Below, piece by piece: positions 1-58,535 of a stretch of DNA of 58,535 bases. The notes below the pieces were generated by a model, which was not told the origin of the DNA, did not search any database, and saw only the letters and a program-made list of their open reading frames with translations. A program made the position numbers and the translations under genes. Position 1 is the first letter of the stretch. Every line of letters begins with the position of its first letter. The stretch covers positions 1-58,535 of the forward strand of contig NZ_SMLB01000037.1 in NCBI RefSeq assembly GCF_004349105.1, read 5' to 3'. The DNA is from Jiangella aurantiaca (lineage in GTDB: Bacteria > Actinomycetota > Actinomycetes > Jiangellales > Jiangellaceae).

Positions 1-43
1 CGGCCGGGGTGGGGCCCGGGTCGGGAGTCGTGGGGTTGCTCAT
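1..43 (-). CDS. N-terminal fragment of the next gene of the peptide ABC operon (runs off the window)
   Basis: An ATG on the minus strand at 43 is preceded by a strong ribosome binding site (GAGGAGGA, about 51-58) that overlaps the end of the upstream permease gene. Only 14 residues are visible, starting MSNPTTPDPG, a hydrophilic proline-rich lead. From its position after a DppB-type permease it is probably the partner DppC/OppC-type permease. That is inferred from gene order, not from domain sequence. Confidence 0.6.
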   Translation of the reverse strand, partial: MSNPTTPDPGPTPA

Positions 44-56
44 CGTTTCGTCCTCC

Positions 57-1589
57 TCACGACAACCGGATGCGCGGATCGAGGAACGCGTATGCGATGT
101 CGGCCAGCATGTTGAACAGCACCGCGGCAGTGCCGGCGATCAGGAAGAACCCCATGACCGGGTTCGGGTCGACGCGCGCCAGGGAGTCGACGAAGAGCTT
201 GCCCAGGCCGGTCCAGCCGAACACGTTCTCGGTGATGACGGCGCCGCTGAGCACGCCGGCGAAGTCGAAGGCCATGAGCGTCGTGATCGGGATCATCGCG
301 TTGCGGAACGCGTGCTTGACGATGACGCCACGCTCGGCGAGGCCCTTGGACCGGGCCGTGCGCACGTAGTCCTGGTTCAGCACCTCGAGCATGCTCGAGC
401 GCGTGTACCGGGTGTAGGTGGCGAACGAGATCAGCACGATCGCGATGGTGGGCAGGATCAGGTGGGTGGCGCGATCCAGGCCCTGCTCCCAGAACGTGCC
501 CTCGAAGTTCGGGGTGCGCGCGCCGATGGTGGCGATGACGCGGCCGCCGACCCGGTCAGAATAGGTGTCCCAGGCGCCGAGCAGCCGGTCGAGGAAGAGC
601 AGCGCGCCGGTGCCGAGGCCGGTGAGAACGGCGGCCTGCATGGCCTGCCGGCGCTGCAGCCCGCCCAGGCCGTAGCCGAGGCCCAGGCCGACGGCGATGG
701 TGAGCAGCGCGAGCAGGACGATGGTCAGTCCGCTGGGGTCGTCGAGGACCGAGTTCAGCGCGAAGTGGCAGACGATGCCGACTCCGGCCGACGCCAGGGC
801 CGCGTAGAGCACGTTGCGGTAGGTGAACCCGGCCACCACCGCGGTGGTCAGGAACGCCAGCCCGGCGGCCGTGACCGTGATGACGACGATGCCGAGCCCG
901 GGGTCGGCGAACCACTGGGTCTCCGACAGCAGCCACAGCGCGCCCGCGGAGGCCACGAACGCCGCGGCGAAGGTCGTGAGGCGTCTGGTGCGGTCGCCGG
1001 AGATGACGATCATCCAGAACAGCCCGCTGACGATCCCGAGGACCACCGCCACTCCGAGGGGGATGGACGGATCGGCCAGCCAGTCGTTGAACCGGATCGC
1101 ACCGTACTCCTTGAGCAGCACCGCGACCCAGAAGATCGGCAGCGAGAAGAAGAGGAAGGCGCTGAACGTGACGCTGTAGTCCAGGCCGCTGTACTGGCGC
1201 AGCGCGGTGACGATGCCGACGGTGATGCCCAGCACCATCGCCAGCACGGTGGCGGCGATGACCAGCTGCAGGGTCTGCGTGAACGCGACGCTGAGCAGCG
1301 CACTGACGTCCTGGCCCTGGATGCTCTGGCCGAGGTCGCACTCGAAGACGAACGGCGCCAGGCAACCGGCGGCGCCCTTGAGCCAGATGAAGTACCGCAG
1401 CGGCGCCGGCGTGTCCAGGTTGAGCAGCCGGATACGGGCCTCGATGAGCGCGTCGCGGTTCGGCGCCCGCGACTCCTGCAGGTCCTGCAGCGGATTACCG
1501 GCGTTCGCGGTGAGCATGTACATCACGAACGTCGCGGCCAGCAGGATGAAGAACGAGACGATCACCCTGCGCACGATGAAGACCAGCAT
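57..1589 (-). CDS. DppB/OppB-family ABC transporter permease with a large membrane insertion
   Basis: Inner-membrane channel subunit of a peptide/nickel-type ABC importer. The N-terminus (RRVIVSFFILLAATFVMYML) is the typical first helix of this family. The C-terminal third carries the coupling-loop (EAA) sequence LNQDYVRTARSKGL followed by RNAMIPI, and it ends in the family-typical DPRIRLS. At 510 residues it is far longer than usual DppB proteins (about 310-340). The extra length is roughly residues 170-330, which contain several additional hydrophobic helices. It follows the binding-protein gene after a gap with two hairpins and is followed by another gene starting at 43. No clear ribosome binding site precedes the ATG. 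Confidence 0.9.
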   Translation of the reverse strand: MLVFIVRRVIVSFFILLAATFVMYMLTANAGNPLQDLQESRAPNRDALIEARIRLLNLDTPAPLRYFIWLKGAAGCLAPFVFECDLGQSIQGQDVSALLSVAFTQTLQLVIAATVLAMVLGITVGIVTALRQYSGLDYSVTFSAFLFFSLPIFWVAVLLKEYGAIRFNDWLADPSIPLGVAVVLGIVSGLFWMIVISGDRTRRLTTFAAAFVASAGALWLLSETQWFADPGLGIVVITVTAAGLAFLTTAVVAGFTYRNVLYAALASAGVGIVCHFALNSVLDDPSGLTIVLLALLTIAVGLGLGYGLGGLQRRQAMQAAVLTGLGTGALLFLDRLLGAWDTYSDRVGGRVIATIGARTPNFEGTFWEQGLDRATHLILPTIAIVLISFATYTRYTRSSMLEVLNQDYVRTARSKGLAERGVIVKHAFRNAMIPITTLMAFDFAGVLSGAVITENVFGWTGLGKLFVDSLARVDPNPVMGFFLIAGTAAVLFNMLADIAYAFLDPRIRLS

Positions 1590-1688
1590 GGTTACACCAG
1601 CCCGTCGACAGTCATCAGATCAGAACCAACCCTCGTCAGGTCCGCACCATCGCCCGTCAGGGTACGACGGGAACGCGGTGCAAGGGTC

Positions 1689-1716
1689 GGGCCAGGGGCG
1701 ACGAAGCCCCTGGCCC
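1689..1716 (-). terminator. Hairpin between binding-protein and permease genes
   Basis: Perfect 11-bp inverted repeat, GGGCCAGGGGC at 1689-1699 and its complement at 1706-1716, with a 6-base loop. It lies between the solute-binding-protein gene and the permease gene. There is no clear T-tract, so it could be an attenuator or an RNA-stability element rather than a full terminator. Confidence 0.6.
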
Positions 1717-1726
1717 GCACCATCGG

Positions 1727-1759
1727 GCCGGTCCGGCCGGGGTTCCCGGCCGGACCGGC
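1727..1759 (-). terminator. Second, stronger hairpin just after the binding-protein stop codon
   Basis: Perfect 15-bp inverted repeat (1727-1741 and 1745-1759) with a 3-base loop, only 7 bases past the stop of the binding-protein gene. Together with the neighbouring hairpin it probably limits read-through into the permease genes or protects the 3' end of the binding-protein mRNA. Excess binding protein relative to permease is usual in ABC import operons. Confidence 0.65.
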
Positions 1760-1766
1760 GAAACGG

Positions 1767-3524
1767 TCAGGACGTGCGCGTCCACTCTTCCATGTTGAAC
1801 GACACCTGGGTCTGGGCGGCGTTCTGCTGGACACCCTCGATGGCGGGGTTGTGGGCGGTGACGCCCGGGTGCGCGTACAGCGGGATGCTGAACAGGTCGT
1901 TCCAGAGCTCGGTCTCGATCGTGGTCAGCAGCTCGGTCTGCCGGGCCTCGTCGACCGTGACGATCAGCTCGGTCCAGGCCTCGTCGACCGTCGCGTTCGA
2001 GTACCCGTACGGGTTCTGGCCCTCGTTGGTGCGGTAGAGCGAGGCCCCGGAGGTCATGACACCGGAACCGGCCCAGGCGAACAGCGCGACGTCGTAGCTG
2101 GTCACGTCGACGATACCGGCGCCGAGGTCCTGCGTCGGGGTGTCGATGATCTCGAAGCCGGCCTGGTCGCAGGAGGCCTTGATGGCCGCGACCGTGTCGG
2201 CGCGCCGCGGGTTCGGGTCGGATCGCAGGATGCGGACCTGGGTACCGGTGAGGCCGGCCGCCTCGATCAGCGCCGCCGCGCCCTCGATGTCGGGCTCGTC
2301 GTACTCGCCGCCGTAGGCCTCGCCCACGACCTGGTCGTACTCGGGGTCCCACGGGAAGAACTCGCGCAGGTTCATGACGACCGCTTCGGGGTTCGCCGGC
2401 TTGATCAGGTTGTCGACGATCTGCTGGCGCGGCACGCACATCGCGAACGCCTGGCGCAGGTTCGGGTCGGAGAAGAGCGCGCCCTCGGTCTGGTTGAAGT
2501 CGAGGTGCTCCCACGTCATCTCGTCACCGGTGATGACCGTGACCTGGTCGCCGAGCTGTTCCAGTGACGCCACGAGGTCCACGTTCACCTGCGGGGCGAT
2601 GACGTCCACCTCGCCGTTGGCCAGCGCCTGGACCTGCTGGTCCTGCTGGATGAACCGGATGACGATGGTGTCGGTGGCCGGCGGGTCGCCGTAGTAGTTC
2701 TCGTTGGCGACCAGCGTCAGCGACTGGCCGGCCTCCCAGCTGTCGATCACGTACGGGCCCGACGACGGGATCAGGGCCTGGTCGAGCAGCGCGCCCGGCT
2801 CCATGTCCCAGCCGCTGTTCCAGAACTCCGCGACCGGGGCCAGCGCCGCCATGTCGTCGTTCTGGATCGCGGCGACAAGGTCCTCCGGCGTCATGCCGGC
2901 CTGCTCGGCCACGACGTGCGCGGGCAGGTAACCGCTGGTGACGACCTCCCAGTCGGCGAACGGCTCGGAGTAGACGAAGTCGAACTCCTTGTCGCCCGGC
3001 TGGCACTCCGGCTTGGCCACGAGGTCGTAACCGGTGGTGCCTGGGACCGCGAACAGCGGGATCGGCTGGCCGTCCTCGCCGACCTGGTCGGTGATGTACT
3101 GACCGGACTGGGTCGCCCACTCGAGCAGGGCGTCGTCACAGTCGATCGGCGTGCCGTCCGACCACGTGGCGTTCTCGGCGAACGTGTAGTGCACCGTGAG
3201 GGGGTCCTCAGAGGTCACCTCGTAGGTGCCGAAGGCCTCGTTGCGGATGATCTCGCCCTGCGGGCCGAAGTCCCACCAGCCGTCGACGACACCGTTCATG
3301 ACGAACGTGTTCCACGTGCCGTTGCCGGTCTCGGAGTTGAGGTTGTAGGACGTGAACTCCGCGTCGGACGCGACCGTGATGGGGCCGCCCGACGAGCCGC
3401 CCGGGGACTCGGTTTCGCCGCTCCCGGAGCCGTTGTTGTCGTCGTCGCCGCCACATGCAGAGAGCGCCAGCGCCCCTGCCGTGAGCACGGCGAATACCGC
3501 CATACCCCTGCGCTTGGTGGTCAA
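1767..3524 (-). CDS. Family 5 solute-binding lipoprotein of a peptide/nickel-type ABC importer
   Basis: Extracytoplasmic binding protein (SBP_bac_5 fold) that would capture oligopeptides or a related ligand for the permeases encoded after it. The N-terminus is a lipoprotein signal peptide ending in the lipobox LSAC (Cys 24), followed by an Asp/Asn/Gly-rich linker. The 585-residue length and segments such as DALLEWATQSG, SSGPYVIDSW and LRQAFAMCVPRQQIVDNL are typical of this family. I chose the TTG start because GAGGAG lies 7 bases upstream; an internal ATG at codon 8 is the alternative. The ligand cannot be read from the sequence. Confidence 0.9.
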   Translation of the reverse strand: MTTKRRGMAVFAVLTAGALALSACGGDDDNNGSGSGETESPGGSSGGPITVASDAEFTSYNLNSETGNGTWNTFVMNGVVDGWWDFGPQGEIIRNEAFGTYEVTSEDPLTVHYTFAENATWSDGTPIDCDDALLEWATQSGQYITDQVGEDGQPIPLFAVPGTTGYDLVAKPECQPGDKEFDFVYSEPFADWEVVTSGYLPAHVVAEQAGMTPEDLVAAIQNDDMAALAPVAEFWNSGWDMEPGALLDQALIPSSGPYVIDSWEAGQSLTLVANENYYGDPPATDTIVIRFIQQDQQVQALANGEVDVIAPQVNVDLVASLEQLGDQVTVITGDEMTWEHLDFNQTEGALFSDPNLRQAFAMCVPRQQIVDNLIKPANPEAVVMNLREFFPWDPEYDQVVGEAYGGEYDEPDIEGAAALIEAAGLTGTQVRILRSDPNPRRADTVAAIKASCDQAGFEIIDTPTQDLGAGIVDVTSYDVALFAWAGSGVMTSGASLYRTNEGQNPYGYSNATVDEAWTELIVTVDEARQTELLTTIETELWNDLFSIPLYAHPGVTAHNPAIEGVQQNAAQTQVSFNMEEWTRTS

Positions 3525-3707
3525 GGTCTGACTCCTCGTGTGTCGGATCGCAAGGATCGCAGAATGAGAGTGTGGCTAAGACCATCACCGCTACTGACGT
3601 ACACACAAGGCGGCAGGGCGCGCTGTTACTGACCTGCAACCCAACTAGGGCGGCAGGCTACGAAATCACAACGGATCGGACACGAACGTTCCCGGAAATT
3701 CTCCTGT

Positions 3708-4934
3708 CTAATCCTTCTTGGACAGGACGGAAAGCGGCCGGCTCACTCCCAGTCCCGCAGCGGCGATGCCGATTCCGCCGACAATGAATGGCAGCCGCAG
3801 GTCGACGGCGCCGAGCAGGCCGCCGGCGAACGTGCCGACCGGCATCAGCCCCCAGCCGAGAGTGCGCCACGCCCCGTGCACGCGGCCGAGCAGCCGGCTC
3901 GGCACCAGTTCCTGACGGATGGTGACGCTGACGACATTCCACGCCGAGACGCTGGCGCCGACGGTGACCATGGCGACACTGGCAGCCACGGCGTGCGGCA
4001 CGAACCCGCACAGCGCGTACGACGCACCCGTGACCAGTACGGAGGCGACCATCACCGGGCCGCGGCCGAACCGCCGGACCGGCCGGGGCACGATCAACGC
4101 GCCGAGCAGCGCACCCAACGCCGCGGCCATGGCGAACACGCCGTACACGGCGTCGGGCAGGCCGAGCTGGTCCAGTACATAGAGGACGAAGACCGCCTGG
4201 GCCAGCGCGTTGAACACCGCGAGAACGACGTTGACGGCCCACAGCCGGCGCAGCACCGGGTGGCCGGCGAGGAACCGGATCCCCTCGGCCAGCGACCGCC
4301 GCGTCAGCGGCTCCTTCGGCTCACCGTCGGCTCGCGGCGGCCGGGCGGCGCTGAGCGGCAGCGTCAGGACGAGGACGGCGGCGAGCACATAGCCGGCGGA
4401 GTGCACGATGAACGGCAGCGCCGCCGCCACCGCGAACAGCACGCCGGCCAAAGGCGCGGCGACGAAGTTCTGCGCGACGACCTCGGTGGCCTGGAACCGG
4501 CTGTTCGCCCGGACCAGCCGGTCGCGCCCGGCCACCGACGGCACCATCGCCTGCAACGCCCCGTCGGCCATCGTCTCGAACACGCCGAACACGAACACCG
4601 CGGCGATGAGCACCGCGATGACCATCGCGTCGGCGGCGACGAGCAGGCACACCACGGCGGCGACCACCGCCCGGACACCACAGGCGACCGCCGCCACCCT
4701 GCGCCGGTCGAACCGGTCGACGACGCTGCCGGACAGCACGCCGAACAGCAGCCACGGCAGGAACTGCGCCACGCCGACCAGAGAGATGACGACGGGATCG
4801 CGGGTCAGCGCGGCCGCCAGCAGCGGGGCGGCCGTCGCGGCGACGCCGTCTGACAGGTTGCTGCCGCCAGCGGCGCCCCACAGCCGGGTGAACGCCGGGC
4901 CGAGCCCGCGTGCCGGCGGCGCGGCGACCGTCAC
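3708..4934 (-). CDS. MFS transporter (probable drug/metabolite exporter)
   Basis: About 408 residues with roughly twelve hydrophobic helices and the MFS loop motif VVDRFDRRRV after helix 2. It belongs to the enterobactin/multidrug-type exporter group. The GTG start overlaps the stop codon of the upstream ArsR-family gene (GTGA), so the two are translationally coupled. The open frame continues upstream, but that part is arginine-rich out-of-frame sequence. The regulator-exporter arrangement suggests the regulator controls the pump. The substrate is unknown. Confidence 0.85.
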   Translation of the reverse strand: MTVAAPPARGLGPAFTRLWGAAGGSNLSDGVAATAAPLLAAALTRDPVVISLVGVAQFLPWLLFGVLSGSVVDRFDRRRVAAVACGVRAVVAAVVCLLVAADAMVIAVLIAAVFVFGVFETMADGALQAMVPSVAGRDRLVRANSRFQATEVVAQNFVAAPLAGVLFAVAAALPFIVHSAGYVLAAVLVLTLPLSAARPPRADGEPKEPLTRRSLAEGIRFLAGHPVLRRLWAVNVVLAVFNALAQAVFVLYVLDQLGLPDAVYGVFAMAAALGALLGALIVPRPVRRFGRGPVMVASVLVTGASYALCGFVPHAVAASVAMVTVGASVSAWNVVSVTIRQELVPSRLLGRVHGAWRTLGWGLMPVGTFAGGLLGAVDLRLPFIVGGIGIAAAGLGVSRPLSVLSKKD

Positions 4935-5518
4935 GGCACGTCCTGGGCGGCGACCGGGAAGGTGTGGATCTGCACCTCGACGATGCGGGCGTCGTCGGCG
5001 CCGGGCTCGCGGCTGTCGACCCGCTCGTGCCAGGCGTCGAGAACGGCGGTCAGCTCGGCGCCGAGGCTGGCCAGCTCGTCGGGCAGCAGCCGCAGGTGCG
5101 CCGTCGAGTTGATGGTGGCCTGGCCCCACTCGCGCGGGACCTGGAGGTAGCCGACGGACAGCCAGTGCTCGAGCCGGGCCGACTGCGCCCGCTGGAGCTC
5201 GCCGACGACCAGGCTGGCGGCCTCGCCGCTGCCGCCCTCGGCCAGCTCGTAGCTGTCGAGCTGGCTGCCGCCGGGATAGGCGCGCCAGTACCGCTCGCGG
5301 CCGGCGCCGCGCCCGGGGTCCTCCTCGACGAAACCGTGCTTGGCGAGCTGGCGCAGGTGGTAGCTGGTCGACCCGGTGCTCTCGCCGAACCGCCCGGCCA
5401 GCATGGTCGCCGTGGCCGGGCCGAACGTGACCAGCGCGTCATAGAGCTGGACGCGCAACGGGTGCGCGAGACCACGCAGCGTGGTCGCGTCGATGTGGCG
5501 TCGCGGAGCCTCCGGCAT
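4931..5518 (-). CDS. ArsR-type winged-helix transcriptional regulator
   Basis: About 195 residues. The N-terminal half is a winged helix, with TLRGLAHPLRVQLYDAL followed by the recognition segment STGSTSYHLRQLAKHGFVEE, as in ArsR/HTH_20 regulators. The C-terminal half (about residues 95-195) is helical with no cysteine or histidine cluster that would suggest metal sensing. I chose the ATG at 5518; an upstream in-frame TTG at 5554 would add 12 residues. The upstream region contains two copies of CTTTGCA, at 5547-5553 and 5561-5567 (14 bases apart), possible operator half-sites. Overlap with the exporter gene indicates joint expression. Confidence 0.82.
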   Translation of the reverse strand: MPEAPRRHIDATTLRGLAHPLRVQLYDALVTFGPATATMLAGRFGESTGSTSYHLRQLAKHGFVEEDPGRGAGRERYWRAYPGGSQLDSYELAEGGSGEAASLVVGELQRAQSARLEHWLSVGYLQVPREWGQATINSTAHLRLLPDELASLGAELTAVLDAWHERVDSREPGADDARIVEVQIHTFPVAAQDVP

Positions 5519-5718
5519 GCCCGCACCGTAACGCGTACCAACACTTCTTTGCAACCATCCCTTTGCATGGCGGATGCTATTTTGAAAACGAGATCGTCCG
5601 GAAAATCAAGGGTGCGGCCGTGTGATGTTCATCCCATCGCAGGCAACCCCTGGATTCGCGGACGCTCCCGTGCCAGGCTGCGGCCTATCGCGACCGCCGA
5701 CGCTCGCGGGAGGCAGTG

Positions 5719-6006
5719 ATGGGAGTATCCGAGAGCCGGGCCGCAGTGGCCGAGGCCGTGTCCGCGCTCGACGCGGCGGTGGCCGCCCTGCGCCTCCATT
5801 ACGGCGACACCCTCGGCGTCCGGCGGCTGGTCAGCGACGTGGCCCGGCTCGGCGACGACCTCGCCGAACTCGGCGAACCCCAGCCAGGCCATCGGCCGCA
5901 TCAGGTCCGGCAGCTGGAGATCGTGCCCGACGAGCCGTACGACCCGAGCATGTGGGCCGGCGCCGAGGACGAGGGCCTCGGCGCCCCGGACCGGCGGGCT
6001 CCATGA
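5719..6006 (+). CDS. Small hypothetical protein
   Basis: 95 residues starting at an ATG preceded by GGGAGG (a GTG one codon earlier is also possible). The N-terminal half is an alanine/valine-rich amphipathic helix (VAEAVSALDAAVAALRLHYG) and a second helical stretch (RRLVSDVARLGDDLAELG). The C-terminal part is acidic and proline-rich (VPDEPYDPSMW). I do not recognise a family. It is divergent from the ArsR gene and lies about 120 bases upstream of the succinate dehydrogenase genes in the same direction. Codon use looks genuine. Confidence 0.6.
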   Translation: MGVSESRAAVAEAVSALDAAVAALRLHYGDTLGVRRLVSDVARLGDDLAELGEPQPGHRPHQVRQLEIVPDEPYDPSMWAGAEDEGLGAPDRRAP

Positions 6007-6123
6007 CCGGTCCCTCCGCCGCCACGTGAGGCCGCTTCCGTCCCCGTCCCCCGTTCTTTGAAGCGATGGCAGCCGACCGCAAGGTCTGACGCCAGTCCCC
6101 GATGAAATGAGCATTCAGAAGAG

Positions 6124-6921
6124 ATGGCCGCCCCTACCGGAATCAAGTCTCCGACCCGGGCCCGCATCGCAGCCCGCACCCTGCGGACGGACCGCTGGTG
6201 GCTGTACCCCACGTTCACCGCGCTGGTGCTGCTCGCCTTCGTGGTCTACGCCACCTATCGGGCCTTCGTCGGCGAGCACTACTTCGCCGAGCCGTACCTG
6301 ACGCCGTTCTACTCGCCGTGCGTCACCACCGAGTGCGTGGAGGGCTCCAGTCACCTGGGCACCTGGGTGGGCGACTGGTGGGCTCTGTCGCCGGCGGTGC
6401 TGATCCTGATCATCCCGCTGAGCCTGCGGCTGACCTGCTACTACTACCGCAAGGCGTACTACCGCTCGTTCTGGATGTCGCCGCCGGCCTGCGCCGTCGG
6501 TGAGCCGCACCGCCGCTACACCGGTGAGGCCCGGTTCCCGCTGATTCTGCAGAACATCCACCGCTACGCCCTCTACCTGGCGCTGGCGTACAACGTGCTG
6601 CTGACCTACGACGCGGTGATGGCGTTCAAATCGCCCGAGGGCGAATGGGGCCACATGGGTCTGGGCACGTTGATCCTCGTGGTCAATGCGGTGCTGCTGG
6701 GGCTGTACAGCCTGTCGTGCCACTCGTGCCGGCACATCATCGGCGGCCGCCTGCGCAACTTCTCCAAGCACCCGGTGCGGTACCGCGCCTGGGGGATGGT
6801 GTCGCTGCTCAACGGCCGGCATGCGCAGCTGGCGTGGGTGTCCCTGGTCTGGGTGGCCTTCACCGACTTCTACATCTGGATGGTCGCGTCCGGCACCTGG
6901 TCCGACCCGCGGTTCTTCTGA
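6124..6921 (+). CDS. sdhC: Succinate dehydrogenase membrane-anchor subunit (actinobacterial Sdh1 type)
   Basis: Membrane subunit that anchors the SdhA/SdhB catalytic pair and passes electrons to the quinone pool. It has 265 residues and about five transmembrane helices. Histidines suited to haem or quinone sites are seen in LQNIHRYALYLALAYN and SCHSCRHIIGG. A second conserved block reads NGRHAQLAWVSLVWVAFTDF. This is the long single-anchor form found next to sdhA and sdhB in mycobacteria and related actinomycetes, not the short SdhC/SdhD pair. It is followed after 16 bases by sdhA, with which it forms an operon. Confidence 0.9.
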   Translation: MAAPTGIKSPTRARIAARTLRTDRWWLYPTFTALVLLAFVVYATYRAFVGEHYFAEPYLTPFYSPCVTTECVEGSSHLGTWVGDWWALSPAVLILIIPLSLRLTCYYYRKAYYRSFWMSPPACAVGEPHRRYTGEARFPLILQNIHRYALYLALAYNVLLTYDAVMAFKSPEGEWGHMGLGTLILVVNAVLLGLYSLSCHSCRHIIGGRLRNFSKHPVRYRAWGMVSLLNGRHAQLAWVSLVWVAFTDFYIWMVASGTWSDPRFF

Positions 6922-6937
6922 GGAGCAGAGCGACACC

Positions 6938-8764
6938 ATGGCTGAAATCGAACGCCACAGCTTCGACGTGCTCGTGGTCGGCGCCGGCGGCGCCGGGCTG
7001 CGGGCGGCCATCGCGGCCCACGACGCGGGCGCGAAGGTCGGCATCGTCTGCAAGTCGCTGCTGGGCAAGGCGCACACCGTCATGGCCGAGGGCGGCATCG
7101 CCGCCGCCATGGCGAACGTGTGGAAAGAGGACAACTGGAAGGTGCACTTCCGTGACACCATGCGTGGCGGGAAGATGCTCAACCACTGGCGGATGGCGCA
7201 GCTGCACGCGCAGGAGGCGCCCGACCGCGTCCGCGAGCTCGAGGAGTGGGGCGCGCTGTTCGACCGCACCCCCGACGGCCTGATCTCCCAGCGCGACTTC
7301 GGTGGCCACCGGTACGCGCGGCTGGCGCACGTCGGCGACCGCACCGGCCTCGAGCTCATCCGCACGCTGCAGCAGCGCGCCGTGGCTCTCGGCATCGAGG
7401 TGTTCATGGAGTGCACGATCACCAAGCTCTTCACCTCCACATCTGCGGCCTCAACTGAGAAGCGTGTTTCGGCCGGCGCCGGCCGCATCAGCGGAGCGTT
7501 CGGCTACTGGCGCGAGTCCGGCCGGTTCATCGCGTTCGAGGCGCCGTCGGTCGTGCTGGCCACCGGCGGCATCGGCAAGTCGTACAAGGTGACGTCGAAC
7601 TCGTGGGAGTACACCGGTGACGGCCACGCACTGGCGCTGGAGGCCGGCGCGAGCCTGGTGAACATGGAGTTCGTCCAGTTCCACCCGACCGGCATGGTCT
7701 GGCCGCCGTCGGTGAAGGGGATCCTGGTCACCGAGTCGGTCCGCGGCGACGGCGGCGTGCTGCGCAACAGCGAGGGCCGCCGGTTCATGTTCGACTACAT
7801 CCCCGAGTTCTTCAAGGCCGAGACGGCGGACTCCGAGGAGGAGGCCGACCGCTGGTACGAGGACAAGACGAACAACCGCCGGCCACCGGAGCTGCTCCCC
7901 CGCGACGAGGTCGCCCGGGCCATCAACGCCGAGGTCAAGGCCGGTCGCGGGTCACCGCACGGCGGCGTGTTCCTCGACATCGCCTCGCGCCGCACGCCCG
8001 AGTACATCCGCCGCCGGCTGCCCTCGATGTACCACCAGTTCAAGGAGCTGGCCGACGTCGACATCACGGCGGAGCCGATGGAGGTCGGCCCGACCTGCCA
8101 CTACGTCATGGGCGGCGTGGCGGTCGACCCCGACACCGGCGAGTCGGCCGTCCCGGGCCTGTACGCCGCCGGCGAGGTGGCCGGCGGCATGCACGGCGCC
8201 AACCGCCTGGGCGGCAACTCGCTGTCCGACCTGCTGGTCTTCGGCCGGCGGACGGGGCTCAACGCGGCTTACGCGGCGGGCCGGCGAGGCGAGCGGCCGA
8301 CGATCGGCGACGAGGAGATCCGCGCGGCCTCCGAGCACGCGCTGGCGCCGTTCGGCATCGAGGGCGGCGAGAACCCGTACACCGTCCAGCAAGACCTGCA
8401 GGAGGTCATGCACAACCTCGTCGGCATCATCCGGACCGCCGACGAGATGAAGCAGGCGCTGACGGACCTGGCCGCGCTGCGCGAGCGGATCACCCGGCTC
8501 AGCGTCGAGGGGCACCGGCAGTACAACCCGGGCTGGCACCTGGCACTGGACCTGCACAACATGCTGCGCGTCAGCGAGTGCATCGCGCGGGCGGCGCTGG
8601 AGAGAACGGAGAGCCGCGGCGGGCACACGCGCGACGACTACCCCGCCACCGACGACTCCTGGGGCAAGGTCAACCTGCACTGCCGCCTCGACGGCGACGG
8701 CGTCGGCATCACCCGCGAGCCGCTCCCCCAGATGCCCGACGACCTGCGCGAGCTCTTCAACTAG
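6938..8764 (+). CDS. sdhA: Succinate dehydrogenase flavoprotein subunit
   Basis: Oxidises succinate to fumarate in the TCA cycle, passing electrons through FAD to SdhB. The 608-residue protein has an N-terminal dinucleotide-binding motif (VVGAGGAGLRAA, near residue 14) and the flavin-attachment region KAHTVMAEGG, with His 46 the likely covalent FAD ligand. The substrate/FAD-domain blocks GPTCHYVMGGV and GANRLGGNSLSDLLVFGRR are also present. The ATG at 6938 follows AGGAG at a good distance; the open frame upstream of it overlaps sdhC and is not coding. It belongs to the anchor-flavoprotein-iron-sulphur operon. Confidence 0.95.
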   Translation: MAEIERHSFDVLVVGAGGAGLRAAIAAHDAGAKVGIVCKSLLGKAHTVMAEGGIAAAMANVWKEDNWKVHFRDTMRGGKMLNHWRMAQLHAQEAPDRVRELEEWGALFDRTPDGLISQRDFGGHRYARLAHVGDRTGLELIRTLQQRAVALGIEVFMECTITKLFTSTSAASTEKRVSAGAGRISGAFGYWRESGRFIAFEAPSVVLATGGIGKSYKVTSNSWEYTGDGHALALEAGASLVNMEFVQFHPTGMVWPPSVKGILVTESVRGDGGVLRNSEGRRFMFDYIPEFFKAETADSEEEADRWYEDKTNNRRPPELLPRDEVARAINAEVKAGRGSPHGGVFLDIASRRTPEYIRRRLPSMYHQFKELADVDITAEPMEVGPTCHYVMGGVAVDPDTGESAVPGLYAAGEVAGGMHGANRLGGNSLSDLLVFGRRTGLNAAYAAGRRGERPTIGDEEIRAASEHALAPFGIEGGENPYTVQQDLQEVMHNLVGIIRTADEMKQALTDLAALRERITRLSVEGHRQYNPGWHLALDLHNMLRVSECIARAALERTESRGGHTRDDYPATDDSWGKVNLHCRLDGDGVGITREPLPQMPDDLRELFN

Positions 8765-8790
8765 AGATGTGACCGCCGAGGAGGCGTGAA

Positions 8791-9579
8791 GTGGGATACG
8801 ACCTGAAGATGAAGGTGTGGCGCGGCGATGCCACCGGCGGGGACCTGGTGGACTACACCGTCCCCGTCGAAGAGGGCGAGGTGGTCCTCGACGCGCTGCA
8901 CCGCATCCAGGCGACGCAGTCCGGCGACCTCGCGGTGCGGTGGAACTGCAAGGCCGGCAAGTGCGGCTCGTGCAGCACCGAGATCAACGGCAAGCCGCGG
9001 CTGGCCTGCATGACCCGGCTCTCGACGTTCGAGCCGGGCGAGACGGTGACGGTGACGCCGCTGCGCACCTTCCCGGTGGTTCGCGACCTCGTCACCGACG
9101 TGTCGTACAACTACCGCGTCGCCGAGACGGTCCCGGCGTTCGCGCCGGAGCCGCGGCCGGCCGACGGCCAGTACCGCATGCAGCAGGTCGACGTCGAGCG
9201 CGGCCAGGAGTTCCGCAAGTGCATCGAGTGCTTCTTGTGCCAGAACGTGTGTCACGTCATCCGTGATCACGAGGAGAACAAGCCGGCCTTCTCCGGCCCG
9301 CGGTTCTTCCTGCGCTACGCAGAGCTCGAGATGCACCCGCTGGACACCAACGACCGCCGGGCGCTCGCCCGCGAGCAGGCCGGCATCGGGCTGTGCAACA
9401 TCACCAAGTGCTGCACCGAGGTGTGCCCGGAGGGCATCCACATCACCGACAACGCGATCATCCCGATGAAGGAGCGCGTCGTCGACCGGTCCTTCGACCC
9501 GGTCACCTGGCTGGGCCGGAAGATCTTCCGCCGCGACCAACTGCCGGAGGCGCAGGTGCCGCAGGGGCGGGCGGAATGA
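8791..9579 (+). CDS. sdhB: Succinate dehydrogenase iron-sulphur subunit
   Basis: 262 residues, GTG start after GAGGAGG. It transfers electrons from FAD to quinone. The plant-type ferredoxin domain has Cys 53, 58, 61 and 73 for the [2Fe-2S] centre. The C-terminal domain has C144-x2-C147-x2-C150-x3-C154 and the cluster LCNITKCCTEVCPEG (Cys 202, 207, 208 and 212) for the [4Fe-4S] and [3Fe-4S] centres. All expected ligands are present, so the enzyme should be functional. It is the last gene of the operon. Confidence 0.95.
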   Translation: MGYDLKMKVWRGDATGGDLVDYTVPVEEGEVVLDALHRIQATQSGDLAVRWNCKAGKCGSCSTEINGKPRLACMTRLSTFEPGETVTVTPLRTFPVVRDLVTDVSYNYRVAETVPAFAPEPRPADGQYRMQQVDVERGQEFRKCIECFLCQNVCHVIRDHEENKPAFSGPRFFLRYAELEMHPLDTNDRRALAREQAGIGLCNITKCCTEVCPEGIHITDNAIIPMKERVVDRSFDPVTWLGRKIFRRDQLPEAQVPQGRAE

Positions 9580-9892
9580 AATGATGCTCTCCGACCCGAT
9601 CCGTGGGCCCGTGGGGTCGGTCGTGGTCGAGGCGCGCGTTCGTGGCAAGAGAATGGCGGCTCACACTGAAAGCGCCCTTGGCCGTCGGCGTGCGGGTCAA
9701 GCCGATCCCCGTCGGGGCGAAGCGCCCGTTGGTCGGCTCATTGAAACTGCCGATGATGGCGTCACTGATCATGAGGATCTGGCGGTCACGGGCGAGGTCG
9801 GGTGATCGGCACGGCGACATCGCCGTCGTCACGGCGTCGGCCGCGCCCGCGGGCCTGGCCGACCCGGCCAGGGCACCGAACACGACCCGGGC

Positions 9893-9933
9893 GTGTTGAC
9901 ACCAGCGCCAACAGTTGGCGCTCATGTCAACAC
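9893..9933. repeat. 41-bp near-perfect palindrome containing GACACCAGCGCC
   Basis: GTGTTGAC (9893-9900), AGCGCCAAC (9904-9912), one central base, GTTGGCGCT (9914-9922) and GTCAACAC (9926-9933). Eighteen of 20 arm positions pair. It shares the core GACACCAGCGC with the palindrome at 18031-18057. It may be a terminator for the sdh operon or a copy of a dispersed extragenic repeat. Confidence 0.8.
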
Positions 9934-10036
9934 CTCCGCGGCCATCACCGGCCCCCGGGCACGGACGCCCGGCCGCCGCAGCGGGCAGCGCCTGGATGCG
10001 CTGCCCCATGGCGGCTCACTCCGCCGCCACCGAGTC

Positions 10037-10092
10037 GATCACGGAGAAGGGTCGGGTTTCCCGCGACTGCAGAGCCGACCTTCTCCATGATC
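10037..10092. repeat. Long inverted repeat with a 19-base loop
   Basis: The left arm at 10037-10055 (GATCACGGAGAAGGGTCGG) and the right arm at 10075-10092 are complementary apart from one mismatch and one bulged G. The stem would be about 17 bp. No coding gene overlaps it. Function unknown; candidates are an extragenic repeat, the remains of a mobile-element end or a structured RNA. Confidence 0.7.
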
Positions 10093-10364
10093 AAGTCGTA
10101 CCCGGTCTGAGGCGCGGGTCCGCGGCCGAGACGATCGGGCGGCAGGGGGACGGCCCACCACGCCGGCACCAGCACGCCGCCAACCCGCGACACCCCGATC
10201 GTCGTCATCCACCGCGGCGACCCACAGGTGAGAAGGACCACGGATCGGTCGGGGAGCCTGAAATGATCAGGCTAGGCAGGCGACTCACCGCTTCCCCAGG
10301 AGTGCATGCTTGGTGAAGCGGGAACACACCAACTTGACGTGATCATTTCGCCGGAGGTGGATCG

Positions 10365-10661
10365 ATGACTTTGCTCGGTGACGACGGCGTCCGGGCGGCC
10401 CTGGCGGAGCTGCCCGGCTGGTCCGGCGACGCCTCGGCCATCACGCGCGGCGTCAAGGCGCCGGACTTTCCCACCGGGATCCGGATCGTCGACGACGTGG
10501 CGGAGGCGGCCGAGGCGGCCGACCACCACCCGGACATCGACATCCGCTGGCGCTCGCTGACGTTCACGCTGGCCACGCACTCCGAGGGCGGCGTGACCCA
10601 GAAGGACGTCGACCTCGCGGGCAGGATCGACGAGATCGCCGCCCGGCACGGCGCCCGCTGA
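10365..10661 (+). CDS. 4a-hydroxytetrahydrobiopterin dehydratase (pterin-4a-carbinolamine dehydratase)
   Basis: 98-residue cytoplasmic enzyme that dehydrates the carbinolamine form of tetrahydropterin cofactors for recycling. The signature ADHHPDIDIRW is followed by LTFTLATHSEGGVTQKD, matching the PCD active-site block; length and order fit the family. The ATG follows GGAGG. It faces the DeoR gene with 7 bases between stop codons. No aromatic amino acid hydroxylase is encoded nearby, so its partner is elsewhere, or it has another pterin-related role. Confidence 0.92.
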   Translation: MTLLGDDGVRAALAELPGWSGDASAITRGVKAPDFPTGIRIVDDVAEAAEAADHHPDIDIRWRSLTFTLATHSEGGVTQKDVDLAGRIDEIAARHGAR

Positions 10662-10668
10662 CCGGCAC

Positions 10669-11514
10669 TCAGGTCCGGGCGTCGTCGCCGGCCACGAGGA
10701 CCTTCACGCCGGCCTCCTCGAGCGCCCGGCCAAGCGCCGGCGGCGGGACGGCGTCGGTGATGAGGTAGTCGGCCCGGCTCAGCTCGGCCACCCGGGCGAA
10801 CAGCCGCCGGCCGAACTTGGAGGAGTCGGCCAGCACCGCGACCCGTGAGGCGCGGTCCATCATCTCGGCCATCATCGTGGCCTCGCCGAGGTTGCTGGTC
10901 GTGTAGCCGCTGCCGGCGTCGACCGCGCCGACGGCCACCAGCGCGAGGTCGCACTGGATCTGCAGGTCGTCACCGGGTGACATGCGCTGGAAGCTGACCG
11001 GGCCGACAGTGGCCTGCGCGCTGAACCTGACCTGGCCGCCGAACACGTAGAGGTCGCGGACGACCTCCGGGGAGATCTCCGCCGGCAGCTGCAGGCTGTT
11101 CGTCGCGATGGTGAGGTCGCGCTGGTCGCGCAGGTGCCGCACGACGGCGAGCGTGGTGGTGCCGGCGTTGATGATGACCGCGGCGCCGTCGGTGATCAGC
11201 CCGGCGGCCACCGCGCCGATCTGCTCCTTCGCCGACGCCTGCATGCGCATGCGCACGTCGAGGCCGGTGTCGGGCCGCGGGATGGCGGACGGGCTGACGG
11301 CGCCGCCGTGCGTGCGGATGAGCACGCCCTCGGAGTCGAGCTGGTCGAGGTCGCGCCGGATGGTATCGAGGGAGACGTCGAAGCGCTCGGCCAGCTGCGC
11401 GACCGTGACCTGCCCGACCTCGGACACGTAGGACGCCAGCGCGGCCTTGCGCCCGGCGGGCAGTCGGCGGGGCTGGCCGGTCGCGTCGGCTCCGGTGGGT
11501 GTCTGCGCGGCCAT
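10669..11514 (-). CDS. DeoR-family transcriptional regulator of the adjacent sugar operon
   Basis: 281 residues. The N-terminal DeoR helix-turn-helix is clear: VSEVGQVTVAQLAERFDVSL followed by DTIRRDLDQLDSEGVLIRTH and GGA. The C-terminal DeoR sensor domain (isomerase-like fold) contains INAGTTTLAVVRHL and VADSSKFGRRLF, which bind sugar phosphates in this family. It is divergent from the binding-protein gene, so it probably represses that operon and itself. Three copies of GCGAGAT lie in the shared intergenic region. The inducer is probably a phosphorylated intermediate of the pathway encoded downstream. Confidence 0.92.
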   Translation of the reverse strand: MAAQTPTGADATGQPRRLPAGRKAALASYVSEVGQVTVAQLAERFDVSLDTIRRDLDQLDSEGVLIRTHGGAVSPSAIPRPDTGLDVRMRMQASAKEQIGAVAAGLITDGAAVIINAGTTTLAVVRHLRDQRDLTIATNSLQLPAEISPEVVRDLYVFGGQVRFSAQATVGPVSFQRMSPGDDLQIQCDLALVAVGAVDAGSGYTTSNLGEATMMAEMMDRASRVAVLADSSKFGRRLFARVAELSRADYLITDAVPPPALGRALEEAGVKVLVAGDDART

Positions 11515-11552
11515 GCGAGATTTCTAGCACAGAACCGCAAAACGCGCGAGAT
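11515..11552. promoter_or_regulatory. Candidate DeoR operator repeats GCGAGAT
   Basis: GCGAGAT occurs at 11515-11521, next to the regulator's start codon, and again at 11546-11552. The 31-bp spacing is three helical turns. An inverted copy (ATCTCGC) is at 11667-11673, between the promoter and the binding-protein start. Repeats on both sides of the divergent promoters fit a repressor that acts on both genes. Confidence 0.5.
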
Positions 11553-11602
11553 GCAGCATGATCACGCACATATACGTTGCGCCAGACTCGCCAGGCACGC
11601 CC

Positions 11603-11631
11603 TTGACGTGCGACGCTGTCGGAGCTAGTGT
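11603..11631 (+). promoter_or_regulatory. Sigma-70-like promoter of the sugar operon
   Basis: The -35 box TTGACG (11603-11608), a 17-base spacer and the -10 box TAGTGT (11626-11631) read towards the binding-protein gene. The inverted GCGAGAT repeat lies about 40 bases downstream. The same box pair occurs in front of the LacI gene (32087-32058). Confidence 0.7.
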
Positions 11632-11700
11632 CCCGACACCAGCAGAAACCTGCAGTAAGTCGCACTATCTCGCATACAGAACTCGAAGGAGAGTGACGAG

Positions 11701-12987
11701 ATGAGCAACGGCGCCATCGCGAGACGGCGGGTCTTCGCCGTCCTCGGTGCATCGGCCATCGCGCTGACCGCAGCGTGCGGTGGCGGTGGCGACTCCGGCG
11801 ACGACGAGGCCGGCGGCGAGGTCACCCTGGAGTTCAGCCAGTGGTGGGAGCCCGAGCTGCCCGACGGGTCGCTGCGCGCGCTCATGGACCGGTTCGAGGA
11901 GGAGAACCCCGGCATCCGGGTCGAGCTGCTCAGCGGGCCGTACGCGTCGACGAAGGAGCAGGTCGTCGCCGGCGCCGCCGCCGGCACCATGTCCGACGTC
12001 GTCGGCCTGGACGGCGCCTGGGTGAGCGACTTCGTCGACCAGGGCTCGATCGCCAGTCTTACCGATCTCATGGACGAGGCCGGCTACGACGACAGCGCGC
12101 TGGCCTCGCAGGTCCAACTCGAGGGCGCGACGTACATGATCCCGGTGGTCAACTTCGTCTACCCGCTCTTCACCAACAACGACCTGCTCGCGCAGGCCGG
12201 CATCACCGCCCCGCCCACCAACCGCACCGAGTTCCAGGCCGCCGCCACGGCGCTGTCCGGGCTGGGCGACAACGTCAGCGGCTGGGCGCTCCCGCTCTCG
12301 TTGGAGACGCCGAACGGGGTCCAGAACGACGTCATGTCGTGGGTCTGGGCCTCCGGTGGCAGCATGCTCGCCGACGGCCAGCCCGACCTCACCAACGACG
12401 ACGTCAAGAGCGCGGTCGAGTACGTCGAGGGGCTGTGGGACGACGGCGCCATCGCGCCGGGCGCGTTCACGATGAAGGAGCAGGACAAGGTCGAGGAGTT
12501 CACCAACGGCCGGGTCGGCATGGTGATCAGCTCGCTCGCGCACGTCAACACGATCCGCGAGGCGAACCCGGACCTGGACTTCAGCATCTCCGCCATCCCG
12601 GCCGAGGACTCCTACACCGGCGAGCGGGGCATCCCCTACGCGTCGTGGGGCATCGGCGTCGCCGAGAACAGCGAGCACAAGGAGGAGGCCTGGAAGCTGG
12701 TCGAGTTCCTGCTCTCCGAGGACGTCAACGCGGAGCTGTCGACGCTGGCCAACGCGTTCCCCGGCAACACCGCGTCGGTGCCTGACTTCGTTGAGGGCGA
12801 CGAGCTGTTCACCGCGGCCTTCGACATCTACCAGAGCGGCTACCCGGCCAACGAGTTCACCGGCCTCCCGGTCGCCGAGGAGCTGATGCGCATGTTCGGC
12901 GAGGAGCTGCAGCGGACGCTGGATGGCGATCAGTCGGTCGACGACGCCCTCGAGACGGCGCAGAGCCGCTGGCAAGAAGAGTTCTGA
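11701..12987 (+). CDS. Family 1 sugar-binding lipoprotein
   Basis: 428-residue extracytoplasmic sugar receptor for the permeases that follow. The signal peptide ends in TAAC (Cys 26 lipobox), followed by a Gly/Asp-rich linker. The mature part has the SBP_bac_1 pattern: LEFSQWWEPEL near the N-terminus, FEEENPGIRVELL, a central FTNNDLLAQAGITAPPTNRTEF and GIPYASWGIGVAENSEHKEEAWKLV in three short blocks. It starts at an ATG after GAAGGAGAG. It is the first gene of a DeoR-controlled operon. The ligand is not readable; the downstream aldolase and kinase suggest a hexose or hexose derivative. Confidence 0.92.
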   Translation: MSNGAIARRRVFAVLGASAIALTAACGGGGDSGDDEAGGEVTLEFSQWWEPELPDGSLRALMDRFEEENPGIRVELLSGPYASTKEQVVAGAAAGTMSDVVGLDGAWVSDFVDQGSIASLTDLMDEAGYDDSALASQVQLEGATYMIPVVNFVYPLFTNNDLLAQAGITAPPTNRTEFQAAATALSGLGDNVSGWALPLSLETPNGVQNDVMSWVWASGGSMLADGQPDLTNDDVKSAVEYVEGLWDDGAIAPGAFTMKEQDKVEEFTNGRVGMVISSLAHVNTIREANPDLDFSISAIPAEDSYTGERGIPYASWGIGVAENSEHKEEAWKLVEFLLSEDVNAELSTLANAFPGNTASVPDFVEGDELFTAAFDIYQSGYPANEFTGLPVAEELMRMFGEELQRTLDGDQSVDDALETAQSRWQEEF

Positions 12988-13058
12988 CGCCACGTTCCAG
13001 GTCACGCCGGACCTGACGCCCCCGGTCCGGCGTGGCCGCACCCCAGGAGACGGTTGCC

Positions 13059-14009
13059 TTGTCCCAGCTGACCCTTCGACCGGCCGAGACCGGCGACGGC
13101 GGGCGCGACGCCCGCCGTCCCGGCCCTCGGCCCGGGCGCCTGCGGCGGTCGCTGACGCCCTATCTGTACCTGCTGCCGACCGTGCTGCTGCTGGTCGCGC
13201 TGATGGTGCTGCCGATCGTCATGGTCATCGGCTACTCGCTGATGGACAACGTCATCACCACCAGGAACTCGGAGTCCGTCGGGCTGGACAACTACGTCGA
13301 GGTCGTCACGGACCCGGTGTTCCACACGGCGATCCGCAACACGCTGTACTTCACCGGCGTCAGCGTGCTCGCCCACCTCGTCCTGGGGCTGGCGTTCGCG
13401 CTGCTGCTCAACAGTGCGTTCGTCGGACGCTGGGCCAAGGCGCTGTTCCGGATGATCTACGTGCTGCCGTGGCTGTTCACGATCGCCATCGTGGCCGTGC
13501 TCTGGCGGCTGCTGCTCAACCCCAACGGCGTCGTGAACTACCTCCTGGACGTCGCCGGCTTCATCGACGGCAACGTCGAGTGGCTGGCCGACCCCGACAC
13601 CGCCCTGCATGCCGTCACGTTCATCAACATCTGGTGCGGCTACCCGTTCTTCATGATCAGCCTGCTGGCCGGGCTGCAAGGTATCCCGAAGGACCTCTAC
13701 GAGGCGGCCCGGGTCGACGGCGCCAGTGCGGTGAAGCAGTTCTGGCACGTCACCATTCCGCAGCTCAAGCCGATCATCATCAGCATGGCGCTGCTCGACT
13801 TCATCTGGACGACGCAGCAGTTCGCGCTGATCTGGATGACCACCGGCGGCGGGCCGATCAACGTCACCGAGATGCTCAGCACCTTCACCTACAAGCTGGC
13901 ATTCAGCAAGTACGAGTTCTCGATGGCCTCCACCAGCGCGGTCATCATCCTCGTCCTGTCGATGGTGCTGGCCTTCTTCTACGTCAGGCATCAGAGAGTG
14001 CGGGATTGA
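13059..14009 (+). CDS. Sugar ABC transporter permease (MalF/UgpA type)
   Basis: About 316 residues with six main transmembrane helices. The cytoplasmic coupling motif is EAARVDGASAVKQFWHVTIPQLKP. I chose the TTG start at 13059 because AGGAG lies 9 bases upstream; a GTG at 13032 would add nine residues. It forms the import channel with the next gene product. No ATPase gene lies in this operon, so a shared MsiK-like ATPase encoded elsewhere is likely, as is common in actinomycete sugar importers. Confidence 0.92.
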   Translation: MSQLTLRPAETGDGGRDARRPGPRPGRLRRSLTPYLYLLPTVLLLVALMVLPIVMVIGYSLMDNVITTRNSESVGLDNYVEVVTDPVFHTAIRNTLYFTGVSVLAHLVLGLAFALLLNSAFVGRWAKALFRMIYVLPWLFTIAIVAVLWRLLLNPNGVVNYLLDVAGFIDGNVEWLADPDTALHAVTFINIWCGYPFFMISLLAGLQGIPKDLYEAARVDGASAVKQFWHVTIPQLKPIIISMALLDFIWTTQQFALIWMTTGGGPINVTEMLSTFTYKLAFSKYEFSMASTSAVIILVLSMVLAFFYVRHQRVRD

Positions 14010-14010
14010 C

Positions 14011-14856
14011 ATGGACCTGCCCAACGTCCGCCGCCGCGGCCTCAAGCGGACCGGCGTCTACGCCGGCCTCGTGCTCGGCGCGCTGTTCGCCGGGCTGCCG
14101 GTGCTCTGGATGGCGCTGAGCTCGTTCAAGTCGAACAGCGAGATCTTCGAGTACCCGCCGCGGCTCATCACCGACAACTTCTCGCTGGACGCGTACACGA
14201 CGATCCTCACCGATCCGGCCAAGCTGCGCTTCTTCCTCAACAGCTACGTCATCGGCCTGTCGGTCGTGGTGCTGACGCTGGTGGTGGCGATCTTCGCCGC
14301 GTACGCGTTCAGCCGGTACGACTTCCCGCTCAAGCGGGTGCTCAACGTCGTCGTCATCAGCGTGCAGGCGGTGCCGCCGATCACCCTGCTGATCCCCTAT
14401 TTCGGGCTCATGGTGACGCTCGGCCTCTACAACACCTATCCGGGGCTGATCCTCACCTATCTGGTGTTCACGCTGCCCTACGCGATCATCATGATGACCG
14501 GCTATTTCAACACGCTGCCGAAGGAACTGGACGAGGCCGTCAAGGTCGACGGCGCGGGGCCGCTGACGGCGTTGTGGCGCATTCTCGTGCCGATCTCAGT
14601 GCCCGGCCTGGTGTCGGTGGGGCTCTACACCTTCATGATCGCGTGGAACGAGTTCCTGTTCGCGTTGACGCTGACCCGCACCGAGGACATGCGCACCGTT
14701 CCCATCGGCATCCAGCTGCTCATGGGTCAGCACTCGTACGAGTGGAACGAGATGATGGCGATGAGCGTCCTCGGCTGCGTTCCCATCCTGCTGCTCTTCC
14801 TCTTCTTCCAACGGTTCTTCATCGGAGGTATGAGTGCCGGCGCCGTGAAGATCTGA
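14011..14856 (+). CDS. Sugar ABC transporter permease (MalG/UgpE type)
   Basis: 281 residues, six predicted helices, coupling motif LDEAVKVDGAGPLTALWRIL and the C-terminal block MTVAWNEF-like sequence (MIAWNEFLFALTLT), all typical of the second carbohydrate permease. The ATG is one base past the stop of the previous gene, so the two are coupled. It partners the preceding permease in uptake of the same sugar. Confidence 0.92.
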   Translation: MDLPNVRRRGLKRTGVYAGLVLGALFAGLPVLWMALSSFKSNSEIFEYPPRLITDNFSLDAYTTILTDPAKLRFFLNSYVIGLSVVVLTLVVAIFAAYAFSRYDFPLKRVLNVVVISVQAVPPITLLIPYFGLMVTLGLYNTYPGLILTYLVFTLPYAIIMMTGYFNTLPKELDEAVKVDGAGPLTALWRILVPISVPGLVSVGLYTFMIAWNEFLFALTLTRTEDMRTVPIGIQLLMGQHSYEWNEMMAMSVLGCVPILLLFLFFQRFFIGGMSAGAVKI

Positions 14857-14911
14857 CCCCCTTTCCGACGAGAACGCACACCACCGAGAACGACCCGAGG
14901 AGAACTTGAAC

Positions 14912-15772
14912 ATGCTGGTGAATGGCCGAGACCTGCTCGCCGTGGCGCACGACAACGACTTCGCCGTGCCCGCGTTCAACATCAGTGACTACGCGATGTT
15001 CAACGGCATCGTCGAGATCAGCGAGGAGAAGCAGGCGCCGCTCATCGTCGCGATCCACCCGGACGAGCTGCGGCACACCGGCGTCGACATCATGGAATCG
15101 ATCACCGCCCGGGCACACCGGTCGACCGTCCCGGTGGCGATCCACTTCGACCACGGCACCACGTACGAGCAGATCCTGCTGGCGATCCGGACCGGGTTCA
15201 CGTCGGTGATGATCGACGGCTCGACGCTGCCCTTCGAGTTGAACATCGCCATCACCAAGCGGGCTGTCGAGGCCGCGCACGCGCTCGGCATCTCGGTGGA
15301 GGGCGAGCTGGGCACGATCGGCAAGACCGACGCCGAGGCCGAGGACGGCACCGACTCCATCATCTACACGGACCCCGACGACGCCGTCACGTTCGTCGCC
15401 GAGACCGGCGTGGACTCGCTGGCAGTCGCGATCGGCACCAGCCACGGCATCTACCCGGCGCACATGAAGCCCGAGCTCAAGCTGGACCTGCTCCAGGACA
15501 TCGCCGCGAAGATCGACGTGCCGCTGGTGCTGCACGGCGGCTCCGGCAATCCCGACGACGAAATCGCGCAGTCGGTCAAGCTGGGCATCAACAAGATCAA
15601 CATCTCGTCGGACATCAAGGTCGCCTACCACGAGAAGCTGCGCGAGGTGCTGGCGGACACCGCACTGCGCGAGCCGAACACGATCCAGCCGCCGGCCATC
15701 GACGCGATGAAGGTGGTCGCCGCGCAGAAGATCGACCTGTTCGACGCCGCCGGCAAGGCCGCGCTCTACTGA
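14912..15772 (+). CDS. Class II ketose-bisphosphate aldolase (GatY/KbaY/Fba family)
   Basis: 286 residues. It cleaves a ketose 1,6-bisphosphate (fructose or tagatose type) to dihydroxyacetone phosphate and glyceraldehyde 3-phosphate. The zinc/catalytic motif HFDHGTTYE has Asp 80 and His 81. Further family blocks are SVEGELGTIG, VDSLAVAIGTSHGIY and LVLHGGSG, followed by GINKINISSDIK. The pattern is closer to tagatose-bisphosphate aldolases (GatY/KbaY) than to housekeeping Fba. The ATG at 14912 follows AGGAG at 9 bases. It lies between the permeases and the kinase-isomerase fusion, which implies it degrades the imported sugar after phosphorylation. Confidence 0.9.
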   Translation: MLVNGRDLLAVAHDNDFAVPAFNISDYAMFNGIVEISEEKQAPLIVAIHPDELRHTGVDIMESITARAHRSTVPVAIHFDHGTTYEQILLAIRTGFTSVMIDGSTLPFELNIAITKRAVEAAHALGISVEGELGTIGKTDAEAEDGTDSIIYTDPDDAVTFVAETGVDSLAVAIGTSHGIYPAHMKPELKLDLLQDIAAKIDVPLVLHGGSGNPDDEIAQSVKLGINKINISSDIKVAYHEKLREVLADTALREPNTIQPPAIDAMKVVAAQKIDLFDAAGKAALY

Positions 15773-15783
15773 GGCCACTGTTC

Positions 15784-17979
15784 ATGACCGAACGGCTGGT
15801 GCTCGGCCTGGGCGGGACCGTCGACTACGAGATCGCCTGGGACGCCGCCACCATCGAGCGGCTGGTCGTCGAGCACGACATCCGCGCCGCGGAGCTGTCC
15901 ACCGCGATCCCGGTGGACAGCGAGCGGTCGCTGCTGGTCACGCTGCTGGCGTTCGTCCGCGATGGTACCGGCGGGGAGCGCTTCGTCGCCTCGTCCGACA
16001 TCGTCACCGGCCTGGCCGCCCGGTTCGACACCCGGATCACGCTGGGCGGGACCTGCGTGCGTGCCGCGCTGGGGCTGGCGGCGGTCGGCATCGGCAGCAC
16101 GGTGCACCTGGTCAGCATCGACGACCACGTGCGCCGACTGCTGCCGCCGTCCGTCGACTACCTGTGCAGCGCCGACGCCGACTCGCTCGACCCGCACCTG
16201 ATCGTCCAGTACCCGGCCGGCTCCCGGGTCCGGGCCGGCGACCTGGATCTGCACGCCCCGCACGCGAACCGGCTCATCTACGTGCACGACCCGCCGAACC
16301 GGGAGCTGCGGCTGCACCCGGGCCTCGGCGACGCGCTGAGCCGGGCCGACGTGTTCCTGATCTCCGGGCTCAACTCGATCCAGGACCCGGCGGTGCTGGA
16401 CGACCGGCTGGGCGAGCTGCGCGCGGCGACCGAGCGGCTGCCGGCCGGCGCGCTGACGTTCTACGAGGATGCCGGCTACCACGTGACGGAGATCGCGGCG
16501 GCCGCCCGGGCCGGCGTGCTGGAGCTGGCCGACGTGTACTCGATGAACGAGGACGAGCTGGGCGAGCGCCTCGGGCATGCCGTCGACCTGCTCGATCCGT
16601 CCGCGGTGGTGGACGCGCTGCGGGCGCTCACGGGGGTCGTGCCCGCACCGGTCGTCGTCGTGCACACGAGGTACTGGTCGGTAGCGCTCGGCGCCGACGC
16701 GAGCCGCTTCGAGGGCGCGCTGCGCGGCGGAATCACGCTGGCCAGCGCCCGCTACCTGGCCGGCGACGTGCTGACGGCGGCCGACCACCGTGCGGTCGCG
16801 GCGCACCCGGCGCACCCGGGCGGCGTGGCGGTGGTCGAGGCGGTACGGACGGCGTTCGGCTCGGCGGCCGCCGGGGTGCCGGCGTACGTGCTGGACACGT
16901 CCGCCCCGACCAGCATCGGCCTGGGCGACACGTTCGTCGGCGGCTTCCTCGCCGCGCTGGCCGACCGGGCCGCCGCGTCCGGCGCGCCCGCCGTGCCGGT
17001 GGTGCTGCCGGCCAACCAGCCGGCCGAGCGGTTCTACCGCGGCGGGGCGCGGATCGCCCGGTTCCGAGGCACTCCGCCGGGTGCGGGCCGCGAGCCGGAG
17101 GACTGGGTCGCGTCGACGACGTCGGTGCACGGTCAGGGCGAGGCCGGGCTGACCCGGTTGCCGGACGGCCGGCTGCTGGCCAACGCCGTCGCGGCCGACC
17201 CCGAGTGGTGGCTCGGGCCGAAGCACGTCGCCACGTACGGCGCGGACACCGCGGTGCTGGTCAAGCTGCTCGACGCCGGGGAGCGGCTGCCGGTGCACGT
17301 GCACCCGGACGCCCCGTTCGCCCGCGAGCACTTGCACACCGGCCACGGCAAGACCGAGGCGTGGGTGATGCTGGAGCCGGCCGAGGTCCGGCTGGGCTGG
17401 AGCCGCGACGTGGGCGCCGACGAGCTGGCCGGCTGGGTGGAGCGCCAGGACGCCGACGCGATGCTAGCCGCGATGCACGTCCTGCGGCTGGAGCGCGGCG
17501 ACGCGGTGCTCGTGCCGGCCGGGCAGCCGCACGCCATCGGCGCGGGGGCCTTCCTCGTCGAGCTGCAGGAGCCGGCCGACCTGTCCATCCTGCTGGAGTG
17601 GGACGGCTATGCGATCGACGGTCCCGGCACGGGGCATCTGAGCTTGGGCTATCCGGCGGCGCTCGCCGCGGTCGACCATCGCGGGCTGACCCGGGCCGAG
17701 GCCGATGCGCTCCGGACGGCCGACGCCGGCACCGTCGGCGACCTCCTGCCGGGGGCGGCCGGGTTCTTCCGGGCCGAGCGGTACCGCGGCGACGTCGCGT
17801 GGGACGCCGGTTTCGCCGTCCTGGTGGTCGTGGCCGGCACGGCCGAGCTGGTGACCGGCGGCGGTGCGCGGCTGCCGGTGAGCGCCGGCACCACGGTGCT
17901 GGTGCCGTACGCCGCGGGGCCGGCCCGGCTGGAGCGGGCCGCCGGGCTGGAGGTGCTGCTCTGCCGCCCGCCGGCCTGA
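15784..17979 (+). CDS. Fusion of ADP-dependent-type sugar kinase and type I phosphomannose isomerase
   Basis: 731 residues, two enzymes in one chain. Residues about 1-430 resemble the ADP-dependent glucokinase/phosphofructokinase family: GGTCVRAALGLAAVGIG, LISGLNSIQD, MNEDEL (N255-x2-E258, metal/phosphate motif), VVVHTRYWSVALG and the anion-hole motif GLGDTF with catalytic Asp 382. Residues about 435-731 resemble class I mannose-6-phosphate isomerase: HVHPDAPF (His 505, His 507), HGKTEAWVMLE (Glu 525) and PHAIGAGAFLVELQEP (His 583), the zinc ligands and active site. All key residues of both halves are present and the reading frame is unbroken. It is the last gene of the sugar operon. The predicted role is phosphorylation of the imported sugar and aldose-ketose isomerisation ahead of the aldolase. 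Confidence 0.85.
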   Translation: MTERLVLGLGGTVDYEIAWDAATIERLVVEHDIRAAELSTAIPVDSERSLLVTLLAFVRDGTGGERFVASSDIVTGLAARFDTRITLGGTCVRAALGLAAVGIGSTVHLVSIDDHVRRLLPPSVDYLCSADADSLDPHLIVQYPAGSRVRAGDLDLHAPHANRLIYVHDPPNRELRLHPGLGDALSRADVFLISGLNSIQDPAVLDDRLGELRAATERLPAGALTFYEDAGYHVTEIAAAARAGVLELADVYSMNEDELGERLGHAVDLLDPSAVVDALRALTGVVPAPVVVVHTRYWSVALGADASRFEGALRGGITLASARYLAGDVLTAADHRAVAAHPAHPGGVAVVEAVRTAFGSAAAGVPAYVLDTSAPTSIGLGDTFVGGFLAALADRAAASGAPAVPVVLPANQPAERFYRGGARIARFRGTPPGAGREPEDWVASTTSVHGQGEAGLTRLPDGRLLANAVAADPEWWLGPKHVATYGADTAVLVKLLDAGERLPVHVHPDAPFAREHLHTGHGKTEAWVMLEPAEVRLGWSRDVGADELAGWVERQDADAMLAAMHVLRLERGDAVLVPAGQPHAIGAGAFLVELQEPADLSILLEWDGYAIDGPGTGHLSLGYPAALAAVDHRGLTRAEADALRTADAGTVGDLLPGAAGFFRAERYRGDVAWDAGFAVLVVVAGTAELVTGGGARLPVSAGTTVLVPYAAGPARLERAAGLEVLLCRPPA

Positions 17980-18014
17980 CCGGCCGTGCCCAACCACCCG
18001 GCTCACGGCCGGTC
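17978..18014 (+). terminator. Hairpin terminator at the end of the sugar operon
   Basis: Perfect 11-bp stem: GACCGGCCGTG at 17978-17988, starting within the stop codon, and its complement at 18004-18014, with a 15-base loop. It is followed by a second hairpin at 18031-18057. There is no T-tract, as is common in actinomycetes. Confidence 0.65.
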
Positions 18015-18030
18015 ATCGTTGCGGCGTGGC

Positions 18031-18057
18031 GACACCAGCGCCGACAGCGCTGGTGTC
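18031..18057. repeat. GACACCAGCGC palindrome between convergent genes
   Basis: Perfect 11-bp arms, GACACCAGCGC at 18031-18041 and GCGCTGGTGTC at 18047-18057, with the loop CGACA. It lies between the sugar operon and the convergent methyltransferase gene, so it could terminate transcription from both sides. It shares its core with the palindrome at 9893-9933. Confidence 0.75.
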
Positions 18058-18090
18058 AAGGTCCCGGTTCGGACTCGGCACTCCGACCGG

Positions 18091-18675
18091 TCAGCGGTGT
18101 CGCAGCACGCTGACCGCGAAGTCGGCGTCGTCGTGCCAGGCGCGCAGGTCCCAGGTGGCGAACCGGTGCTCCAGCCGCAGCCCGGCCTCCTCGGCGTACC
18201 GGTCGAAGTCGGCCAGCGCGAGGTTCCGGTTCACGTGGAAGCCCGCGACGACGAAGCCGTCCGGCACGACGTGCGCGCCCACCCGCCGCAGCACCTCGGT
18301 CTCCGTCCCCGGCGCGACGAACACCATGACGTTGCCGGCCAGCACTGCGGCGTCGAACGCCTCGCCGAGGTCCAGCTCGCTCAGGTCGCCGACGAGGTAC
18401 CGCGGCCCCGGATGGTCCGTCCGGGCGGCCTCGATCAGCGCCGGGTCGACGTCGACGCCGACGACGGTGTGCCCGCGTTCGTGCAGGGCCGCCGCGATGC
18501 GGCCGGTGCCGCAGCCGGCGTCGAGCACCCGGGCGCCGCGCGGCAGCATCGCGTCGACCAGACGGGCCTCACCGGTGAGGTCGGCGCCGTCGGCCGCGAG
18601 CTTGCGGAACCGCTGGATGTACCACTGCGAGTGGCCCTCTTTGGTCTCGGAAAGCCACCGCGTCGGCTTGGCCAT
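18091..18675 (-). CDS. Class I SAM-dependent methyltransferase
   Basis: 194 residues. The SAM-binding motif VLDAGCGTGRIAAAL is followed by VVGVDVDPALIEAA and the acidic block YLVGDLSELDL, the standard Rossmann-fold methyltransferase layout. The N-terminus (WLSETKEGHSQWYIQRFRKL) is a conserved lead seen in small actinobacterial methyltransferases of unknown substrate. It starts at an ATG at 18675 and is convergent with the sugar operon. The target cannot be deduced; it may act on a small molecule. Confidence 0.88.
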   Translation of the reverse strand: MAKPTRWLSETKEGHSQWYIQRFRKLAADGADLTGEARLVDAMLPRGARVLDAGCGTGRIAAALHERGHTVVGVDVDPALIEAARTDHPGPRYLVGDLSELDLGEAFDAAVLAGNVMVFVAPGTETEVLRRVGAHVVPDGFVVAGFHVNRNLALADFDRYAEEAGLRLEHRFATWDLRAWHDDADFAVSVLRHR

Positions 18676-18779
18676 GGAGCCACTGTATGCGGCGCGGTCC
18701 GGCCGGAGGCAGCCGCGGCCAGACATCTGACTAATCTCCGTTCTGGGGCTCGACCAGCGAGAACCCTGCTGCTGCGGGC

Positions 18780-18787
18780 AAGCGCTT
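18780..18787. promoter_or_regulatory. LacI-type operator candidate (AAGCGCTT)
   Basis: The central-CG palindrome AAGCGCTT lies in the context GCAAGCGCTTAC, one base from a fully symmetric 12-mer and close to classic LacI/GalR-family sites. It sits about 55 bases upstream of the -35 box of the rhamnogalacturonan uptake operon. Confidence 0.5.
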
Positions 18788-18833
18788 ACATCCTCGCCTT
18801 CGGGAGGCCATGCCAGCTCGGTACGGCGCGATT

Positions 18834-18872
18834 GAAACGTTATTGACACCCTTCGCGGCACCCTGGCAAGGT
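18834..18872 (+). promoter_or_regulatory. Promoter with adjoining LacI-like half-palindrome
   Basis: GAAACGTTAT (18834-18843) runs directly into a consensus -35 box TTGACA (18843-18848). An 18-base spacer and a -10-like CAAGGT (18867-18872) follow. Protein bound at AACGTT would block RNA polymerase. The same GAAACGTT core appears as a perfect palindrome upstream of the lyase gene (24580-24589). Confidence 0.55.
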
Positions 18873-18936
18873 GAGCGTCACACGTCCGATCTTTCGCCCC
18901 ATGCGTGAGCCAGGCACTGCACCGGAGGAAGCAACG

Positions 18937-20220
18937 ATGCTCTCGACTCGACCCGGCCGGCGTCGTGCGGCCATGGCGGCAGTGGCCGCGCTCCTGACCG
19001 TCACGGCCGCCTGCGGCGGCGACAGCACCAGCGGCGGCGAGGACGAGGACGTCACGCTGCACTTCACCTGGTGGGGCAACGCCGACCGCGCGGAGCTGAC
19101 CGAGCAGGCCATCGACCTGTTCGAGGAGGAGCACCCGGGCATCACCATCGAGACGTCGTTCTCGGAGTTCGACGCCTACTGGGAGCGGATGGCCACGCAG
19201 ATCGCCGGCGGCAGCGCACCGGACATCCTGCAGATGGACTACCGCTACGTGCGGGAGTACGCCGAGCGCAACGTCCTGCGCGAGTTCGGCGACGACGACG
19301 TCGACACCTCGGCCATGGCGCCGGGCCTGCTCAGCGCCGGCGAGATCGACGGCGTCAGCTACGCCATCCCGATGAGCCAGAACACCCAGGCACTGCTCTA
19401 CGACCCGGCGGCCTGGGCGGCGGCCGGCGAGCAGGCCCCCGGACCGGACTGGACGTGGGCCGACCTCGAGGCGGGCGGCCGGGTGGTCGCCGAGGCCACC
19501 GGCATCAGCGCCATCAGCGACTTCGGCCAGATCGAGGACTGGTTCGAGGTGTGGCTGCGGCAACGCGGCAAGACCCTCTACACCGACGACGGCGAGCTCG
19601 GCTACACCGCCGAGGACGTCGCTGAGTACTGGACGTTCACCAACGGGCTGCGCGAGGCCGGCATCGTCACGCCGGCCGACGAGACCGCCACGATGGACGG
19701 CTCCCAGGCCAACTCCCCGCTGGCCAAGCAGACCAGCGCGGCGGAGTTCAACTACGACAGCGGCCTGACGGCGGAGTCGTGGGAGATCTACGGACGCGAG
19801 CTCGCCCTGGCGCCGTTCCCGTCCGACAGCGGCGAGCTCGGCCAGTACGCCAAGCCGTCCATGCTCATCTGCATCTCGCAGCGCTCCGAGCACCCAGAGG
19901 AGGCGGCGCAGTTCATCGACTTCCTGCTCAACGACCCGGAAGTCGGCGAGCTGCTCGGTACGTCGCGCGGCATGCCCGCCAACGCCGACATCCGGGAGGC
20001 CGTCGGTGGGGCTCTCACCGGACCGCCGCAGCTGGCCTTCGAGTTCGAGCAGGCCGTCCTGCCCGAGCTCGCCGACGCACCGCCGCCGCCACCGCGCGGC
20101 GCCGGCTCGGTCAAGGCCGCGTTCCAGCGGATCTACGACGACGTCATCTTCGGTTCGACGACGCCCGAGGAGGCCGCGGAGCGGTTCATGAGCGAGGCCG
20201 AGCAGGCCCTGGCGCAATGA
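18937..20220 (+). CDS. Family 1 oligosaccharide-binding lipoprotein (probable rhamnogalacturonan oligomer receptor)
   Basis: 427 residues with a lipoprotein signal ending TAAC (Cys 26). The mature sequence has HFTWWGNADRAELTEQAIDL, FEEEHPGITIETSFSEFD and ISQRSEHPEEAAQFIDFLLN, typical of family 1 sugar-binding proteins. The ATG at 18937 follows GGAGGAA. It is the first gene of an operon that continues with overlapping permeases and a YesL-like protein. Rhamnogalacturonan oligomers are the inferred ligand, because a PL4 lyase gene lies beside the operon and YesL proteins accompany pectin importers in Bacillus. Confidence 0.9.
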   Translation: MLSTRPGRRRAAMAAVAALLTVTAACGGDSTSGGEDEDVTLHFTWWGNADRAELTEQAIDLFEEEHPGITIETSFSEFDAYWERMATQIAGGSAPDILQMDYRYVREYAERNVLREFGDDDVDTSAMAPGLLSAGEIDGVSYAIPMSQNTQALLYDPAAWAAAGEQAPGPDWTWADLEAGGRVVAEATGISAISDFGQIEDWFEVWLRQRGKTLYTDDGELGYTAEDVAEYWTFTNGLREAGIVTPADETATMDGSQANSPLAKQTSAAEFNYDSGLTAESWEIYGRELALAPFPSDSGELGQYAKPSMLICISQRSEHPEEAAQFIDFLLNDPEVGELLGTSRGMPANADIREAVGGALTGPPQLAFEFEQAVLPELADAPPPPPRGAGSVKAAFQRIYDDVIFGSTTPEEAAERFMSEAEQALAQ

Positions 20221-21185
20221 GCGTCGACGTCGGCCGGCCGCGGGAAGCCCCGGCGGCCGGCCCACCGGCGGGTCGGCAGCGACCCCGGCGCCGGCAGCCG
20301 TACGGCGAGCGCGCCGGCTTCGGCTACCTGTTCCTGAGCCCATGGGTGGCCGGTGCGCTGCTGCTGACCGTCGGTCCGATGGCGTACTCGCTGTACCTGT
20401 CGTTCACCGAGTACGACCTGTTCACCGCGCCCGAGTGGATCGGCCTGGGCAACTACCGGCGGATGTTCACCGAGGACGACCGGTTCCTCACCTCGGTCTG
20501 GGTCACGGTGAAGTACGTCGTCATCTCCACGCCGCTCAAGCTGGCCGCCGCCCTCGCGGTGGCCTTGCTGCTGAACCGGGCCAGCCGCGCGCAGAGCTTC
20601 TACCGCGCCGCGTTCTATGCGCCCTCGCTGCTCGGCGCCAGCGTCGCGGTCGCCCTGGTGTGGCGGGTGATCTTCGATAACGGCGGCCCGGTCAGCCAGG
20701 TCACGTCGGCCTTCGGCTGGGAGACCGGCGGCTGGACCACCGACCCCCAGTACGCGCTGATGGCCATCGTCCTGCTCGCCGTGTGGCAGTTCGGCGCGCC
20801 TATGGTGATCTTCCTGGCCGGCCTCAAGCAGATCCCGTCGACGCTGTACGACGCGGCCGCCGTCGACGGTGCCGGCTGGTGGCGCACGTTCGTATCGGTG
20901 ACGGTGCCGATGCTCTCACCGGTCATCCTGTTCAACCTGGTGCTCGAGACGATCAACGCGTTCCAGGCGTTCACCTCGGCGTTCATCGTCAGCGGCGGAC
21001 GCGGCGGACCCAGCGACTCCACCCTCTTCTACACGCTCTACCTGTACCAGCGCGGGTTCGTGGACTTCCAGATGGGCTACGCCTCCGCGATGGCCTGGCT
21101 GCTGGTGGTGGCCATCGCGATCGTGACGGCGATCCTGTTCCGGACGTCGCGGTCCTGGGTCTTCTACGCGGGGGACGGCCGATGA
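20217..21185 (+). CDS. ABC transporter permease (MalF-type) of the pectin-oligomer importer
   Basis: 322 residues. A proline/arginine-rich cytoplasmic lead of about 35 residues precedes the first helix (GYLFLSPWVAGALLLT). The coupling motif is YDAAAVDGAGWWRTFVSVTVPML. The ATG overlaps the stop codon of the binding-protein gene (ATGA), which fixes the start; the longer open frame upstream is not coding. It pairs with the next gene product. No ATPase is encoded here, so a shared ATPase is assumed. Confidence 0.92.
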   Translation: MSVDVGRPREAPAAGPPAGRQRPRRRQPYGERAGFGYLFLSPWVAGALLLTVGPMAYSLYLSFTEYDLFTAPEWIGLGNYRRMFTEDDRFLTSVWVTVKYVVISTPLKLAAALAVALLLNRASRAQSFYRAAFYAPSLLGASVAVALVWRVIFDNGGPVSQVTSAFGWETGGWTTDPQYALMAIVLLAVWQFGAPMVIFLAGLKQIPSTLYDAAAVDGAGWWRTFVSVTVPMLSPVILFNLVLETINAFQAFTSAFIVSGGRGGPSDSTLFYTLYLYQRGFVDFQMGYASAMAWLLVVAIAIVTAILFRTSRSWVFYAGDGR

Positions 21186-22066
21186 GCACGACGGCGGTGA
21201 CGGTGCGGCCCGGCCCTCGACGGGAGCGGTCGCGGAGGATGCGGCGGCTGACCTGGCATCTGGTCTGCCTGGCACTGCTGGCGGTGCTCCTCTACCCGGT
21301 GCTGTGGCTGCTGTCGATGTCGTTCAAGCCGGCGAGCGAGATCGTGTCCAGCCTGAGCCTTCTGCCGGAGACGTTCATCCTCAGCAACTACACCGAGGCG
21401 TTGGAGGGCTCCGCCGGGATCGGCGTCTGGCGGTTCTTCGCCAATTCGCTGATCGTCGCCGGACTGTGCGTGGCCGGCAACGTGGTGTCGTGCGCGCTGG
21501 CGGCGTACGCGTTCGCGCGGCTGCGGTTCCCGCTGCGCGGGCCGTTGTTCGCGTTCATGATCGCGACCCTGATGCTGCCGACGCACGTGGTGCTCATCCC
21601 GCAGTACACGATCTTCAACGAGCTGAACATGATCGACACGTTCTGGCCGCTCGTACTGCCGAAGTTCCTGGCGACCGAGGCGTTCTTCGTCTTCCTGATG
21701 GTGCAGTTCATGCGCAACCTGCCGGAGGAGCTGGGCCAGGCCGCGCGCATCGACGGATGCGGGCCGATCCGCGCGTTCCTGCACGTCTTCCTCCCGCTGT
21801 CCAAGCCGGCGCTGGTCACGACCGCCATCTTCAGCTTCATCTGGACCTGGAACGACTTCCTCTCCCAGCTGATCTACCTGAACAGCCCGGAGAACTACAC
21901 GTTGCCGCTGGCGCTGCGCCTGTTCGTCGACCAGACCAGCGAGAGCTCGTACGGACCGATGTTCGCCATGTCGGTGCTCACCCTGCTGCCCGTCGTGCTG
22001 TTCTTCCTCGCGTTCCAGCGGCTGCTGGTCGAGGGCGTCAGCACGTCGGGACTGGGCGGATCGTGA
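21182..22066 (+). CDS. ABC transporter permease (MalG-type) of the pectin-oligomer importer
   Basis: 294 residues, six predicted helices, with MSFKPASEI after helix 1 and the coupling motif LGQAARIDGCGPIRAFLHVFLPL. FSFIWTWNDF is typical of the second carbohydrate permease. The ATGA overlap with the preceding permease indicates strict co-translation, and the next gene overlaps in the same way. Confidence 0.92.
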   Translation: MSTTAVTVRPGPRRERSRRMRRLTWHLVCLALLAVLLYPVLWLLSMSFKPASEIVSSLSLLPETFILSNYTEALEGSAGIGVWRFFANSLIVAGLCVAGNVVSCALAAYAFARLRFPLRGPLFAFMIATLMLPTHVVLIPQYTIFNELNMIDTFWPLVLPKFLATEAFFVFLMVQFMRNLPEELGQAARIDGCGPIRAFLHVFLPLSKPALVTTAIFSFIWTWNDFLSQLIYLNSPENYTLPLALRLFVDQTSESSYGPMFAMSVLTLLPVVLFFLAFQRLLVEGVSTSGLGGS

Positions 22067-22638
22067 GCACGCCTCGCCCGGCTGCGCTGACCGGCGGCCG
22101 GCTCGGGCTGTTCGCCGACTGCCTACTGGCCGGAATCCTGGCGACCGTGGCGATGGCCGGGGTCCTCACCGCCTATCCGGGCTTCGTCGCCGCGTGTGCG
22201 ACCATCCGCCGGCGGGTGGAGCAGGACCGGTCCGTGGGGCCGGTCACGTTCTGGCGGACTTTCCGCGAGGTCGCGCGCAGCGGGCCGCTCGGGTTCGTCG
22301 TCCCACCGGCCGTCGCCGGGGTCCTGGGCCTGGACGCGGTCGCGGTCGCCGCGGGCGTCCCTGGTGCCGCGGCTCTGCTGGTCGTGCTCGTGGCCTGCAC
22401 GGCCGCGGCGGCCGTGCTCGGGCTGCGAGCGGCGGCGGGGTGGCGGCCGGGACGCGCGTGGCCCGCAGTCGGTGCCGAGGCCGCCCGGCGCGCGGCCGGT
22501 GGCATCGGCGGGGACCTGCTGTTGCTGCTGGCGGCCGGCTGCGCGGCCGGCATCGCCGCCGCCGTGCCGGTCACCGCGCTCCTGGTGCTGGGTCCGCTCG
22601 CCGTCGCCGCCGTGGCGGTCGAGGCGCACGGCCGGTGA
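22063..22638 (+). CDS. YesL/DUF624-family membrane protein
   Basis: About 191 residues with several hydrophobic helices and the segment GPVTFWRTFREVAR, characteristic of DUF624 proteins. The GTG start overlaps the permease stop codon (GTGA). YesL proteins are accessory membrane proteins found beside rhamnogalacturonan and other oligosaccharide importers; their exact role is unknown. The position supports a pectin function for the operon. The sequence is very alanine-rich and diverged, so the family call is moderate. Confidence 0.7.
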   Translation: MSTPRPAALTGGRLGLFADCLLAGILATVAMAGVLTAYPGFVAACATIRRRVEQDRSVGPVTFWRTFREVARSGPLGFVVPPAVAGVLGLDAVAVAAGVPGAAALLVVLVACTAAAAVLGLRAAAGWRPGRAWPAVGAEAARRAAGGIGGDLLLLLAAGCAAGIAAAVPVTALLVLGPLAVAAVAVEAHGR

Positions 22639-22646
22639 CGCCGCCG

Positions 22647-24554
22647 TCAGTCGAGCTCGAGCCGGATGGCGTCGTAGGCGGCCTGGGTGGCTACCTCGTC
22701 GGGGGCGTTCTCGTTGAGCCGCAGGACGATCTCGTTGCCCTCCGGATGGAGCAGGGCGGCGTCGAACCGGAACTCGCGGCGGAACGTCCGGCCACCGCAC
22801 GAGCTGCGATACGTCGCGCCACGGGTGTCGTCGGGCTGGAAGACCCACACGAACGGCTCGCCGTTGACCCGGATGGTGAGGTTGCTGGGATACGGCGGGA
22901 TGTCGCGGGCGGTGTCCATGGCCCACGCGGCCAGCGCCACCGTCAGCGTGGCCGTCGAGCCGGCGCGCGGCGCGTCGTCGAGGTCGAACACGATCCGCCA
23001 CGGCGCCTGGTCCACGCCGTCGATCCGGTCGAACTGGAGGTAGTTCCAGTCCTCGTCGGTGCTGCGTCCCGCCGTGTAGACGACGCCGTCCGGGAAGTCG
23101 CCGGCGAAGAAGCTCCAGGTGCCGTACTGCCGGTACTCCTGGCCGCGCCGGAACTCCACCGACGTGCGGTTCGGCGTACCGATCTGGAACACCGTCCGGC
23201 CGTTGTGGCGCGGGATCCAGGTCAGCCGGCCGAGGTCGAGGTCGCGGCGGGCGCCGACCACGACCCCGTCGCGGACGTACTCGCCCCAGACGCCGGGCCG
23301 GTAGACCGTCAGCCGGTAGGTGCCGGGGCGCACGTGCCGCAGCGTGAAGGAGCCGCCGGCGTCGGTGTCGGCCCAGTAGTTGTACCCGAGCGCGCTGTCC
23401 TGGACGTCCACGCCGTCGTCGGAGAGCACCGCGACCGCTCCGTCCATCCGGCCCGTGCCGGGTATCCGCACCGTGCCACGGACCGTCGAGCGCCGGCTCG
23501 TCGGCTCCCAGCCGGGCAGCGCCACCCGGTCGTAGAACCCCGCATGCACGTCGACGTCGGCGTAGCGCAGGGCGTCGGCCCGGGCCTGAGCGGGGTCGTT
23601 GCCCTCGCTGAAGTAGACGAAGTACGGGCCGTAGGTCTTCTGCCAGGTATCGCCGGCCGCGACGCGCACCGGCGGCGAACCGTAGTGGGTGGCGTGTGGC
23701 TCGACCAGGAGCACCGGCCGGCTCGTCGTCTGGTGCAGCGTGAGGTCCTGACGCACCGGGCCGCCGCTGAACGCCTCGAGGTTCGGGGTGACGGCCCAGA
23801 TGCCGTGCGTCGCGCCGTACCAGCCGTGCACGACGTGGTCCTTCATGTACGTCGCCCAGTCGTACTTGGTGTAGTAGCGACGCGCGTAGCCCGTCGCCAC
23901 CCCGGCGAGGTCGTGGGTGGCATCCATCACGACGGGACCGGCCGCCAGCTCTTCCGGGGTCGGCTGGAGGGCGGCGTCTGCGCGCCAAGCGTCGCCGATC
24001 GGGTCGTCCTCGACGCTCACGTGCGTGAACAGCTGCGGGTCGAGGTAGAACACGTAGCGGTGCTGGGCGGAGCGGAACCCATGCAGGTCGGCGGTGTGGT
24101 CGAACACCGTCGCGAGGTGGATGCCCGGCTCACCGGCCCGGACGATGTGGTGCCGCTCGAGCCAGAACGGCCCGCCGTCGGTCGGGCTGTACCGGAACGC
24201 GATGTCGACGAAGTCGGCGCCGCGCCGGATCTCGTACCTGTTCTGCGCCGGCGGCAGCGGCCCCGGATCGCCCTCGCGGGAGTTGTTCATGTCGAAGTTG
24301 CCGCGGCCGCCGCCGAGCAGGTCCTGGCCGTTGAACGTGAGCGCGACCAGCCGGCCCGGCGAGGTCTTGCTCACGGTGAGCTGCACCGGCCCGTTGTCGA
24401 CGCTGATGCCGCTCTCGGTCTCCTCGACGGTGAGCGTCGCCGCCGAGCCGGTCGACGCGGACGCCGTCACGGCGCCGGCCACCGCCCCGACGGACGTGCC
24501 GGCGGCAACGGACGTACCGGCGGCGGCTTTGAGGAAGTCCCTGCGCTTGAGCAT
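22647..24554 (-). CDS. Secreted rhamnogalacturonan endolyase (polysaccharide lyase family 4)
   Basis: 635 residues. It cleaves the rhamnogalacturonan I backbone of pectin by beta-elimination outside the cell. The N-terminus has a twin-arginine signal (KRRDFLKAAAG). Residues about 45-330 form the PL4 catalytic domain, with the blocks YTKYDWATYMKDHVVHGWYG, THGIWAV, FSGGPVRQDLTLHQTTSRP and HATHYGSPPV; Lys 230 and His 274 are candidates for the catalytic Lys/His pair. Residues about 350-440 form an Fn3-like domain (GTYRLTVY) and about 450-635 a jelly-roll carbohydrate-binding domain. It is convergent with the uptake operon. A perfect GAAACGTTTC palindrome upstream suggests LacI control. Confidence 0.9.
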   Translation of the reverse strand: MLKRRDFLKAAAGTSVAAGTSVGAVAGAVTASASTGSAATLTVEETESGISVDNGPVQLTVSKTSPGRLVALTFNGQDLLGGGRGNFDMNNSREGDPGPLPPAQNRYEIRRGADFVDIAFRYSPTDGGPFWLERHHIVRAGEPGIHLATVFDHTADLHGFRSAQHRYVFYLDPQLFTHVSVEDDPIGDAWRADAALQPTPEELAAGPVVMDATHDLAGVATGYARRYYTKYDWATYMKDHVVHGWYGATHGIWAVTPNLEAFSGGPVRQDLTLHQTTSRPVLLVEPHATHYGSPPVRVAAGDTWQKTYGPYFVYFSEGNDPAQARADALRYADVDVHAGFYDRVALPGWEPTSRRSTVRGTVRIPGTGRMDGAVAVLSDDGVDVQDSALGYNYWADTDAGGSFTLRHVRPGTYRLTVYRPGVWGEYVRDGVVVGARRDLDLGRLTWIPRHNGRTVFQIGTPNRTSVEFRRGQEYRQYGTWSFFAGDFPDGVVYTAGRSTDEDWNYLQFDRIDGVDQAPWRIVFDLDDAPRAGSTATLTVALAAWAMDTARDIPPYPSNLTIRVNGEPFVWVFQPDDTRGATYRSSCGGRTFRREFRFDAALLHPEGNEIVLRLNENAPDEVATQAAYDAIRLELD

Positions 24555-24579
24555 GCCGTCAACTCCTCGCCGAGCGGGC

Positions 24580-24589
24580 GAAACGTTTC
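24580..24589. promoter_or_regulatory. LacI-type operator GAAACGTTTC upstream of the lyase gene
   Basis: Perfect 10-bp palindrome with the central CG typical of LacI-family sites, about 25 bases upstream of the lyase start codon. Its core recurs at 18834-18841 before the uptake operon, which would put both transcription units under one regulator, probably the LacI protein encoded at 30930-32012. Confidence 0.65.
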
Positions 24590-24713
24590 AAAAGGGTACG
24601 GCGAGCCTAGCGATCGCAGCCCTGCCCGGTCAATGATTCAGCCGATCTTTACCGCCGATTCTCTGGCGAGTGCCCCCTGTTTCAGCGGCTGCCAGGCGAC
24701 ATACATCCGATGA

Positions 24714-26360
24714 CTAGCCGTGGATCTGCACCAGCGAGACTAGGTCCGGGCTGAACCGGACGCCGGTGGAGTCGACGTGTTTGTCGACGACGGTGAACCG
24801 GACGGTGTGCCGGCCGCGGCCCAGCTCGACGCGGCCGACCCGCTCGGTTTTGAACGACCGCACCGACAGCGTCGACGTGTCGATCGGCCCGCCGAGTCGC
24901 GCCCCGTCGACGTCGATCACCACGACACCGCAGTTCGCCTGGTGCCGGAACCGGATGTACAGGTCGTACTCCCCGCCGCGGGTGATCTCGACGGTCGCCT
25001 CGAGGTACTGACCGTAGTCGGTGGCGCGGACCTCGACCACGCTGCCGCCGCTGGCGGCCGGGTCCGCCGTCCGGACCACCGTGAGGCCGGGGGACGTCGC
25101 CGCCGGCAGGTCCTCCACCTCGAAGGAGTGCCGCGTCGCCGGGCCGCGGCGGCCGGTGTCGGCGCCGCCGGTCAGCCAGGCGAGATCGAACGTCGCGAAC
25201 ACCACGTCGCGCGAGAAGCTGGTGGTGACGCCGGGCTGGTGCTCGCGGCCGTAGAGCACGCCGATCCGGCCGTCCGGCAGCGCGACGATGTCGGAGTACG
25301 ACGCCGGCCCCGCGGTGAGCGCGCGGCTGTACGGCCAGCTCATGCCCTCGTCGTAGGAGATGGAGACGGTCATGTTCCGCCGGGTCGGCGAGTCGGTGCG
25401 CGAGAACACGATCCGGCTGTCCTCGCGCTCGCCGAGCCCGGTGAGGCGGATGACGCCGGTGTCGATCGCGTTGACCGGCCGAGCCGAGGCGTCCAGCACC
25501 GGCGGCGACCATGTGGCGCCGCGGTCGGTGCTGACCGAGGCGATCCGCGGGTGGGTGCCGCCGGACGCGTACCGGCCCAGCACCACCAGCGCGCCGTCCG
25601 GCCGCTCGATCAGCCGGGCCTCGTTCAGCGGGTAGGCGCCGTCCAGCGGCACGCCGCCGCCGGCCTGCCAGGTCGCGCCGCCGTCGTCGCTGTGGATGAC
25701 GGTGACGCCGTAGCGGCGTTCGGCGACCGGAAAGGCTATCGCCCTGCGGTGCCAGACCTGCAGCATCAGCCTGCCGTCGGCGAGCTGCAGGCCGTGCCCG
25801 GGGCCGGGCATGTGCAGCGTCTGCCCGTTCGGGTCGCCGTCGAACAGCTGGGTCAGCTCGGTCGGTTCGGACCACGTCCCGCCGTCGTCGTCGCTGGACA
25901 CGACGTACAGGCGGGAGCCGTCCGGCGAGCCGCCGGTGTTGCCCGGGTCGCGGAAGCACTCGGCGTGGAACAGGAAGATTCGGCCGGACGCGCGATCGAC
26001 CAGCGGCGTCGGGTTGACGAACGACTGGACGCCGTCGGAGCGGCGCACGTAGCGCAGCGGCTCCCAGGTGCGGCCGCCGTCGCGGCTGCGGCGGACGGCG
26101 AGGTGGTGCGGGTCGGCGTCGTGCTGGGTGAGGCGAGCCTCGGCGAACGCGAGCACCGAACCGGCCACCGTCGTCGTCAGGCCGAAGACGTGGAAGACGG
26201 CCAGCCCGTCGTCGCCGGCGCGGAACACCAGCGACTCGTGGACGTCGCCGGTCGCCGTCGCGGCCGCGGCGGGCGAGGCCGACGCCAGGGCACCGATGGC
26301 GGCGGTACCGGCCGCGGCGCCGAGGACGAGGGTGCGGCGGCTGATCGGGGTGCTTTCCAC
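24714..26360 (-). CDS. Secreted sialidase-like exo-glycosidase with C-terminal carbohydrate-binding domain
   Basis: 548 residues. Twin-arginine signal SRRTLVLGAAAG. The catalytic part (about 40-400) is a BNR/Asp-box beta-propeller: RSRDGGRTWEP, SSDDDGGTWSEP, HSDDGGATWQ, STDRGATWSPP and SYDEGMSWPY give five repeats. The C-terminal ~135 residues (HSFEVEDLPAA to the end) resemble a CBM6/35-type or similar jelly-roll domain (GGEYDLYIRFRHQ). The GTG start follows AAGGAGAG. It is the last gene of the LacI operon. The family removes sialic acids or related 2-keto-3-deoxy sugars. In a pectin locus, Kdo or DHA from rhamnogalacturonan II is an alternative substrate; this is inference. Confidence 0.82.
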   Translation of the reverse strand: MESTPISRRTLVLGAAAGTAAIGALASASPAAAATATGDVHESLVFRAGDDGLAVFHVFGLTTTVAGSVLAFAEARLTQHDADPHHLAVRRSRDGGRTWEPLRYVRRSDGVQSFVNPTPLVDRASGRIFLFHAECFRDPGNTGGSPDGSRLYVVSSDDDGGTWSEPTELTQLFDGDPNGQTLHMPGPGHGLQLADGRLMLQVWHRRAIAFPVAERRYGVTVIHSDDGGATWQAGGGVPLDGAYPLNEARLIERPDGALVVLGRYASGGTHPRIASVSTDRGATWSPPVLDASARPVNAIDTGVIRLTGLGEREDSRIVFSRTDSPTRRNMTVSISYDEGMSWPYSRALTAGPASYSDIVALPDGRIGVLYGREHQPGVTTSFSRDVVFATFDLAWLTGGADTGRRGPATRHSFEVEDLPAATSPGLTVVRTADPAASGGSVVEVRATDYGQYLEATVEITRGGEYDLYIRFRHQANCGVVVIDVDGARLGGPIDTSTLSVRSFKTERVGRVELGRGRHTVRFTVVDKHVDSTGVRFSPDLVSLVQIHG

Positions 26361-26382
26361 GGCGCTCTCCTTCGAGGCGGGG

Positions 26383-27297
26383 TCAACGGGGCGTGATCAG
26401 GTGCGCGTCGAGCGGCGCGACCAGGTCGAGCAGGGCGGCCCGCTCGTCGGGGGTGACCGGGACGAGCGGCGCGGCGACGTGCGGTGGGCAGAGCCCGCGG
26501 GAGTCGAGGACGGCCTTGACGGCGGGCACGCCCGGCCGGATGGTGTGCAGCGTGATCAGCCGATCGACGGTTTCCTGGGCGGCGTCGGCCTCGGCCAGCC
26601 GGCCGGACCGGAACGCCTCGTACAGCTCGACGCACAGCACCGGCGCGACGTTCGCGATGCCGGGCACGATGCCATCGGTGCCCGCCTCCAGCCCGGCGAC
26701 CAGCTGCGACTCCGACCCCTGGCTGACGCCGACGTCGTCGCGGCGGCGGGCGGCGGCGATCAGCTGGCCGAACAGCGCGAGGTCGCCGGAGCTGTCCTTG
26801 ATGCCGGCGACGTGCGGCATCGCCAGGACCTCGTCGAGGACCGCCGGCGTCATCGGCACGCTGTAGCGCGGGATGTTGTACGCGACGACCGGCACGCCCG
26901 CGCCGGCGAACGCGGCGAAGTGTGCGACCACCTCGTCGTCGCGGTGCCGGTAGTAGATCGGCGGGCTGACGACGACGGCGTCCGGCTCGGCCAGGCGGAC
27001 GGCCGCGGCCCGCTCCAGCGCCTCCGCGGTCCCGGCGGCCGTGACGTTGACCAGCACCGGGCCGCCGTCGGTGAGCTGCCGCCACCGCGCCGCGACGCCG
27101 GCCGCGAACTCCGTCAGCGCCGAGGCCGGCAGCAGCGGGCCCTCGCCGTTGCTGCCGAACAGCATGAGGCTGCGTGCCCCGGCCCGGGCGAGTGCGTCCA
27201 GCAGGCCGTACGCCGCGGCGGCGGACGGCTCGCCCGGCGCGCTCATCGGCGTCACCAGCGGCACCATGACTCCACTGAGGAGAGCGCGACCGTCCAT
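26383..27297 (-). CDS. DapA/NanA-family lyase (2-keto-3-deoxy sugar acid aldolase)
   Basis: 304-residue TIM-barrel aldolase of the dihydrodipicolinate synthase/N-acetylneuraminate lyase family. FGSNGEGPLL carries the substrate-carboxylate loop. Tyr 140 lies in AYNIPRYS, and the Schiff-base Lys 167 lies in HVAGIKDSSGD. It is not a housekeeping DapA, judging by context: it lies between a sialidase-like gene and an oxidoreductase in a LacI operon. It probably splits a 2-keto-3-deoxy acid released from the polymer (sialic acid, Kdo, KDG or L-KDR are all possible). Its ATG shares one base with the stop codon of the upstream gene. Confidence 0.87.
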   Translation of the reverse strand: MDGRALLSGVMVPLVTPMSAPGEPSAAAAYGLLDALARAGARSLMLFGSNGEGPLLPASALTEFAAGVAARWRQLTDGGPVLVNVTAAGTAEALERAAAVRLAEPDAVVVSPPIYYRHRDDEVVAHFAAFAGAGVPVVAYNIPRYSVPMTPAVLDEVLAMPHVAGIKDSSGDLALFGQLIAAARRRDDVGVSQGSESQLVAGLEAGTDGIVPGIANVAPVLCVELYEAFRSGRLAEADAAQETVDRLITLHTIRPGVPAVKAVLDSRGLCPPHVAAPLVPVTPDERAALLDLVAPLDAHLITPR

Positions 27298-28910
27298 CAG
27301 TATCCCTTCACCTCCGGCCAGGCCAGCTCGACGCCGTCAGCGGTCAACTCGTCCTGGAAGGCGGCCAGCCGGGCACCGTTCTCGTGCACCTGGCCCGGCT
27401 CCAGTCCGCCGGCCAGACAGTGCGCCGCCAGCGCGCCGGCCACCTCGCCGACGTTCCACTCCACAGGATGCAGCCGGTAGCAGCCGTTGGTGATGTGCGT
27501 GGTGCCGATGTTCTTGCCGGCCGGGAGCAGGTTGCGCAGCCGCACCGGCAGCAGCGCGCCGAGCGGGATCTGGAAAGGGCTGCTGGCAACGTCGATGTAG
27601 GTGTCGCCACCGGTCGAGGGGTGCAGGTCGATGCGATACATGCCGACGCCGACGGAGTCGGGGTACTGGACCGCTCCGGCCGAGCCGCGCACGGCCAGCG
27701 ACAGGTCCTGCTCGACGACCCGGCGGCGAGCCACGATGCGCCGCGACTCACGGATGTACGGCGCCTTCGCCAGCCCGTCCGTCGTGCCCATGACGTCGCC
27801 GCGCAGCCGCAGGCCGGGCCAGCCGGTGCCGCCGTCGGGCCGCGGCGCCTCGGTCTGCAGCCAGTACAGCATCGACATGGACAGCTCGCGGGCGCCGGCC
27901 AGGTGCTTCGCGCGCTCCTCGTCGCTGACGCCGATCAGCGGCCCGGGCAGGTAGTCGATCATCGGCCAGTTGACGACCGTGACGTCGCTCTCGGCGAAAC
28001 CGGGCCGGAACACCGACCGCGCGACGATGCGCCGGAACGCCCACAGCTCGCGGTCGCCGGGGTCCTTGCTCTGGTCGGCCACGACCGGGCCGGTGTCGCC
28101 GTTGGGCAGGAACGCCCGCTCGAACGTCTCCAGCGTCCGCGGGTCCGGCCCGCTGAGGCTGATCAGCGGGTTCGGCCACTTCGGCGGCTGGTAGGCGCGC
28201 CAGGCGGCGTACCCGGCCGGCCGGTCGATGGTGTGGTCCTCGCCCGCGCGATGATCGACCGCGAACACCCACGAGAACGCCTGCATGTTGTCGGGCTGTG
28301 CCTCGTCCGGCGCGCTCGGCTCGCCGGTGTCGTGCCGCGACTCGAACCCGGTGACGTGCTCGGTGCCGGTGAGCGGCAGCAGGTCGCCCAGCTCAGTGGC
28401 GTCCAGGACGTACGGCGCGCCGACCTCCAGCCGGTCGCCGTCCGGGCCCTCCAGCACCACGGCGGTGACGCGGTCGCCGTCGACGCTCGCGGCCACCGGG
28501 CGATGCCGGTACAGGACGCGCAGCCGGCCCGCCGCGATCCACGGCCCCACCATCGCCTCCAGCACGGCGGCGCCGACCCGCGGCTCGTGGCAGAGCCGGC
28601 TGACCTTCCCCTGGCCGGGGTTGAGGGTGCGGTCCACGCGGGCCCAGTCGGCCAGCGGGTACCAGGTGCGGTAGTAGGCGCGGATGTTCTCGCGCAGCTC
28701 GCGGTAGCTGCGGGTGCTGCCGAACTGCTCGATCCACGCGTGCTCGTCCGGCGGGACGCCCTGGCTGGTCAGCTGGCCGCCGATCCAGTCGGTCTCCTCG
28801 GTGAGCACAACCTCCCGGCCGCGCCGCAGTGCCGCGAGGGCCGCGGCGACGCCGCCCAGCCCGCCGCCCACCACGAGAATGTCGGTCGTCGTTGCCGTCT
28901 CACTGCTCAC
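27297..28910 (-). CDS. FAD-dependent oxidoreductase (PF12831-type)
   Basis: 537 residues. The N-terminal FAD motif is DILVVGGGLGGVAAALAALR with the family pattern TEETDWIGGQLTSQGV. Further blocks are YVLDATELGDLLPL and LPAGKNIGTTHITNGCYRLH near the C-terminus. Proteins of this type often lie in polysaccharide-degradation loci, but the reaction is not established; oxidation of a released sugar is plausible. The GTG start overlaps the stop of the upstream glycosidase gene (GTGA), and its own stop overlaps the aldolase start. The long open frame further upstream is not coding. Confidence 0.85.
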   Translation of the reverse strand: MSSETATTTDILVVGGGLGGVAAALAALRRGREVVLTEETDWIGGQLTSQGVPPDEHAWIEQFGSTRSYRELRENIRAYYRTWYPLADWARVDRTLNPGQGKVSRLCHEPRVGAAVLEAMVGPWIAAGRLRVLYRHRPVAASVDGDRVTAVVLEGPDGDRLEVGAPYVLDATELGDLLPLTGTEHVTGFESRHDTGEPSAPDEAQPDNMQAFSWVFAVDHRAGEDHTIDRPAGYAAWRAYQPPKWPNPLISLSGPDPRTLETFERAFLPNGDTGPVVADQSKDPGDRELWAFRRIVARSVFRPGFAESDVTVVNWPMIDYLPGPLIGVSDEERAKHLAGARELSMSMLYWLQTEAPRPDGGTGWPGLRLRGDVMGTTDGLAKAPYIRESRRIVARRRVVEQDLSLAVRGSAGAVQYPDSVGVGMYRIDLHPSTGGDTYIDVASSPFQIPLGALLPVRLRNLLPAGKNIGTTHITNGCYRLHPVEWNVGEVAGALAAHCLAGGLEPGQVHENGARLAAFQDELTADGVELAWPEVKGY

Positions 28911-30925
28911 GCGGGGGATCCCTCTCTGACGAACCGGACGTGCCGGGTGCCGCCGTCGACGGTGACGGCTTCCGGCTCGCCGTGGTTGCTGCCCGGCGGG
29001 GCGACGAAAACGTCGCCCGTGCCGGTGACGGTGGCGCTGACGGCGTCTGCGGTGCGCCGGTAGCCGGTGACGACGACACCCGGCGCGGCGTCCAGCAGGA
29101 CGGCGCCGTCGAGCGTGACGACCAGCCGGGCGCCCGCGGTCACCGTCAGCCGGCCGTCGCCGAGCGGCAGGTTGCGCAGCTCCGCGGGTGCACCGGGATG
29201 AGCGAACCGCCAGCCGTCCGCGCGTGCCTCGGCCAGCTCGCCGAACGCGAGGTGCGCCAGCAGCCCACCCCACGCCATCAGCCCGTCCGACCGCTGCTGG
29301 AAGCCGGTGAGGTCCTCGCCGTCGAAGGCCGGGTAGTTCTCTCGGACAGCGCTGTGCGTCTCCCACTCGGCGAGGAACAGCTCCAGCAGCGCGCCGCTCA
29401 CGTGCCGGCTGTGCGCGCGCAGGTCATAGCGGCGCAGGCCCTGGACCGCGAGGTAGGCCATCGGCGCCCAGATGCGGCCGCGCCAGTAGGTGGCGGCGAA
29501 ACCGGGGTCGTTGCGGGCGACGCTGGGCAGCGGCCGGTCGCCGCCGAGCACCTCGGGCGCGAGCAGGGCGTCAGCGATGTCCTGCGCGGTCTCCGCGGAC
29601 GGGAAGCCGCCGAGCAGCGGGTAGAGCAGCGTCGGTGAGACGTGCGGGTCGTGGCTGCCGTCGGCGCGCAGGTTCCGGTACTGCCGGGCGTCGTCGTCCC
29701 AGAACAGCGTCGCCGCGGTGGTGCGCGCCTGGTGCGCCTCGGCGGTGAGCCGGCGGGCTGTTGTGTCGTCGCCGAGGATGCTCGCGATGGTGGCCAAGGC
29801 CTCGGCATCGGCGACGTGCAGCGCGTTGAGGCCTGCGTCGGCGAGGTCCATCGTGTGCGTCGCCGGATCGTAGGTGGCCTCGTCATACATCGGGGAGTCG
29901 TCCAGGCCGGACTCGCGCTTGGTGCGGTCCAGCGTGGCCGACTCCGGGTCTCCCTCGATGGGATCGGACCCCCACGCCAGCAGCCCGTGCGGGCCGCGAC
30001 GGTGCGCCGGCCACCAGTCGTGCCAGGCCAGCAGGCCGGGGAAGGTCTCCTCCAGCAGGCGCCGGTCGCGGTTGTCGTCGGACAGCCCGCCGGCCAGGTA
30101 CGCCGAGAACACCGTCAGCGCGCCCACAGGCGGCTGCGACCGGTCCCAGGTGGTGCCGCGCTCGTCGCTGACCCGGTTCGGGACCATCCCGGCGGCGTCG
30201 GCGAACGGCAGGATCTGGCCCAGGATGCCGCGCGCGTAGTCGCGGTCGACGACGCTCGCGACCAGCCCGGTGAAGAAGGTGTCCCACGCGTGCAGGGCCC
30301 AGCTGCCGTAGAACCCCTGGCGCTCGACGGAGACGAAGTCGCGCGACGTCGGGGTGAGAACGCGGTCCAGGTCCGGCGCCTGGATGGTGTTCCAGGTGAC
30401 GGCGCGGGTCAGCGCGTCGGCGGCGTCGCGGTACCAGCCGCCGGATCTGGGCCGGACGGCGTCGGCGGCGGCCCGGCGCTCCTCGATCACGGCGCCGACG
30501 CCGCCGACCGTCGCCGCCGAATCGCGCGGGACGATGAGGAAGTCGTCGCCGGAGCGGTCCAGCCGCCACTCCCCCGGGTCCGGACCGGGCCAAGGCAGCG
30601 GCGTCGCGTCGCGGCCGGTGGCGACGTCGGCGACGACCGTCCCGGCGGACTCGGCGCGCACGTACAGCTCGCCGCGGGGTCCACCGGCCATCGTCAGGCG
30701 CAGCTCGATGCCGTCGACCTCCACCGTGACCTCGGCGAACGAGCCGTCGACCGTGTGGTGCCCGAGCCGGACCAGCCGGTGCCGCCAGGTGAAGCCGTCG
30801 AGCACGGGCGTTCCGGCGGCGTCGAGCAGGCCGAACCGGACCCGCAGCCCGGACGGCAGGTGAGTCATGCCGGTGTGCGTGCGGACGTCCCAGGTGTTCC
30901 AGCCTTGGGGCGCGGGGACGGTCAT
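28907..30925 (-). CDS. Alpha/alpha-barrel glycoside hydrolase (MGH1/GH63-like)
   Basis: 672 residues, no signal peptide, so probably cytoplasmic. The central and C-terminal parts have the (alpha/alpha)6-barrel pattern of GH63/debranching-type enzymes: YGSWALHAWDTFFTGLVASV, AGMVPNRVSDERGTTWDRSQ, DSPMYDEATY, SPTLLYPLLGGFPS, YWRGRIWAPMAYLAVQGL and ENYPAFDGEDLTGFQQRSDG. Acidic residues in WDTFF and DGEDL are candidates for catalysis. The ATG is 4 bases past the LacI stop codon. It would act on imported oligosaccharides. The exact linkage is unknown; it might be a debranching or glucosidase/mannosidase-type activity. Confidence 0.8.
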   Translation of the reverse strand: MTVPAPQGWNTWDVRTHTGMTHLPSGLRVRFGLLDAAGTPVLDGFTWRHRLVRLGHHTVDGSFAEVTVEVDGIELRLTMAGGPRGELYVRAESAGTVVADVATGRDATPLPWPGPDPGEWRLDRSGDDFLIVPRDSAATVGGVGAVIEERRAAADAVRPRSGGWYRDAADALTRAVTWNTIQAPDLDRVLTPTSRDFVSVERQGFYGSWALHAWDTFFTGLVASVVDRDYARGILGQILPFADAAGMVPNRVSDERGTTWDRSQPPVGALTVFSAYLAGGLSDDNRDRRLLEETFPGLLAWHDWWPAHRRGPHGLLAWGSDPIEGDPESATLDRTKRESGLDDSPMYDEATYDPATHTMDLADAGLNALHVADAEALATIASILGDDTTARRLTAEAHQARTTAATLFWDDDARQYRNLRADGSHDPHVSPTLLYPLLGGFPSAETAQDIADALLAPEVLGGDRPLPSVARNDPGFAATYWRGRIWAPMAYLAVQGLRRYDLRAHSRHVSGALLELFLAEWETHSAVRENYPAFDGEDLTGFQQRSDGLMAWGGLLAHLAFGELAEARADGWRFAHPGAPAELRNLPLGDGRLTVTAGARLVVTLDGAVLLDAAPGVVVTGYRRTADAVSATVTGTGDVFVAPPGSNHGEPEAVTVDGGTRHVRFVREGSPA

Positions 30926-30929
30926 GCCG

Positions 30930-32012
30930 TCACCGCCGGAGGGCTGGGCCCGCTGGGGCCGGCCCGATGGAGTCGCCGGGGACGAACGTGCACGGGATGA
31001 TGGTCTGGCGCGAGGCCGGCTGGGCGTCGCCGAGCAGGTCGACCAGCATCCGCACCGCCTCGCGGCCCATCTCTGCACGCGGGAGCGAGAACCGGGTCCA
31101 GTCGCGCAGTTCCGGAGTCCACGACGGCGGCTCGCCGAGCAGCGCGATCGAGCAGTCGTCTGGGAAGCGCACCCGCTCGCTGTCGGTCATCGCCGTCAGC
31201 GCGTCGACCAGCCGGTTGTCCTCGGTCGGCTCGACCAGGACCGCGGTGACGCCGTAGCCGCCGATCCAGTGCAGCACGTGCTCGACGGACAGGTCGGCGG
31301 GGTCGGCCAGACCCTGGATCAGCCGCTCGTCGACCTCGAGTCCGGCGGATGCCAGGCCCTCGCGGTAGCCCTGCTCGCGGTCGCGGGTCGGCTCGGTGTC
31401 GTCGATGGCGCGCAGGTACAGGATGCGTTCGTGGCCCTGCCGGTGCAGCTCCGCGACCACGGCGCTGGTGGCGCCGACGTAGTCGGCCCCGACGTAGCTG
31501 ACCTCGCCGTCCTCGACCTCGCGGCGGCCGATGAAGACGAACGGGAAGTCCTCCTGGACCAGCGCGTTCAGCTCCTCGCGCCGGACGTTGCGACCGAGCA
31601 GGATGCAGCCGTCGGCGAGCTTGAGACGGTTGGCGCCGCCGGCGTAGATGGACCGGTCGGCGGCGGACGTCACGGAGCTGAACAGCAGCAGGTCGTAGCC
31701 CTGCGCCGCGGTCTCCTCCTCGACGCCGAGCAGGAACGGGTAGTAGAAGTCGCGCTGGTCGGTCGGGAACACCGGCTCGAACGTGTAGAGGCCGAGCAGG
31801 TGGCTGCGGCCGCCCTTGAGGCTGCGCGCCGCCACGTTGGCCGAATAGCCCAGCTCCGCGGCCGCGGCGAGCACGGCCTGCCGCGTCGACTCGGCGATCT
31901 GGTCGCTGGCCGCGCCGCCGCTGATGACCAGCGAGACGGTGGCCTGCGAGACTCCGGCGCGGCGCGCGATGTCGACCTGGGTCGGCCGGCGTCGTCGCCC
32001 CTGGGGTGGCAC
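30930..32012 (-). CDS. LacI-family transcriptional regulator of the pectin locus
   Basis: 360 residues. The N-terminal helix-turn-helix TQVDIARRAGVSQATVSLVI and the hinge NVAARSLKGGRSHLLGLY are canonical; the C-terminal two-lobed domain resembles periplasmic sugar-binding proteins. The GTG start follows AGGAG. First gene of a five-gene operon (regulator, glycosidase, oxidoreductase, aldolase, sialidase-like). The upstream palindrome ATACGTAT probably serves autoregulation. Central-CG palindromes before the lyase gene and before the uptake operon are candidate distant targets. The inducer is likely a pectin-derived sugar. Confidence 0.93.
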   Translation of the reverse strand: MPPQGRRRRPTQVDIARRAGVSQATVSLVISGGAASDQIAESTRQAVLAAAAELGYSANVAARSLKGGRSHLLGLYTFEPVFPTDQRDFYYPFLLGVEEETAAQGYDLLLFSSVTSAADRSIYAGGANRLKLADGCILLGRNVRREELNALVQEDFPFVFIGRREVEDGEVSYVGADYVGATSAVVAELHRQGHERILYLRAIDDTEPTRDREQGYREGLASAGLEVDERLIQGLADPADLSVEHVLHWIGGYGVTAVLVEPTEDNRLVDALTAMTDSERVRFPDDCSIALLGEPPSWTPELRDWTRFSLPRAEMGREAVRMLVDLLGDAQPASRQTIIPCTFVPGDSIGPAPAGPALRR

Positions 32013-32032
32013 GGTTCGGTTTCTCCTAGTTC

Positions 32033-32087
32033 ATACGTATTAGATGCGGTGTCGACGACACTACGCGGAGATTTCGCGAGCCGTCAA
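32033..32087 (-). promoter_or_regulatory. Promoter and operator of the LacI-led operon
   Basis: Reading leftwards on the minus strand: TTGACG (32087-32082), an 18-base spacer and TAGTGT (32063-32058). The palindrome ATACGTAT (32040-32033) lies just after the expected transcription start. A bound repressor there would block early elongation. The box sequences match the promoter at 11603-11631. Confidence 0.65.
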
Positions 32088-32242
32088 GACGTGGCCACCC
32101 TCGACTGATGCGAGACGATTCGCCATCATGCAGCGCGGTGGAGCCATGGCCGGACGAGGGTCGCGGCGGCACGCTGGAGGCCGGCCCCCGGTTCCCGTGG
32201 GCGCTCGTCGTTCCGCCGTCACGCCGTCGCATGGAGGTTGCC

Positions 32243-33142
32243 GTGACCGTCACACCCGCCGCACCCGTGACCCCGCCCGCCGTCGACGTCTCGGCGCCCG
32301 GTATCCTGGAGGACCGCTACGACCAGGACGGATTCGTCATCCTTCGCGACGTGCTGAGCCGCGCCAAGCTCGACGCGCTGCTCGCCGAGACGGCCCGCAT
32401 CTGCCGCGGCGAGCTGGGCGAGATCGACGGCGCCGTCGCGTCGGCGCCTGACGAGACCGACGACGAGGTCATCCGCCGGTTCCTCTGCATCCACTACCCG
32501 CACAAGCTGTCGTCGCTGATGCTCGACACGATGCGCCATCCGGCGATCGTCGGGCCGCTCACCCGGATCATCGGGCCGAACGTCAAGGCGATGCAGTCGA
32601 TGCTGTTCGTGAAGGCCGAGGGGAAGCCCGGCCAGGCCTGGCACCAGGACGAGATGTTCATCCCGACCCGCGACCGCTCGCTCACCGCCGCGTGGATCGC
32701 CCTCGACGACGCCACCGTCGAGAACGGCTGCCTCTGGGTGCTGCCCGGCTCGCACCGCGACGGCGTCATCTACCCCAACCGCGAGCACGACGACCCGCGC
32801 TACGACTGCACCGTCGAGTCCTACGACTTCCCCTGGACCGACGACGACGCCGTCCCGGTCGAGCTGACCGCCGGGTCGGTACTGCTGTTCAACGGCTACC
32901 TGCTGCACAAGTCGCTGCCGAACACCGGCCGGCACGGCTACCGGCGGGCGCTGGCCAACCACTACATGAGTGCCGAGTCTCTGCTGCCGTGGGCGCTGCC
33001 GTACGAGGGCCAGAGCATGGCGCAGGCCGACTTCCGCGACGTCCTCCTGGTGGCCGGGCGCGACCCGTACGCCTACAAGGGCGTCGAGCAGCTGCGCCGG
33101 CCGCGGATCCGGCCCGATCGCGATGGTGGCTGTGACCGCTGA
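32243..33142 (+). CDS. Phytanoyl-CoA dioxygenase (PhyH) family oxygenase
   Basis: About 299 residues, a cupin-fold Fe(II)/2-oxoglutarate-dependent oxygenase. The metal triad is visible as WHQDEMF (His and Asp) and the later His in YLLHKSLPN; the 2-oxoglutarate-binding Arg is probably in the following HGYRRALANHYMS. The LWVLPGSH block is typical of PhyH proteins. I chose the GTG at 32243, with GGAGG 5 bases upstream; an ATG at 32231 would add four residues. It overlaps the AraC gene that follows. The substrate is unknown. It may be part of the plant-polymer response, since it is divergent from the LacI operon. Confidence 0.88.
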   Translation: MTVTPAAPVTPPAVDVSAPGILEDRYDQDGFVILRDVLSRAKLDALLAETARICRGELGEIDGAVASAPDETDDEVIRRFLCIHYPHKLSSLMLDTMRHPAIVGPLTRIIGPNVKAMQSMLFVKAEGKPGQAWHQDEMFIPTRDRSLTAAWIALDDATVENGCLWVLPGSHRDGVIYPNREHDDPRYDCTVESYDFPWTDDDAVPVELTAGSVLLFNGYLLHKSLPNTGRHGYRRALANHYMSAESLLPWALPYEGQSMAQADFRDVLLVAGRDPYAYKGVEQLRRPRIRPDRDGGCDR

Positions 33143-34031
33143 ACTCGCTCTGTCGTCGGCGGCGCTCCAGGTGGGGCTGGTGCCCCGCCTCGGGCCGGCC
33201 GTCGCCGACTACCCGCCCGGCTCCACGTTCGGGCCCCGCGACGCCCGCACCTTCGAGTTCGTCTGGCTGCTGTCCGGCAGCGCGACATGGTGCTGGGACG
33301 ACCTGCGGGTGCGGCTGACGCCAGGGACGCTGCTGCTGGTCCGGCCGGGCATGCGCGACTGCTTCCACTGGGACCCGCGCCGTCCCACGCGGCACGCATA
33401 CGTGCACTTCACCGTAACCGGCGACGCCGTCGGCGGCGGCGCGGGCTGGCCGATCGCGCGCGACCTCGGCGGCCGGCCGGACCCGATGGGCGCGCTGTGC
33501 AAGTACCTGCTCTGGCTCGGCTCGACGTGCCCGCCGGGGTGGCGCGAGCAGGCGGCCGAGACGCTGCGGCTGCTGGTGCTGACGTTCCTCGCTCCGCCGC
33601 CGGCGTCCTCGGACGACGCGTCCGGCGGGCTGCCCGAGCCGATCGTCGCCGCGATGTCCGCCGTCCGCTCCGCCTGGTCCGACGGCGTCGCCCGGCCGGT
33701 CGCCCTGGACCGCCTGGCCGCCGCGGCCGGGGTATCGGTGTCGACGCTGTGCCGCGCGTTCCAGCGCCGGTTCGGGCTCGGGCCGGTGGCCGCGCTGGAG
33801 CGGCTGCGGCTGGCCCGTGCCGAGCCGCTGCTGTGGATGAGCAACCTGTCGCTGCAGGCCATCGCCGTGCAGTGCGGCTTCGCCGACGCGTACCACTTCT
33901 CCCGCCGCTTCCGCGCGGTGTACGGCCTCGCGCCGAGCGCCTTTCGTGCCACCCCGCCGCAGGCCGCTCCCCCGTCGCCGCTGGAAGCCGCCGGTCTCGC
34001 CGCGCTCGAGCCGCTCACCCCACAAGCCTGA
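33123..34031 (+). CDS. AraC-family transcriptional regulator
   Basis: 302 residues. The N-terminal cupin-like sensing domain has FVWLLSGSATWCWDDLRVRL. The C-terminal AraC DNA-binding domain (about 195-290) has LDRLAAAAGVSVSTLCRAFQ in its first helix-turn-helix and LQAIAVQCGFADAYHFSRRF plus YGLAPSAFR in its second. The ATG overlaps the 3' end of the PhyH gene by 20 bases, so they are co-transcribed. It probably controls the PhyH gene in response to a sugar or phenolic compound; this is inferred from neighbourhood only. Confidence 0.9.
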   Translation: MVAVTAELALSSAALQVGLVPRLGPAVADYPPGSTFGPRDARTFEFVWLLSGSATWCWDDLRVRLTPGTLLLVRPGMRDCFHWDPRRPTRHAYVHFTVTGDAVGGGAGWPIARDLGGRPDPMGALCKYLLWLGSTCPPGWREQAAETLRLLVLTFLAPPPASSDDASGGLPEPIVAAMSAVRSAWSDGVARPVALDRLAAAAGVSVSTLCRAFQRRFGLGPVAALERLRLARAEPLLWMSNLSLQAIAVQCGFADAYHFSRRFRAVYGLAPSAFRATPPQAAPPSPLEAAGLAALEPLTPQA

Positions 34032-34058
34032 CCGGGCCACATCCGCGGCGACGGCTGC

Positions 34059-34283
34059 TCAGGATTCCACGGGCACGGCCTCGTGGTTGGGCTTGATCTC
34101 CTCGTTGAGGTAGGCGCCCATGCTGTCGGCCTGCATCATCGCCTCGACGTCCAGCGGGTCGACGTCGAGGTAGCGGTAGACCACGCCGGAGGCCCACTCG
34201 ACCTCCAGCGTCCACGTCTGCGGGTCGTACCCGACGGACCGCAGCGCGGACGACGACACCGGCCACCGTCTGAGCTTTCCCAT
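34059..34283 (-). CDS. KTSC-domain small protein
   Basis: About 74 residues from the ATG at 34283 (upstream starts at 34340 and 34391 are possible). The core VSSSALRSVGYDPQTWTLEV, then VVYRYLDVDP and GAYLNEEIKP, matches the KTSC domain, also found at the C-terminus of some lysyl-tRNA synthetases. Function unknown. No ribosome binding site stands out. It is convergent with the AraC gene and divergent from the ABC exporter genes. Confidence 0.75.
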   Translation of the reverse strand: MGKLRRWPVSSSALRSVGYDPQTWTLEVEWASGVVYRYLDVDPLDVEAMMQADSMGAYLNEEIKPNHEAVPVES

Positions 34284-34435
34284 CGAGTCGATCGTCGGCG
34301 CCACGGCCGGGCCGGTCAAGAGGGTGGCCGCGAAATGCATTGCCACTGTGTGCCGGGCGCGGGCTGTCCCCCTTGCCGTTGTGGGACTCACCGCCGCGCA
34401 TCCTCGCGTTCGGCCTTTGCTAGGTTCCGTGTCTT

Positions 34436-36157
34436 GTGCGGCGCCTTCCCGATCCGGATCCCGGCGAGCCGAGCCGCCTGACTCCCGGCCACTATCTTCT
34501 CTGGCTCGCCCGCACCCAGCTGGCCGTCGTCCTGCTCGGCGGGTTCTACGGCGTCCTCTGGCCGACCGCGCAGGCGCTCATGCCGTACGCCGTCGGGCGG
34601 GCCATCGATGGCGGGCTGACCGGGCGCGACCGCGGCGACCTGCTGCTGTGGGCCGGCGTCGTGCTGGCGCTCGGCGTCGTCCAGGCGGCCACCGGCATCC
34701 TGCAGGACCGGTGCGCGCTGGGCAATGCGCTCGGGGCGCGATACCGGACGTTGCAGCTGGTCACGCGGCAGGCGACCCGGCTCGGCGCGACGCTGCCGCG
34801 GAAGACGTCGGCCGGCGAGGTGATGAGCGTAGGCGTCGCCGACGTCATGCAGATCGGGCGGGCGCTGGACTACAGCTCGCGGACGATCGGGTCGGTGGCC
34901 TCGATCGTCGTGGTCGCGGCGATCATGCTGGCGACGTCGTGGCGGCTCGGGCTGGTCGTGCTGGTGGGCGTGCCGCTCATGGTGTGGGCGGTCGCGCTGC
35001 TGCTGCGGCCTCTGCACGACCGGCAGGCGCGGCTGCGCGTCCAGCAGGCCGAGCTCACCGCGCACGCCGTCGACATCGTCGGCGGGCTGCGCGTGCTGCG
35101 CGGCATCGGCGGCGAGGAGCTGTTCGGCCGGCGCTACCAGGCCGAGTCGCAGCGGGTCCGGCACGCCGGCGTGCACCTCGCCCGCGCCGAGGGCGCCCTG
35201 GAGGCGGCTCGCATGCTGCTCCCCGGCCTGCTGGTCGCGCTGATCGTGTTCCTCGGGGCGCGGCAGGTGCTGGCCGGCGACCTCACCGGCGGCCAGTTGG
35301 TCGCGTTCTACGGATACGCGGTGTTCCTGGCGACGCCGGTGCGGCGGCTGAGCATCGGCGCGAGCGCCATCATGAAGGCCTACGTCGCGGCCAAGCGGGT
35401 GGTGTCGCTGCTGGCGCTGGAGCCGGAGATCGCGCCGGTCGGGTCGGCGCGGCTGTACGGTGACGGCGCCGGCGCCGCGCGGGGCGGCGAGCTCGCCGAC
35501 CCGGAGGCCGGGCTGGTCGCCAATGGCGGCCGGTTCACGGCCGTGGCCTGCACGGATCCTGGCGCAGCCGCCGTCCTGGCCGACCGGCTGGGACGCTACC
35601 GCGAGTCGGGCGTCACGTACGGCGGCCGCCCGCTGCGCGACGCCGACATCGGTGAGGTGCGGCGGCGCATCCTGGTCGCGGGCAACGAGGCGCGGCTGTT
35701 CGCGGGGCCGCTGCGCGAGGAGCTGGCGGTGGACGGACCGCTCGATGACGCACGCGTGCTCGCCGCGCTGGAGGTCGCGTCGGCCGGCGACATTCTGGAG
35801 GCGCTGCCCGACGGCCTCGACACCGTCGTCGGCCCGGGCGGCAAGGAGTTCTCCGGCGGCCAGCTGCAGCGACTCCGGCTGGCCCGGGCGGTGCTGGCCG
35901 AGCCCGACGTGCTCGTGCTGGTCGAGCCGACCAGCGCCGTCGACGCGCATACAGAGTCCCGCATCGCCGCCCGGCTGGCCGCCACCCGGGCCGGCCGGAC
36001 CACGGTCGTCTTCGCGACCAGCCCGATCCTGCTGGACCACGCCGACCACGTCGCGCTCGTCGACGGCGGCACCGTCGTCGCCACCGGCACGCATGCGTCC
36101 CTGCTGGGCGATCCGCGCTATCGGGCGCTGGTCGCCCGCGAGGAGGGGGCGGCATGA
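34436..36157 (+). CDS. ABC exporter half-transporter with degenerate ATP-binding motifs
   Basis: 573 residues: an N-terminal six-helix exporter domain (about 20-330) and a C-terminal nucleotide-binding domain. The Walker A loop is lost (residues 372-378 read CTDPGAA where G-x-x-G-x-G-K-S is expected). The Walker B aspartate is Val 496 (LVLVEPTSAVD, Glu 497 kept). The signature FSGGQ (472-476) is intact. It can therefore supply the signature half of one ATP site but cannot bind ATP through its own P-loop. The GTG follows a -10-like TAGGTT (34421-34426) by 9 bases, suggesting a leaderless transcript. It forms a heterodimer with the next gene, which it overlaps. Confidence 0.88.
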   Translation: MRRLPDPDPGEPSRLTPGHYLLWLARTQLAVVLLGGFYGVLWPTAQALMPYAVGRAIDGGLTGRDRGDLLLWAGVVLALGVVQAATGILQDRCALGNALGARYRTLQLVTRQATRLGATLPRKTSAGEVMSVGVADVMQIGRALDYSSRTIGSVASIVVVAAIMLATSWRLGLVVLVGVPLMVWAVALLLRPLHDRQARLRVQQAELTAHAVDIVGGLRVLRGIGGEELFGRRYQAESQRVRHAGVHLARAEGALEAARMLLPGLLVALIVFLGARQVLAGDLTGGQLVAFYGYAVFLATPVRRLSIGASAIMKAYVAAKRVVSLLALEPEIAPVGSARLYGDGAGAARGGELADPEAGLVANGGRFTAVACTDPGAAAVLADRLGRYRESGVTYGGRPLRDADIGEVRRRILVAGNEARLFAGPLREELAVDGPLDDARVLAALEVASAGDILEALPDGLDTVVGPGGKEFSGGQLQRLRLARAVLAEPDVLVLVEPTSAVDAHTESRIAARLAATRAGRTTVVFATSPILLDHADHVALVDGGTVVATGTHASLLGDPRYRALVAREEGAA

Positions 36158-37917
36158 GCCGCTCGGCTGACGGGCTCCCCGTCGCGTCGGTGCGGGAGGT
36201 GCGCCGGCACGCCCGGCGGCTGGCGCTGCGGCATCGCCGCGAGGTCGCCGGCGCCGTCGCGCTGCACGCGCTCGGCGCGGCGTCCGGGCTGGCCGGCCCC
36301 TGGTTGCTCGGCCGGCTGGTCGAGGACGTCAACGACGGCGTCGACCACGTCACCCGGGTGACGCTGCTGATCTGCCTGTTCGTCGCGCTGCAGGCGGCGC
36401 TGACCGCGCTGGCGATGTTCGTGTCGGCGCGGCTCGGCGAGAAGGTGCTGGCCCAGCTGCGCGAGGAGTTCGTCGACGGCGTGCTGGCGCTGCCGATCGG
36501 GACCGTCGAGGAGGCCGGCACCGGCGACCTCATCACCCGCACCACCCGCGACGTCGACCTGCTGGCCCGCGCGGTGCGGTACGCGATCCCGGACACGCTG
36601 ATCAGCTCGGTCACCATCGTCCTGACGCTTGGCGGGCTGGTGCTGCTCGGGCCGCTGCTGGCGTTGCCGGCGCTGGTCGGAGTCCCGGTGCTGTGGGTGG
36701 CGTCGCGCTGGTACCTGCGCCGGGCGCGCGCCGCCTACCTGCGCGAGAACGCGTCGTACTCGCAGCTGGCCGAGGGCCTCGCCGAGACCGTCGACGGCGC
36801 CCGGACGGTGGAGGCGCTGCGGCTGGGCGACCGGCGGTTCGCGCGGGTGAACCGGGACATCGCGACCTCGTACGCGGCGGAGCGCGCGACGTTGCGGCTG
36901 CGCACGGTGTACCTGCCCACGATCGACGTGGCGTTCGTGCTGCCCGTCTTCGCGACGCTGGTGATCGGCGGGCTGCTGTACCTCGACGGCATGGTGTCGC
37001 TCGCCGCCGTGACGGCCGCGACGCTCTACACGCAGCAACTGCTGGTGCCGGTCGACACGCTGCTGTTCTGGCTGAACGAACTGCAGATCGGCGGGGCGGC
37101 GATGGCACGGTTGCGGGGAGTACGACGCGATCCGGCTGTCTTCGAGGGTTCGAGGTCAGCGCCTCGCTCGGATATCGATGCCGTCAATACCGGAGGGTTC
37201 GAGGTCCACGGGTTGAGCCATGCCTACCGGCCCGGCCACGACGTCCTCCACGACGTCGACCTCAGCATCGCGCCGGGCGAGCGGCTGGCCGTCGTCGGGC
37301 CGTCCGGGGCGGGGAAGTCGACGCTCGGGAAGCTGCTCGCCGGCATTCACCAGCCGCGGACCGGCACGATCACCGTCGGCGGCGTCGCGGTGTCCGACCT
37401 GCCGCTGGACCGGCTGCGCACCGAGGTCGCGCTGGTCACGCAGGAGCACCACGTCTTCCGCGGCACGTTGCGCGACAACGTCGTCCTCGGCCGCCCGTCG
37501 GCCGACGACGCCGCGGTCGAGGCCGCGTTGCGGGCGGTCGACGCGTGGGACTGGGCAGGGGCGCTCGGGCTGTCGGCCGCGGTCGGATCCGGCGGGGCGG
37601 AGTTGTCGCCGGCGCAAGCGCAGCAGCTCGCGCTGGCCCGGCTGGTCCTGGCCGACCCGCACACGCTGATCCTCGACGAGGCGACGTCTCTGCTCGACCC
37701 GAGCGCGGCCCGGCACCTGGAGCGGTCGCTGGCCGCGGTGCTGGCCGGGCGGACCGTCGTCGCGATCGCCCACCGGCTGCACACGGCGCACGACGCCGAC
37801 CGGATCGCCGTCATGGAGGCCGGCCGCATCGTCGAGCTCGGCTCGCACGATGCGCTGGTCGCGGCGGGCGGTGCGTACGCGGCGCTCTGGCGCTCCTGGC
37901 ACGGCCGGACCGGCTGA
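36154..37917 (+). CDS. ABC exporter half-transporter, catalytic partner
   Basis: 587 residues. N-terminal exporter domain, C-terminal ATPase with an intact Walker A (GPSGAGKST, 382-390, Lys 388) and Walker B (LILDEATS, Asp 508, Glu 509) but an altered signature (LSPAQ, 484-488, instead of LSGGQ). It complements its partner: one complete composite ATP site and one dead site per heterodimer. The ATGA overlap with the partner gene supports a fixed 1:1 complex. The cargo is unknown; multidrug, peptide or lipid export are the usual options for this class. Confidence 0.9.
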   Translation: MSRSADGLPVASVREVRRHARRLALRHRREVAGAVALHALGAASGLAGPWLLGRLVEDVNDGVDHVTRVTLLICLFVALQAALTALAMFVSARLGEKVLAQLREEFVDGVLALPIGTVEEAGTGDLITRTTRDVDLLARAVRYAIPDTLISSVTIVLTLGGLVLLGPLLALPALVGVPVLWVASRWYLRRARAAYLRENASYSQLAEGLAETVDGARTVEALRLGDRRFARVNRDIATSYAAERATLRLRTVYLPTIDVAFVLPVFATLVIGGLLYLDGMVSLAAVTAATLYTQQLLVPVDTLLFWLNELQIGGAAMARLRGVRRDPAVFEGSRSAPRSDIDAVNTGGFEVHGLSHAYRPGHDVLHDVDLSIAPGERLAVVGPSGAGKSTLGKLLAGIHQPRTGTITVGGVAVSDLPLDRLRTEVALVTQEHHVFRGTLRDNVVLGRPSADDAAVEAALRAVDAWDWAGALGLSAAVGSGGAELSPAQAQQLALARLVLADPHTLILDEATSLLDPSAARHLERSLAAVLAGRTVVAIAHRLHTAHDADRIAVMEAGRIVELGSHDALVAAGGAYAALWRSWHGRTG

Positions 37918-37923
37918 GCAGGG

Positions 37924-38355
37924 CTACGCCGATCGCCCTGCCCACGGGTTCAGCAGCTCGAGCCCGAGCGAGGCGAAGTCTTTGGTGTTCCGAGTGACCA
38001 GACCCAGGCCATGGTGCAACGCCGTGGCCGCAATGAACGCGTCTCGTTCTGGCCGCGGATCGGGGATGTGCAGGCCGGCGGCGCGACGCATGACATCGAC
38101 GTCGAGGGTGATCACCCGCCCGCGGAACTCATGGCTCACCGGGCCGTCGAGCCAGGCCCGGAGCACGCGTCCCTGATCCGCGTCGCGTCGCTCGATCCGC
38201 CGAACACCCAACTCGAGCTCATAGATCGTCACGACGGACACGAAGTCCAGGCCGGCTGGCCTGGATCGGGCCCAGGCGGCGAAGGAGCTGGCGACCTCAC
38301 GGCCGGCTGACGCCTTGCGCAGTTCACTGACGACATTCGTGTCGAGTAGCCACAT
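37924..38355 (-). CDS. vapC: PIN-domain toxin (VapC family)
   Basis: 143-residue predicted ribonuclease toxin. PIN-domain acidic residues are present: Asp 5 (LLDTNVVSEL), Glu 46/Glu 48 (YELELG), Asp 105 (ERDAFIAATA) and Asp 126 (TRNTKDF). The ATG shares one base with the stop codon of the antitoxin gene, the usual coupling for such pairs. The target RNA is unknown. Confidence 0.92.
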   Translation of the reverse strand: MWLLDTNVVSELRKASAGREVASSFAAWARSRPAGLDFVSVVTIYELELGVRRIERRDADQGRVLRAWLDGPVSHEFRGRVITLDVDVMRRAAGLHIPDPRPERDAFIAATALHHGLGLVTRNTKDFASLGLELLNPWAGRSA

Positions 38356-38594
38356 CAGAGTTCGGGGATCTTCGCCTCGAAGTCGAGAACCGCCGGTTCG
38401 AAGTCGGCAGACTCAGGCAACGCGAGCGATTCGGCAAGGCTGCGATCGGCCCCGATGAGTGTGCGGTACTCGTCCACGCTCAGGAGGACGTGCGACGGTC
38501 TGCCCCGATCGGTGATGAAGACCGGCGCGTGTTCGGCTGCCCGCTTGGCCGAGCTGACGTCATGGTTGAACTCACGCGCGGACATCGTCACCAT
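38355..38594 (-). CDS. Phd/YefM-type antitoxin
   Basis: 79 residues. The N-terminal DNA-binding part has SAREFNHDVSSAKRAAEHAP followed by VFITDRGRPSHVLLSVDEYR, the standard Phd/YefM pattern. The acidic C-terminal tail (SADFEPAVLDFEAKIPEL) would wrap the toxin. The ATG follows GAGGAGG. Upstream lies a perfect palindrome (38611-38626) suited to autorepression. It pairs with the PIN toxin downstream. Confidence 0.9.
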   Translation of the reverse strand: MVTMSAREFNHDVSSAKRAAEHAPVFITDRGRPSHVLLSVDEYRTLIGADRSLAESLALPESADFEPAVLDFEAKIPEL

Positions 38595-38610
38595 CGTCAG
38601 CCTCCTCGTT

Positions 38611-38626
38611 GTAGGTACATACCTAC
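38611..38626. promoter_or_regulatory. Operator palindrome of the toxin-antitoxin operon
   Basis: GTAGGTA (38611-38617), CA, TACCTAC (38620-38626): perfect 7-bp arms. It overlaps the expected start of transcription downstream of a -10-like TACAGT (minus strand, 38630-38625), ideal for autorepression by the antitoxin-toxin complex. Confidence 0.7.
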
Positions 38627-38647
38627 TGTAGCTCAGCCGCGGTGACG

Positions 38648-39241
38648 TCACCCAAGCAGCCGGTTCTCGGCCTCGAGCGCGGTGCGCTTCAGCTTCTCGA
38701 CGTAGTCGGACCACCACTGCGCGTCGTGGTCGGGAAGGTTGGAGACATCCTTGCGCAGGCCGATCTCGCCGTCGACGGTCTCGCGCACGATGTCGGCGTG
38801 GCCGGCGTGCCGGGCGGTCTCGGCGATCATGTGGACGAGGATCTGGTGCAGCGTGACCGGGTTCCGCTCGGCCGGCCACCACGGCACGGTGCCGGTGTCG
38901 TCCAGGTCGAGCGCGTCGATGGTGGCGTCGGCGTGCGCGATGGCGCGGCGGTAGAAGTCGACCACCCATTCGCGGGACTGGTCGGCCGTCGCCCAGAGGT
39001 CGGCGTTGTCCTCGGCGTCGTCGTCCAGCCACGGCATCGGCTCGGGCACGGGACGGTCGAAGACCCGGCCGAAGTAGTCGTACTCCATGCTGGCGACGTG
39101 TTTGACCAGCCCGAGCAGGTTGGTGCCCGTCGGCGTCATCGGCCAGCGAGCGTCGCGCTCACTCAACCCGTCCAGCTTCCACAGCAGGGCGTCGCGGTGA
39201 CTCTGCAGGTAGCGCTTGAGGGTGTCCTTCTCGTCGAGCAT
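38648..39241 (-). CDS. DinB/DUF664-family protein (possible thiol-dependent transferase)
   Basis: 197 residues from the ATG at 39241. The four-helix DinB fold is indicated by LLGLVKHVASMEYDYFGRVF and by HQILVHMIAETARHAGHADI; the histidines in these two blocks form the metal site. Related actinobacterial proteins are mycothiol- or bacillithiol-dependent S-transferases or detoxification enzymes. No specific substrate can be named. Its stop codon lies within a 12-bp palindrome, GGTGACGTCACC (38641-38652). It is co-oriented with RidA, 50 bases downstream of it. Confidence 0.85.
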   Translation of the reverse strand: MLDEKDTLKRYLQSHRDALLWKLDGLSERDARWPMTPTGTNLLGLVKHVASMEYDYFGRVFDRPVPEPMPWLDDDAEDNADLWATADQSREWVVDFYRRAIAHADATIDALDLDDTGTVPWWPAERNPVTLHQILVHMIAETARHAGHADIVRETVDGEIGLRKDVSNLPDHDAQWWSDYVEKLKRTALEAENRLLG

Positions 39242-39291
39242 GGGCGCGACGCTACCCCGCGGCTCCGACAGCGTGGCCGTCAGTGTCGCCG

Positions 39292-39699
39292 TCACCCCGC
39301 GGGCGGCGGCACGGCGGCGACGGCCTCGATCTCGACGAGGGCTCCCGGGACCGCGAGGCCGGCGACGAACGCCGACGTGATGGCCGGCGGGTTCGGGCGC
39401 TGGCCCCAGACCTCGCCGAACGCGGCGAAGCCGTCCTGCAGCGATGCCCCCTCACGGATGAGGATCGTCCACTTGACGACGTCCTCGGGACGGGCGCCGG
39501 CCGCCTCGAGGACGGTCAGCAGGTTCCTGAGTGCCTGCCGGGTCTGGCTCGCGATGTCCGGCCCGACGACCTGACCGCTCTCGTCGACGCCGTTCTGGCC
39601 GCCGATGAAGACGAGGTCGGCGCCGGCGGGGACCCGCACGGCCCAGGTGAACGCCGGATTCGCGTGCATGGATTCGGGGTTGATGTGCGTGAGTGTCAT
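39292..39699 (-). CDS. RidA-family protein (reactive enamine/imine deaminase)
   Basis: 135 residues with the YjgF/RidA pattern: DLVFIGGQNGVDESGQVVGP, the middle TRQALRNLLTVLEAAGARPE and the end PPAITSAFVAGLAVPGALVE plus IEAVA. Members hydrolyse reactive enamines formed by PLP enzymes; some are detoxification accessory proteins. It is divergent from the CGNR-regulator gene with only about 31 bases between start codons and a perfect palindrome in that gap, so the two are probably co-regulated. Confidence 0.9.
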   Translation of the reverse strand: MTLTHINPESMHANPAFTWAVRVPAGADLVFIGGQNGVDESGQVVGPDIASQTRQALRNLLTVLEAAGARPEDVVKWTILIREGASLQDGFAAFGEVWGQRPNPPAITSAFVAGLAVPGALVEIEAVAAVPPPAG

Positions 39700-39710
39700 G
39701 GATCACACCG

Positions 39711-39724
39711 TAACCGGTTATAGT
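39711..39724. promoter_or_regulatory. Shared operator/promoter of the RidA and CGNR genes
   Basis: Perfect palindrome TAACCGGTTA (39711-39720), flanked by weaker symmetry (ACACC and GGTGT). A -10 box TATAGT (39719-39724) overlaps it and lies 6 bases before the CGNR start codon, implying a leaderless message and autorepression of both genes. Confidence 0.65.
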
Positions 39725-39730
39725 GGTGTC

Positions 39731-40309
39731 ATGCAACGCCGCGAGGATCTCCCTCTCTCCGTCCGGGTGCGGTTCCTCACCGGACGCGTCTCGCTCGACT
39801 TCACGCACACCGGCGGCGAGGGCGAGTCCGCGAGGTGGGAGATCGTCCACACGCCCGGCGACTTGGCCCACTGGCTCGGCGTCATCCTGTCCGTCGACGG
39901 GTTGTCCGCCGGGCCGGCCGACATGGAGGCGATGCGCCCACTGCGCACGGCGATCACGAACGCGGCGCGGTCGCTCGCCGTGGGCGGCGCGGTTCGCGTC
40001 GACGACATCGCGACGATCAACGCCGCGGCGGCCGTGCCCCCGCTGGTGCCGCAGTTGGGCGCCGTCGGCGCCGGTGCCGGATTTGCCGCACCGACGACGG
40101 CCGCCGCGCTGTCGACGATCGCTCGGGACGCGATCGACCTGTTCGGTGGCCCTCTGGCCGAGCGGATCCGCGTCTGCGCCTCTGAGACCTGCGGCCTGCT
40201 GCTCGTCGACACGTCTCGCCCTGGGAAGCGGCGCTGGTGCTCGATGCAGCGGTGCGGCAACCTCGCGAAGGTCCGCGGCCACCGGGAGCGGTCGGCGCTG
40301 TCGTCCTGA
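39731..40309 (+). CDS. CGNR zinc-finger / ABATE-domain transcriptional regulator
   Basis: 192 residues. The N-terminal ABATE-like ligand-binding domain begins RFLTGRVSLDFTHT. The C-terminal CGNR zinc finger is VCASETCGLLLVDTSRPGKR followed by RWCSMQRCGNLAKVRGHR, with four zinc cysteines. This family acts as transcriptional regulators, probably of the divergent RidA gene. The ATG at 39731 is 6 bases from the -10 box and has no ribosome binding site, so it is leaderless; the open frame further upstream is not used. Confidence 0.88.
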   Translation: MQRREDLPLSVRVRFLTGRVSLDFTHTGGEGESARWEIVHTPGDLAHWLGVILSVDGLSAGPADMEAMRPLRTAITNAARSLAVGGAVRVDDIATINAAAAVPPLVPQLGAVGAGAGFAAPTTAAALSTIARDAIDLFGGPLAERIRVCASETCGLLLVDTSRPGKRRWCSMQRCGNLAKVRGHRERSALSS

Positions 40310-40370
40310 CGCCGTTCGCGGCCCTGCTCAGCCGGGCAGCGGCCGGGCCCAGTCGAGCAACCGGCCCGCC

Positions 40371-40565
40371 TCAGCGGGGCAGCGGCCCGGTGTACCTGAC
40401 CCGAGCGGCCTCGACCGCGGGCATCCGCGCCGCGGACCACTCGCCGAGCGCGGCGAAGACCGGCTGCAGACTCCGTCCCTGCTCGGTGATCTCGTACTCC
40501 GCCCGCGGCGGCACCTCGGCGTGATAGCGCCGCAGGACCGAGCCGTCGCGTTCGAGCCAAGGCAC
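40371..40565 (-). pseudogene. Truncated HxlR-family regulator
   Basis: 64 codons encode only the C-terminal half of an HxlR winged-helix protein: LERDGSVLRRYHAEVPPRAE then YEITEQGRSLQPVFAALGEW, the wing and dimerisation helix. The N-terminal recognition helix and the lead segment are absent, and the sequence directly upstream belongs to another gene remnant. It is therefore a decayed gene rather than a small protein. Confidence 0.75.
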
Positions 40566-40568
40566 CGA

Positions 40569-40700
40569 TCAGGGCTCCTCGGTGATCGTGCCCTGGTGGT
40601 AGAGAACGTGCCAGCCCTCGGGCTCCGCCCAGCGCCAGATGGTGGCCCGCAGCGACGCCGACCCTGCCCGTTCAGCCGGTACATCACCAGGACGGCTGCG
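40569..40700 (-). pseudogene. Frameshifted remnant of an NTF2/DUF4440-like gene
   Basis: Two frames together give the end of an NTF2-like (SnoaL/DUF4440) protein: AAVLVMYRLNGQG in one frame, then ASLRATIWRWAEPEGWHVLY and HQGTITEEP with a stop in another. The frame change lies near 40655. The N-terminal part is missing. It sits immediately upstream of the HxlR remnant, so both may have been lost in one deletion event. Confidence 0.65.
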
Positions 40701-40765
40701 CATCTCGGGCGCGGCACGGCGCGCGCCTCCGGGGGCCTCGCCCATGCCGCCCGTACGCTCGGAGC

Positions 40766-41116
40766 GTGCCGTCTCGCCGCCGCGCCGCGATCTACGCCCG
40801 GCGCCGCCAGCGCCGGATGGCGAAGGTCGAGCACGACCTGTCCGACGCCCAGTGGGCGGCGCTGGTCGCGGCCTGGGCTGGCTGCGCCTACTGCGGCGCC
40901 GGCGATGCTCAGCTGCAGAAGGACTGCATGCTGCCCATCTCCCGCGGCGGACGCTACACGCTGACCAACGTGGTGCCGGCGTGCCGCTCGTGCAACGCGA
41001 GCAAGTGCAACTCCGAGGTCACGACGTGGATGCGCCGCAAGAAGCTGGACGAGCAGGCGTTCCTCGTCCGGCAGGCAGAGATCGCCCGCTCGGCCGCGGA
41101 TGCCGTCACACGTTGA
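40766..41116 (+). CDS. HNH-type endonuclease-like protein with an altered catalytic residue
   Basis: 116 residues, basic N-terminus (RRRAAIYARRRQRRM). The zinc knuckles C40-x2-C43 and C73-x2-C76 frame an HNH core: QKDCMLPISRGG, then TLTNVVPACRSCNASK. In canonical HNH enzymes the Asp is followed by the catalytic His; here it is Cys 54. The rest of the fold is kept, so it may be a nucleic-acid-binding or altered nuclease. GTG start. It overlaps the 3' end of the convergent ychF by 11 bases. Confidence 0.8.
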   Translation: MPSRRRAAIYARRRQRRMAKVEHDLSDAQWAALVAAWAGCAYCGAGDAQLQKDCMLPISRGGRYTLTNVVPACRSCNASKCNSEVTTWMRRKKLDEQAFLVRQAEIARSAADAVTR

Positions 41117-42179
41117 AGCGGAACTCGACGACGTCGCCGTCGGCCATGACATAGTCCTTGCCCTCCATGCGGACCAGGCCCTTCGACCGGGCCTCCGCCA
41201 TGGAGCCGGTCGCGACCAGGTCGTCGAAGGAGACGACCTCGGCCTTGATGAAGCCCTTCTGGAAGTCGGTGTGGATGACGCCGGCCGCCTCAGGAGCGGT
41301 GGCGCCCTTGCGGATGGTCCACGCGCGCGCCTCCTTCGGGCCCGCCGTGAGGTACGTCTGCAGCCCCAGGGTGTCGAAGCCGACCCGGGCGAGCATGTCG
41401 AGACCGGACTCCTCCTGACCCATCGACTGCAGCAGCTCCAGCGCCTCGGCATCGTCCAGTTCCGACAGCTCGGCCTCGATCTGGGCGTCGAGGAAGATCG
41501 CCTCGGCGGGCGCGACCAGGGCGCTCAGCTCGGCCTTGAGGCCGTCGTCGGAGAGCTCCTCGTCGTCCATGTTGAAGACGTAGAGGAACGGCTTGGCGGT
41601 GAGGAGGTGCAGGTCGCGCAGCGGCTCGGGGTCGAGGCGCGCCGCGAAGACGGTCTGCCCGCCGTCGAGGACCGCCTTGGCCTGCTCGACGGCGGCGACG
41701 ATCTCCTGCTTCTCCTTGGCCATCCGCGCCTCCTTGACCAGGCGCGGGAGGGCATTCTCGGTGGTCTGGAGGTCGGCGAGGATCAATTCGGTCTCGATGA
41801 CCTCTATGTCAGACTTTGGCGCGACTCGTCCGTCGACGTGGACGACGTCGGGGTCGTTGAAGACGCGGATGACCTGGCAGATCGCGTCGGCCTCACGGAT
41901 GTTGGCGAGGAACTTGTTACCCAGGCCCTGCCCCTCGGAGGCGCCCTTCACGATGCCTGCGATGTCGACGAAGCTGACGGTGGCCGGCACCTGGCGAGCG
42001 GAGTCGAAGATCTCGGCCAGCTTCGCGAGCCGCGAGTCGGGCACGCCGACGACGCCGACGTTGGGCTCGATGGTGGCGAACGGGTAGTTCGCGGCCAGCA
42101 CGTCGTTCTTCGTCAGGGCGTTGAACAGCGTGGACTTGCCGACATTGGGCAGGCCGACGATGCCGATGGTGAGACTCAC
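41106..42179 (-). CDS. ychF: Ribosome-binding ATPase YchF (Obg-like)
   Basis: 357 residues, cytoplasmic. G1 is GIVGLPNVGKST, G3 is DIAGIVKGASEGQGLG, and the altered G4 NMDDEE explains the ATP rather than GTP preference known for YchF. A coiled-coil middle (about 130-200) and a C-terminal TGS-like domain (SGLDMLARVGFDTLGLQTYL to the VVEFRFNV end) complete the family layout. The GTG start is 9 bases after a -10-like TACCCT, so the gene may be leaderless. The frame continues upstream without coding character. Confidence 0.95.
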   Translation of the reverse strand: MSLTIGIVGLPNVGKSTLFNALTKNDVLAANYPFATIEPNVGVVGVPDSRLAKLAEIFDSARQVPATVSFVDIAGIVKGASEGQGLGNKFLANIREADAICQVIRVFNDPDVVHVDGRVAPKSDIEVIETELILADLQTTENALPRLVKEARMAKEKQEIVAAVEQAKAVLDGGQTVFAARLDPEPLRDLHLLTAKPFLYVFNMDDEELSDDGLKAELSALVAPAEAIFLDAQIEAELSELDDAEALELLQSMGQEESGLDMLARVGFDTLGLQTYLTAGPKEARAWTIRKGATAPEAAGVIHTDFQKGFIKAEVVSFDDLVATGSMAEARSKGLVRMEGKDYVMADGDVVEFRFNV

Positions 42180-42276
42180 AGGTGCCAAGGGTACGTGGCC
42201 CGGCCGCCGGCGACGAAGCGGATCTTGAACTGGCACGAAACGCCTGTTCCGGACCGGTTCTCGCCGCGCCTCCCGG

Positions 42277-42302
42277 ACTTTGTCGGAGGTCCCCGGCAAA
42301 GT
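42277..42302 (+). promoter_or_regulatory. Inverted repeat covering the leader of rmuC
   Basis: ACTTTGTCGG (42277-42286) pairs with CCGGCAAAGT (42293-42302) except for one T/G position. A GGAGG sits at the loop boundary. It lies 8-33 bases before the rmuC start, so it could be an operator or an RNA hairpin affecting translation. Confidence 0.4.
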
Positions 42303-42309
42303 AGCCCCC

Positions 42310-43788
42310 ATGAACGTCTCCAGCGTCCTCGTCGCCCTCGTCGCCCTCCTCCTCGGCGGCGTGGTTGGCGCGCTGCTCGTCCGCGTCCGCACGGCCGGCG
42401 CCGCCGCCACGGTGGCTGCCGAGCGCGATGCCGCGCGGGCCGAGCTCGACACCGTCCGGCGCGAGAGGCAAGAGCTGCAGGCCGAGCGCGAGGTCGACCG
42501 CGAGCGCATGCTCGACGCCCAGGCCGAGCAGACCCGGCTGGAGACCGAGCTCGCCCACGCCCGCGCCAGCGGCGAGGAGAAGCTGGCCATGCTGCGCGCC
42601 GAGCAGGAGCGGCTGACGCAGGAGTTCCAGCGGCTGTCCGTCGACGCCCTGCGGCAGAACCGCGCCGAGTTCCTCGAACTGGCCACCGAGCAGTTCAAGG
42701 GTTCCGAGGAGCGCGTCAAAACTGAGCTCGAGCACCGCCGCCTGGCCGTCGAGGCCATGGTCAAGCCGCTGAACGACCAGCTCCAGAAGGTCACCGACCA
42801 CGCCCACCAGCTGGAGAAGGCCCGCGCCACCGCCTACGGCGAGCTGCGCACGCAGCTCGAGACCATGGGCAAGAGCTCCGAGCAGCTGCGGCTCGAGACC
42901 CAACAGCTGGTGACGGCGTTGCGCGCGCCGCAGGTGCGCGGCCGGTGGGGCGAGCTGCAGCTGCGCCGGGTCGTCGAGGCCGCCGGCATGGTCGAGCACG
43001 TCGACTTCGCCGAGCAGGCCAGCGCCGACACCGCCGACGGCAAGCTCCGTCCCGACCTCGTGGTCAACCTCGCCGGCGGCAAGAAGGTCGTCGTCGACGC
43101 GAAGGTGTCGTTCAACGGCTACCTCGAGGCGCAGGAGGCCCGCGACGAGGCCACGCGCGACAAGCGGCTGGCGGCGCACGCCCGGCACCTCAAGACCCAT
43201 ATCGAGTCGCTGGCCGGCAAGCAGTACTGGGAGCAGTTCACGCCCACGCCCGAGTTCGTCGTCATGTTCGTGCCGTCCGATGTGTTCCTCAACGCCGCCA
43301 TGGAGCAGGACCCCACGTTGTACGAGTACGCCTTCGAGCGCAACGTCGTCATCGCGACGCCGTCGACGCTGGTCGCGCTGTTGCGGACGGTCGGCTACGC
43401 CTGGCGGCAGGAGGCGTTGGCGCAGAACGCGCAAGAGGTGCTGAGCCTCGGCCGCGAGCTGCACTCCCGCCTCGCCACCATGGGCGGTCACCTCGCCCGG
43501 CTCGGCCGTCAGCTCGACGGCGCGGTCAAGGCGTACAACGACGGCGTCAGCTCGCTGGAGAGCCGGGTGCTGGTCACCGCGCGCAAGATGGCCGACCTCA
43601 AGGTGGTCGACGAGGAGATCGAGGCGCCGCCGCAGGTCGAGCGGGCCGCGCGGCAGCTCCAAGCGCCCGAGATGGTCGACGACGCGCTGATCGCGCTGGA
43701 GGACATCCAGATCGATCCGCGATTCGGCCTCGGCCCGGCCACCGGCAAGGGGTCACGGTCGCGCCGCCGCAGCGGCACCGACGGCTGA
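42310..43788 (+). CDS. rmuC: RmuC-family DNA recombination protein
   Basis: 492 residues: one N-terminal transmembrane helix (VLVALVALLLGGVVGALLV), a long coiled coil (about 35-200, rich in Glu/Arg/Gln heptads), then the RmuC nuclease-like core: RGRWGELQLRRVVEAAGMVE, RPDLVVNLAGGKKVVVDAKV and TPEFVVMFVPSDVF. RmuC limits inversions at short inverted repeats in E. coli. It is divergent from ychF. The ATG has no close ribosome binding site. Confidence 0.93.
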   Translation: MNVSSVLVALVALLLGGVVGALLVRVRTAGAAATVAAERDAARAELDTVRRERQELQAEREVDRERMLDAQAEQTRLETELAHARASGEEKLAMLRAEQERLTQEFQRLSVDALRQNRAEFLELATEQFKGSEERVKTELEHRRLAVEAMVKPLNDQLQKVTDHAHQLEKARATAYGELRTQLETMGKSSEQLRLETQQLVTALRAPQVRGRWGELQLRRVVEAAGMVEHVDFAEQASADTADGKLRPDLVVNLAGGKKVVVDAKVSFNGYLEAQEARDEATRDKRLAAHARHLKTHIESLAGKQYWEQFTPTPEFVVMFVPSDVFLNAAMEQDPTLYEYAFERNVVIATPSTLVALLRTVGYAWRQEALAQNAQEVLSLGRELHSRLATMGGHLARLGRQLDGAVKAYNDGVSSLESRVLVTARKMADLKVVDEEIEAPPQVERAARQLQAPEMVDDALIALEDIQIDPRFGLGPATGKGSRSRRRSGTDG

Positions 43789-43850
43789 CAGAATGCCGCG
43801 CAGACGGCCGGCGCCCACCCGGCCGCAGCCGGCGAGTGGAGGACCCCGGC

Positions 43851-45035
43851 ATGGGTGAGGTGGCGCTGATACTGCTCGGCGTGGTCCTCGGGATCGCCGG
43901 CGACGAGGCCTACTCGTCTGTCAAGTCCCGGGTCGCCGCCCGCCGGATGGACCGACGCCGCCGGCGACTCGAGCAGTCGGCCGACCCCGTCCGGCACGCC
44001 ACCCACCTGTTGGAGATCTTCCGAACGAACGGGCTGACGGACCGGCTCGTCCGCACGACGACGACACTCGAACCGGCGCTCCTGCCGATGGTCCACGACC
44101 AGGACGATCGGCTCGTCGGCGACCTCACGCCGGAGTCGGACGCCCCGCTGCGGCTGCTTCAGCCCGACCGGGTCGAGCTGCCGTACCGGAGCGGCGTCAT
44201 CGAGCGCAAACAGCATGGCGGCGTCACGTTGTGGGACGGCTCGCTGCTCTACGCGCTCGGCGAGCCGGTCGGTGACGACGGGCTGGCAGCGGGTGTCTGC
44301 AACTACTACGCGTACGTCGACCTCAGCGACCGCATCCTGCACGAGTCCGACGAGCCGGACGGCGCCAAACCACTGCTCCTCGGCACCTTCCGCAGCTTCG
44401 ACGACGCGATCAGCGGCTCGCTGCGTCCCATCGTGATCTCCGCGGCGGCGACCTGCGTCTTCGAGGGCGCGGACGGCCGCCGCCAGGTCACGCTCCAACG
44501 CCGCTCCGACCGCGTGGTCACCTCGCGCGGCATGTACGCCGTCGCACCCGTCTTCGGGCTGGAGCCGAACGTGCTCGGCACATCGCGCAGCCGGTTCGGC
44601 CTGGTCACGTACAACGTGCTCAAGGAGATCCTTGAGGAGTTCTTCGACGAGGAGGAGTTGTCGCGGGCCGCAGACCAGCCCGGCGCGGCTCACCCCGACT
44701 GGATCTTCCGCAGCGAGCACGGCCGCCGCCTCGTCGCGGAGCTGGACGTGGGCCGGTTGCGCCTGCGCTGCACGGGCGCGGCCATCGACATCAGCGACGG
44801 CAGCGTCATCCTGGCCGTCCTTGCGCACTTCACCTCGCCGGCCTACGCCGACGAGCTCAAGCTGACCGCGCGCGGCAGCTGGGAGTCGGCCACCACCGGC
44901 GGGCCGCGCATCGAGTTCGCAGCGTTCGACGGACCGGAGCTGACGGCACTGATGACGGCCGGCACCATGACCGCGTCGAGCATCTTCGCGCTCGACCGGG
45001 CCCGCGCGGAGTTGGGCGCCGGGCCGAGCCGCTGA
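43851..45035 (+). CDS. Membrane-anchored protein with a Nudix-like domain, function unknown
   Basis: 394 residues; the ATG follows GGAGGA. Residues 4-17 are hydrophobic (VALILLGVVLGIAG), probably a membrane anchor, then a very basic stretch (RRMDRRRRRL). A middle region (about 60-190) has an unrecognised beta-rich pattern (GVCNYYAYVDLSDRILHESD). Residues about 190-340 look like a Nudix-fold domain: VTLQRRSDRVVTSRGMYAVA and the Nudix-helix-like LKEILEEFFDEEEL (257-270), although the full Nudix box is not canonical. Followed by a strong terminator. It could be a nucleotide-sensing or signalling protein; no function is established. Confidence 0.72.
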   Translation: MGEVALILLGVVLGIAGDEAYSSVKSRVAARRMDRRRRRLEQSADPVRHATHLLEIFRTNGLTDRLVRTTTTLEPALLPMVHDQDDRLVGDLTPESDAPLRLLQPDRVELPYRSGVIERKQHGGVTLWDGSLLYALGEPVGDDGLAAGVCNYYAYVDLSDRILHESDEPDGAKPLLLGTFRSFDDAISGSLRPIVISAAATCVFEGADGRRQVTLQRRSDRVVTSRGMYAVAPVFGLEPNVLGTSRSRFGLVTYNVLKEILEEFFDEEELSRAADQPGAAHPDWIFRSEHGRRLVAELDVGRLRLRCTGAAIDISDGSVILAVLAHFTSPAYADELKLTARGSWESATTGGPRIEFAAFDGPELTALMTAGTMTASSIFALDRARAELGAGPSR

Positions 45036-45076
45036 ACCGCCCGCCGCCGGCGTCGCGACGGATAGCGGCCTCCCCG

Positions 45077-45125
45077 CCGGTGATGGGTGAGCCTCCGGTG
45101 GGCCGCGAGGCTCACCCATCGCCGG
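45077..45125. terminator. Strong bidirectional hairpin terminator
   Basis: Perfect 14-bp arms, GATGGGTGAGCCTC (45082-45095) and its complement (45107-45120), with an 11-base loop. The stem extends to about 19 bp through CCGG pairing with one wobble. It lies downstream of the plus-strand Nudix-like gene and of the minus-strand chitinase remnant. Confidence 0.8.
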
Positions 45126-45133
45126 GCCTGGAA

Positions 45134-45263
45134 TCAGCCGGTCCCGAGATAGGCGCCCAGTGTGTTCGCGAACTGGTAGCCGTCGTCGCGTCCAGTTGAC
45201 CGACCAGGTCATCGCACCGCCGATCGGACCCCACGGATCGGATGGGACGAAGCCGCCGCATTG
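45134..45263 (-). pseudogene. C-terminal remnant of a GH18 chitinase
   Basis: One frame reads CGGFVPSDPWGPIGGAMTWS then VNW, the last barrel strand of family 18 chitinases. The next bases continue in another frame as RDDGYQFANTLGAYLGTG with a stop, the usual C-terminal helix. A frameshift near 45185-45190 separates them, and no catalytic domain (DGxDxDxE) remains upstream. It is a decayed fragment. Confidence 0.78.
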
Positions 45264-45367
45264 TGTCGCGGTCGCGGCGGTCGAGGTCGGCGTGACGGCA
45301 CGCGCCGGGCTGCTCGCGGCTGGGAGGCTGCACGGAGCGGCCCACGTGGCGGGACGTACGGGCCGCG

Positions 45368-45799
45368 TCAGAGCGCAGCCGGGCGGTTGAGGCGCCGCCC
45401 GCGGACGATCTCGGGCCGGATCCGGATGTAGTGCGGCCGGTCCCCCAGCGCCCACGGCGTCAGCCCGAGCGTCGCGAGCCGCGTCCGCTCGGCCGCGTCG
45501 GCGACCGCCTCGGCCCGCCCGACCAGCACCACCGACCAGCCGGTCAGGGCGTCCTCGTCGTACTGATCCCCTTCGAACGCGACGACGGCGGACCGGGTCG
45601 CGGCCGCCAGCTTCGACCCCATGCCGGTCTGGATGATCACGTCCTCGCCGTCGAGGACGAAGTTCACCGGCTGGATCGCCGGCAGCGCCGCCTCGGTGAA
45701 CACGATGCGGCCGATCGGCACCGTCCGCAGCAGCGCGAAGCAGTCGGACCGGCCGAGGTTCTCGAGGCCGGCGGAATCGGCAGGAGCGATCGCGTCCAC
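45368..45799 (-). CDS. Pyridoxamine 5'-phosphate oxidase-like flavin-binding protein
   Basis: About 143 residues. The split-barrel pattern is SDCFALLRTVPIGRIVFTEA, LPAIQPVNFVLDGEDVIIQT, AVVAFEGDQYDEDALTGWSV and VLVGRAEAV, typical of small PNPOx-like proteins that bind FMN or F420 and reduce diverse compounds. The start is uncertain: a GTG at 45799 sits right after GGAGGT, and another GTG is at 45814. It is divergent from the DUF1707 gene. Substrate unknown. Confidence 0.82.
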   Translation of the reverse strand: MDAIAPADSAGLENLGRSDCFALLRTVPIGRIVFTEAALPAIQPVNFVLDGEDVIIQTGMGSKLAAATRSAVVAFEGDQYDEDALTGWSVVLVGRAEAVADAAERTRLATLGLTPWALGDRPHYIRIRPEIVRGRRLNRPAAL

Positions 45800-45965
45800 A
45801 CCTCCAGCGTCCACACCCGGCGCCGCGAGAACCAGGGACCAAGGTCCCGCCGCAGGGGCCCGGAAGTCCGCCGGGCCACGCCCGCGCGGCCGGGCGTTCC
45901 ACGTGACCGGTCCGGCGCGGCGCCGGTCGTATCCTTGCTCGGACACGCGAAGGGAGAAGGCCGGG

Positions 45966-46424
45966 ATGAGCGATCTGCCCGCGCGGCGGCCTGAGCAGAG
46001 GGCGAGCGACGCCGACCGGGAGCTCGTCGCCGACGACCTGCGCGACGCCTTCGGCGAGGGACGGCTCGACAACGACGAGTACGAGCGCCGCATCCAGGCA
46101 GTGTGGGAGTCGCGCACCTACGGCGAGCTGGACCGCCTCACCGCCGACCTGCCGCAGCCGCTGCACCGTGAGCGGCGCCGGGCCGAGGAGGAGCAGCAGC
46201 AGGCCGTCGCGGAGCGGAAGAAGCGTGCGCTGCGCGAGTACCTCGACGAGTGGCAGGCGTGGGCCGGCGCCGCCGTCATCATGATCGGCATCTGGGGCAT
46301 CAGCAGCATCGCGGCCGGCGAGCTGCGGAACTTCTGGCCCATGTGGCCCATCGGCATCTGGGGCCTGATCCTGCTGGTCAGCGGCCTCGGCAAGCAGGAC
46401 AAGGGCAAAGATGAGGGCGCCTGA
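45966..46424 (+). CDS. DUF1707 (SHOCT-like) membrane protein
   Basis: 152 residues. The N-terminal DUF1707 domain has RASDADRELVADDLRDAFGE then GRLDNDEYERRI and YGELDRLTADLP. A charged coiled-coil linker (about 70-95, RRAEEEQQQAVAERKKR) is followed by two C-terminal hydrophobic helices (WAGAAVIMIGIWGISSI; IGIWGLILLVSGL). Such proteins are common in actinomycetes and may sense or modulate the membrane; the function is unknown. Convergent with ispH. Confidence 0.85.
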   Translation: MSDLPARRPEQRASDADRELVADDLRDAFGEGRLDNDEYERRIQAVWESRTYGELDRLTADLPQPLHRERRRAEEEQQQAVAERKKRALREYLDEWQAWAGAAVIMIGIWGISSIAAGELRNFWPMWPIGIWGLILLVSGLGKQDKGKDEGA

Positions 46425-46431
46425 CGGACGG

Positions 46432-47397
46432 TCAGTCCGACGCCGCCGATGCCTTGAGGTCGCGGCGCAGCTCGCGCGGCAGCGAGAAGATCAGCGACTC
46501 CTCGGTGGTGCGGTGCTCGTCGACGGTGGGGAAGCCGCGCTCCCCCAGCCACGCGACGACGCCGGCCACCAGCTCCTCGGGCACCGACGCGCCACTGGTG
46601 ACGCCCACCGTCGAGACTCCGGCGAGCCAGGCCTCGTCGATCTCGGACGCGTTGTCGATGCGGTACGCCGCGTCGGCGCCGGCCTCGAGGGCGACCTCGA
46701 CCAGCCGCACCGAGTTGGACGAGTTGGCCGAGCCGACCACCAGCACCAGCTCCGCCTCGGCGGCGATCTCCTTCACCGCGACCTGGCGGTTCTGCGTGGC
46801 GTAGCAGATGTCGTCGCTCGGCGGGCTGATCAGCGCCGGGAACCGCTCGCGCAGCCGGCTGACGGTCTCGTACGTCTCGTCGACCGACAACGTGGTCTGC
46901 GACAGCCACACCACGCGGGACGGGTCGCGGACCTCGACCTTGTCGACGTCGGCCGGGCTCTCGACCAGCTGGATGTGCTCGGGCGCCTCGCCGGAGGTGC
47001 CCTCGACCTCCTCGTGCCCGGCGTGGCCGATCAGGACGATGTCGAGGTCGTCCTTGGCGAACCGGCGCGCCTCGTTGTGCACCTTGGTGACCAGCGGGCA
47101 CGTGGCGTCGATGGTCCGCAACCCGCGCTCGGCAGCCTCGGCGTGCACCATGGGTGACACGCCGTGCGCGGAGAACACCACCAGCGCGCCCTCGGGCACC
47201 TCGGACAGCTCTTCGACGAAGATCGCGCCGCGCTGCTCGAGCGTCTCGACGACGTGCTTGTTGTGCACGATCTGCTTGCGGACGTAGACCGGTGGGCCGT
47301 AGTGGTCCAGCGCCTTCTCGACGGTGACCACGGCGCGGTCGACGCCCGCGCAGTAGCCCCGGGGTGCGGCCAGGAGCACTCGGCCCGAATCAGTCAT
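46432..47397 (-). CDS. ispH: 4-hydroxy-3-methylbut-2-enyl diphosphate reductase
   Basis: 321 residues. Last step of the MEP pathway, giving IPP and DMAPP for isoprenoids. The three [4Fe-4S] ligands are Cys 16 ([12 protein letters not shown]), Cys 100 ([11 protein letters not shown]) and Cys 198 ([11 protein letters not shown]). Substrate residues are seen in VHNKHVV, SAHGVSP and [10 protein letters not shown]. Housekeeping and essential in actinomycetes. An in-frame ATG three codons upstream is also possible. It is divergent from xseA, a conserved actinobacterial arrangement. Confidence 0.96.
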
Positions 47398-47485
47398 GTC
47401 TCCCATGGTAGGTGCCCGGACCGTCGGTCCGAGCGGCCGCTGCCTACCGGCGAGGTCCATGGGGGAATCGGAGACAGGAGGTACG

Positions 47486-48724
47486 GTGCCCATCGTGGCC
47501 TTGGACACGTCCCCGGAGAAGCCCGCGCCCGTCCGGGTCATCTCGCAGCTGATCGGCCAGTGGGTGGCCCGGCTCGGCCCGGTCTGGGTCGAGGGCCAGG
47601 TGGCCCAGTACTCCCGCCGTCCGGGCACGTCGACGGCGTTCCTCACCCTCCGCGACCCGCACGCCGAGGTGTCGCTGACGGTCACCTGCCCGGTCGGGCT
47701 GCTCGACGCCCTCGAGGTGCCGCTGGCCGACGGCGCCCGCGTCGTCGTGCACGCGAAGCCGTCCTGGTACTTCACCCGCGGGACGCTCTCGCTGGCCGCC
47801 GACCAGCTGCGCACCGTCGGGCTGGGCGACCTGCTGGCCCGCATCGAGCGGCTGCGCAAGATCCTGGCGACGGAGGGGGTCTTCGCCGACGCGCGCAAGC
47901 GCCCGCTGCCGTTCCTGCCGCGGGTCGTCGGGCTGATCTGCGGCCGCGACTCCAAGGCGGAGCACGACGTGCTCGAGAACGCGCGGCGACGCTGGCCCGG
48001 CGTGCGGTTCCGGGTCGAGCCGGTCGCCGTGCAGGGGCTGAACGCCGTCGGCCAGGTCATGGACGCGCTGCGGGTGCTCGACCGCGATCCCGAGGTCGAC
48101 GTCGTCATCATCGCCCGCGGCGGCGGGTCGGTCGAGGACCTGCTGCCGTTCTCCGACGAGGCGCTGGTGCGCGCCGTCGCCGCGGCCACGACGCCGGTGG
48201 TCAGCGCGATCGGGCACGAGGCCGACACCCCGCTGCTCGACCTGGTCGCCGACGTCCGGGCGTCGACGCCGACGGACGCGGCCAAGCGCGTGGTGCCCGA
48301 CGTCGCCGAGGAGGCCGACCGGGTGGCCCGGGCGCGCGAGCGCATCCGGTCCGCCGTCCGGCACCGGCTCGACCGCGAGCGGCACGGCCTGGACTCATTG
48401 CGCTCCCGCCCGGCGCTGGCCGACCCGCATCACGGCCTGCGGCTGCGCGGCCAGGAGGTCGACGCGCTGGTGCAGCGGGCCCGGCGCACCGTGCGGCACG
48501 CGCTCGAGCGCGCCGCCGTCGAGGTCGACCACACCCGGGCCCGGATCCGGGCGCTGTCTCCTGCCGCGACGTTGGAGCGCGGCTACGCGGTGGTGCAGAA
48601 GGACGACGGCACCGTCGTGCGGCAGCCCGCGGACGTCGCGGCCGGCGACCACGTGCGGCTGCTGGTCGCGGGCGGCGAGATCGGCGCGACGATCGACGCC
48701 ACCGGCGAGCGGGCGGCGCCGTAG
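47486..48724 (+). CDS. xseA: Exodeoxyribonuclease VII large subunit
   Basis: About 412 residues. An N-terminal OB-fold ([20 protein letters not shown]) is followed by the catalytic region: [54 protein letters not shown] and [21 protein letters not shown] coiled-coil C-terminus ends with [15 protein letters not shown]. It degrades single-stranded DNA in repair with XseB. I chose the GTG at 47486, after AGGAGG; the spacing is short, and a GTG at 47495 is an alternative. Confidence 0.95.
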
Positions 48725-48744
48725 CGCTGGTAGGTTGGCTGCCC

Positions 48745-48960
48745 ATGCAGGCCGCCGAACCCACCTACGAACAGGCCCGCGACGAGCTGATCCAGATCGT
48801 CGCGAAGCTCGAGGCCGGCGGCACCACGCTGGAGGAGTCGCTGGCCCTGTGGCAGCGCGGCGAAGAGCTGGCCGCGCTGTGCGAGCGGTACCTCGACGGT
48901 GCCCGCGCCAAGCTCGACGCCGCGAGCGGCGCGGACGGCACCCCCGACGCTGAGGGCTGA
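48745..48960 (+). CDS. xseB: Exodeoxyribonuclease VII small subunit
   Basis: 71 residues of helical hairpin: YEQARDELIQIVAKLEAGGT then LEESLALWQRGEELAALCER, the standard XseB pattern. It lies 20 bases after xseA, its partner in the nuclease complex. The ATG position matches the family length. Confidence 0.95.
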   Translation: MQAAEPTYEQARDELIQIVAKLEAGGTTLEESLALWQRGEELAALCERYLDGARAKLDAASGADGTPDAEG

Positions 48961-49006
48961 TCAGGCCTCGCGGTCGCACCCCGTCCGCTTCGAAGCTGTC
49001 CTTGTC

Positions 49007-49546
49007 TCAGCGCAGCAGCGTCACGAACTCCTCGAGCCCCTCGTATGAGACGGTGCCCCGTACGATCGTCAGCGCGCCGCCGTCGACGCGGACGAGGGCG
49101 CGGTCGGGTTGGTCGTCCTCCTCGAGGAGGCGCTCCCACGTGACGCCGTCGATGGTGCTCTCACCGTCGGGCTGGAAGTCCGCCAGCCGGTCGTCGCGGT
49201 AGCTCTCGATCTCACCGTCGGTCTGCTCCAGGCCGACGAACTGCTCGCCGTCGATGAGGAAGCCGAGCCGCCAGCGGTCGCCGCTGGCCTCCTGCGCGAA
49301 GTCGACACTGGTGGCGCGCCAGCCGTCCGGGACCGGCTCCGGCGCGAGCACGTCGTAGCCGTACTCGGCGCGGGCCACCTCGAGCGCCGGCTGGTAGTCG
49401 ACGGGGTCGGGCAGCCGCGGCTCGGGGTCGTTGAGCAGGTTGAACACGATCGCGAACGCCGCGATGACGCCGGCCAGGACGCCGACGCTGCGCAGGATGT
49501 CGCCCAGCGAAGGGTTGCCGCGGGTCGAGGTTGCCACGTACAGCAT
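49007..49546 (-). CDS. DUF4245 membrane-anchored protein
   Basis: About 179 residues from the ATG at 49546. One N-terminal transmembrane helix (VGVLAGVIAAFAIVFNLL) is followed by an extracytoplasmic domain with VDYQPALEVARAEYGYDVLA, GWRATSVDFA and WRLGFLIDGEQFVGLEQTDG, typical of DUF4245. Members commonly lie near ispH-xseAB in actinomycetes, as here. Function unknown. Convergent with xseB. Confidence 0.85.
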   Translation of the reverse strand: MLYVATSTRGNPSLGDILRSVGVLAGVIAAFAIVFNLLNDPEPRLPDPVDYQPALEVARAEYGYDVLAPEPVPDGWRATSVDFAQEASGDRWRLGFLIDGEQFVGLEQTDGEIESYRDDRLADFQPDGESTIDGVTWERLLEEDDQPDRALVRVDGGALTIVRGTVSYEGLEEFVTLLR

Positions 49547-49712
49547 CGTCCCAGGTCGCCGCCCGCGACGATGCGGCGGGCCACCCACGCGGCCACCCGC
49601 GGACGGCCGTGGCGTTTCCGATCGATGTACTCAAGTTACGCAACGGTGACATGTCGATGTGGGCTGGCTCACACTCGGGCGTCAAACGACCGCCTCCCGA
49701 GAGGAGCCGCAC

Positions 49713-51322
49713 GTGTCCGTCATCGACCGGCCGACACCGCCGCCGCCCACGGACGTCGACAAGGCGTTCCTCGGCCATGCCACCTACCGCAGCCTCGGCG
49801 AGCAGCAGCTGAGCCCCGTCGAGGAACGCTTCGAGCGCGGCCGCCGCACCGCCGGGCTGTTCCTCGCGCCGTTGGTCACCATCACCGCGTTGCTGCTGCC
49901 GCTGGGCCTGGACGACGAGCAGCACACGCTGGCGGCGATCCTGCTCGGCGTCATCGTCCTCTGGGTCACCGAACCGGTTCCGATCCCGGTCGGCGGGTTC
50001 ATCGGCATCGGCGCGATCGTCCTGCTCGGCGTGGTGCCGGCGGCGGAGGCGCTGGCGCCGTTCGGCTCGCCGACGGTGTTCACGTTCATCGGCGCGTTCA
50101 TCCTGGCGCAGGCGATGCTCAAGCACGGCCTGGCCAAGCGGTTCGCGATGTGGATGCTCAACCTGCCCGGCGTCGGCTCCTCCACCACCCGGGTCGTCAT
50201 CGTGTTCGGACTGATCACCTGCCTGCTGTCGGCGTTCGTCTCGAACACCGCGACGGTGGCCATGCTGCTGCCGACGGCGATCGGCATCCTCACCGTCATC
50301 GCCAAGCTGCTGCAGGCCAAGGGGCTGGTCGCGCGTGACTTCGACCCGCTGCGGCTACGGGTCGGCGCCGCGCTGATGCTGATGCTCGCCTACGGCGCCA
50401 GTGTCGGCGGGTTGCTGACGCCGGTCGGGTCGCCGCCGAACCTCATCGGCCGTGGGCTGATCGAGGAGGCGACCGGCGAGACGATCTCGTTCCTGGACTG
50501 GATGCTGCTCGCACTGCCGATCTGCGCGCTGATGTTCGTCGCGCTCGCCGTCGTCCTGCTGCTGCTCAACCGCCCGGAGATCAAGCACCTGGAGGGCGTG
50601 TCGGAGTGGGTGGCGACGGAGAAGGCGGCGCTCGGCCGGTTCTCGCGGGCCGAGAAGAACACGCTGATCGCGTTCGCCGTCACCGTCAGCCTGTGGATCT
50701 TCCCCGGCGTCATCGCGGTCGTCGCCGGCACCGAGTCCGAGCTCTACACCAGCGTCAGCGGCCGGCTCAACGAGGGCGTGGTCGCCGTGGTGGGCGCGGC
50801 ACTGCTGTTCCTGCTGCCCACCGACTGGAAACGGCGTGAGTACACGCTGCGCTGGAGCGACGCGGCCCGCATCGACTGGGGCACCGTGGTGCTGTTCGGC
50901 ACCGGCATCATCTTCGGCTCGCTTCTGGAGTCGACCGGTCTGGCCGAGACGATCGGCACCGGCGCCTTCGACTCCCTCGGCCTGACCAGCACGTTCGCCA
51001 TCACCGCGTTCGCCGTGCTGCTCGCCATCGTCATCTCGGAGACCACCAGCAACACCGCCGCTGCCGCCGTCGTCGTCCCGATCATCATCCCGATCGCGGT
51101 CGCCGCGGGCGTCAACCCGTTCGTCCCGGCGCTGGCCGCCACGTTCGGCGCCTCGTTCGGGTTCATGCTGCCGGTCTCGACGCCGCAGAACGCGATCGTC
51201 TACGGCTCGGGCGTCGTGCCGATCACCAAGATGATCCGGTCCGGCGTCTCGTTCGACGTGCTCGGCGCGATCCTGATCCTGCTCATGCTGCCCGTGATGG
51301 TGAGCGTGCTCGGGCTGGGCGG

Positions 51323-51326
<4 letters not shown>
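49713..51326 (+). CDS. DASS-family (SLC13-type) dicarboxylate transporter
   Basis: 537 residues, about 11 hydrophobic helices. Two SNT motifs mark the sodium/substrate sites (FVSNTATVAMLLP and ETTSNTAAAAVVVP), and TPVGSPPNLIGRG and MLPVSTPQNAIVYGSG are the matching re-entrant loops. It imports C4-dicarboxylates or related acids, usually with sodium. The GTG at 49713 follows GAGGAG. It is the first gene of a four-gene overlapping operon with a malate/tartrate-type dehydrogenase and a two-component system, which points to malate or tartrate as substrate. Confidence 0.9.
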
Positions 51327-52392
<1,066 letters not shown>

Positions 52393-52396
<4 letters not shown>

Positions 52397-54060
52397 CGGA
52401 GGCGGCGCACGTGCCGCAGACTGACGTGATGGGATCGCTCACGAGGCCGTGGCGACGGTGGAGCCTGGTGCGCAGCACGGTCGTCATCCAGCTGACGGTG
52501 GTGCTGGGCATTGTCGCGGTCGTGACGGCGATGGTGGCCGTGAACGCTCAGCGCGAGGCCCGCGAAGCGGCCGGCGACCGGTCGATGTCGGTCGCACAGG
52601 CCGTCGCCGCGGCGCCGTCGGTCATCGCCGCGTTCGGCTCCGACGACCCCAGCGCGCACCTGCAGCCGTATGCCGAACGCGTCCGGTCCGGCGGCGACGT
52701 CGACTTCATCACGATCATGTCGCCGGACCGGGTCCGCTACACCCACCCCGACCCCGAGCAGATCGGCGGGACGTTCCTCGGCAACGTGGGCGACGCGCCG
52801 TCCGGCGGCACGTTGCGCGAGACGTTCACCGGCACGCTCGGCCCGTCGGTCCGCGCCGTCGTGCCGGTGCGGTCCGGCCCCGACGGCGGCGCGGTCGTCG
52901 GGCTGGTCGCCGTCGGCGTCACCATCGAGAACGTCGGCGAGCGGGTGGCCGAGCAGGTGCCGTGGATCGTGCTGACGGCGCTGGCCGCGGCCGTGCTCGG
53001 CGTCGCCGGGTCGGTGGTGGTGGGACGGCGGCTGCACCGGGTCACCGGCGGCATGGGCCCGGCCGAGGTCACCCGCACGCTCGCCTACTACGCGTCGGTG
53101 CTGCACGCGATCCGCGAGGGGCTGCTCATCCTGGACGAGCACGGCCGGGTCGTGCTGGCCAACGACGAGGCGATCCGGCTGCTCGGCCTGCCCGGCCCGC
53201 TGCCGCCGGGCGTCACCCTCGACGACGTCGACCTGCCGCCCGCCGTCGTGCGCGCGCTGACCAGCGAGGGCAGCACCATCGACGAGATCGTGCTCACCGA
53301 GGAGCGGGTCATCGTGGTCAGCCGGATGCCGGCCCGCACCGACGACTCCGCCGCGGGCCAGGGCCGCAGCGGGGCGGTGGTGACAATGCGCGACCACACC
53401 GAACTGGAGCGACTGGCCCGCGAGCTGGACACCGCGACCAGCTTCTCCGACGCGCTGCGGGCGCACGCCCATGAGTCGGCGAACCGGCTGCACGCCGTCG
53501 TGTCGCTGCTCGAGCTCGGCCGGTCCGGCGCCGCCCTCGAGCTCGCGACCACCGAGCTGGCCACCACGCAGGCGCTGGCCGACCGGGTGGTGTCGGCGAT
53601 CGACGAGCCGGTGCTGGCGGCGCTGCTGCTCGGAAAGACCGCGCAGGCCGACGAGCGCGGCGTCGCGCTGACCATCGAATCGGCCGGCTCGGCGCAGGAG
53701 GCCGGGCTGGCGACCCGCGACCTGGTGACGGTGGTCGGCAACCTGGTCGACAACGCCGTCGACGCCGCCGGGGCCGGGTCGCCGCCGCGCTGGGTGCACG
53801 TCGCGATCGACGCGACGGAGGGGCTGGTGGTCGAGGTGAGCGACTCGGGCGACGGGGTCGCCGCGGGCGACCGCGACCGCGTCTTCGACCGCGGCTGGTC
53901 CACCAAGAACGGCGCCGGCGCGCACCAGGGCTTGGGACTGGCGCTGGTCACGCAGGTGGTGCGCCGGCTGGATGGCGAGATCGAGCTGACAGAGAGCGGC
54001 GGGGCGACGCTGTTCCGGGTGACGCTGCCGGCCGCCCCGGTCGTGGTGGAGCCGGCATGA
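52393..54060 (+). CDS. CitA/DcuS-type sensor histidine kinase
   Basis: 555 residues. Helix 1 (about 29-51), an extracellular PASp/CHASE-like sensing domain (about 52-190; FITIMSPDRVRYTHPDPEQI and GGTFLG are the typical citrate/malate sensor blocks), helix 2 (about 191-211), a cytoplasmic PAS (about 230-335) and a kinase domain. The phospho-acceptor is His 360 (RAHAHESANRLH). The ATP-lid blocks are VGNLVDNAVDAAG, VSDSGDGV, DRGWSTK and HQGLGLAL. The GTG overlaps the dehydrogenase stop codon. It presumably senses the same dicarboxylate outside the cell. Confidence 0.92.
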
Positions 54061-54746
54061 CCCGCACGCTGCGCACCCTCGTGGTCGAGGACGAGCCGAT
54101 CGTCGCCGCCGCCCACGCGACCTACGTCGAACGCGTGCCGGGCTTCGAGCTGGCCGGTACGGTGCACTCCGGCCGCGAGGCGCTGGCCGTGCTGGCCCGC
54201 GACCGGATCGACCTGGTGCTGCTGGACATGAACCTGCCGGACCTGCACGGGCTGGACGTCTGCCGCAAGCTCCGCGCCGCCGGCCTGAGCACGGACATCA
54301 TGGCGCTGACGGCCGCCCGCGACCTCGCCATGGTGCGCGCCGCGGTGTCGCTGGGCATCGTCCAGTACGTCATCAAGCCGTTCACGTTCGCGATGCTGGC
54401 CGACCGGCTCACCCGCTACGCCGCCTACCGGGCGCGGACCAGCGCGGAGTCCGAGGCGACCAGCCAGCACGAGATCGACCGGCTGCTCGGCGCGCTGCGC
54501 GCGCCCGACCTGTCCCGGCTCCCGAAAGGCCTGGCCGAGGAGACCCTCGACCACGTGGTCGCCGTGCTGCGGGAGCAGGACGGCGCGTCGGCCCGCGAGG
54601 TGGCGGCCGCACTATCGGTGTCGCGGGTCACGGCTCGCCGGTACCTGGAGCATCTGCACGACCTCGGCCGGGTCGAACGCGAGGCGCGGCACGGCGGCGC
54701 CGGCCGGCCGGAGCTGAGCTACCGGCTCACGCCGGATAGACGCTGA
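54057..54746 (+). CDS. CitB/DcuR-type response regulator
   Basis: 229 residues. The receiver domain has the acidic pocket EDEP and phospho-acceptor Asp 57 (LVLLDMNLP), with Thr/Lys switch residues in ALTAA and YVIKPF (Lys 107). The C-terminal helix-turn-helix is SAREVAAALSVSRVTARRYL followed by GRVEREARHG. The ATGA overlap with the kinase gene indicates a cognate pair. It probably activates the transporter-dehydrogenase operon. Its 3' end overlaps the convergent modC by 20 bases. Confidence 0.93.
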   Translation: MTRTLRTLVVEDEPIVAAAHATYVERVPGFELAGTVHSGREALAVLARDRIDLVLLDMNLPDLHGLDVCRKLRAAGLSTDIMALTAARDLAMVRAAVSLGIVQYVIKPFTFAMLADRLTRYAAYRARTSAESEATSQHEIDRLLGALRAPDLSRLPKGLAEETLDHVVAVLREQDGASAREVAAALSVSRVTARRYLEHLHDLGRVEREARHGGAGRPELSYRLTPDRR

Positions 54747-55779
54747 TCTCGGTGGCCTTCACCGACGCCCACACCTCGCCGCCAGGCTCCAGGCCGAGGT
54801 CGGCGACGGCCAGCGGCGTGACGTCCGCGAGCACGGGCACCGCGCCGTCGGCCGTCACCCGGACGAGGTCGCCGTGCGCCTCGAGGTCGGCGATGACCAG
54901 CGGCCACGCGTTGCGGGCCGAGCCCTCCGGCCGGCGCGGGCTGAGCGTGACGGCGACCGGCGGGAACGCGATGTGCACCGGGCCGGTGGCGTCGTGGGCC
55001 AGGGTGACGACGGCCCCGGTCGGCAGCTCGGCGGTGCGGCCCGACGCCGTCCCCGTCAGCAGGTTCAGGCCGACGAGGCGGGCGACGTAGTCGGTGCGCG
55101 GCCGGCGCGCGACCTCGGCCGGCGGGCCCTGCTGGACGACGCTGCCGCGCTCCAGCACGACGACGCGGTCGCCGAGCACCATGGCCTCGAGCGGATCGTG
55201 GGTGACGACGAGCGTGCAGCCGTCGTAGCCCGCGAGGTGCCGGCGCAGCTCGGCCCGGACCGCGGGCCGGGTGCCGGCGTCGAGCGCGGCCAGCGGCTCG
55301 TCGAGCAGCAGCAGCCGCGGTGCGACGATCAGCGCGCGGGCCAACGCGACCCGCTGCGCCTGGCCGCCGGAGAGCTCGCCCGGACGCCGTCGCTCGTACC
55401 CGGCCAGCCCCATGCGGCCGAGCCATTCGCGAGCCTCGGCGCGGGCCCGGTCGCGGGGCATGCCGCGCGAGCGCAGCCCGAACGCGACGTTCTCCAGCAC
55501 GCTCATCCGCGGGAACAGCAGGTAGTCCTGGACGACCATGCCGACCCGCCGGTCGCGCGGCCGGACGTGCACCCCGGCGGCGGGGTCGTCGAGCGTGACG
55601 CCGTCCAGCTCGACCCGCCCGGCGTCCAGCGGCAGGATCCCGGCCAGCAGCTGCAGCGCGGTCGACTTGCCCGCGCCGTTCGGCCCGAGCAGTGCCACGA
55701 CCTCGCCGGGCGCGACCGCGAGCGCGGCCCGCAGCTCGAGGTCGCCGCGGCGCAGCGCGAGGTCGGCGTGCAGGCTCAT
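54727..55779 (-). CDS. modC: Molybdate ABC transporter ATPase
   Basis: 350 residues. Walker A GPNGAGKST, signature ELSGGQAQR, Walker B LLLLDEPLAALD and switch His in VVTHDPLEA. The C-terminal TOBE/molybdopterin-type domain (about 285-350; VIADLEAHGDLVRVTA then VWASVKATEISVYP) is characteristic of ModC. It powers molybdate (or tungstate) uptake with ModB. It is the last gene of the operon, overlapping modB by 4 bases. Confidence 0.92.
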   Translation of the reverse strand: MSLHADLALRRGDLELRAALAVAPGEVVALLGPNGAGKSTALQLLAGILPLDAGRVELDGVTLDDPAAGVHVRPRDRRVGMVVQDYLLFPRMSVLENVAFGLRSRGMPRDRARAEAREWLGRMGLAGYERRRPGELSGGQAQRVALARALIVAPRLLLLDEPLAALDAGTRPAVRAELRRHLAGYDGCTLVVTHDPLEAMVLGDRVVVLERGSVVQQGPPAEVARRPRTDYVARLVGLNLLTGTASGRTAELPTGAVVTLAHDATGPVHIAFPPVAVTLSPRRPEGSARNAWPLVIADLEAHGDLVRVTADGAVPVLADVTPLAVADLGLEPGGEVWASVKATEISVYPA

Positions 55780-56582
55780 GCGGTGCCGATCCAGCGTTCG
55801 CGCAGCCCGACCAGGATGGTCACCGACACGGCGATCATGAGCAGGCTGAGCACGATGGCGACGTCGCTGTCGCCGGAGTTGATCGCGACGTACGCCTCCA
55901 GCGGCAGCGTGCGGGTGGTGCCGGGGAAGCTGCCGGCGAAGGTCACCGTCGCGCCGAACTCGCCGAGCGCCCGGGCCCAGCACAGCACCGCCCCGGCCAG
56001 CACGCCCGGCGTGACGGCGGGCAGCGTGACGCGGCGGAACGTCGTCCAGGAGGTGGCGCCGAGCGTGGCCGCGACGTCGTCGTACCGGCGGTCGGCCGTG
56101 CGCAGTGCCCCCTCGACCGCGACGACGAGGAACGGCATCGCGACGAACACCTGCGCCAGCACGACCGCCTCGGTGGTGAACGGCAGGCTGATGCCGAACG
56201 TGTCATACAGCCAGCCGCCGACCAGCCCGCGCCGGCCGAACACCATGAGCAGCGCGACGCCGCCGACCACCGGCGGCAGCACCAGCGGCACCGTCACCAG
56301 GCCGCGCAGAACGGACCGGCCGGGCAGCGTCGTCCGGGCCAGCAGCCACGCGATCGGGACCCCGCACGCGAGCGCGGCCGCGGTCGCCACCGTCGCCGTG
56401 ACCAGCGACAAGCGCAGCGCCGTCAGGACCTCGTCGGAGGCGAGGATGGACGGGAGGTCGCTCCACGGCGCGCGCACGACCAGGCCCGCCATCGGCAGGA
56501 CCAGGATCGCGACGCCGAGTGCCGCCGGGATCAGCAGCCCGGCCGGGACCCGCAGATCCTCCGTCCGACGGGTTGGGTTCAC
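55776..56582 (-). CDS. modB: Molybdate ABC transporter permease
   Basis: 268 residues, about five helices; ModB-type blocks VPLVLPPVVGGVALLMVFGR, the coupling loop YDDVAATLGATSWTTFRRVT plus LPAVTPG, and ARALGEFGATVTFAGSFPGT. It forms the channel for molybdate with ModC. The GTG overlaps the modA stop codon (GTGA) and the 3' end overlaps modC, so expression is tightly coupled. Confidence 0.93.
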   Translation of the reverse strand: MNPTRRTEDLRVPAGLLIPAALGVAILVLPMAGLVVRAPWSDLPSILASDEVLTALRLSLVTATVATAAALACGVPIAWLLARTTLPGRSVLRGLVTVPLVLPPVVGGVALLMVFGRRGLVGGWLYDTFGISLPFTTEAVVLAQVFVAMPFLVVAVEGALRTADRRYDDVAATLGATSWTTFRRVTLPAVTPGVLAGAVLCWARALGEFGATVTFAGSFPGTTRTLPLEAYVAINSGDSDVAIVLSLLMIAVSVTILVGLRERWIGTA

Positions 56583-57373
56583 GGCTCCAGGAAACCCGCC
56601 TCGCCGAGGATGACCCGGCCCGGCTCGCCGGTGATCGCGTCGACGACCGCCCGCGCGCCCTCCGGGTTCGGGGCGTCGGCGAGGACTGCGACCGGGTAGT
56701 CGCTGACCACGTCCTCGGCATCAGGCACGTCGACGGTCTCGACCGCGTCGCCCTCGGCCGCCGCGTCGGTCAGGTAGATCAGTGCCGCGTCCGCCTCGCC
56801 GAGCGCGACCAGCGACGCCGCCTCCTTGACGTCCGTGGTCAGCGTGTCCGGCGCTGCGGTGACGCCGGCGGCGTCGAGGAGACGCTGGGCCGCACCGCCG
56901 CACGGGACCTGTGGCTCGCAGATCGCGACGCGCAGGTCTTCGTTCGCCAGGTCGGCCAGGCCAGTGACGTTGCCGGGGTTGCCGGCCGGGACCGCCAGCG
57001 CCAGCGTGTTGCGGGCGAAGATCCGCGGCTCGCCGTCGACCACCCCGCCGGCGACCGCCTCGTCCATCGTCGTGGTGTCGGCCGTGGCCAGGACGTCGGC
57101 GGGCGCACCGGACAGCAGCTGCTCGACCAGGCCGGAGCTGGAGCCGAACGAGTAGACGATCTCCAGGTCCGGGTGGGTCGTCTGGAGCTCGTCGGCGAGG
57201 TGCTCGAACGACTCCGTCAACGACGCCGCCGCCAGCACCGTCACCCTCCCGCTCGGCACCTGGCTCGCCTCGCCCGGGTCCGCGGCGGCCGCGCTGTCGC
57301 CGTCGTCGCCCCCGCAGGCGACGGTGAGCAGAGCGGCCACCGTGACCGTGAGCGCGAGCCGTGCCCGCGTCAT
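56579..57373 (-). CDS. modA: Molybdate-binding lipoprotein
   Basis: 264 residues. Lipoprotein signal with TVAC lipobox and an acidic linker. The mature part has VTVLAAASLTESFEHLADEL, YSFGSSSGLVEQLLSGAPAD then VLATAD, and FARNTLALAVPAGNP, all typical of ModA oxyanion receptors. It delivers molybdate or tungstate to ModBC. The ATG overlaps the stop of the upstream regulator gene. Confidence 0.94.
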   Translation of the reverse strand: MTRARLALTVTVAALLTVACGGDDGDSAAAADPGEASQVPSGRVTVLAAASLTESFEHLADELQTTHPDLEIVYSFGSSSGLVEQLLSGAPADVLATADTTTMDEAVAGGVVDGEPRIFARNTLALAVPAGNPGNVTGLADLANEDLRVAICEPQVPCGGAAQRLLDAAGVTAAPDTLTTDVKEAASLVALGEADAALIYLTDAAAEGDAVETVDVPDAEDVVSDYPVAVLADAPNPEGARAVVDAITGEPGRVILGEAGFLEP

Positions 57374-57774
57374 GCCCGGCCCGCCGGGAGATCGACGACG
57401 ACATTGGTGGCCTTGACCGACGCGATGGCCGCCACGCCGACCTCCAGCCCGAGCTCGTCGGCGGCCTCGCGGCTCATCAACGACACGACGCGGTGCGGGC
57501 CGGCCTGGATCTCCACCTGCGCCATCACGCCGTCCTTCTTCACCGAGATGACGATGCCGGGGAAGTGGTTGCGCGCGGACTCCCGCGGCACGGGCAGGGC
57601 GGCCTCGTCGGGGACGATCTCGCGGGCCACCCGGGCCAGCTCCACGCCGTCGACGACCATGCGCCCGGCGTCGTCGCGGTCGAGCCGCAACCGCCCGGCC
57701 TCGGCCCATCGTCGCAACGAGTCGTCGCTCACCCCCAGGAGGCGGGCTGCGTCAGCGATCCGAAACTGCGGCAC
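57370..57774 (-). CDS. Molybdate-responsive HTH-TOBE regulator
   Basis: About 134 residues. The N-terminal MerR/excisionase-like helix-turn-helix is FRIADAARLLGVSDDSLRRW; the C-terminal TOBE (molybdate/molybdopterin-binding) domain (about 68-134) has NHFPGIVISVKKDGVMAQVE and AIASVKATNVVVDLP. It probably senses intracellular molybdate and controls the mod operon, which it heads. The GTG at 57774 lies 7 bases after a -10 box TATACT (minus strand 57787-57782), so the message is probably leaderless. Two similar repeats flank the promoter. Confidence 0.85.
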   Translation of the reverse strand: MPQFRIADAARLLGVSDDSLRRWAEAGRLRLDRDDAGRMVVDGVELARVAREIVPDEAALPVPRESARNHFPGIVISVKKDGVMAQVEIQAGPHRVVSLMSREAADELGLEVGVAAIASVKATNVVVDLPAGRA

Positions 57775-57802
57775 AATCGACAGTATAGACCCGCAACTGC
57801 GG
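57760..57802 (-). promoter_or_regulatory. Leaderless mod promoter flanked by two operator-like repeats
   Basis: CCGCAACTGCGG (57791-57802, a perfect palindrome) and CCGAAACTGCGG (57760-57771) start 31 bases apart, three helical turns, with the -10 box TATACT (57787-57782) between them. A dimeric molybdate-responsive regulator binding both would cover the promoter and the start codon. Confidence 0.6.
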
Positions 57803-58535
57803 ACTATTCCCGACACTTCGGTTCCTCACCGCATGTGTCGCCGGCGTGTGGACTTCTGTACCGCCACTGGCAGTGCTCCCTGACGAAGGCGCGTCCGCTG
57901 CCCCCGCTAGGACGCAGTCAGCCAGCGCACCAGCAGCGGCGGGTCGAGGTCTGAGGCGGGACGACATGGTCGGCAGGCTGTTGCCGACGATGCGCGAGCC
58001 TTCGTGGTCTGCGCCGTGAGTTCGTCGGGGGGTCATGCGGCCGGCCGGCTCGCGTCATGTCCTGTGGACCATGGGGATGCGGTCGGCTGGGACGACGCCC
58101 GGTGGGCGCGTCGCCGCCGCCGGCGCACACCCCGATGATCCGCGGCGCTCCGCCGTCGCCGTGCCGCCGCCTCCTGATCAACCCCAAGGTGGTCCGGGCG
58201 GTCGACAGCGGGCCGGGTGATCGTGCGGCTGGCGCGAGAACGTCGCTCGACCACGATGCGCCTCACCCGGTTCAGCGCCGCATGAGGGCAGATCACGGCT
58301 CACATACGGTCCCGAGACGAGTGAGGCGCACCAGAAGCGAGCGGCCACCTCTGCCCCCGGCCAGCAGGAACGGCCGCCCAGCACAACCGTTGTTCGTCCA
58401 GGACCGCCCAGGCGATGTGCAGTTCTCACGCCGGTTCCCGGCTACATCACGAGGGTTGATGATCAACGCTGTCCACAGCACCAATGCCACACCGAACCAC
58501 GCCAACCCCGGCCCCGGGCCAGCCCACACCTTCCC
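57803..58535 (+). other. Region without a convincing gene
   Basis: About 730 bases at the end of the window. Several short open frames on both strands lack good starts and family resemblance. One minus-strand frame (about 58293-58529) has a single hydrophobic stretch (GLAWFGVALVLWTALII) and runs near the window end, so it could be the tail of a gene outside. Two inverted repeats occur: GTCGGCA/TGCCGAC (57969-57975 and 57982-57988) and TGCGCCTCAC/GTGAGGCGCA (58257-58266 and 58321-58330). The second pair resembles ends of a small mobile element, but no transposase is visible. Confidence 0.4.

Follow-up and report, generated by a model that had tools for sequence, protein, structure and literature searches.

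A gene joining an ADP-dependent-type sugar kinase to a phosphomannose isomerase-like domain in a conserved actinobacterial sugar operon

Jiangella aurantiaca has a single gene that joins a sugar kinase of the PF04587 family to an isomerase domain resembling type I phosphomannose isomerases. The gene lies in the window, which is the whole stretch of 58,535 nucleotides that was analysed (contig 33 of a 6.6 Mb genome). Its anatomy, homology, fold and residue patterns and the conservation of its operon are established. The fusion is a rare, lineage-specific joining of two genes whose ends, in relatives, mostly overlap by four bases. The operon is common to many relatives and probably splits a sugar by steps unlike those of textbook sugar breakdown. 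The features are listed below; relatives of the operon genes were counted over 80 loci, three of which start inside the operon.

10669..11514, reverse strand: DeoR-family regulator, divergent from the operon (PF00455 E 2.9e-38, PF08220 E 2.1e-17; opposite-strand relative in 75 of 80 loci)
11701..12987, forward strand: ABC sugar-binding protein (PF01547 E 4.1e-34; relative in 76 of 80 loci)
13032..14009, forward strand: ABC permease 1 (PF00528 E 3.9e-17; relative in 78 of 80 loci)
14011..14856, forward strand: ABC permease 2 (PF00528 E 9.3e-19; relative in 79 of 80 loci; 95-98% identical in three congeners)
14906..15772, forward strand: class II aldolase of PRK08185 type without the C-terminal DPR arginine, a proposed ketose-1-phosphate aldolase (PF01116 E 1.1e-90; relative in 80 of 80 loci)
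15784..17979, forward strand: fused kinase-isomerase gene (translation and list of open reading frames)
15784..16959, forward strand: kinase domain (PF04587), residues 1-392, with the catalytic Asp382 at 16927-16929 (Pfam; AlphaFold pLDDT 92.8 for residues 1-402; Foldseek)
16960..17001, forward strand: variable linker, residues 393-406 (14 aligned codons and length differences between the two fused proteins)
17002..17976, forward strand: cupin isomerase domain, residues 407-731, with His505, His507, Lys523, Glu525 and His583 kept and Leu603 at the Arg274 place (PDB profile search, AlphaFold pLDDT 95.0, Foldseek, column counts)

The fused gene is one open frame of 731 codons and a stop, with an ATG start and zero internal stops, as the initial annotation had reported from the same strand. 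The residues named there are also where it placed them: N255 and E258, H294 in HTRYW, D382 in GLGD, H505, H507, E525 and H583. The same fusion is present in a congener (G003, locus L027), as a single frame of 736 codons whose product is 79% identical to the window protein. Since a second species carries the fusion, it is not a product of chance, and an assembly error is an unlikely source of it. Comparison of the two fused genes gives a dN of 0.13 and a dS of 0.46 for the kinase half, and 0.14 and 0.48 for the isomerase half, so both halves are under purifying selection. The linker between them has a pS of 0.72 and a pN of 0.30 over 14 aligned codons, and its sequence is not conserved. Therefore, with selection on both halves and a short unconserved linker, the fusion appears to have arisen when two translationally coupled genes were joined in the lineage of the host genus. 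No description of a kinase-isomerase fusion or of the actinobacterial kinase clade was found among the papers listed by searches of the open-access literature, which agrees with the earlier statement that no characterised fusion of this kind was known. The same literature yielded no activity report for any member, a point against the route proposed below.

The fusion is confined to few genomes. One scan of named genomes found 134 kinase relatives, of which the best 80 were kept, so this sample leans to close relatives. Together with the window and seven more loci they form a comparison set of 88 loci, which three duplicates reduce to 85 distinct kinases, from Microbacteriaceae, Arthrobacter, Cellulomonadaceae, Jiangellaceae and a few others. 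The isomerase is fused to the kinase in only two of the 88 loci, the window and L027; a widespread fusion, which would have spoken against the novelty claimed at first, is not seen. It is a separate adjacent gene in 34 loci, 26 of which have it overlapping the kinase by four bases; it lies further downstream in seven (gap of 937 or 985 bases) and on the other strand in two. The isomerase is thus present in 45 of the 88 loci and was not found in the other 43, two congeners included; three of these (L090, L122 and L116) run out at the end of their contig or close to it, 1, 27 and 854 bases past the kinase, and the absence is firm for 40. Locus L040 has only 1086 bases past the kinase, and its wider stretch, L138, also has no isomerase. 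Locus L055 has 8 kb of DNA ahead of its kinase, in which neither importer nor regulator was detected.

In the kinase tree, the fused L027 falls with strong support outside a group of the window and the unfused congeners L028 and L029. The preferred history is one fusion followed by later loss of the isomerase half, so that the fusion was probably lost again in part of the host genus; two separate fusions would cost equally many changes. That no isomerase was found in 43 of the 88 loci would be in keeping with an isomerase half that is a decayed or merely structural appendage. This is very unlikely, however, since its metal site and Lys-Glu pair are intact and dN is well under dS between both fused genes. 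A PF04587 gene occurs in 4 of 12 genomes of the genus (its own and 11 congeners), in 8 of 296 related genomes searched and in 1 of 396 genomes drawn evenly across the phylum, the sole match of the last set being the window's own genome. A plasmid search with the fused protein gave matches in 40 records, none of which covers 80% of the query; among the matches listed, all are to the isomerase half.

The N-terminal half is, by Pfam score and predicted fold, a member of the ADP-dependent sugar kinase family PF04587. The PF04587 model (ADP_PFK_GK) matches residues 4-260 of the whole protein with an E-value of 4.1e-20 and 72.3 bits against a cut-off of 27, and residues 1-402 alone score 74.4 bits. 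The PfkB model PF00294 stays under its cut-off (18.3 against 25.8), so the choice between the two families, which the initial annotation had left to such a search, falls on PF04587. All 34 relatives scanned match PF04587 at E <= 0.001. AlphaFold models were built from alignments of the locus proteins, and both halves are modelled with confidence (pLDDT 92.8 for kinase residues 1-402 and 95.0 for the isomerase). The 22 best Foldseek matches of the kinase model are all ADP-dependent kinases (E 6e-22 to 6e-16), and the next is another sugar kinase (E 6e-9). Pfam and predicted fold thus agree with the earlier reading of a PF04587-type kinase in frame with a cupin isomerase like the type I phosphomannose isomerases, with a class II aldolase adjoining. 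ADP-dependent sugar kinases were first described in archaea and have since been reported in bacteria and animals (PMC7948494).

The same paper gives the residues that tell phosphofructokinases from glucokinases, with K179, N181 and R212 conserved in phosphofructokinase and bifunctional members. These places were mapped through PDB alignments, with the numbering carried over by motif, and counted in the 88 loci; the places of Asp36 (by motif) and Asn32 fall beyond the range of these alignments and were set by eye. The E90 place is Glu in 88 of 88 loci. The K179 place, the fructose 6-phosphate lysine, is Asp in 87 and His in one, while the N181 place is His and the R212 place Asp throughout. All 88 loci therefore have the glucokinase signature (Glu at E90 and His at N181), and the phosphofructokinase residues K179, N181 and R212 are absent across the set. 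R206, the NXXE pair, the H360 place, the catalytic GXGD Asp and Asp36 are each kept in all 88. The NCBIfam equivalog model for ADP-glucokinase, NF010642, gives 37.7 bits against a cut-off of 387. Judged by these positions, the kinase appears to lack the contacts for the phosphate group of fructose 6-phosphate and to have a glucokinase-type pattern, and because of this pattern it probably acts on a free, unphosphorylated sugar. The pattern would be equally compatible with phosphorylation of an aldohexose at C6 and of a ketose at C1.

A bifunctional glucokinase/phosphofructokinase could instead phosphorylate the sugar twice, around the isomerase step, to give a bisphosphate for the aldolase. Bifunctional enzymes exist in archaea (PMC7948494), and one here would make the operon self-sufficient. 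However, the Asp at the K179 place (87 of 88), the His at the N181 place and the Asp at the R212 place (each 88 of 88) make this very unlikely.

The predicted phosphate donor is ADP, which is likely given the contacts and the fold: the contacts to the ribose and the beta-phosphate (H294 and R163) are kept throughout the 88 loci, as are the Glu of the HXE motif and the NXXE pair, and the fold is far nearer to ADP-dependent kinases than to other sugar kinases, all of which score E 6e-9 or worse. A kinase that serves the pathway proposed below with ATP or another donor is doubtful but a real possibility. The His of HXE is replaced in all 88 loci (Y 62, F 18, V 5, M 2, L 1), Gly10 stands at the Asn32 place of the window protein (by eye), and 23 of the 34 relatives scanned also match PfkB, with a best E of 5.1e-8; sequence alone cannot tell the choice of donor. 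The likelihood of a donor other than ADP overlaps with that of the other readings because the question of the donor is separate from that of reaction order.

The C-terminal half has, as modelled, the fold of a type I phosphomannose isomerase. It matches the mannose-6-phosphate isomerase 1qwr with an E-value of 3.4e-9 by single sequence and 6.1e-27 by profile, and the 17 best Foldseek matches of its model are all mannose-6-phosphate isomerases. Its metal site comprises His505, His507, Glu525 and His583, plus Lys523. The metal ligands and the Lys-Glu pair are kept in 45 of 45 operon isomerases except for one change, from Gln to His; Lys86 of the phosphomannose isomerases is also retained. The place of Arg274 (Salmonella numbering), whose equivalence was set by eye from sequence spacing, is Leu in the same 45 isomerases, and in a wider, overlapping set of 27 it is Leu in 25, Met in one and Phe in one. 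We take Arg274 to be an active-site residue, studied as a mutant in PDB 5zvr, from the titles of structures; no paper on its role was found in the literature searched. For the Gln, PMC4718643 gives Gln98, Lys116 and Glu118 as catalytic in the mannose 6-phosphate isomerase of Bacillus amyloliquefaciens, and describes a B. subtilis enzyme that has Lys in the position of the Gln and is inactive on mannose 6-phosphate until the Lys is changed to Gln. The TIGR00218 score is 31.5 against a cut-off of 116.2. The catalytic-domain model PF20511 has no match listed for the window protein and matches 10 of the 27 members of the wider set at E <= 0.01. The initial annotation had described a complete type I phosphomannose isomerase and active-site residues kept in both halves. 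The fold, from profile and Foldseek searches, and most of the residues hold, but the completeness does not, given His505 in place of Gln, Leu603 at the Arg274 place and the missing PF20511 match.

Genes related to the isomerase half also occur without the kinase. There are 18 strong standalone relatives, 44-51% identical, and the surroundings of 14 were examined. An FGGY kinase and a DeoC/LacD aldolase adjoin the isomerase in five of the 14 contexts, and an FGGY kinase and a class II aldolase lie about 3-4 kb away in one. FGGY kinases act on free sugars. The recurrence of this isomerase type beside unrelated kinases and aldolases is expected if the isomerase product feeds the kinase and the kinase product feeds the aldolase. 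Neither an FGGY kinase nor an aldolase is present in the other 8 of the 14, so the isomerase type has other settings too. Neighbours in two standalone contexts resemble gluconate kinase and 6-phosphogluconate dehydrogenase (by eye), and in a congener (L032, 7690-10683) a GH2 glycosidase gene is immediately followed by a phosphomannose isomerase-like gene. As a separate observation, the recurrent clusters of the isomerase with FGGY kinase and DeoC/LacD aldolase (L036, L129, L130, L131 and L132) are another sugar route; four of the five include a GFO/IDH/MocA oxidoreductase, and one is in a 1.4 Mb genome.

The aldolase adjoins the kinase in 88 of 88 loci, with 9-150 bases (median 28.5) from the aldolase stop to the kinase start. 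The window aldolase scores 304.4 bits with PF01116 against a cut-off of 25.5 and 398.5 bits with NF006042, slightly below the cut-off of 405. It passes the model for the ketose-bisphosphate aldolase subfamily, TIGR00167 (258.2 against 215.6), and is below all cut-offs of the FBA and TBP equivalog models. The DPR arginine, which we take to be a ligand of the 6-phosphate (Arg331 of E. coli FbaA), is absent in 88 of 88 operon aldolases, where its place is Asn or Leu; no paper on its role was found in the literature searched. In E. coli, the tagatose bisphosphate aldolase GatY has DPR, and YdjI, annotated as a 1-phosphate aldolase, is without the arginine. The host genome has three further PF01116 aldolases, two of which keep DPR and one of which has DPA, and it also encodes a PF00365 phosphofructokinase.

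These residue patterns suggest a route in which a free aldose would be converted to the free ketose, the ketose to a ketose 1-phosphate, and this to DHAP and an aldehyde, a proposal with about an even chance of being right. We infer the reaction order, the phosphorylated position and the donor; the order is chosen because it is the simplest reading that uses the patterns of kinase, isomerase and aldolase together. The ABC importer would bring in the free sugar, and the cupin isomerase half would convert this aldose, still unphosphorylated, to the ketose. Next, the kinase half would phosphorylate the ketose, probably with ADP, at the hydroxyl beside the keto group, and the class II aldolase would split the product, yielding DHAP and an aldehyde. 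Where the isomerase is missing, relatives would take up the ketose directly. A DUF4432 protein, perhaps the mutarotase of the route, is added in some relatives. The gene for this protein lies between kinase and isomerase in both gaps tested, at 9191-10189 in L106 and 9200-10120 in L110 (an Actinotalea and a Cellulomonas operon), and no assignment of function for DUF4432 was found in the literature searched. The NCBIfam matches of the sugar-binding protein are all far below cut-off. Sulfoquinovose-type and inositol-type routes were considered and dropped; nothing in the operons points to them.

The main alternative in reaction order runs the other way, with an ADP-dependent glucokinase or mannokinase making an aldohexose 6-phosphate, the fused phosphomannose isomerase converting it to fructose 6-phosphate, and the housekeeping phosphofructokinase and aldolase finishing glycolysis. 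This is unlikely, though it deserves serious weight. The glucokinase signature in 88 of 88 loci equals the pattern of ADP-glucokinases, so that C6 of an aldohexose is allowed equally, and the only two NCBIfam matches of the fused protein are ADP-dependent glucokinase and ManA, both under cut-off. The isomerase half folds like the type I phosphomannose isomerases, and one of its standalone relatives has a GH2 glycosidase as a neighbour. This neighbour counts against the proposed free-sugar route, as do the retained Lys-Glu pair and Lys86 of these enzymes, the eight standalone contexts without FGGY kinase or aldolase and the gluconate kinase-like neighbours elsewhere. The TIGR00167 match of the window aldolase and the host paralogue with DPA, which is likewise without the arginine, also count against it. 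However, all 45 operon isomerases have His instead of the Gln and Leu at the Arg274 place. A canonical ManA, with PF20511 over cut-off, is already encoded elsewhere in the host genome and in all seven other operon-bearing genomes tested (the match in G177 is partial). The constant partner of the kinase is the aldolase (88 of 88) and not the isomerase (45 of 88), and this aldolase is without the DPR arginine. These findings, together with the FGGY kinase and aldolase near standalone isomerases in 6 of 14 contexts, support the free-sugar route. The initial annotation had read the order in the chain, kinase then isomerase, and in the operon as suggesting consecutive reactions; the kinase residues, the isomerase substitutions, the missing aldolase arginine and the FGGY contexts argue against chain order as reaction order.

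Compared with the known PF04587 kinases (archaeal ADP-glucokinases, ADP-phosphofructokinases and bifunctional enzymes, and animal ADPGK), the window kinase shares the Pfam score, fold, GXGD, NXXE, beta-phosphate Arg, Glu90 and Asp36 (by motif). It differs in being about 400 residues long and 15-20% identical to solved members, in having neither the His of HXE nor Asn32, in lying in a bacterial sugar operon and in being fused to an isomerase in two species. Of the four metal ligands in type I phosphomannose isomerases (B. subtilis ManA 1qwr, A. fulgidus 1zx5 and Salmonella ManA), the isomerase half keeps three, along with the Lys-Glu pair, Lys86 and the fold, but it has His for the Gln metal ligand and Leu at the Arg274 place, and scores below curated cut-offs. 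The label "phosphomannose isomerase" for the C-terminal half may therefore be wrong. The E. coli YdjH-YdjI system, with the regulator YdjF, has the same kinase-aldolase operon logic, and the aldolase is without the DPR arginine in both. YdjH, however, is a PfkB-type kinase, the transporter and dehydrogenase are different, and no isomerase is annotated in the E. coli stretch. The L-fucose and L-rhamnose routes use a mutarotase, an isomerase, a kinase and an aldolase to yield DHAP and an aldehyde; the proposed route would have the same logic but draw its kinase and isomerase from different families. The actinobacterial kinases form a coherent clade, share a fixed operon, are paired with an aldolase and have residues that speak against fructose 6-phosphate; they could thereby extend the known roles of the PF04587 family. 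The operon offers a pathway open to direct test, and the fusion is a useful handle on it because isomerase and kinase are tied to one pathway.

A second sugar ABC importer is encoded in the window at 18871-22066, between the kinase operon and the genes for BNR-repeat and DHDPS-family proteins; it was not found there in the compared stretches of three congeners, in which the operon is followed directly by the BNR gene. The reverse strand at 22647-27297 encodes, in a row, a rhamnogalacturonan lyase-like PL4 protein, a BNR-repeat (sialidase-like) protein and a DHDPS-family protein. Further along, at 28907-31078 on the same strand, is an MGH1-like glycoside hydrolase (PF22422 E 4.4e-37).
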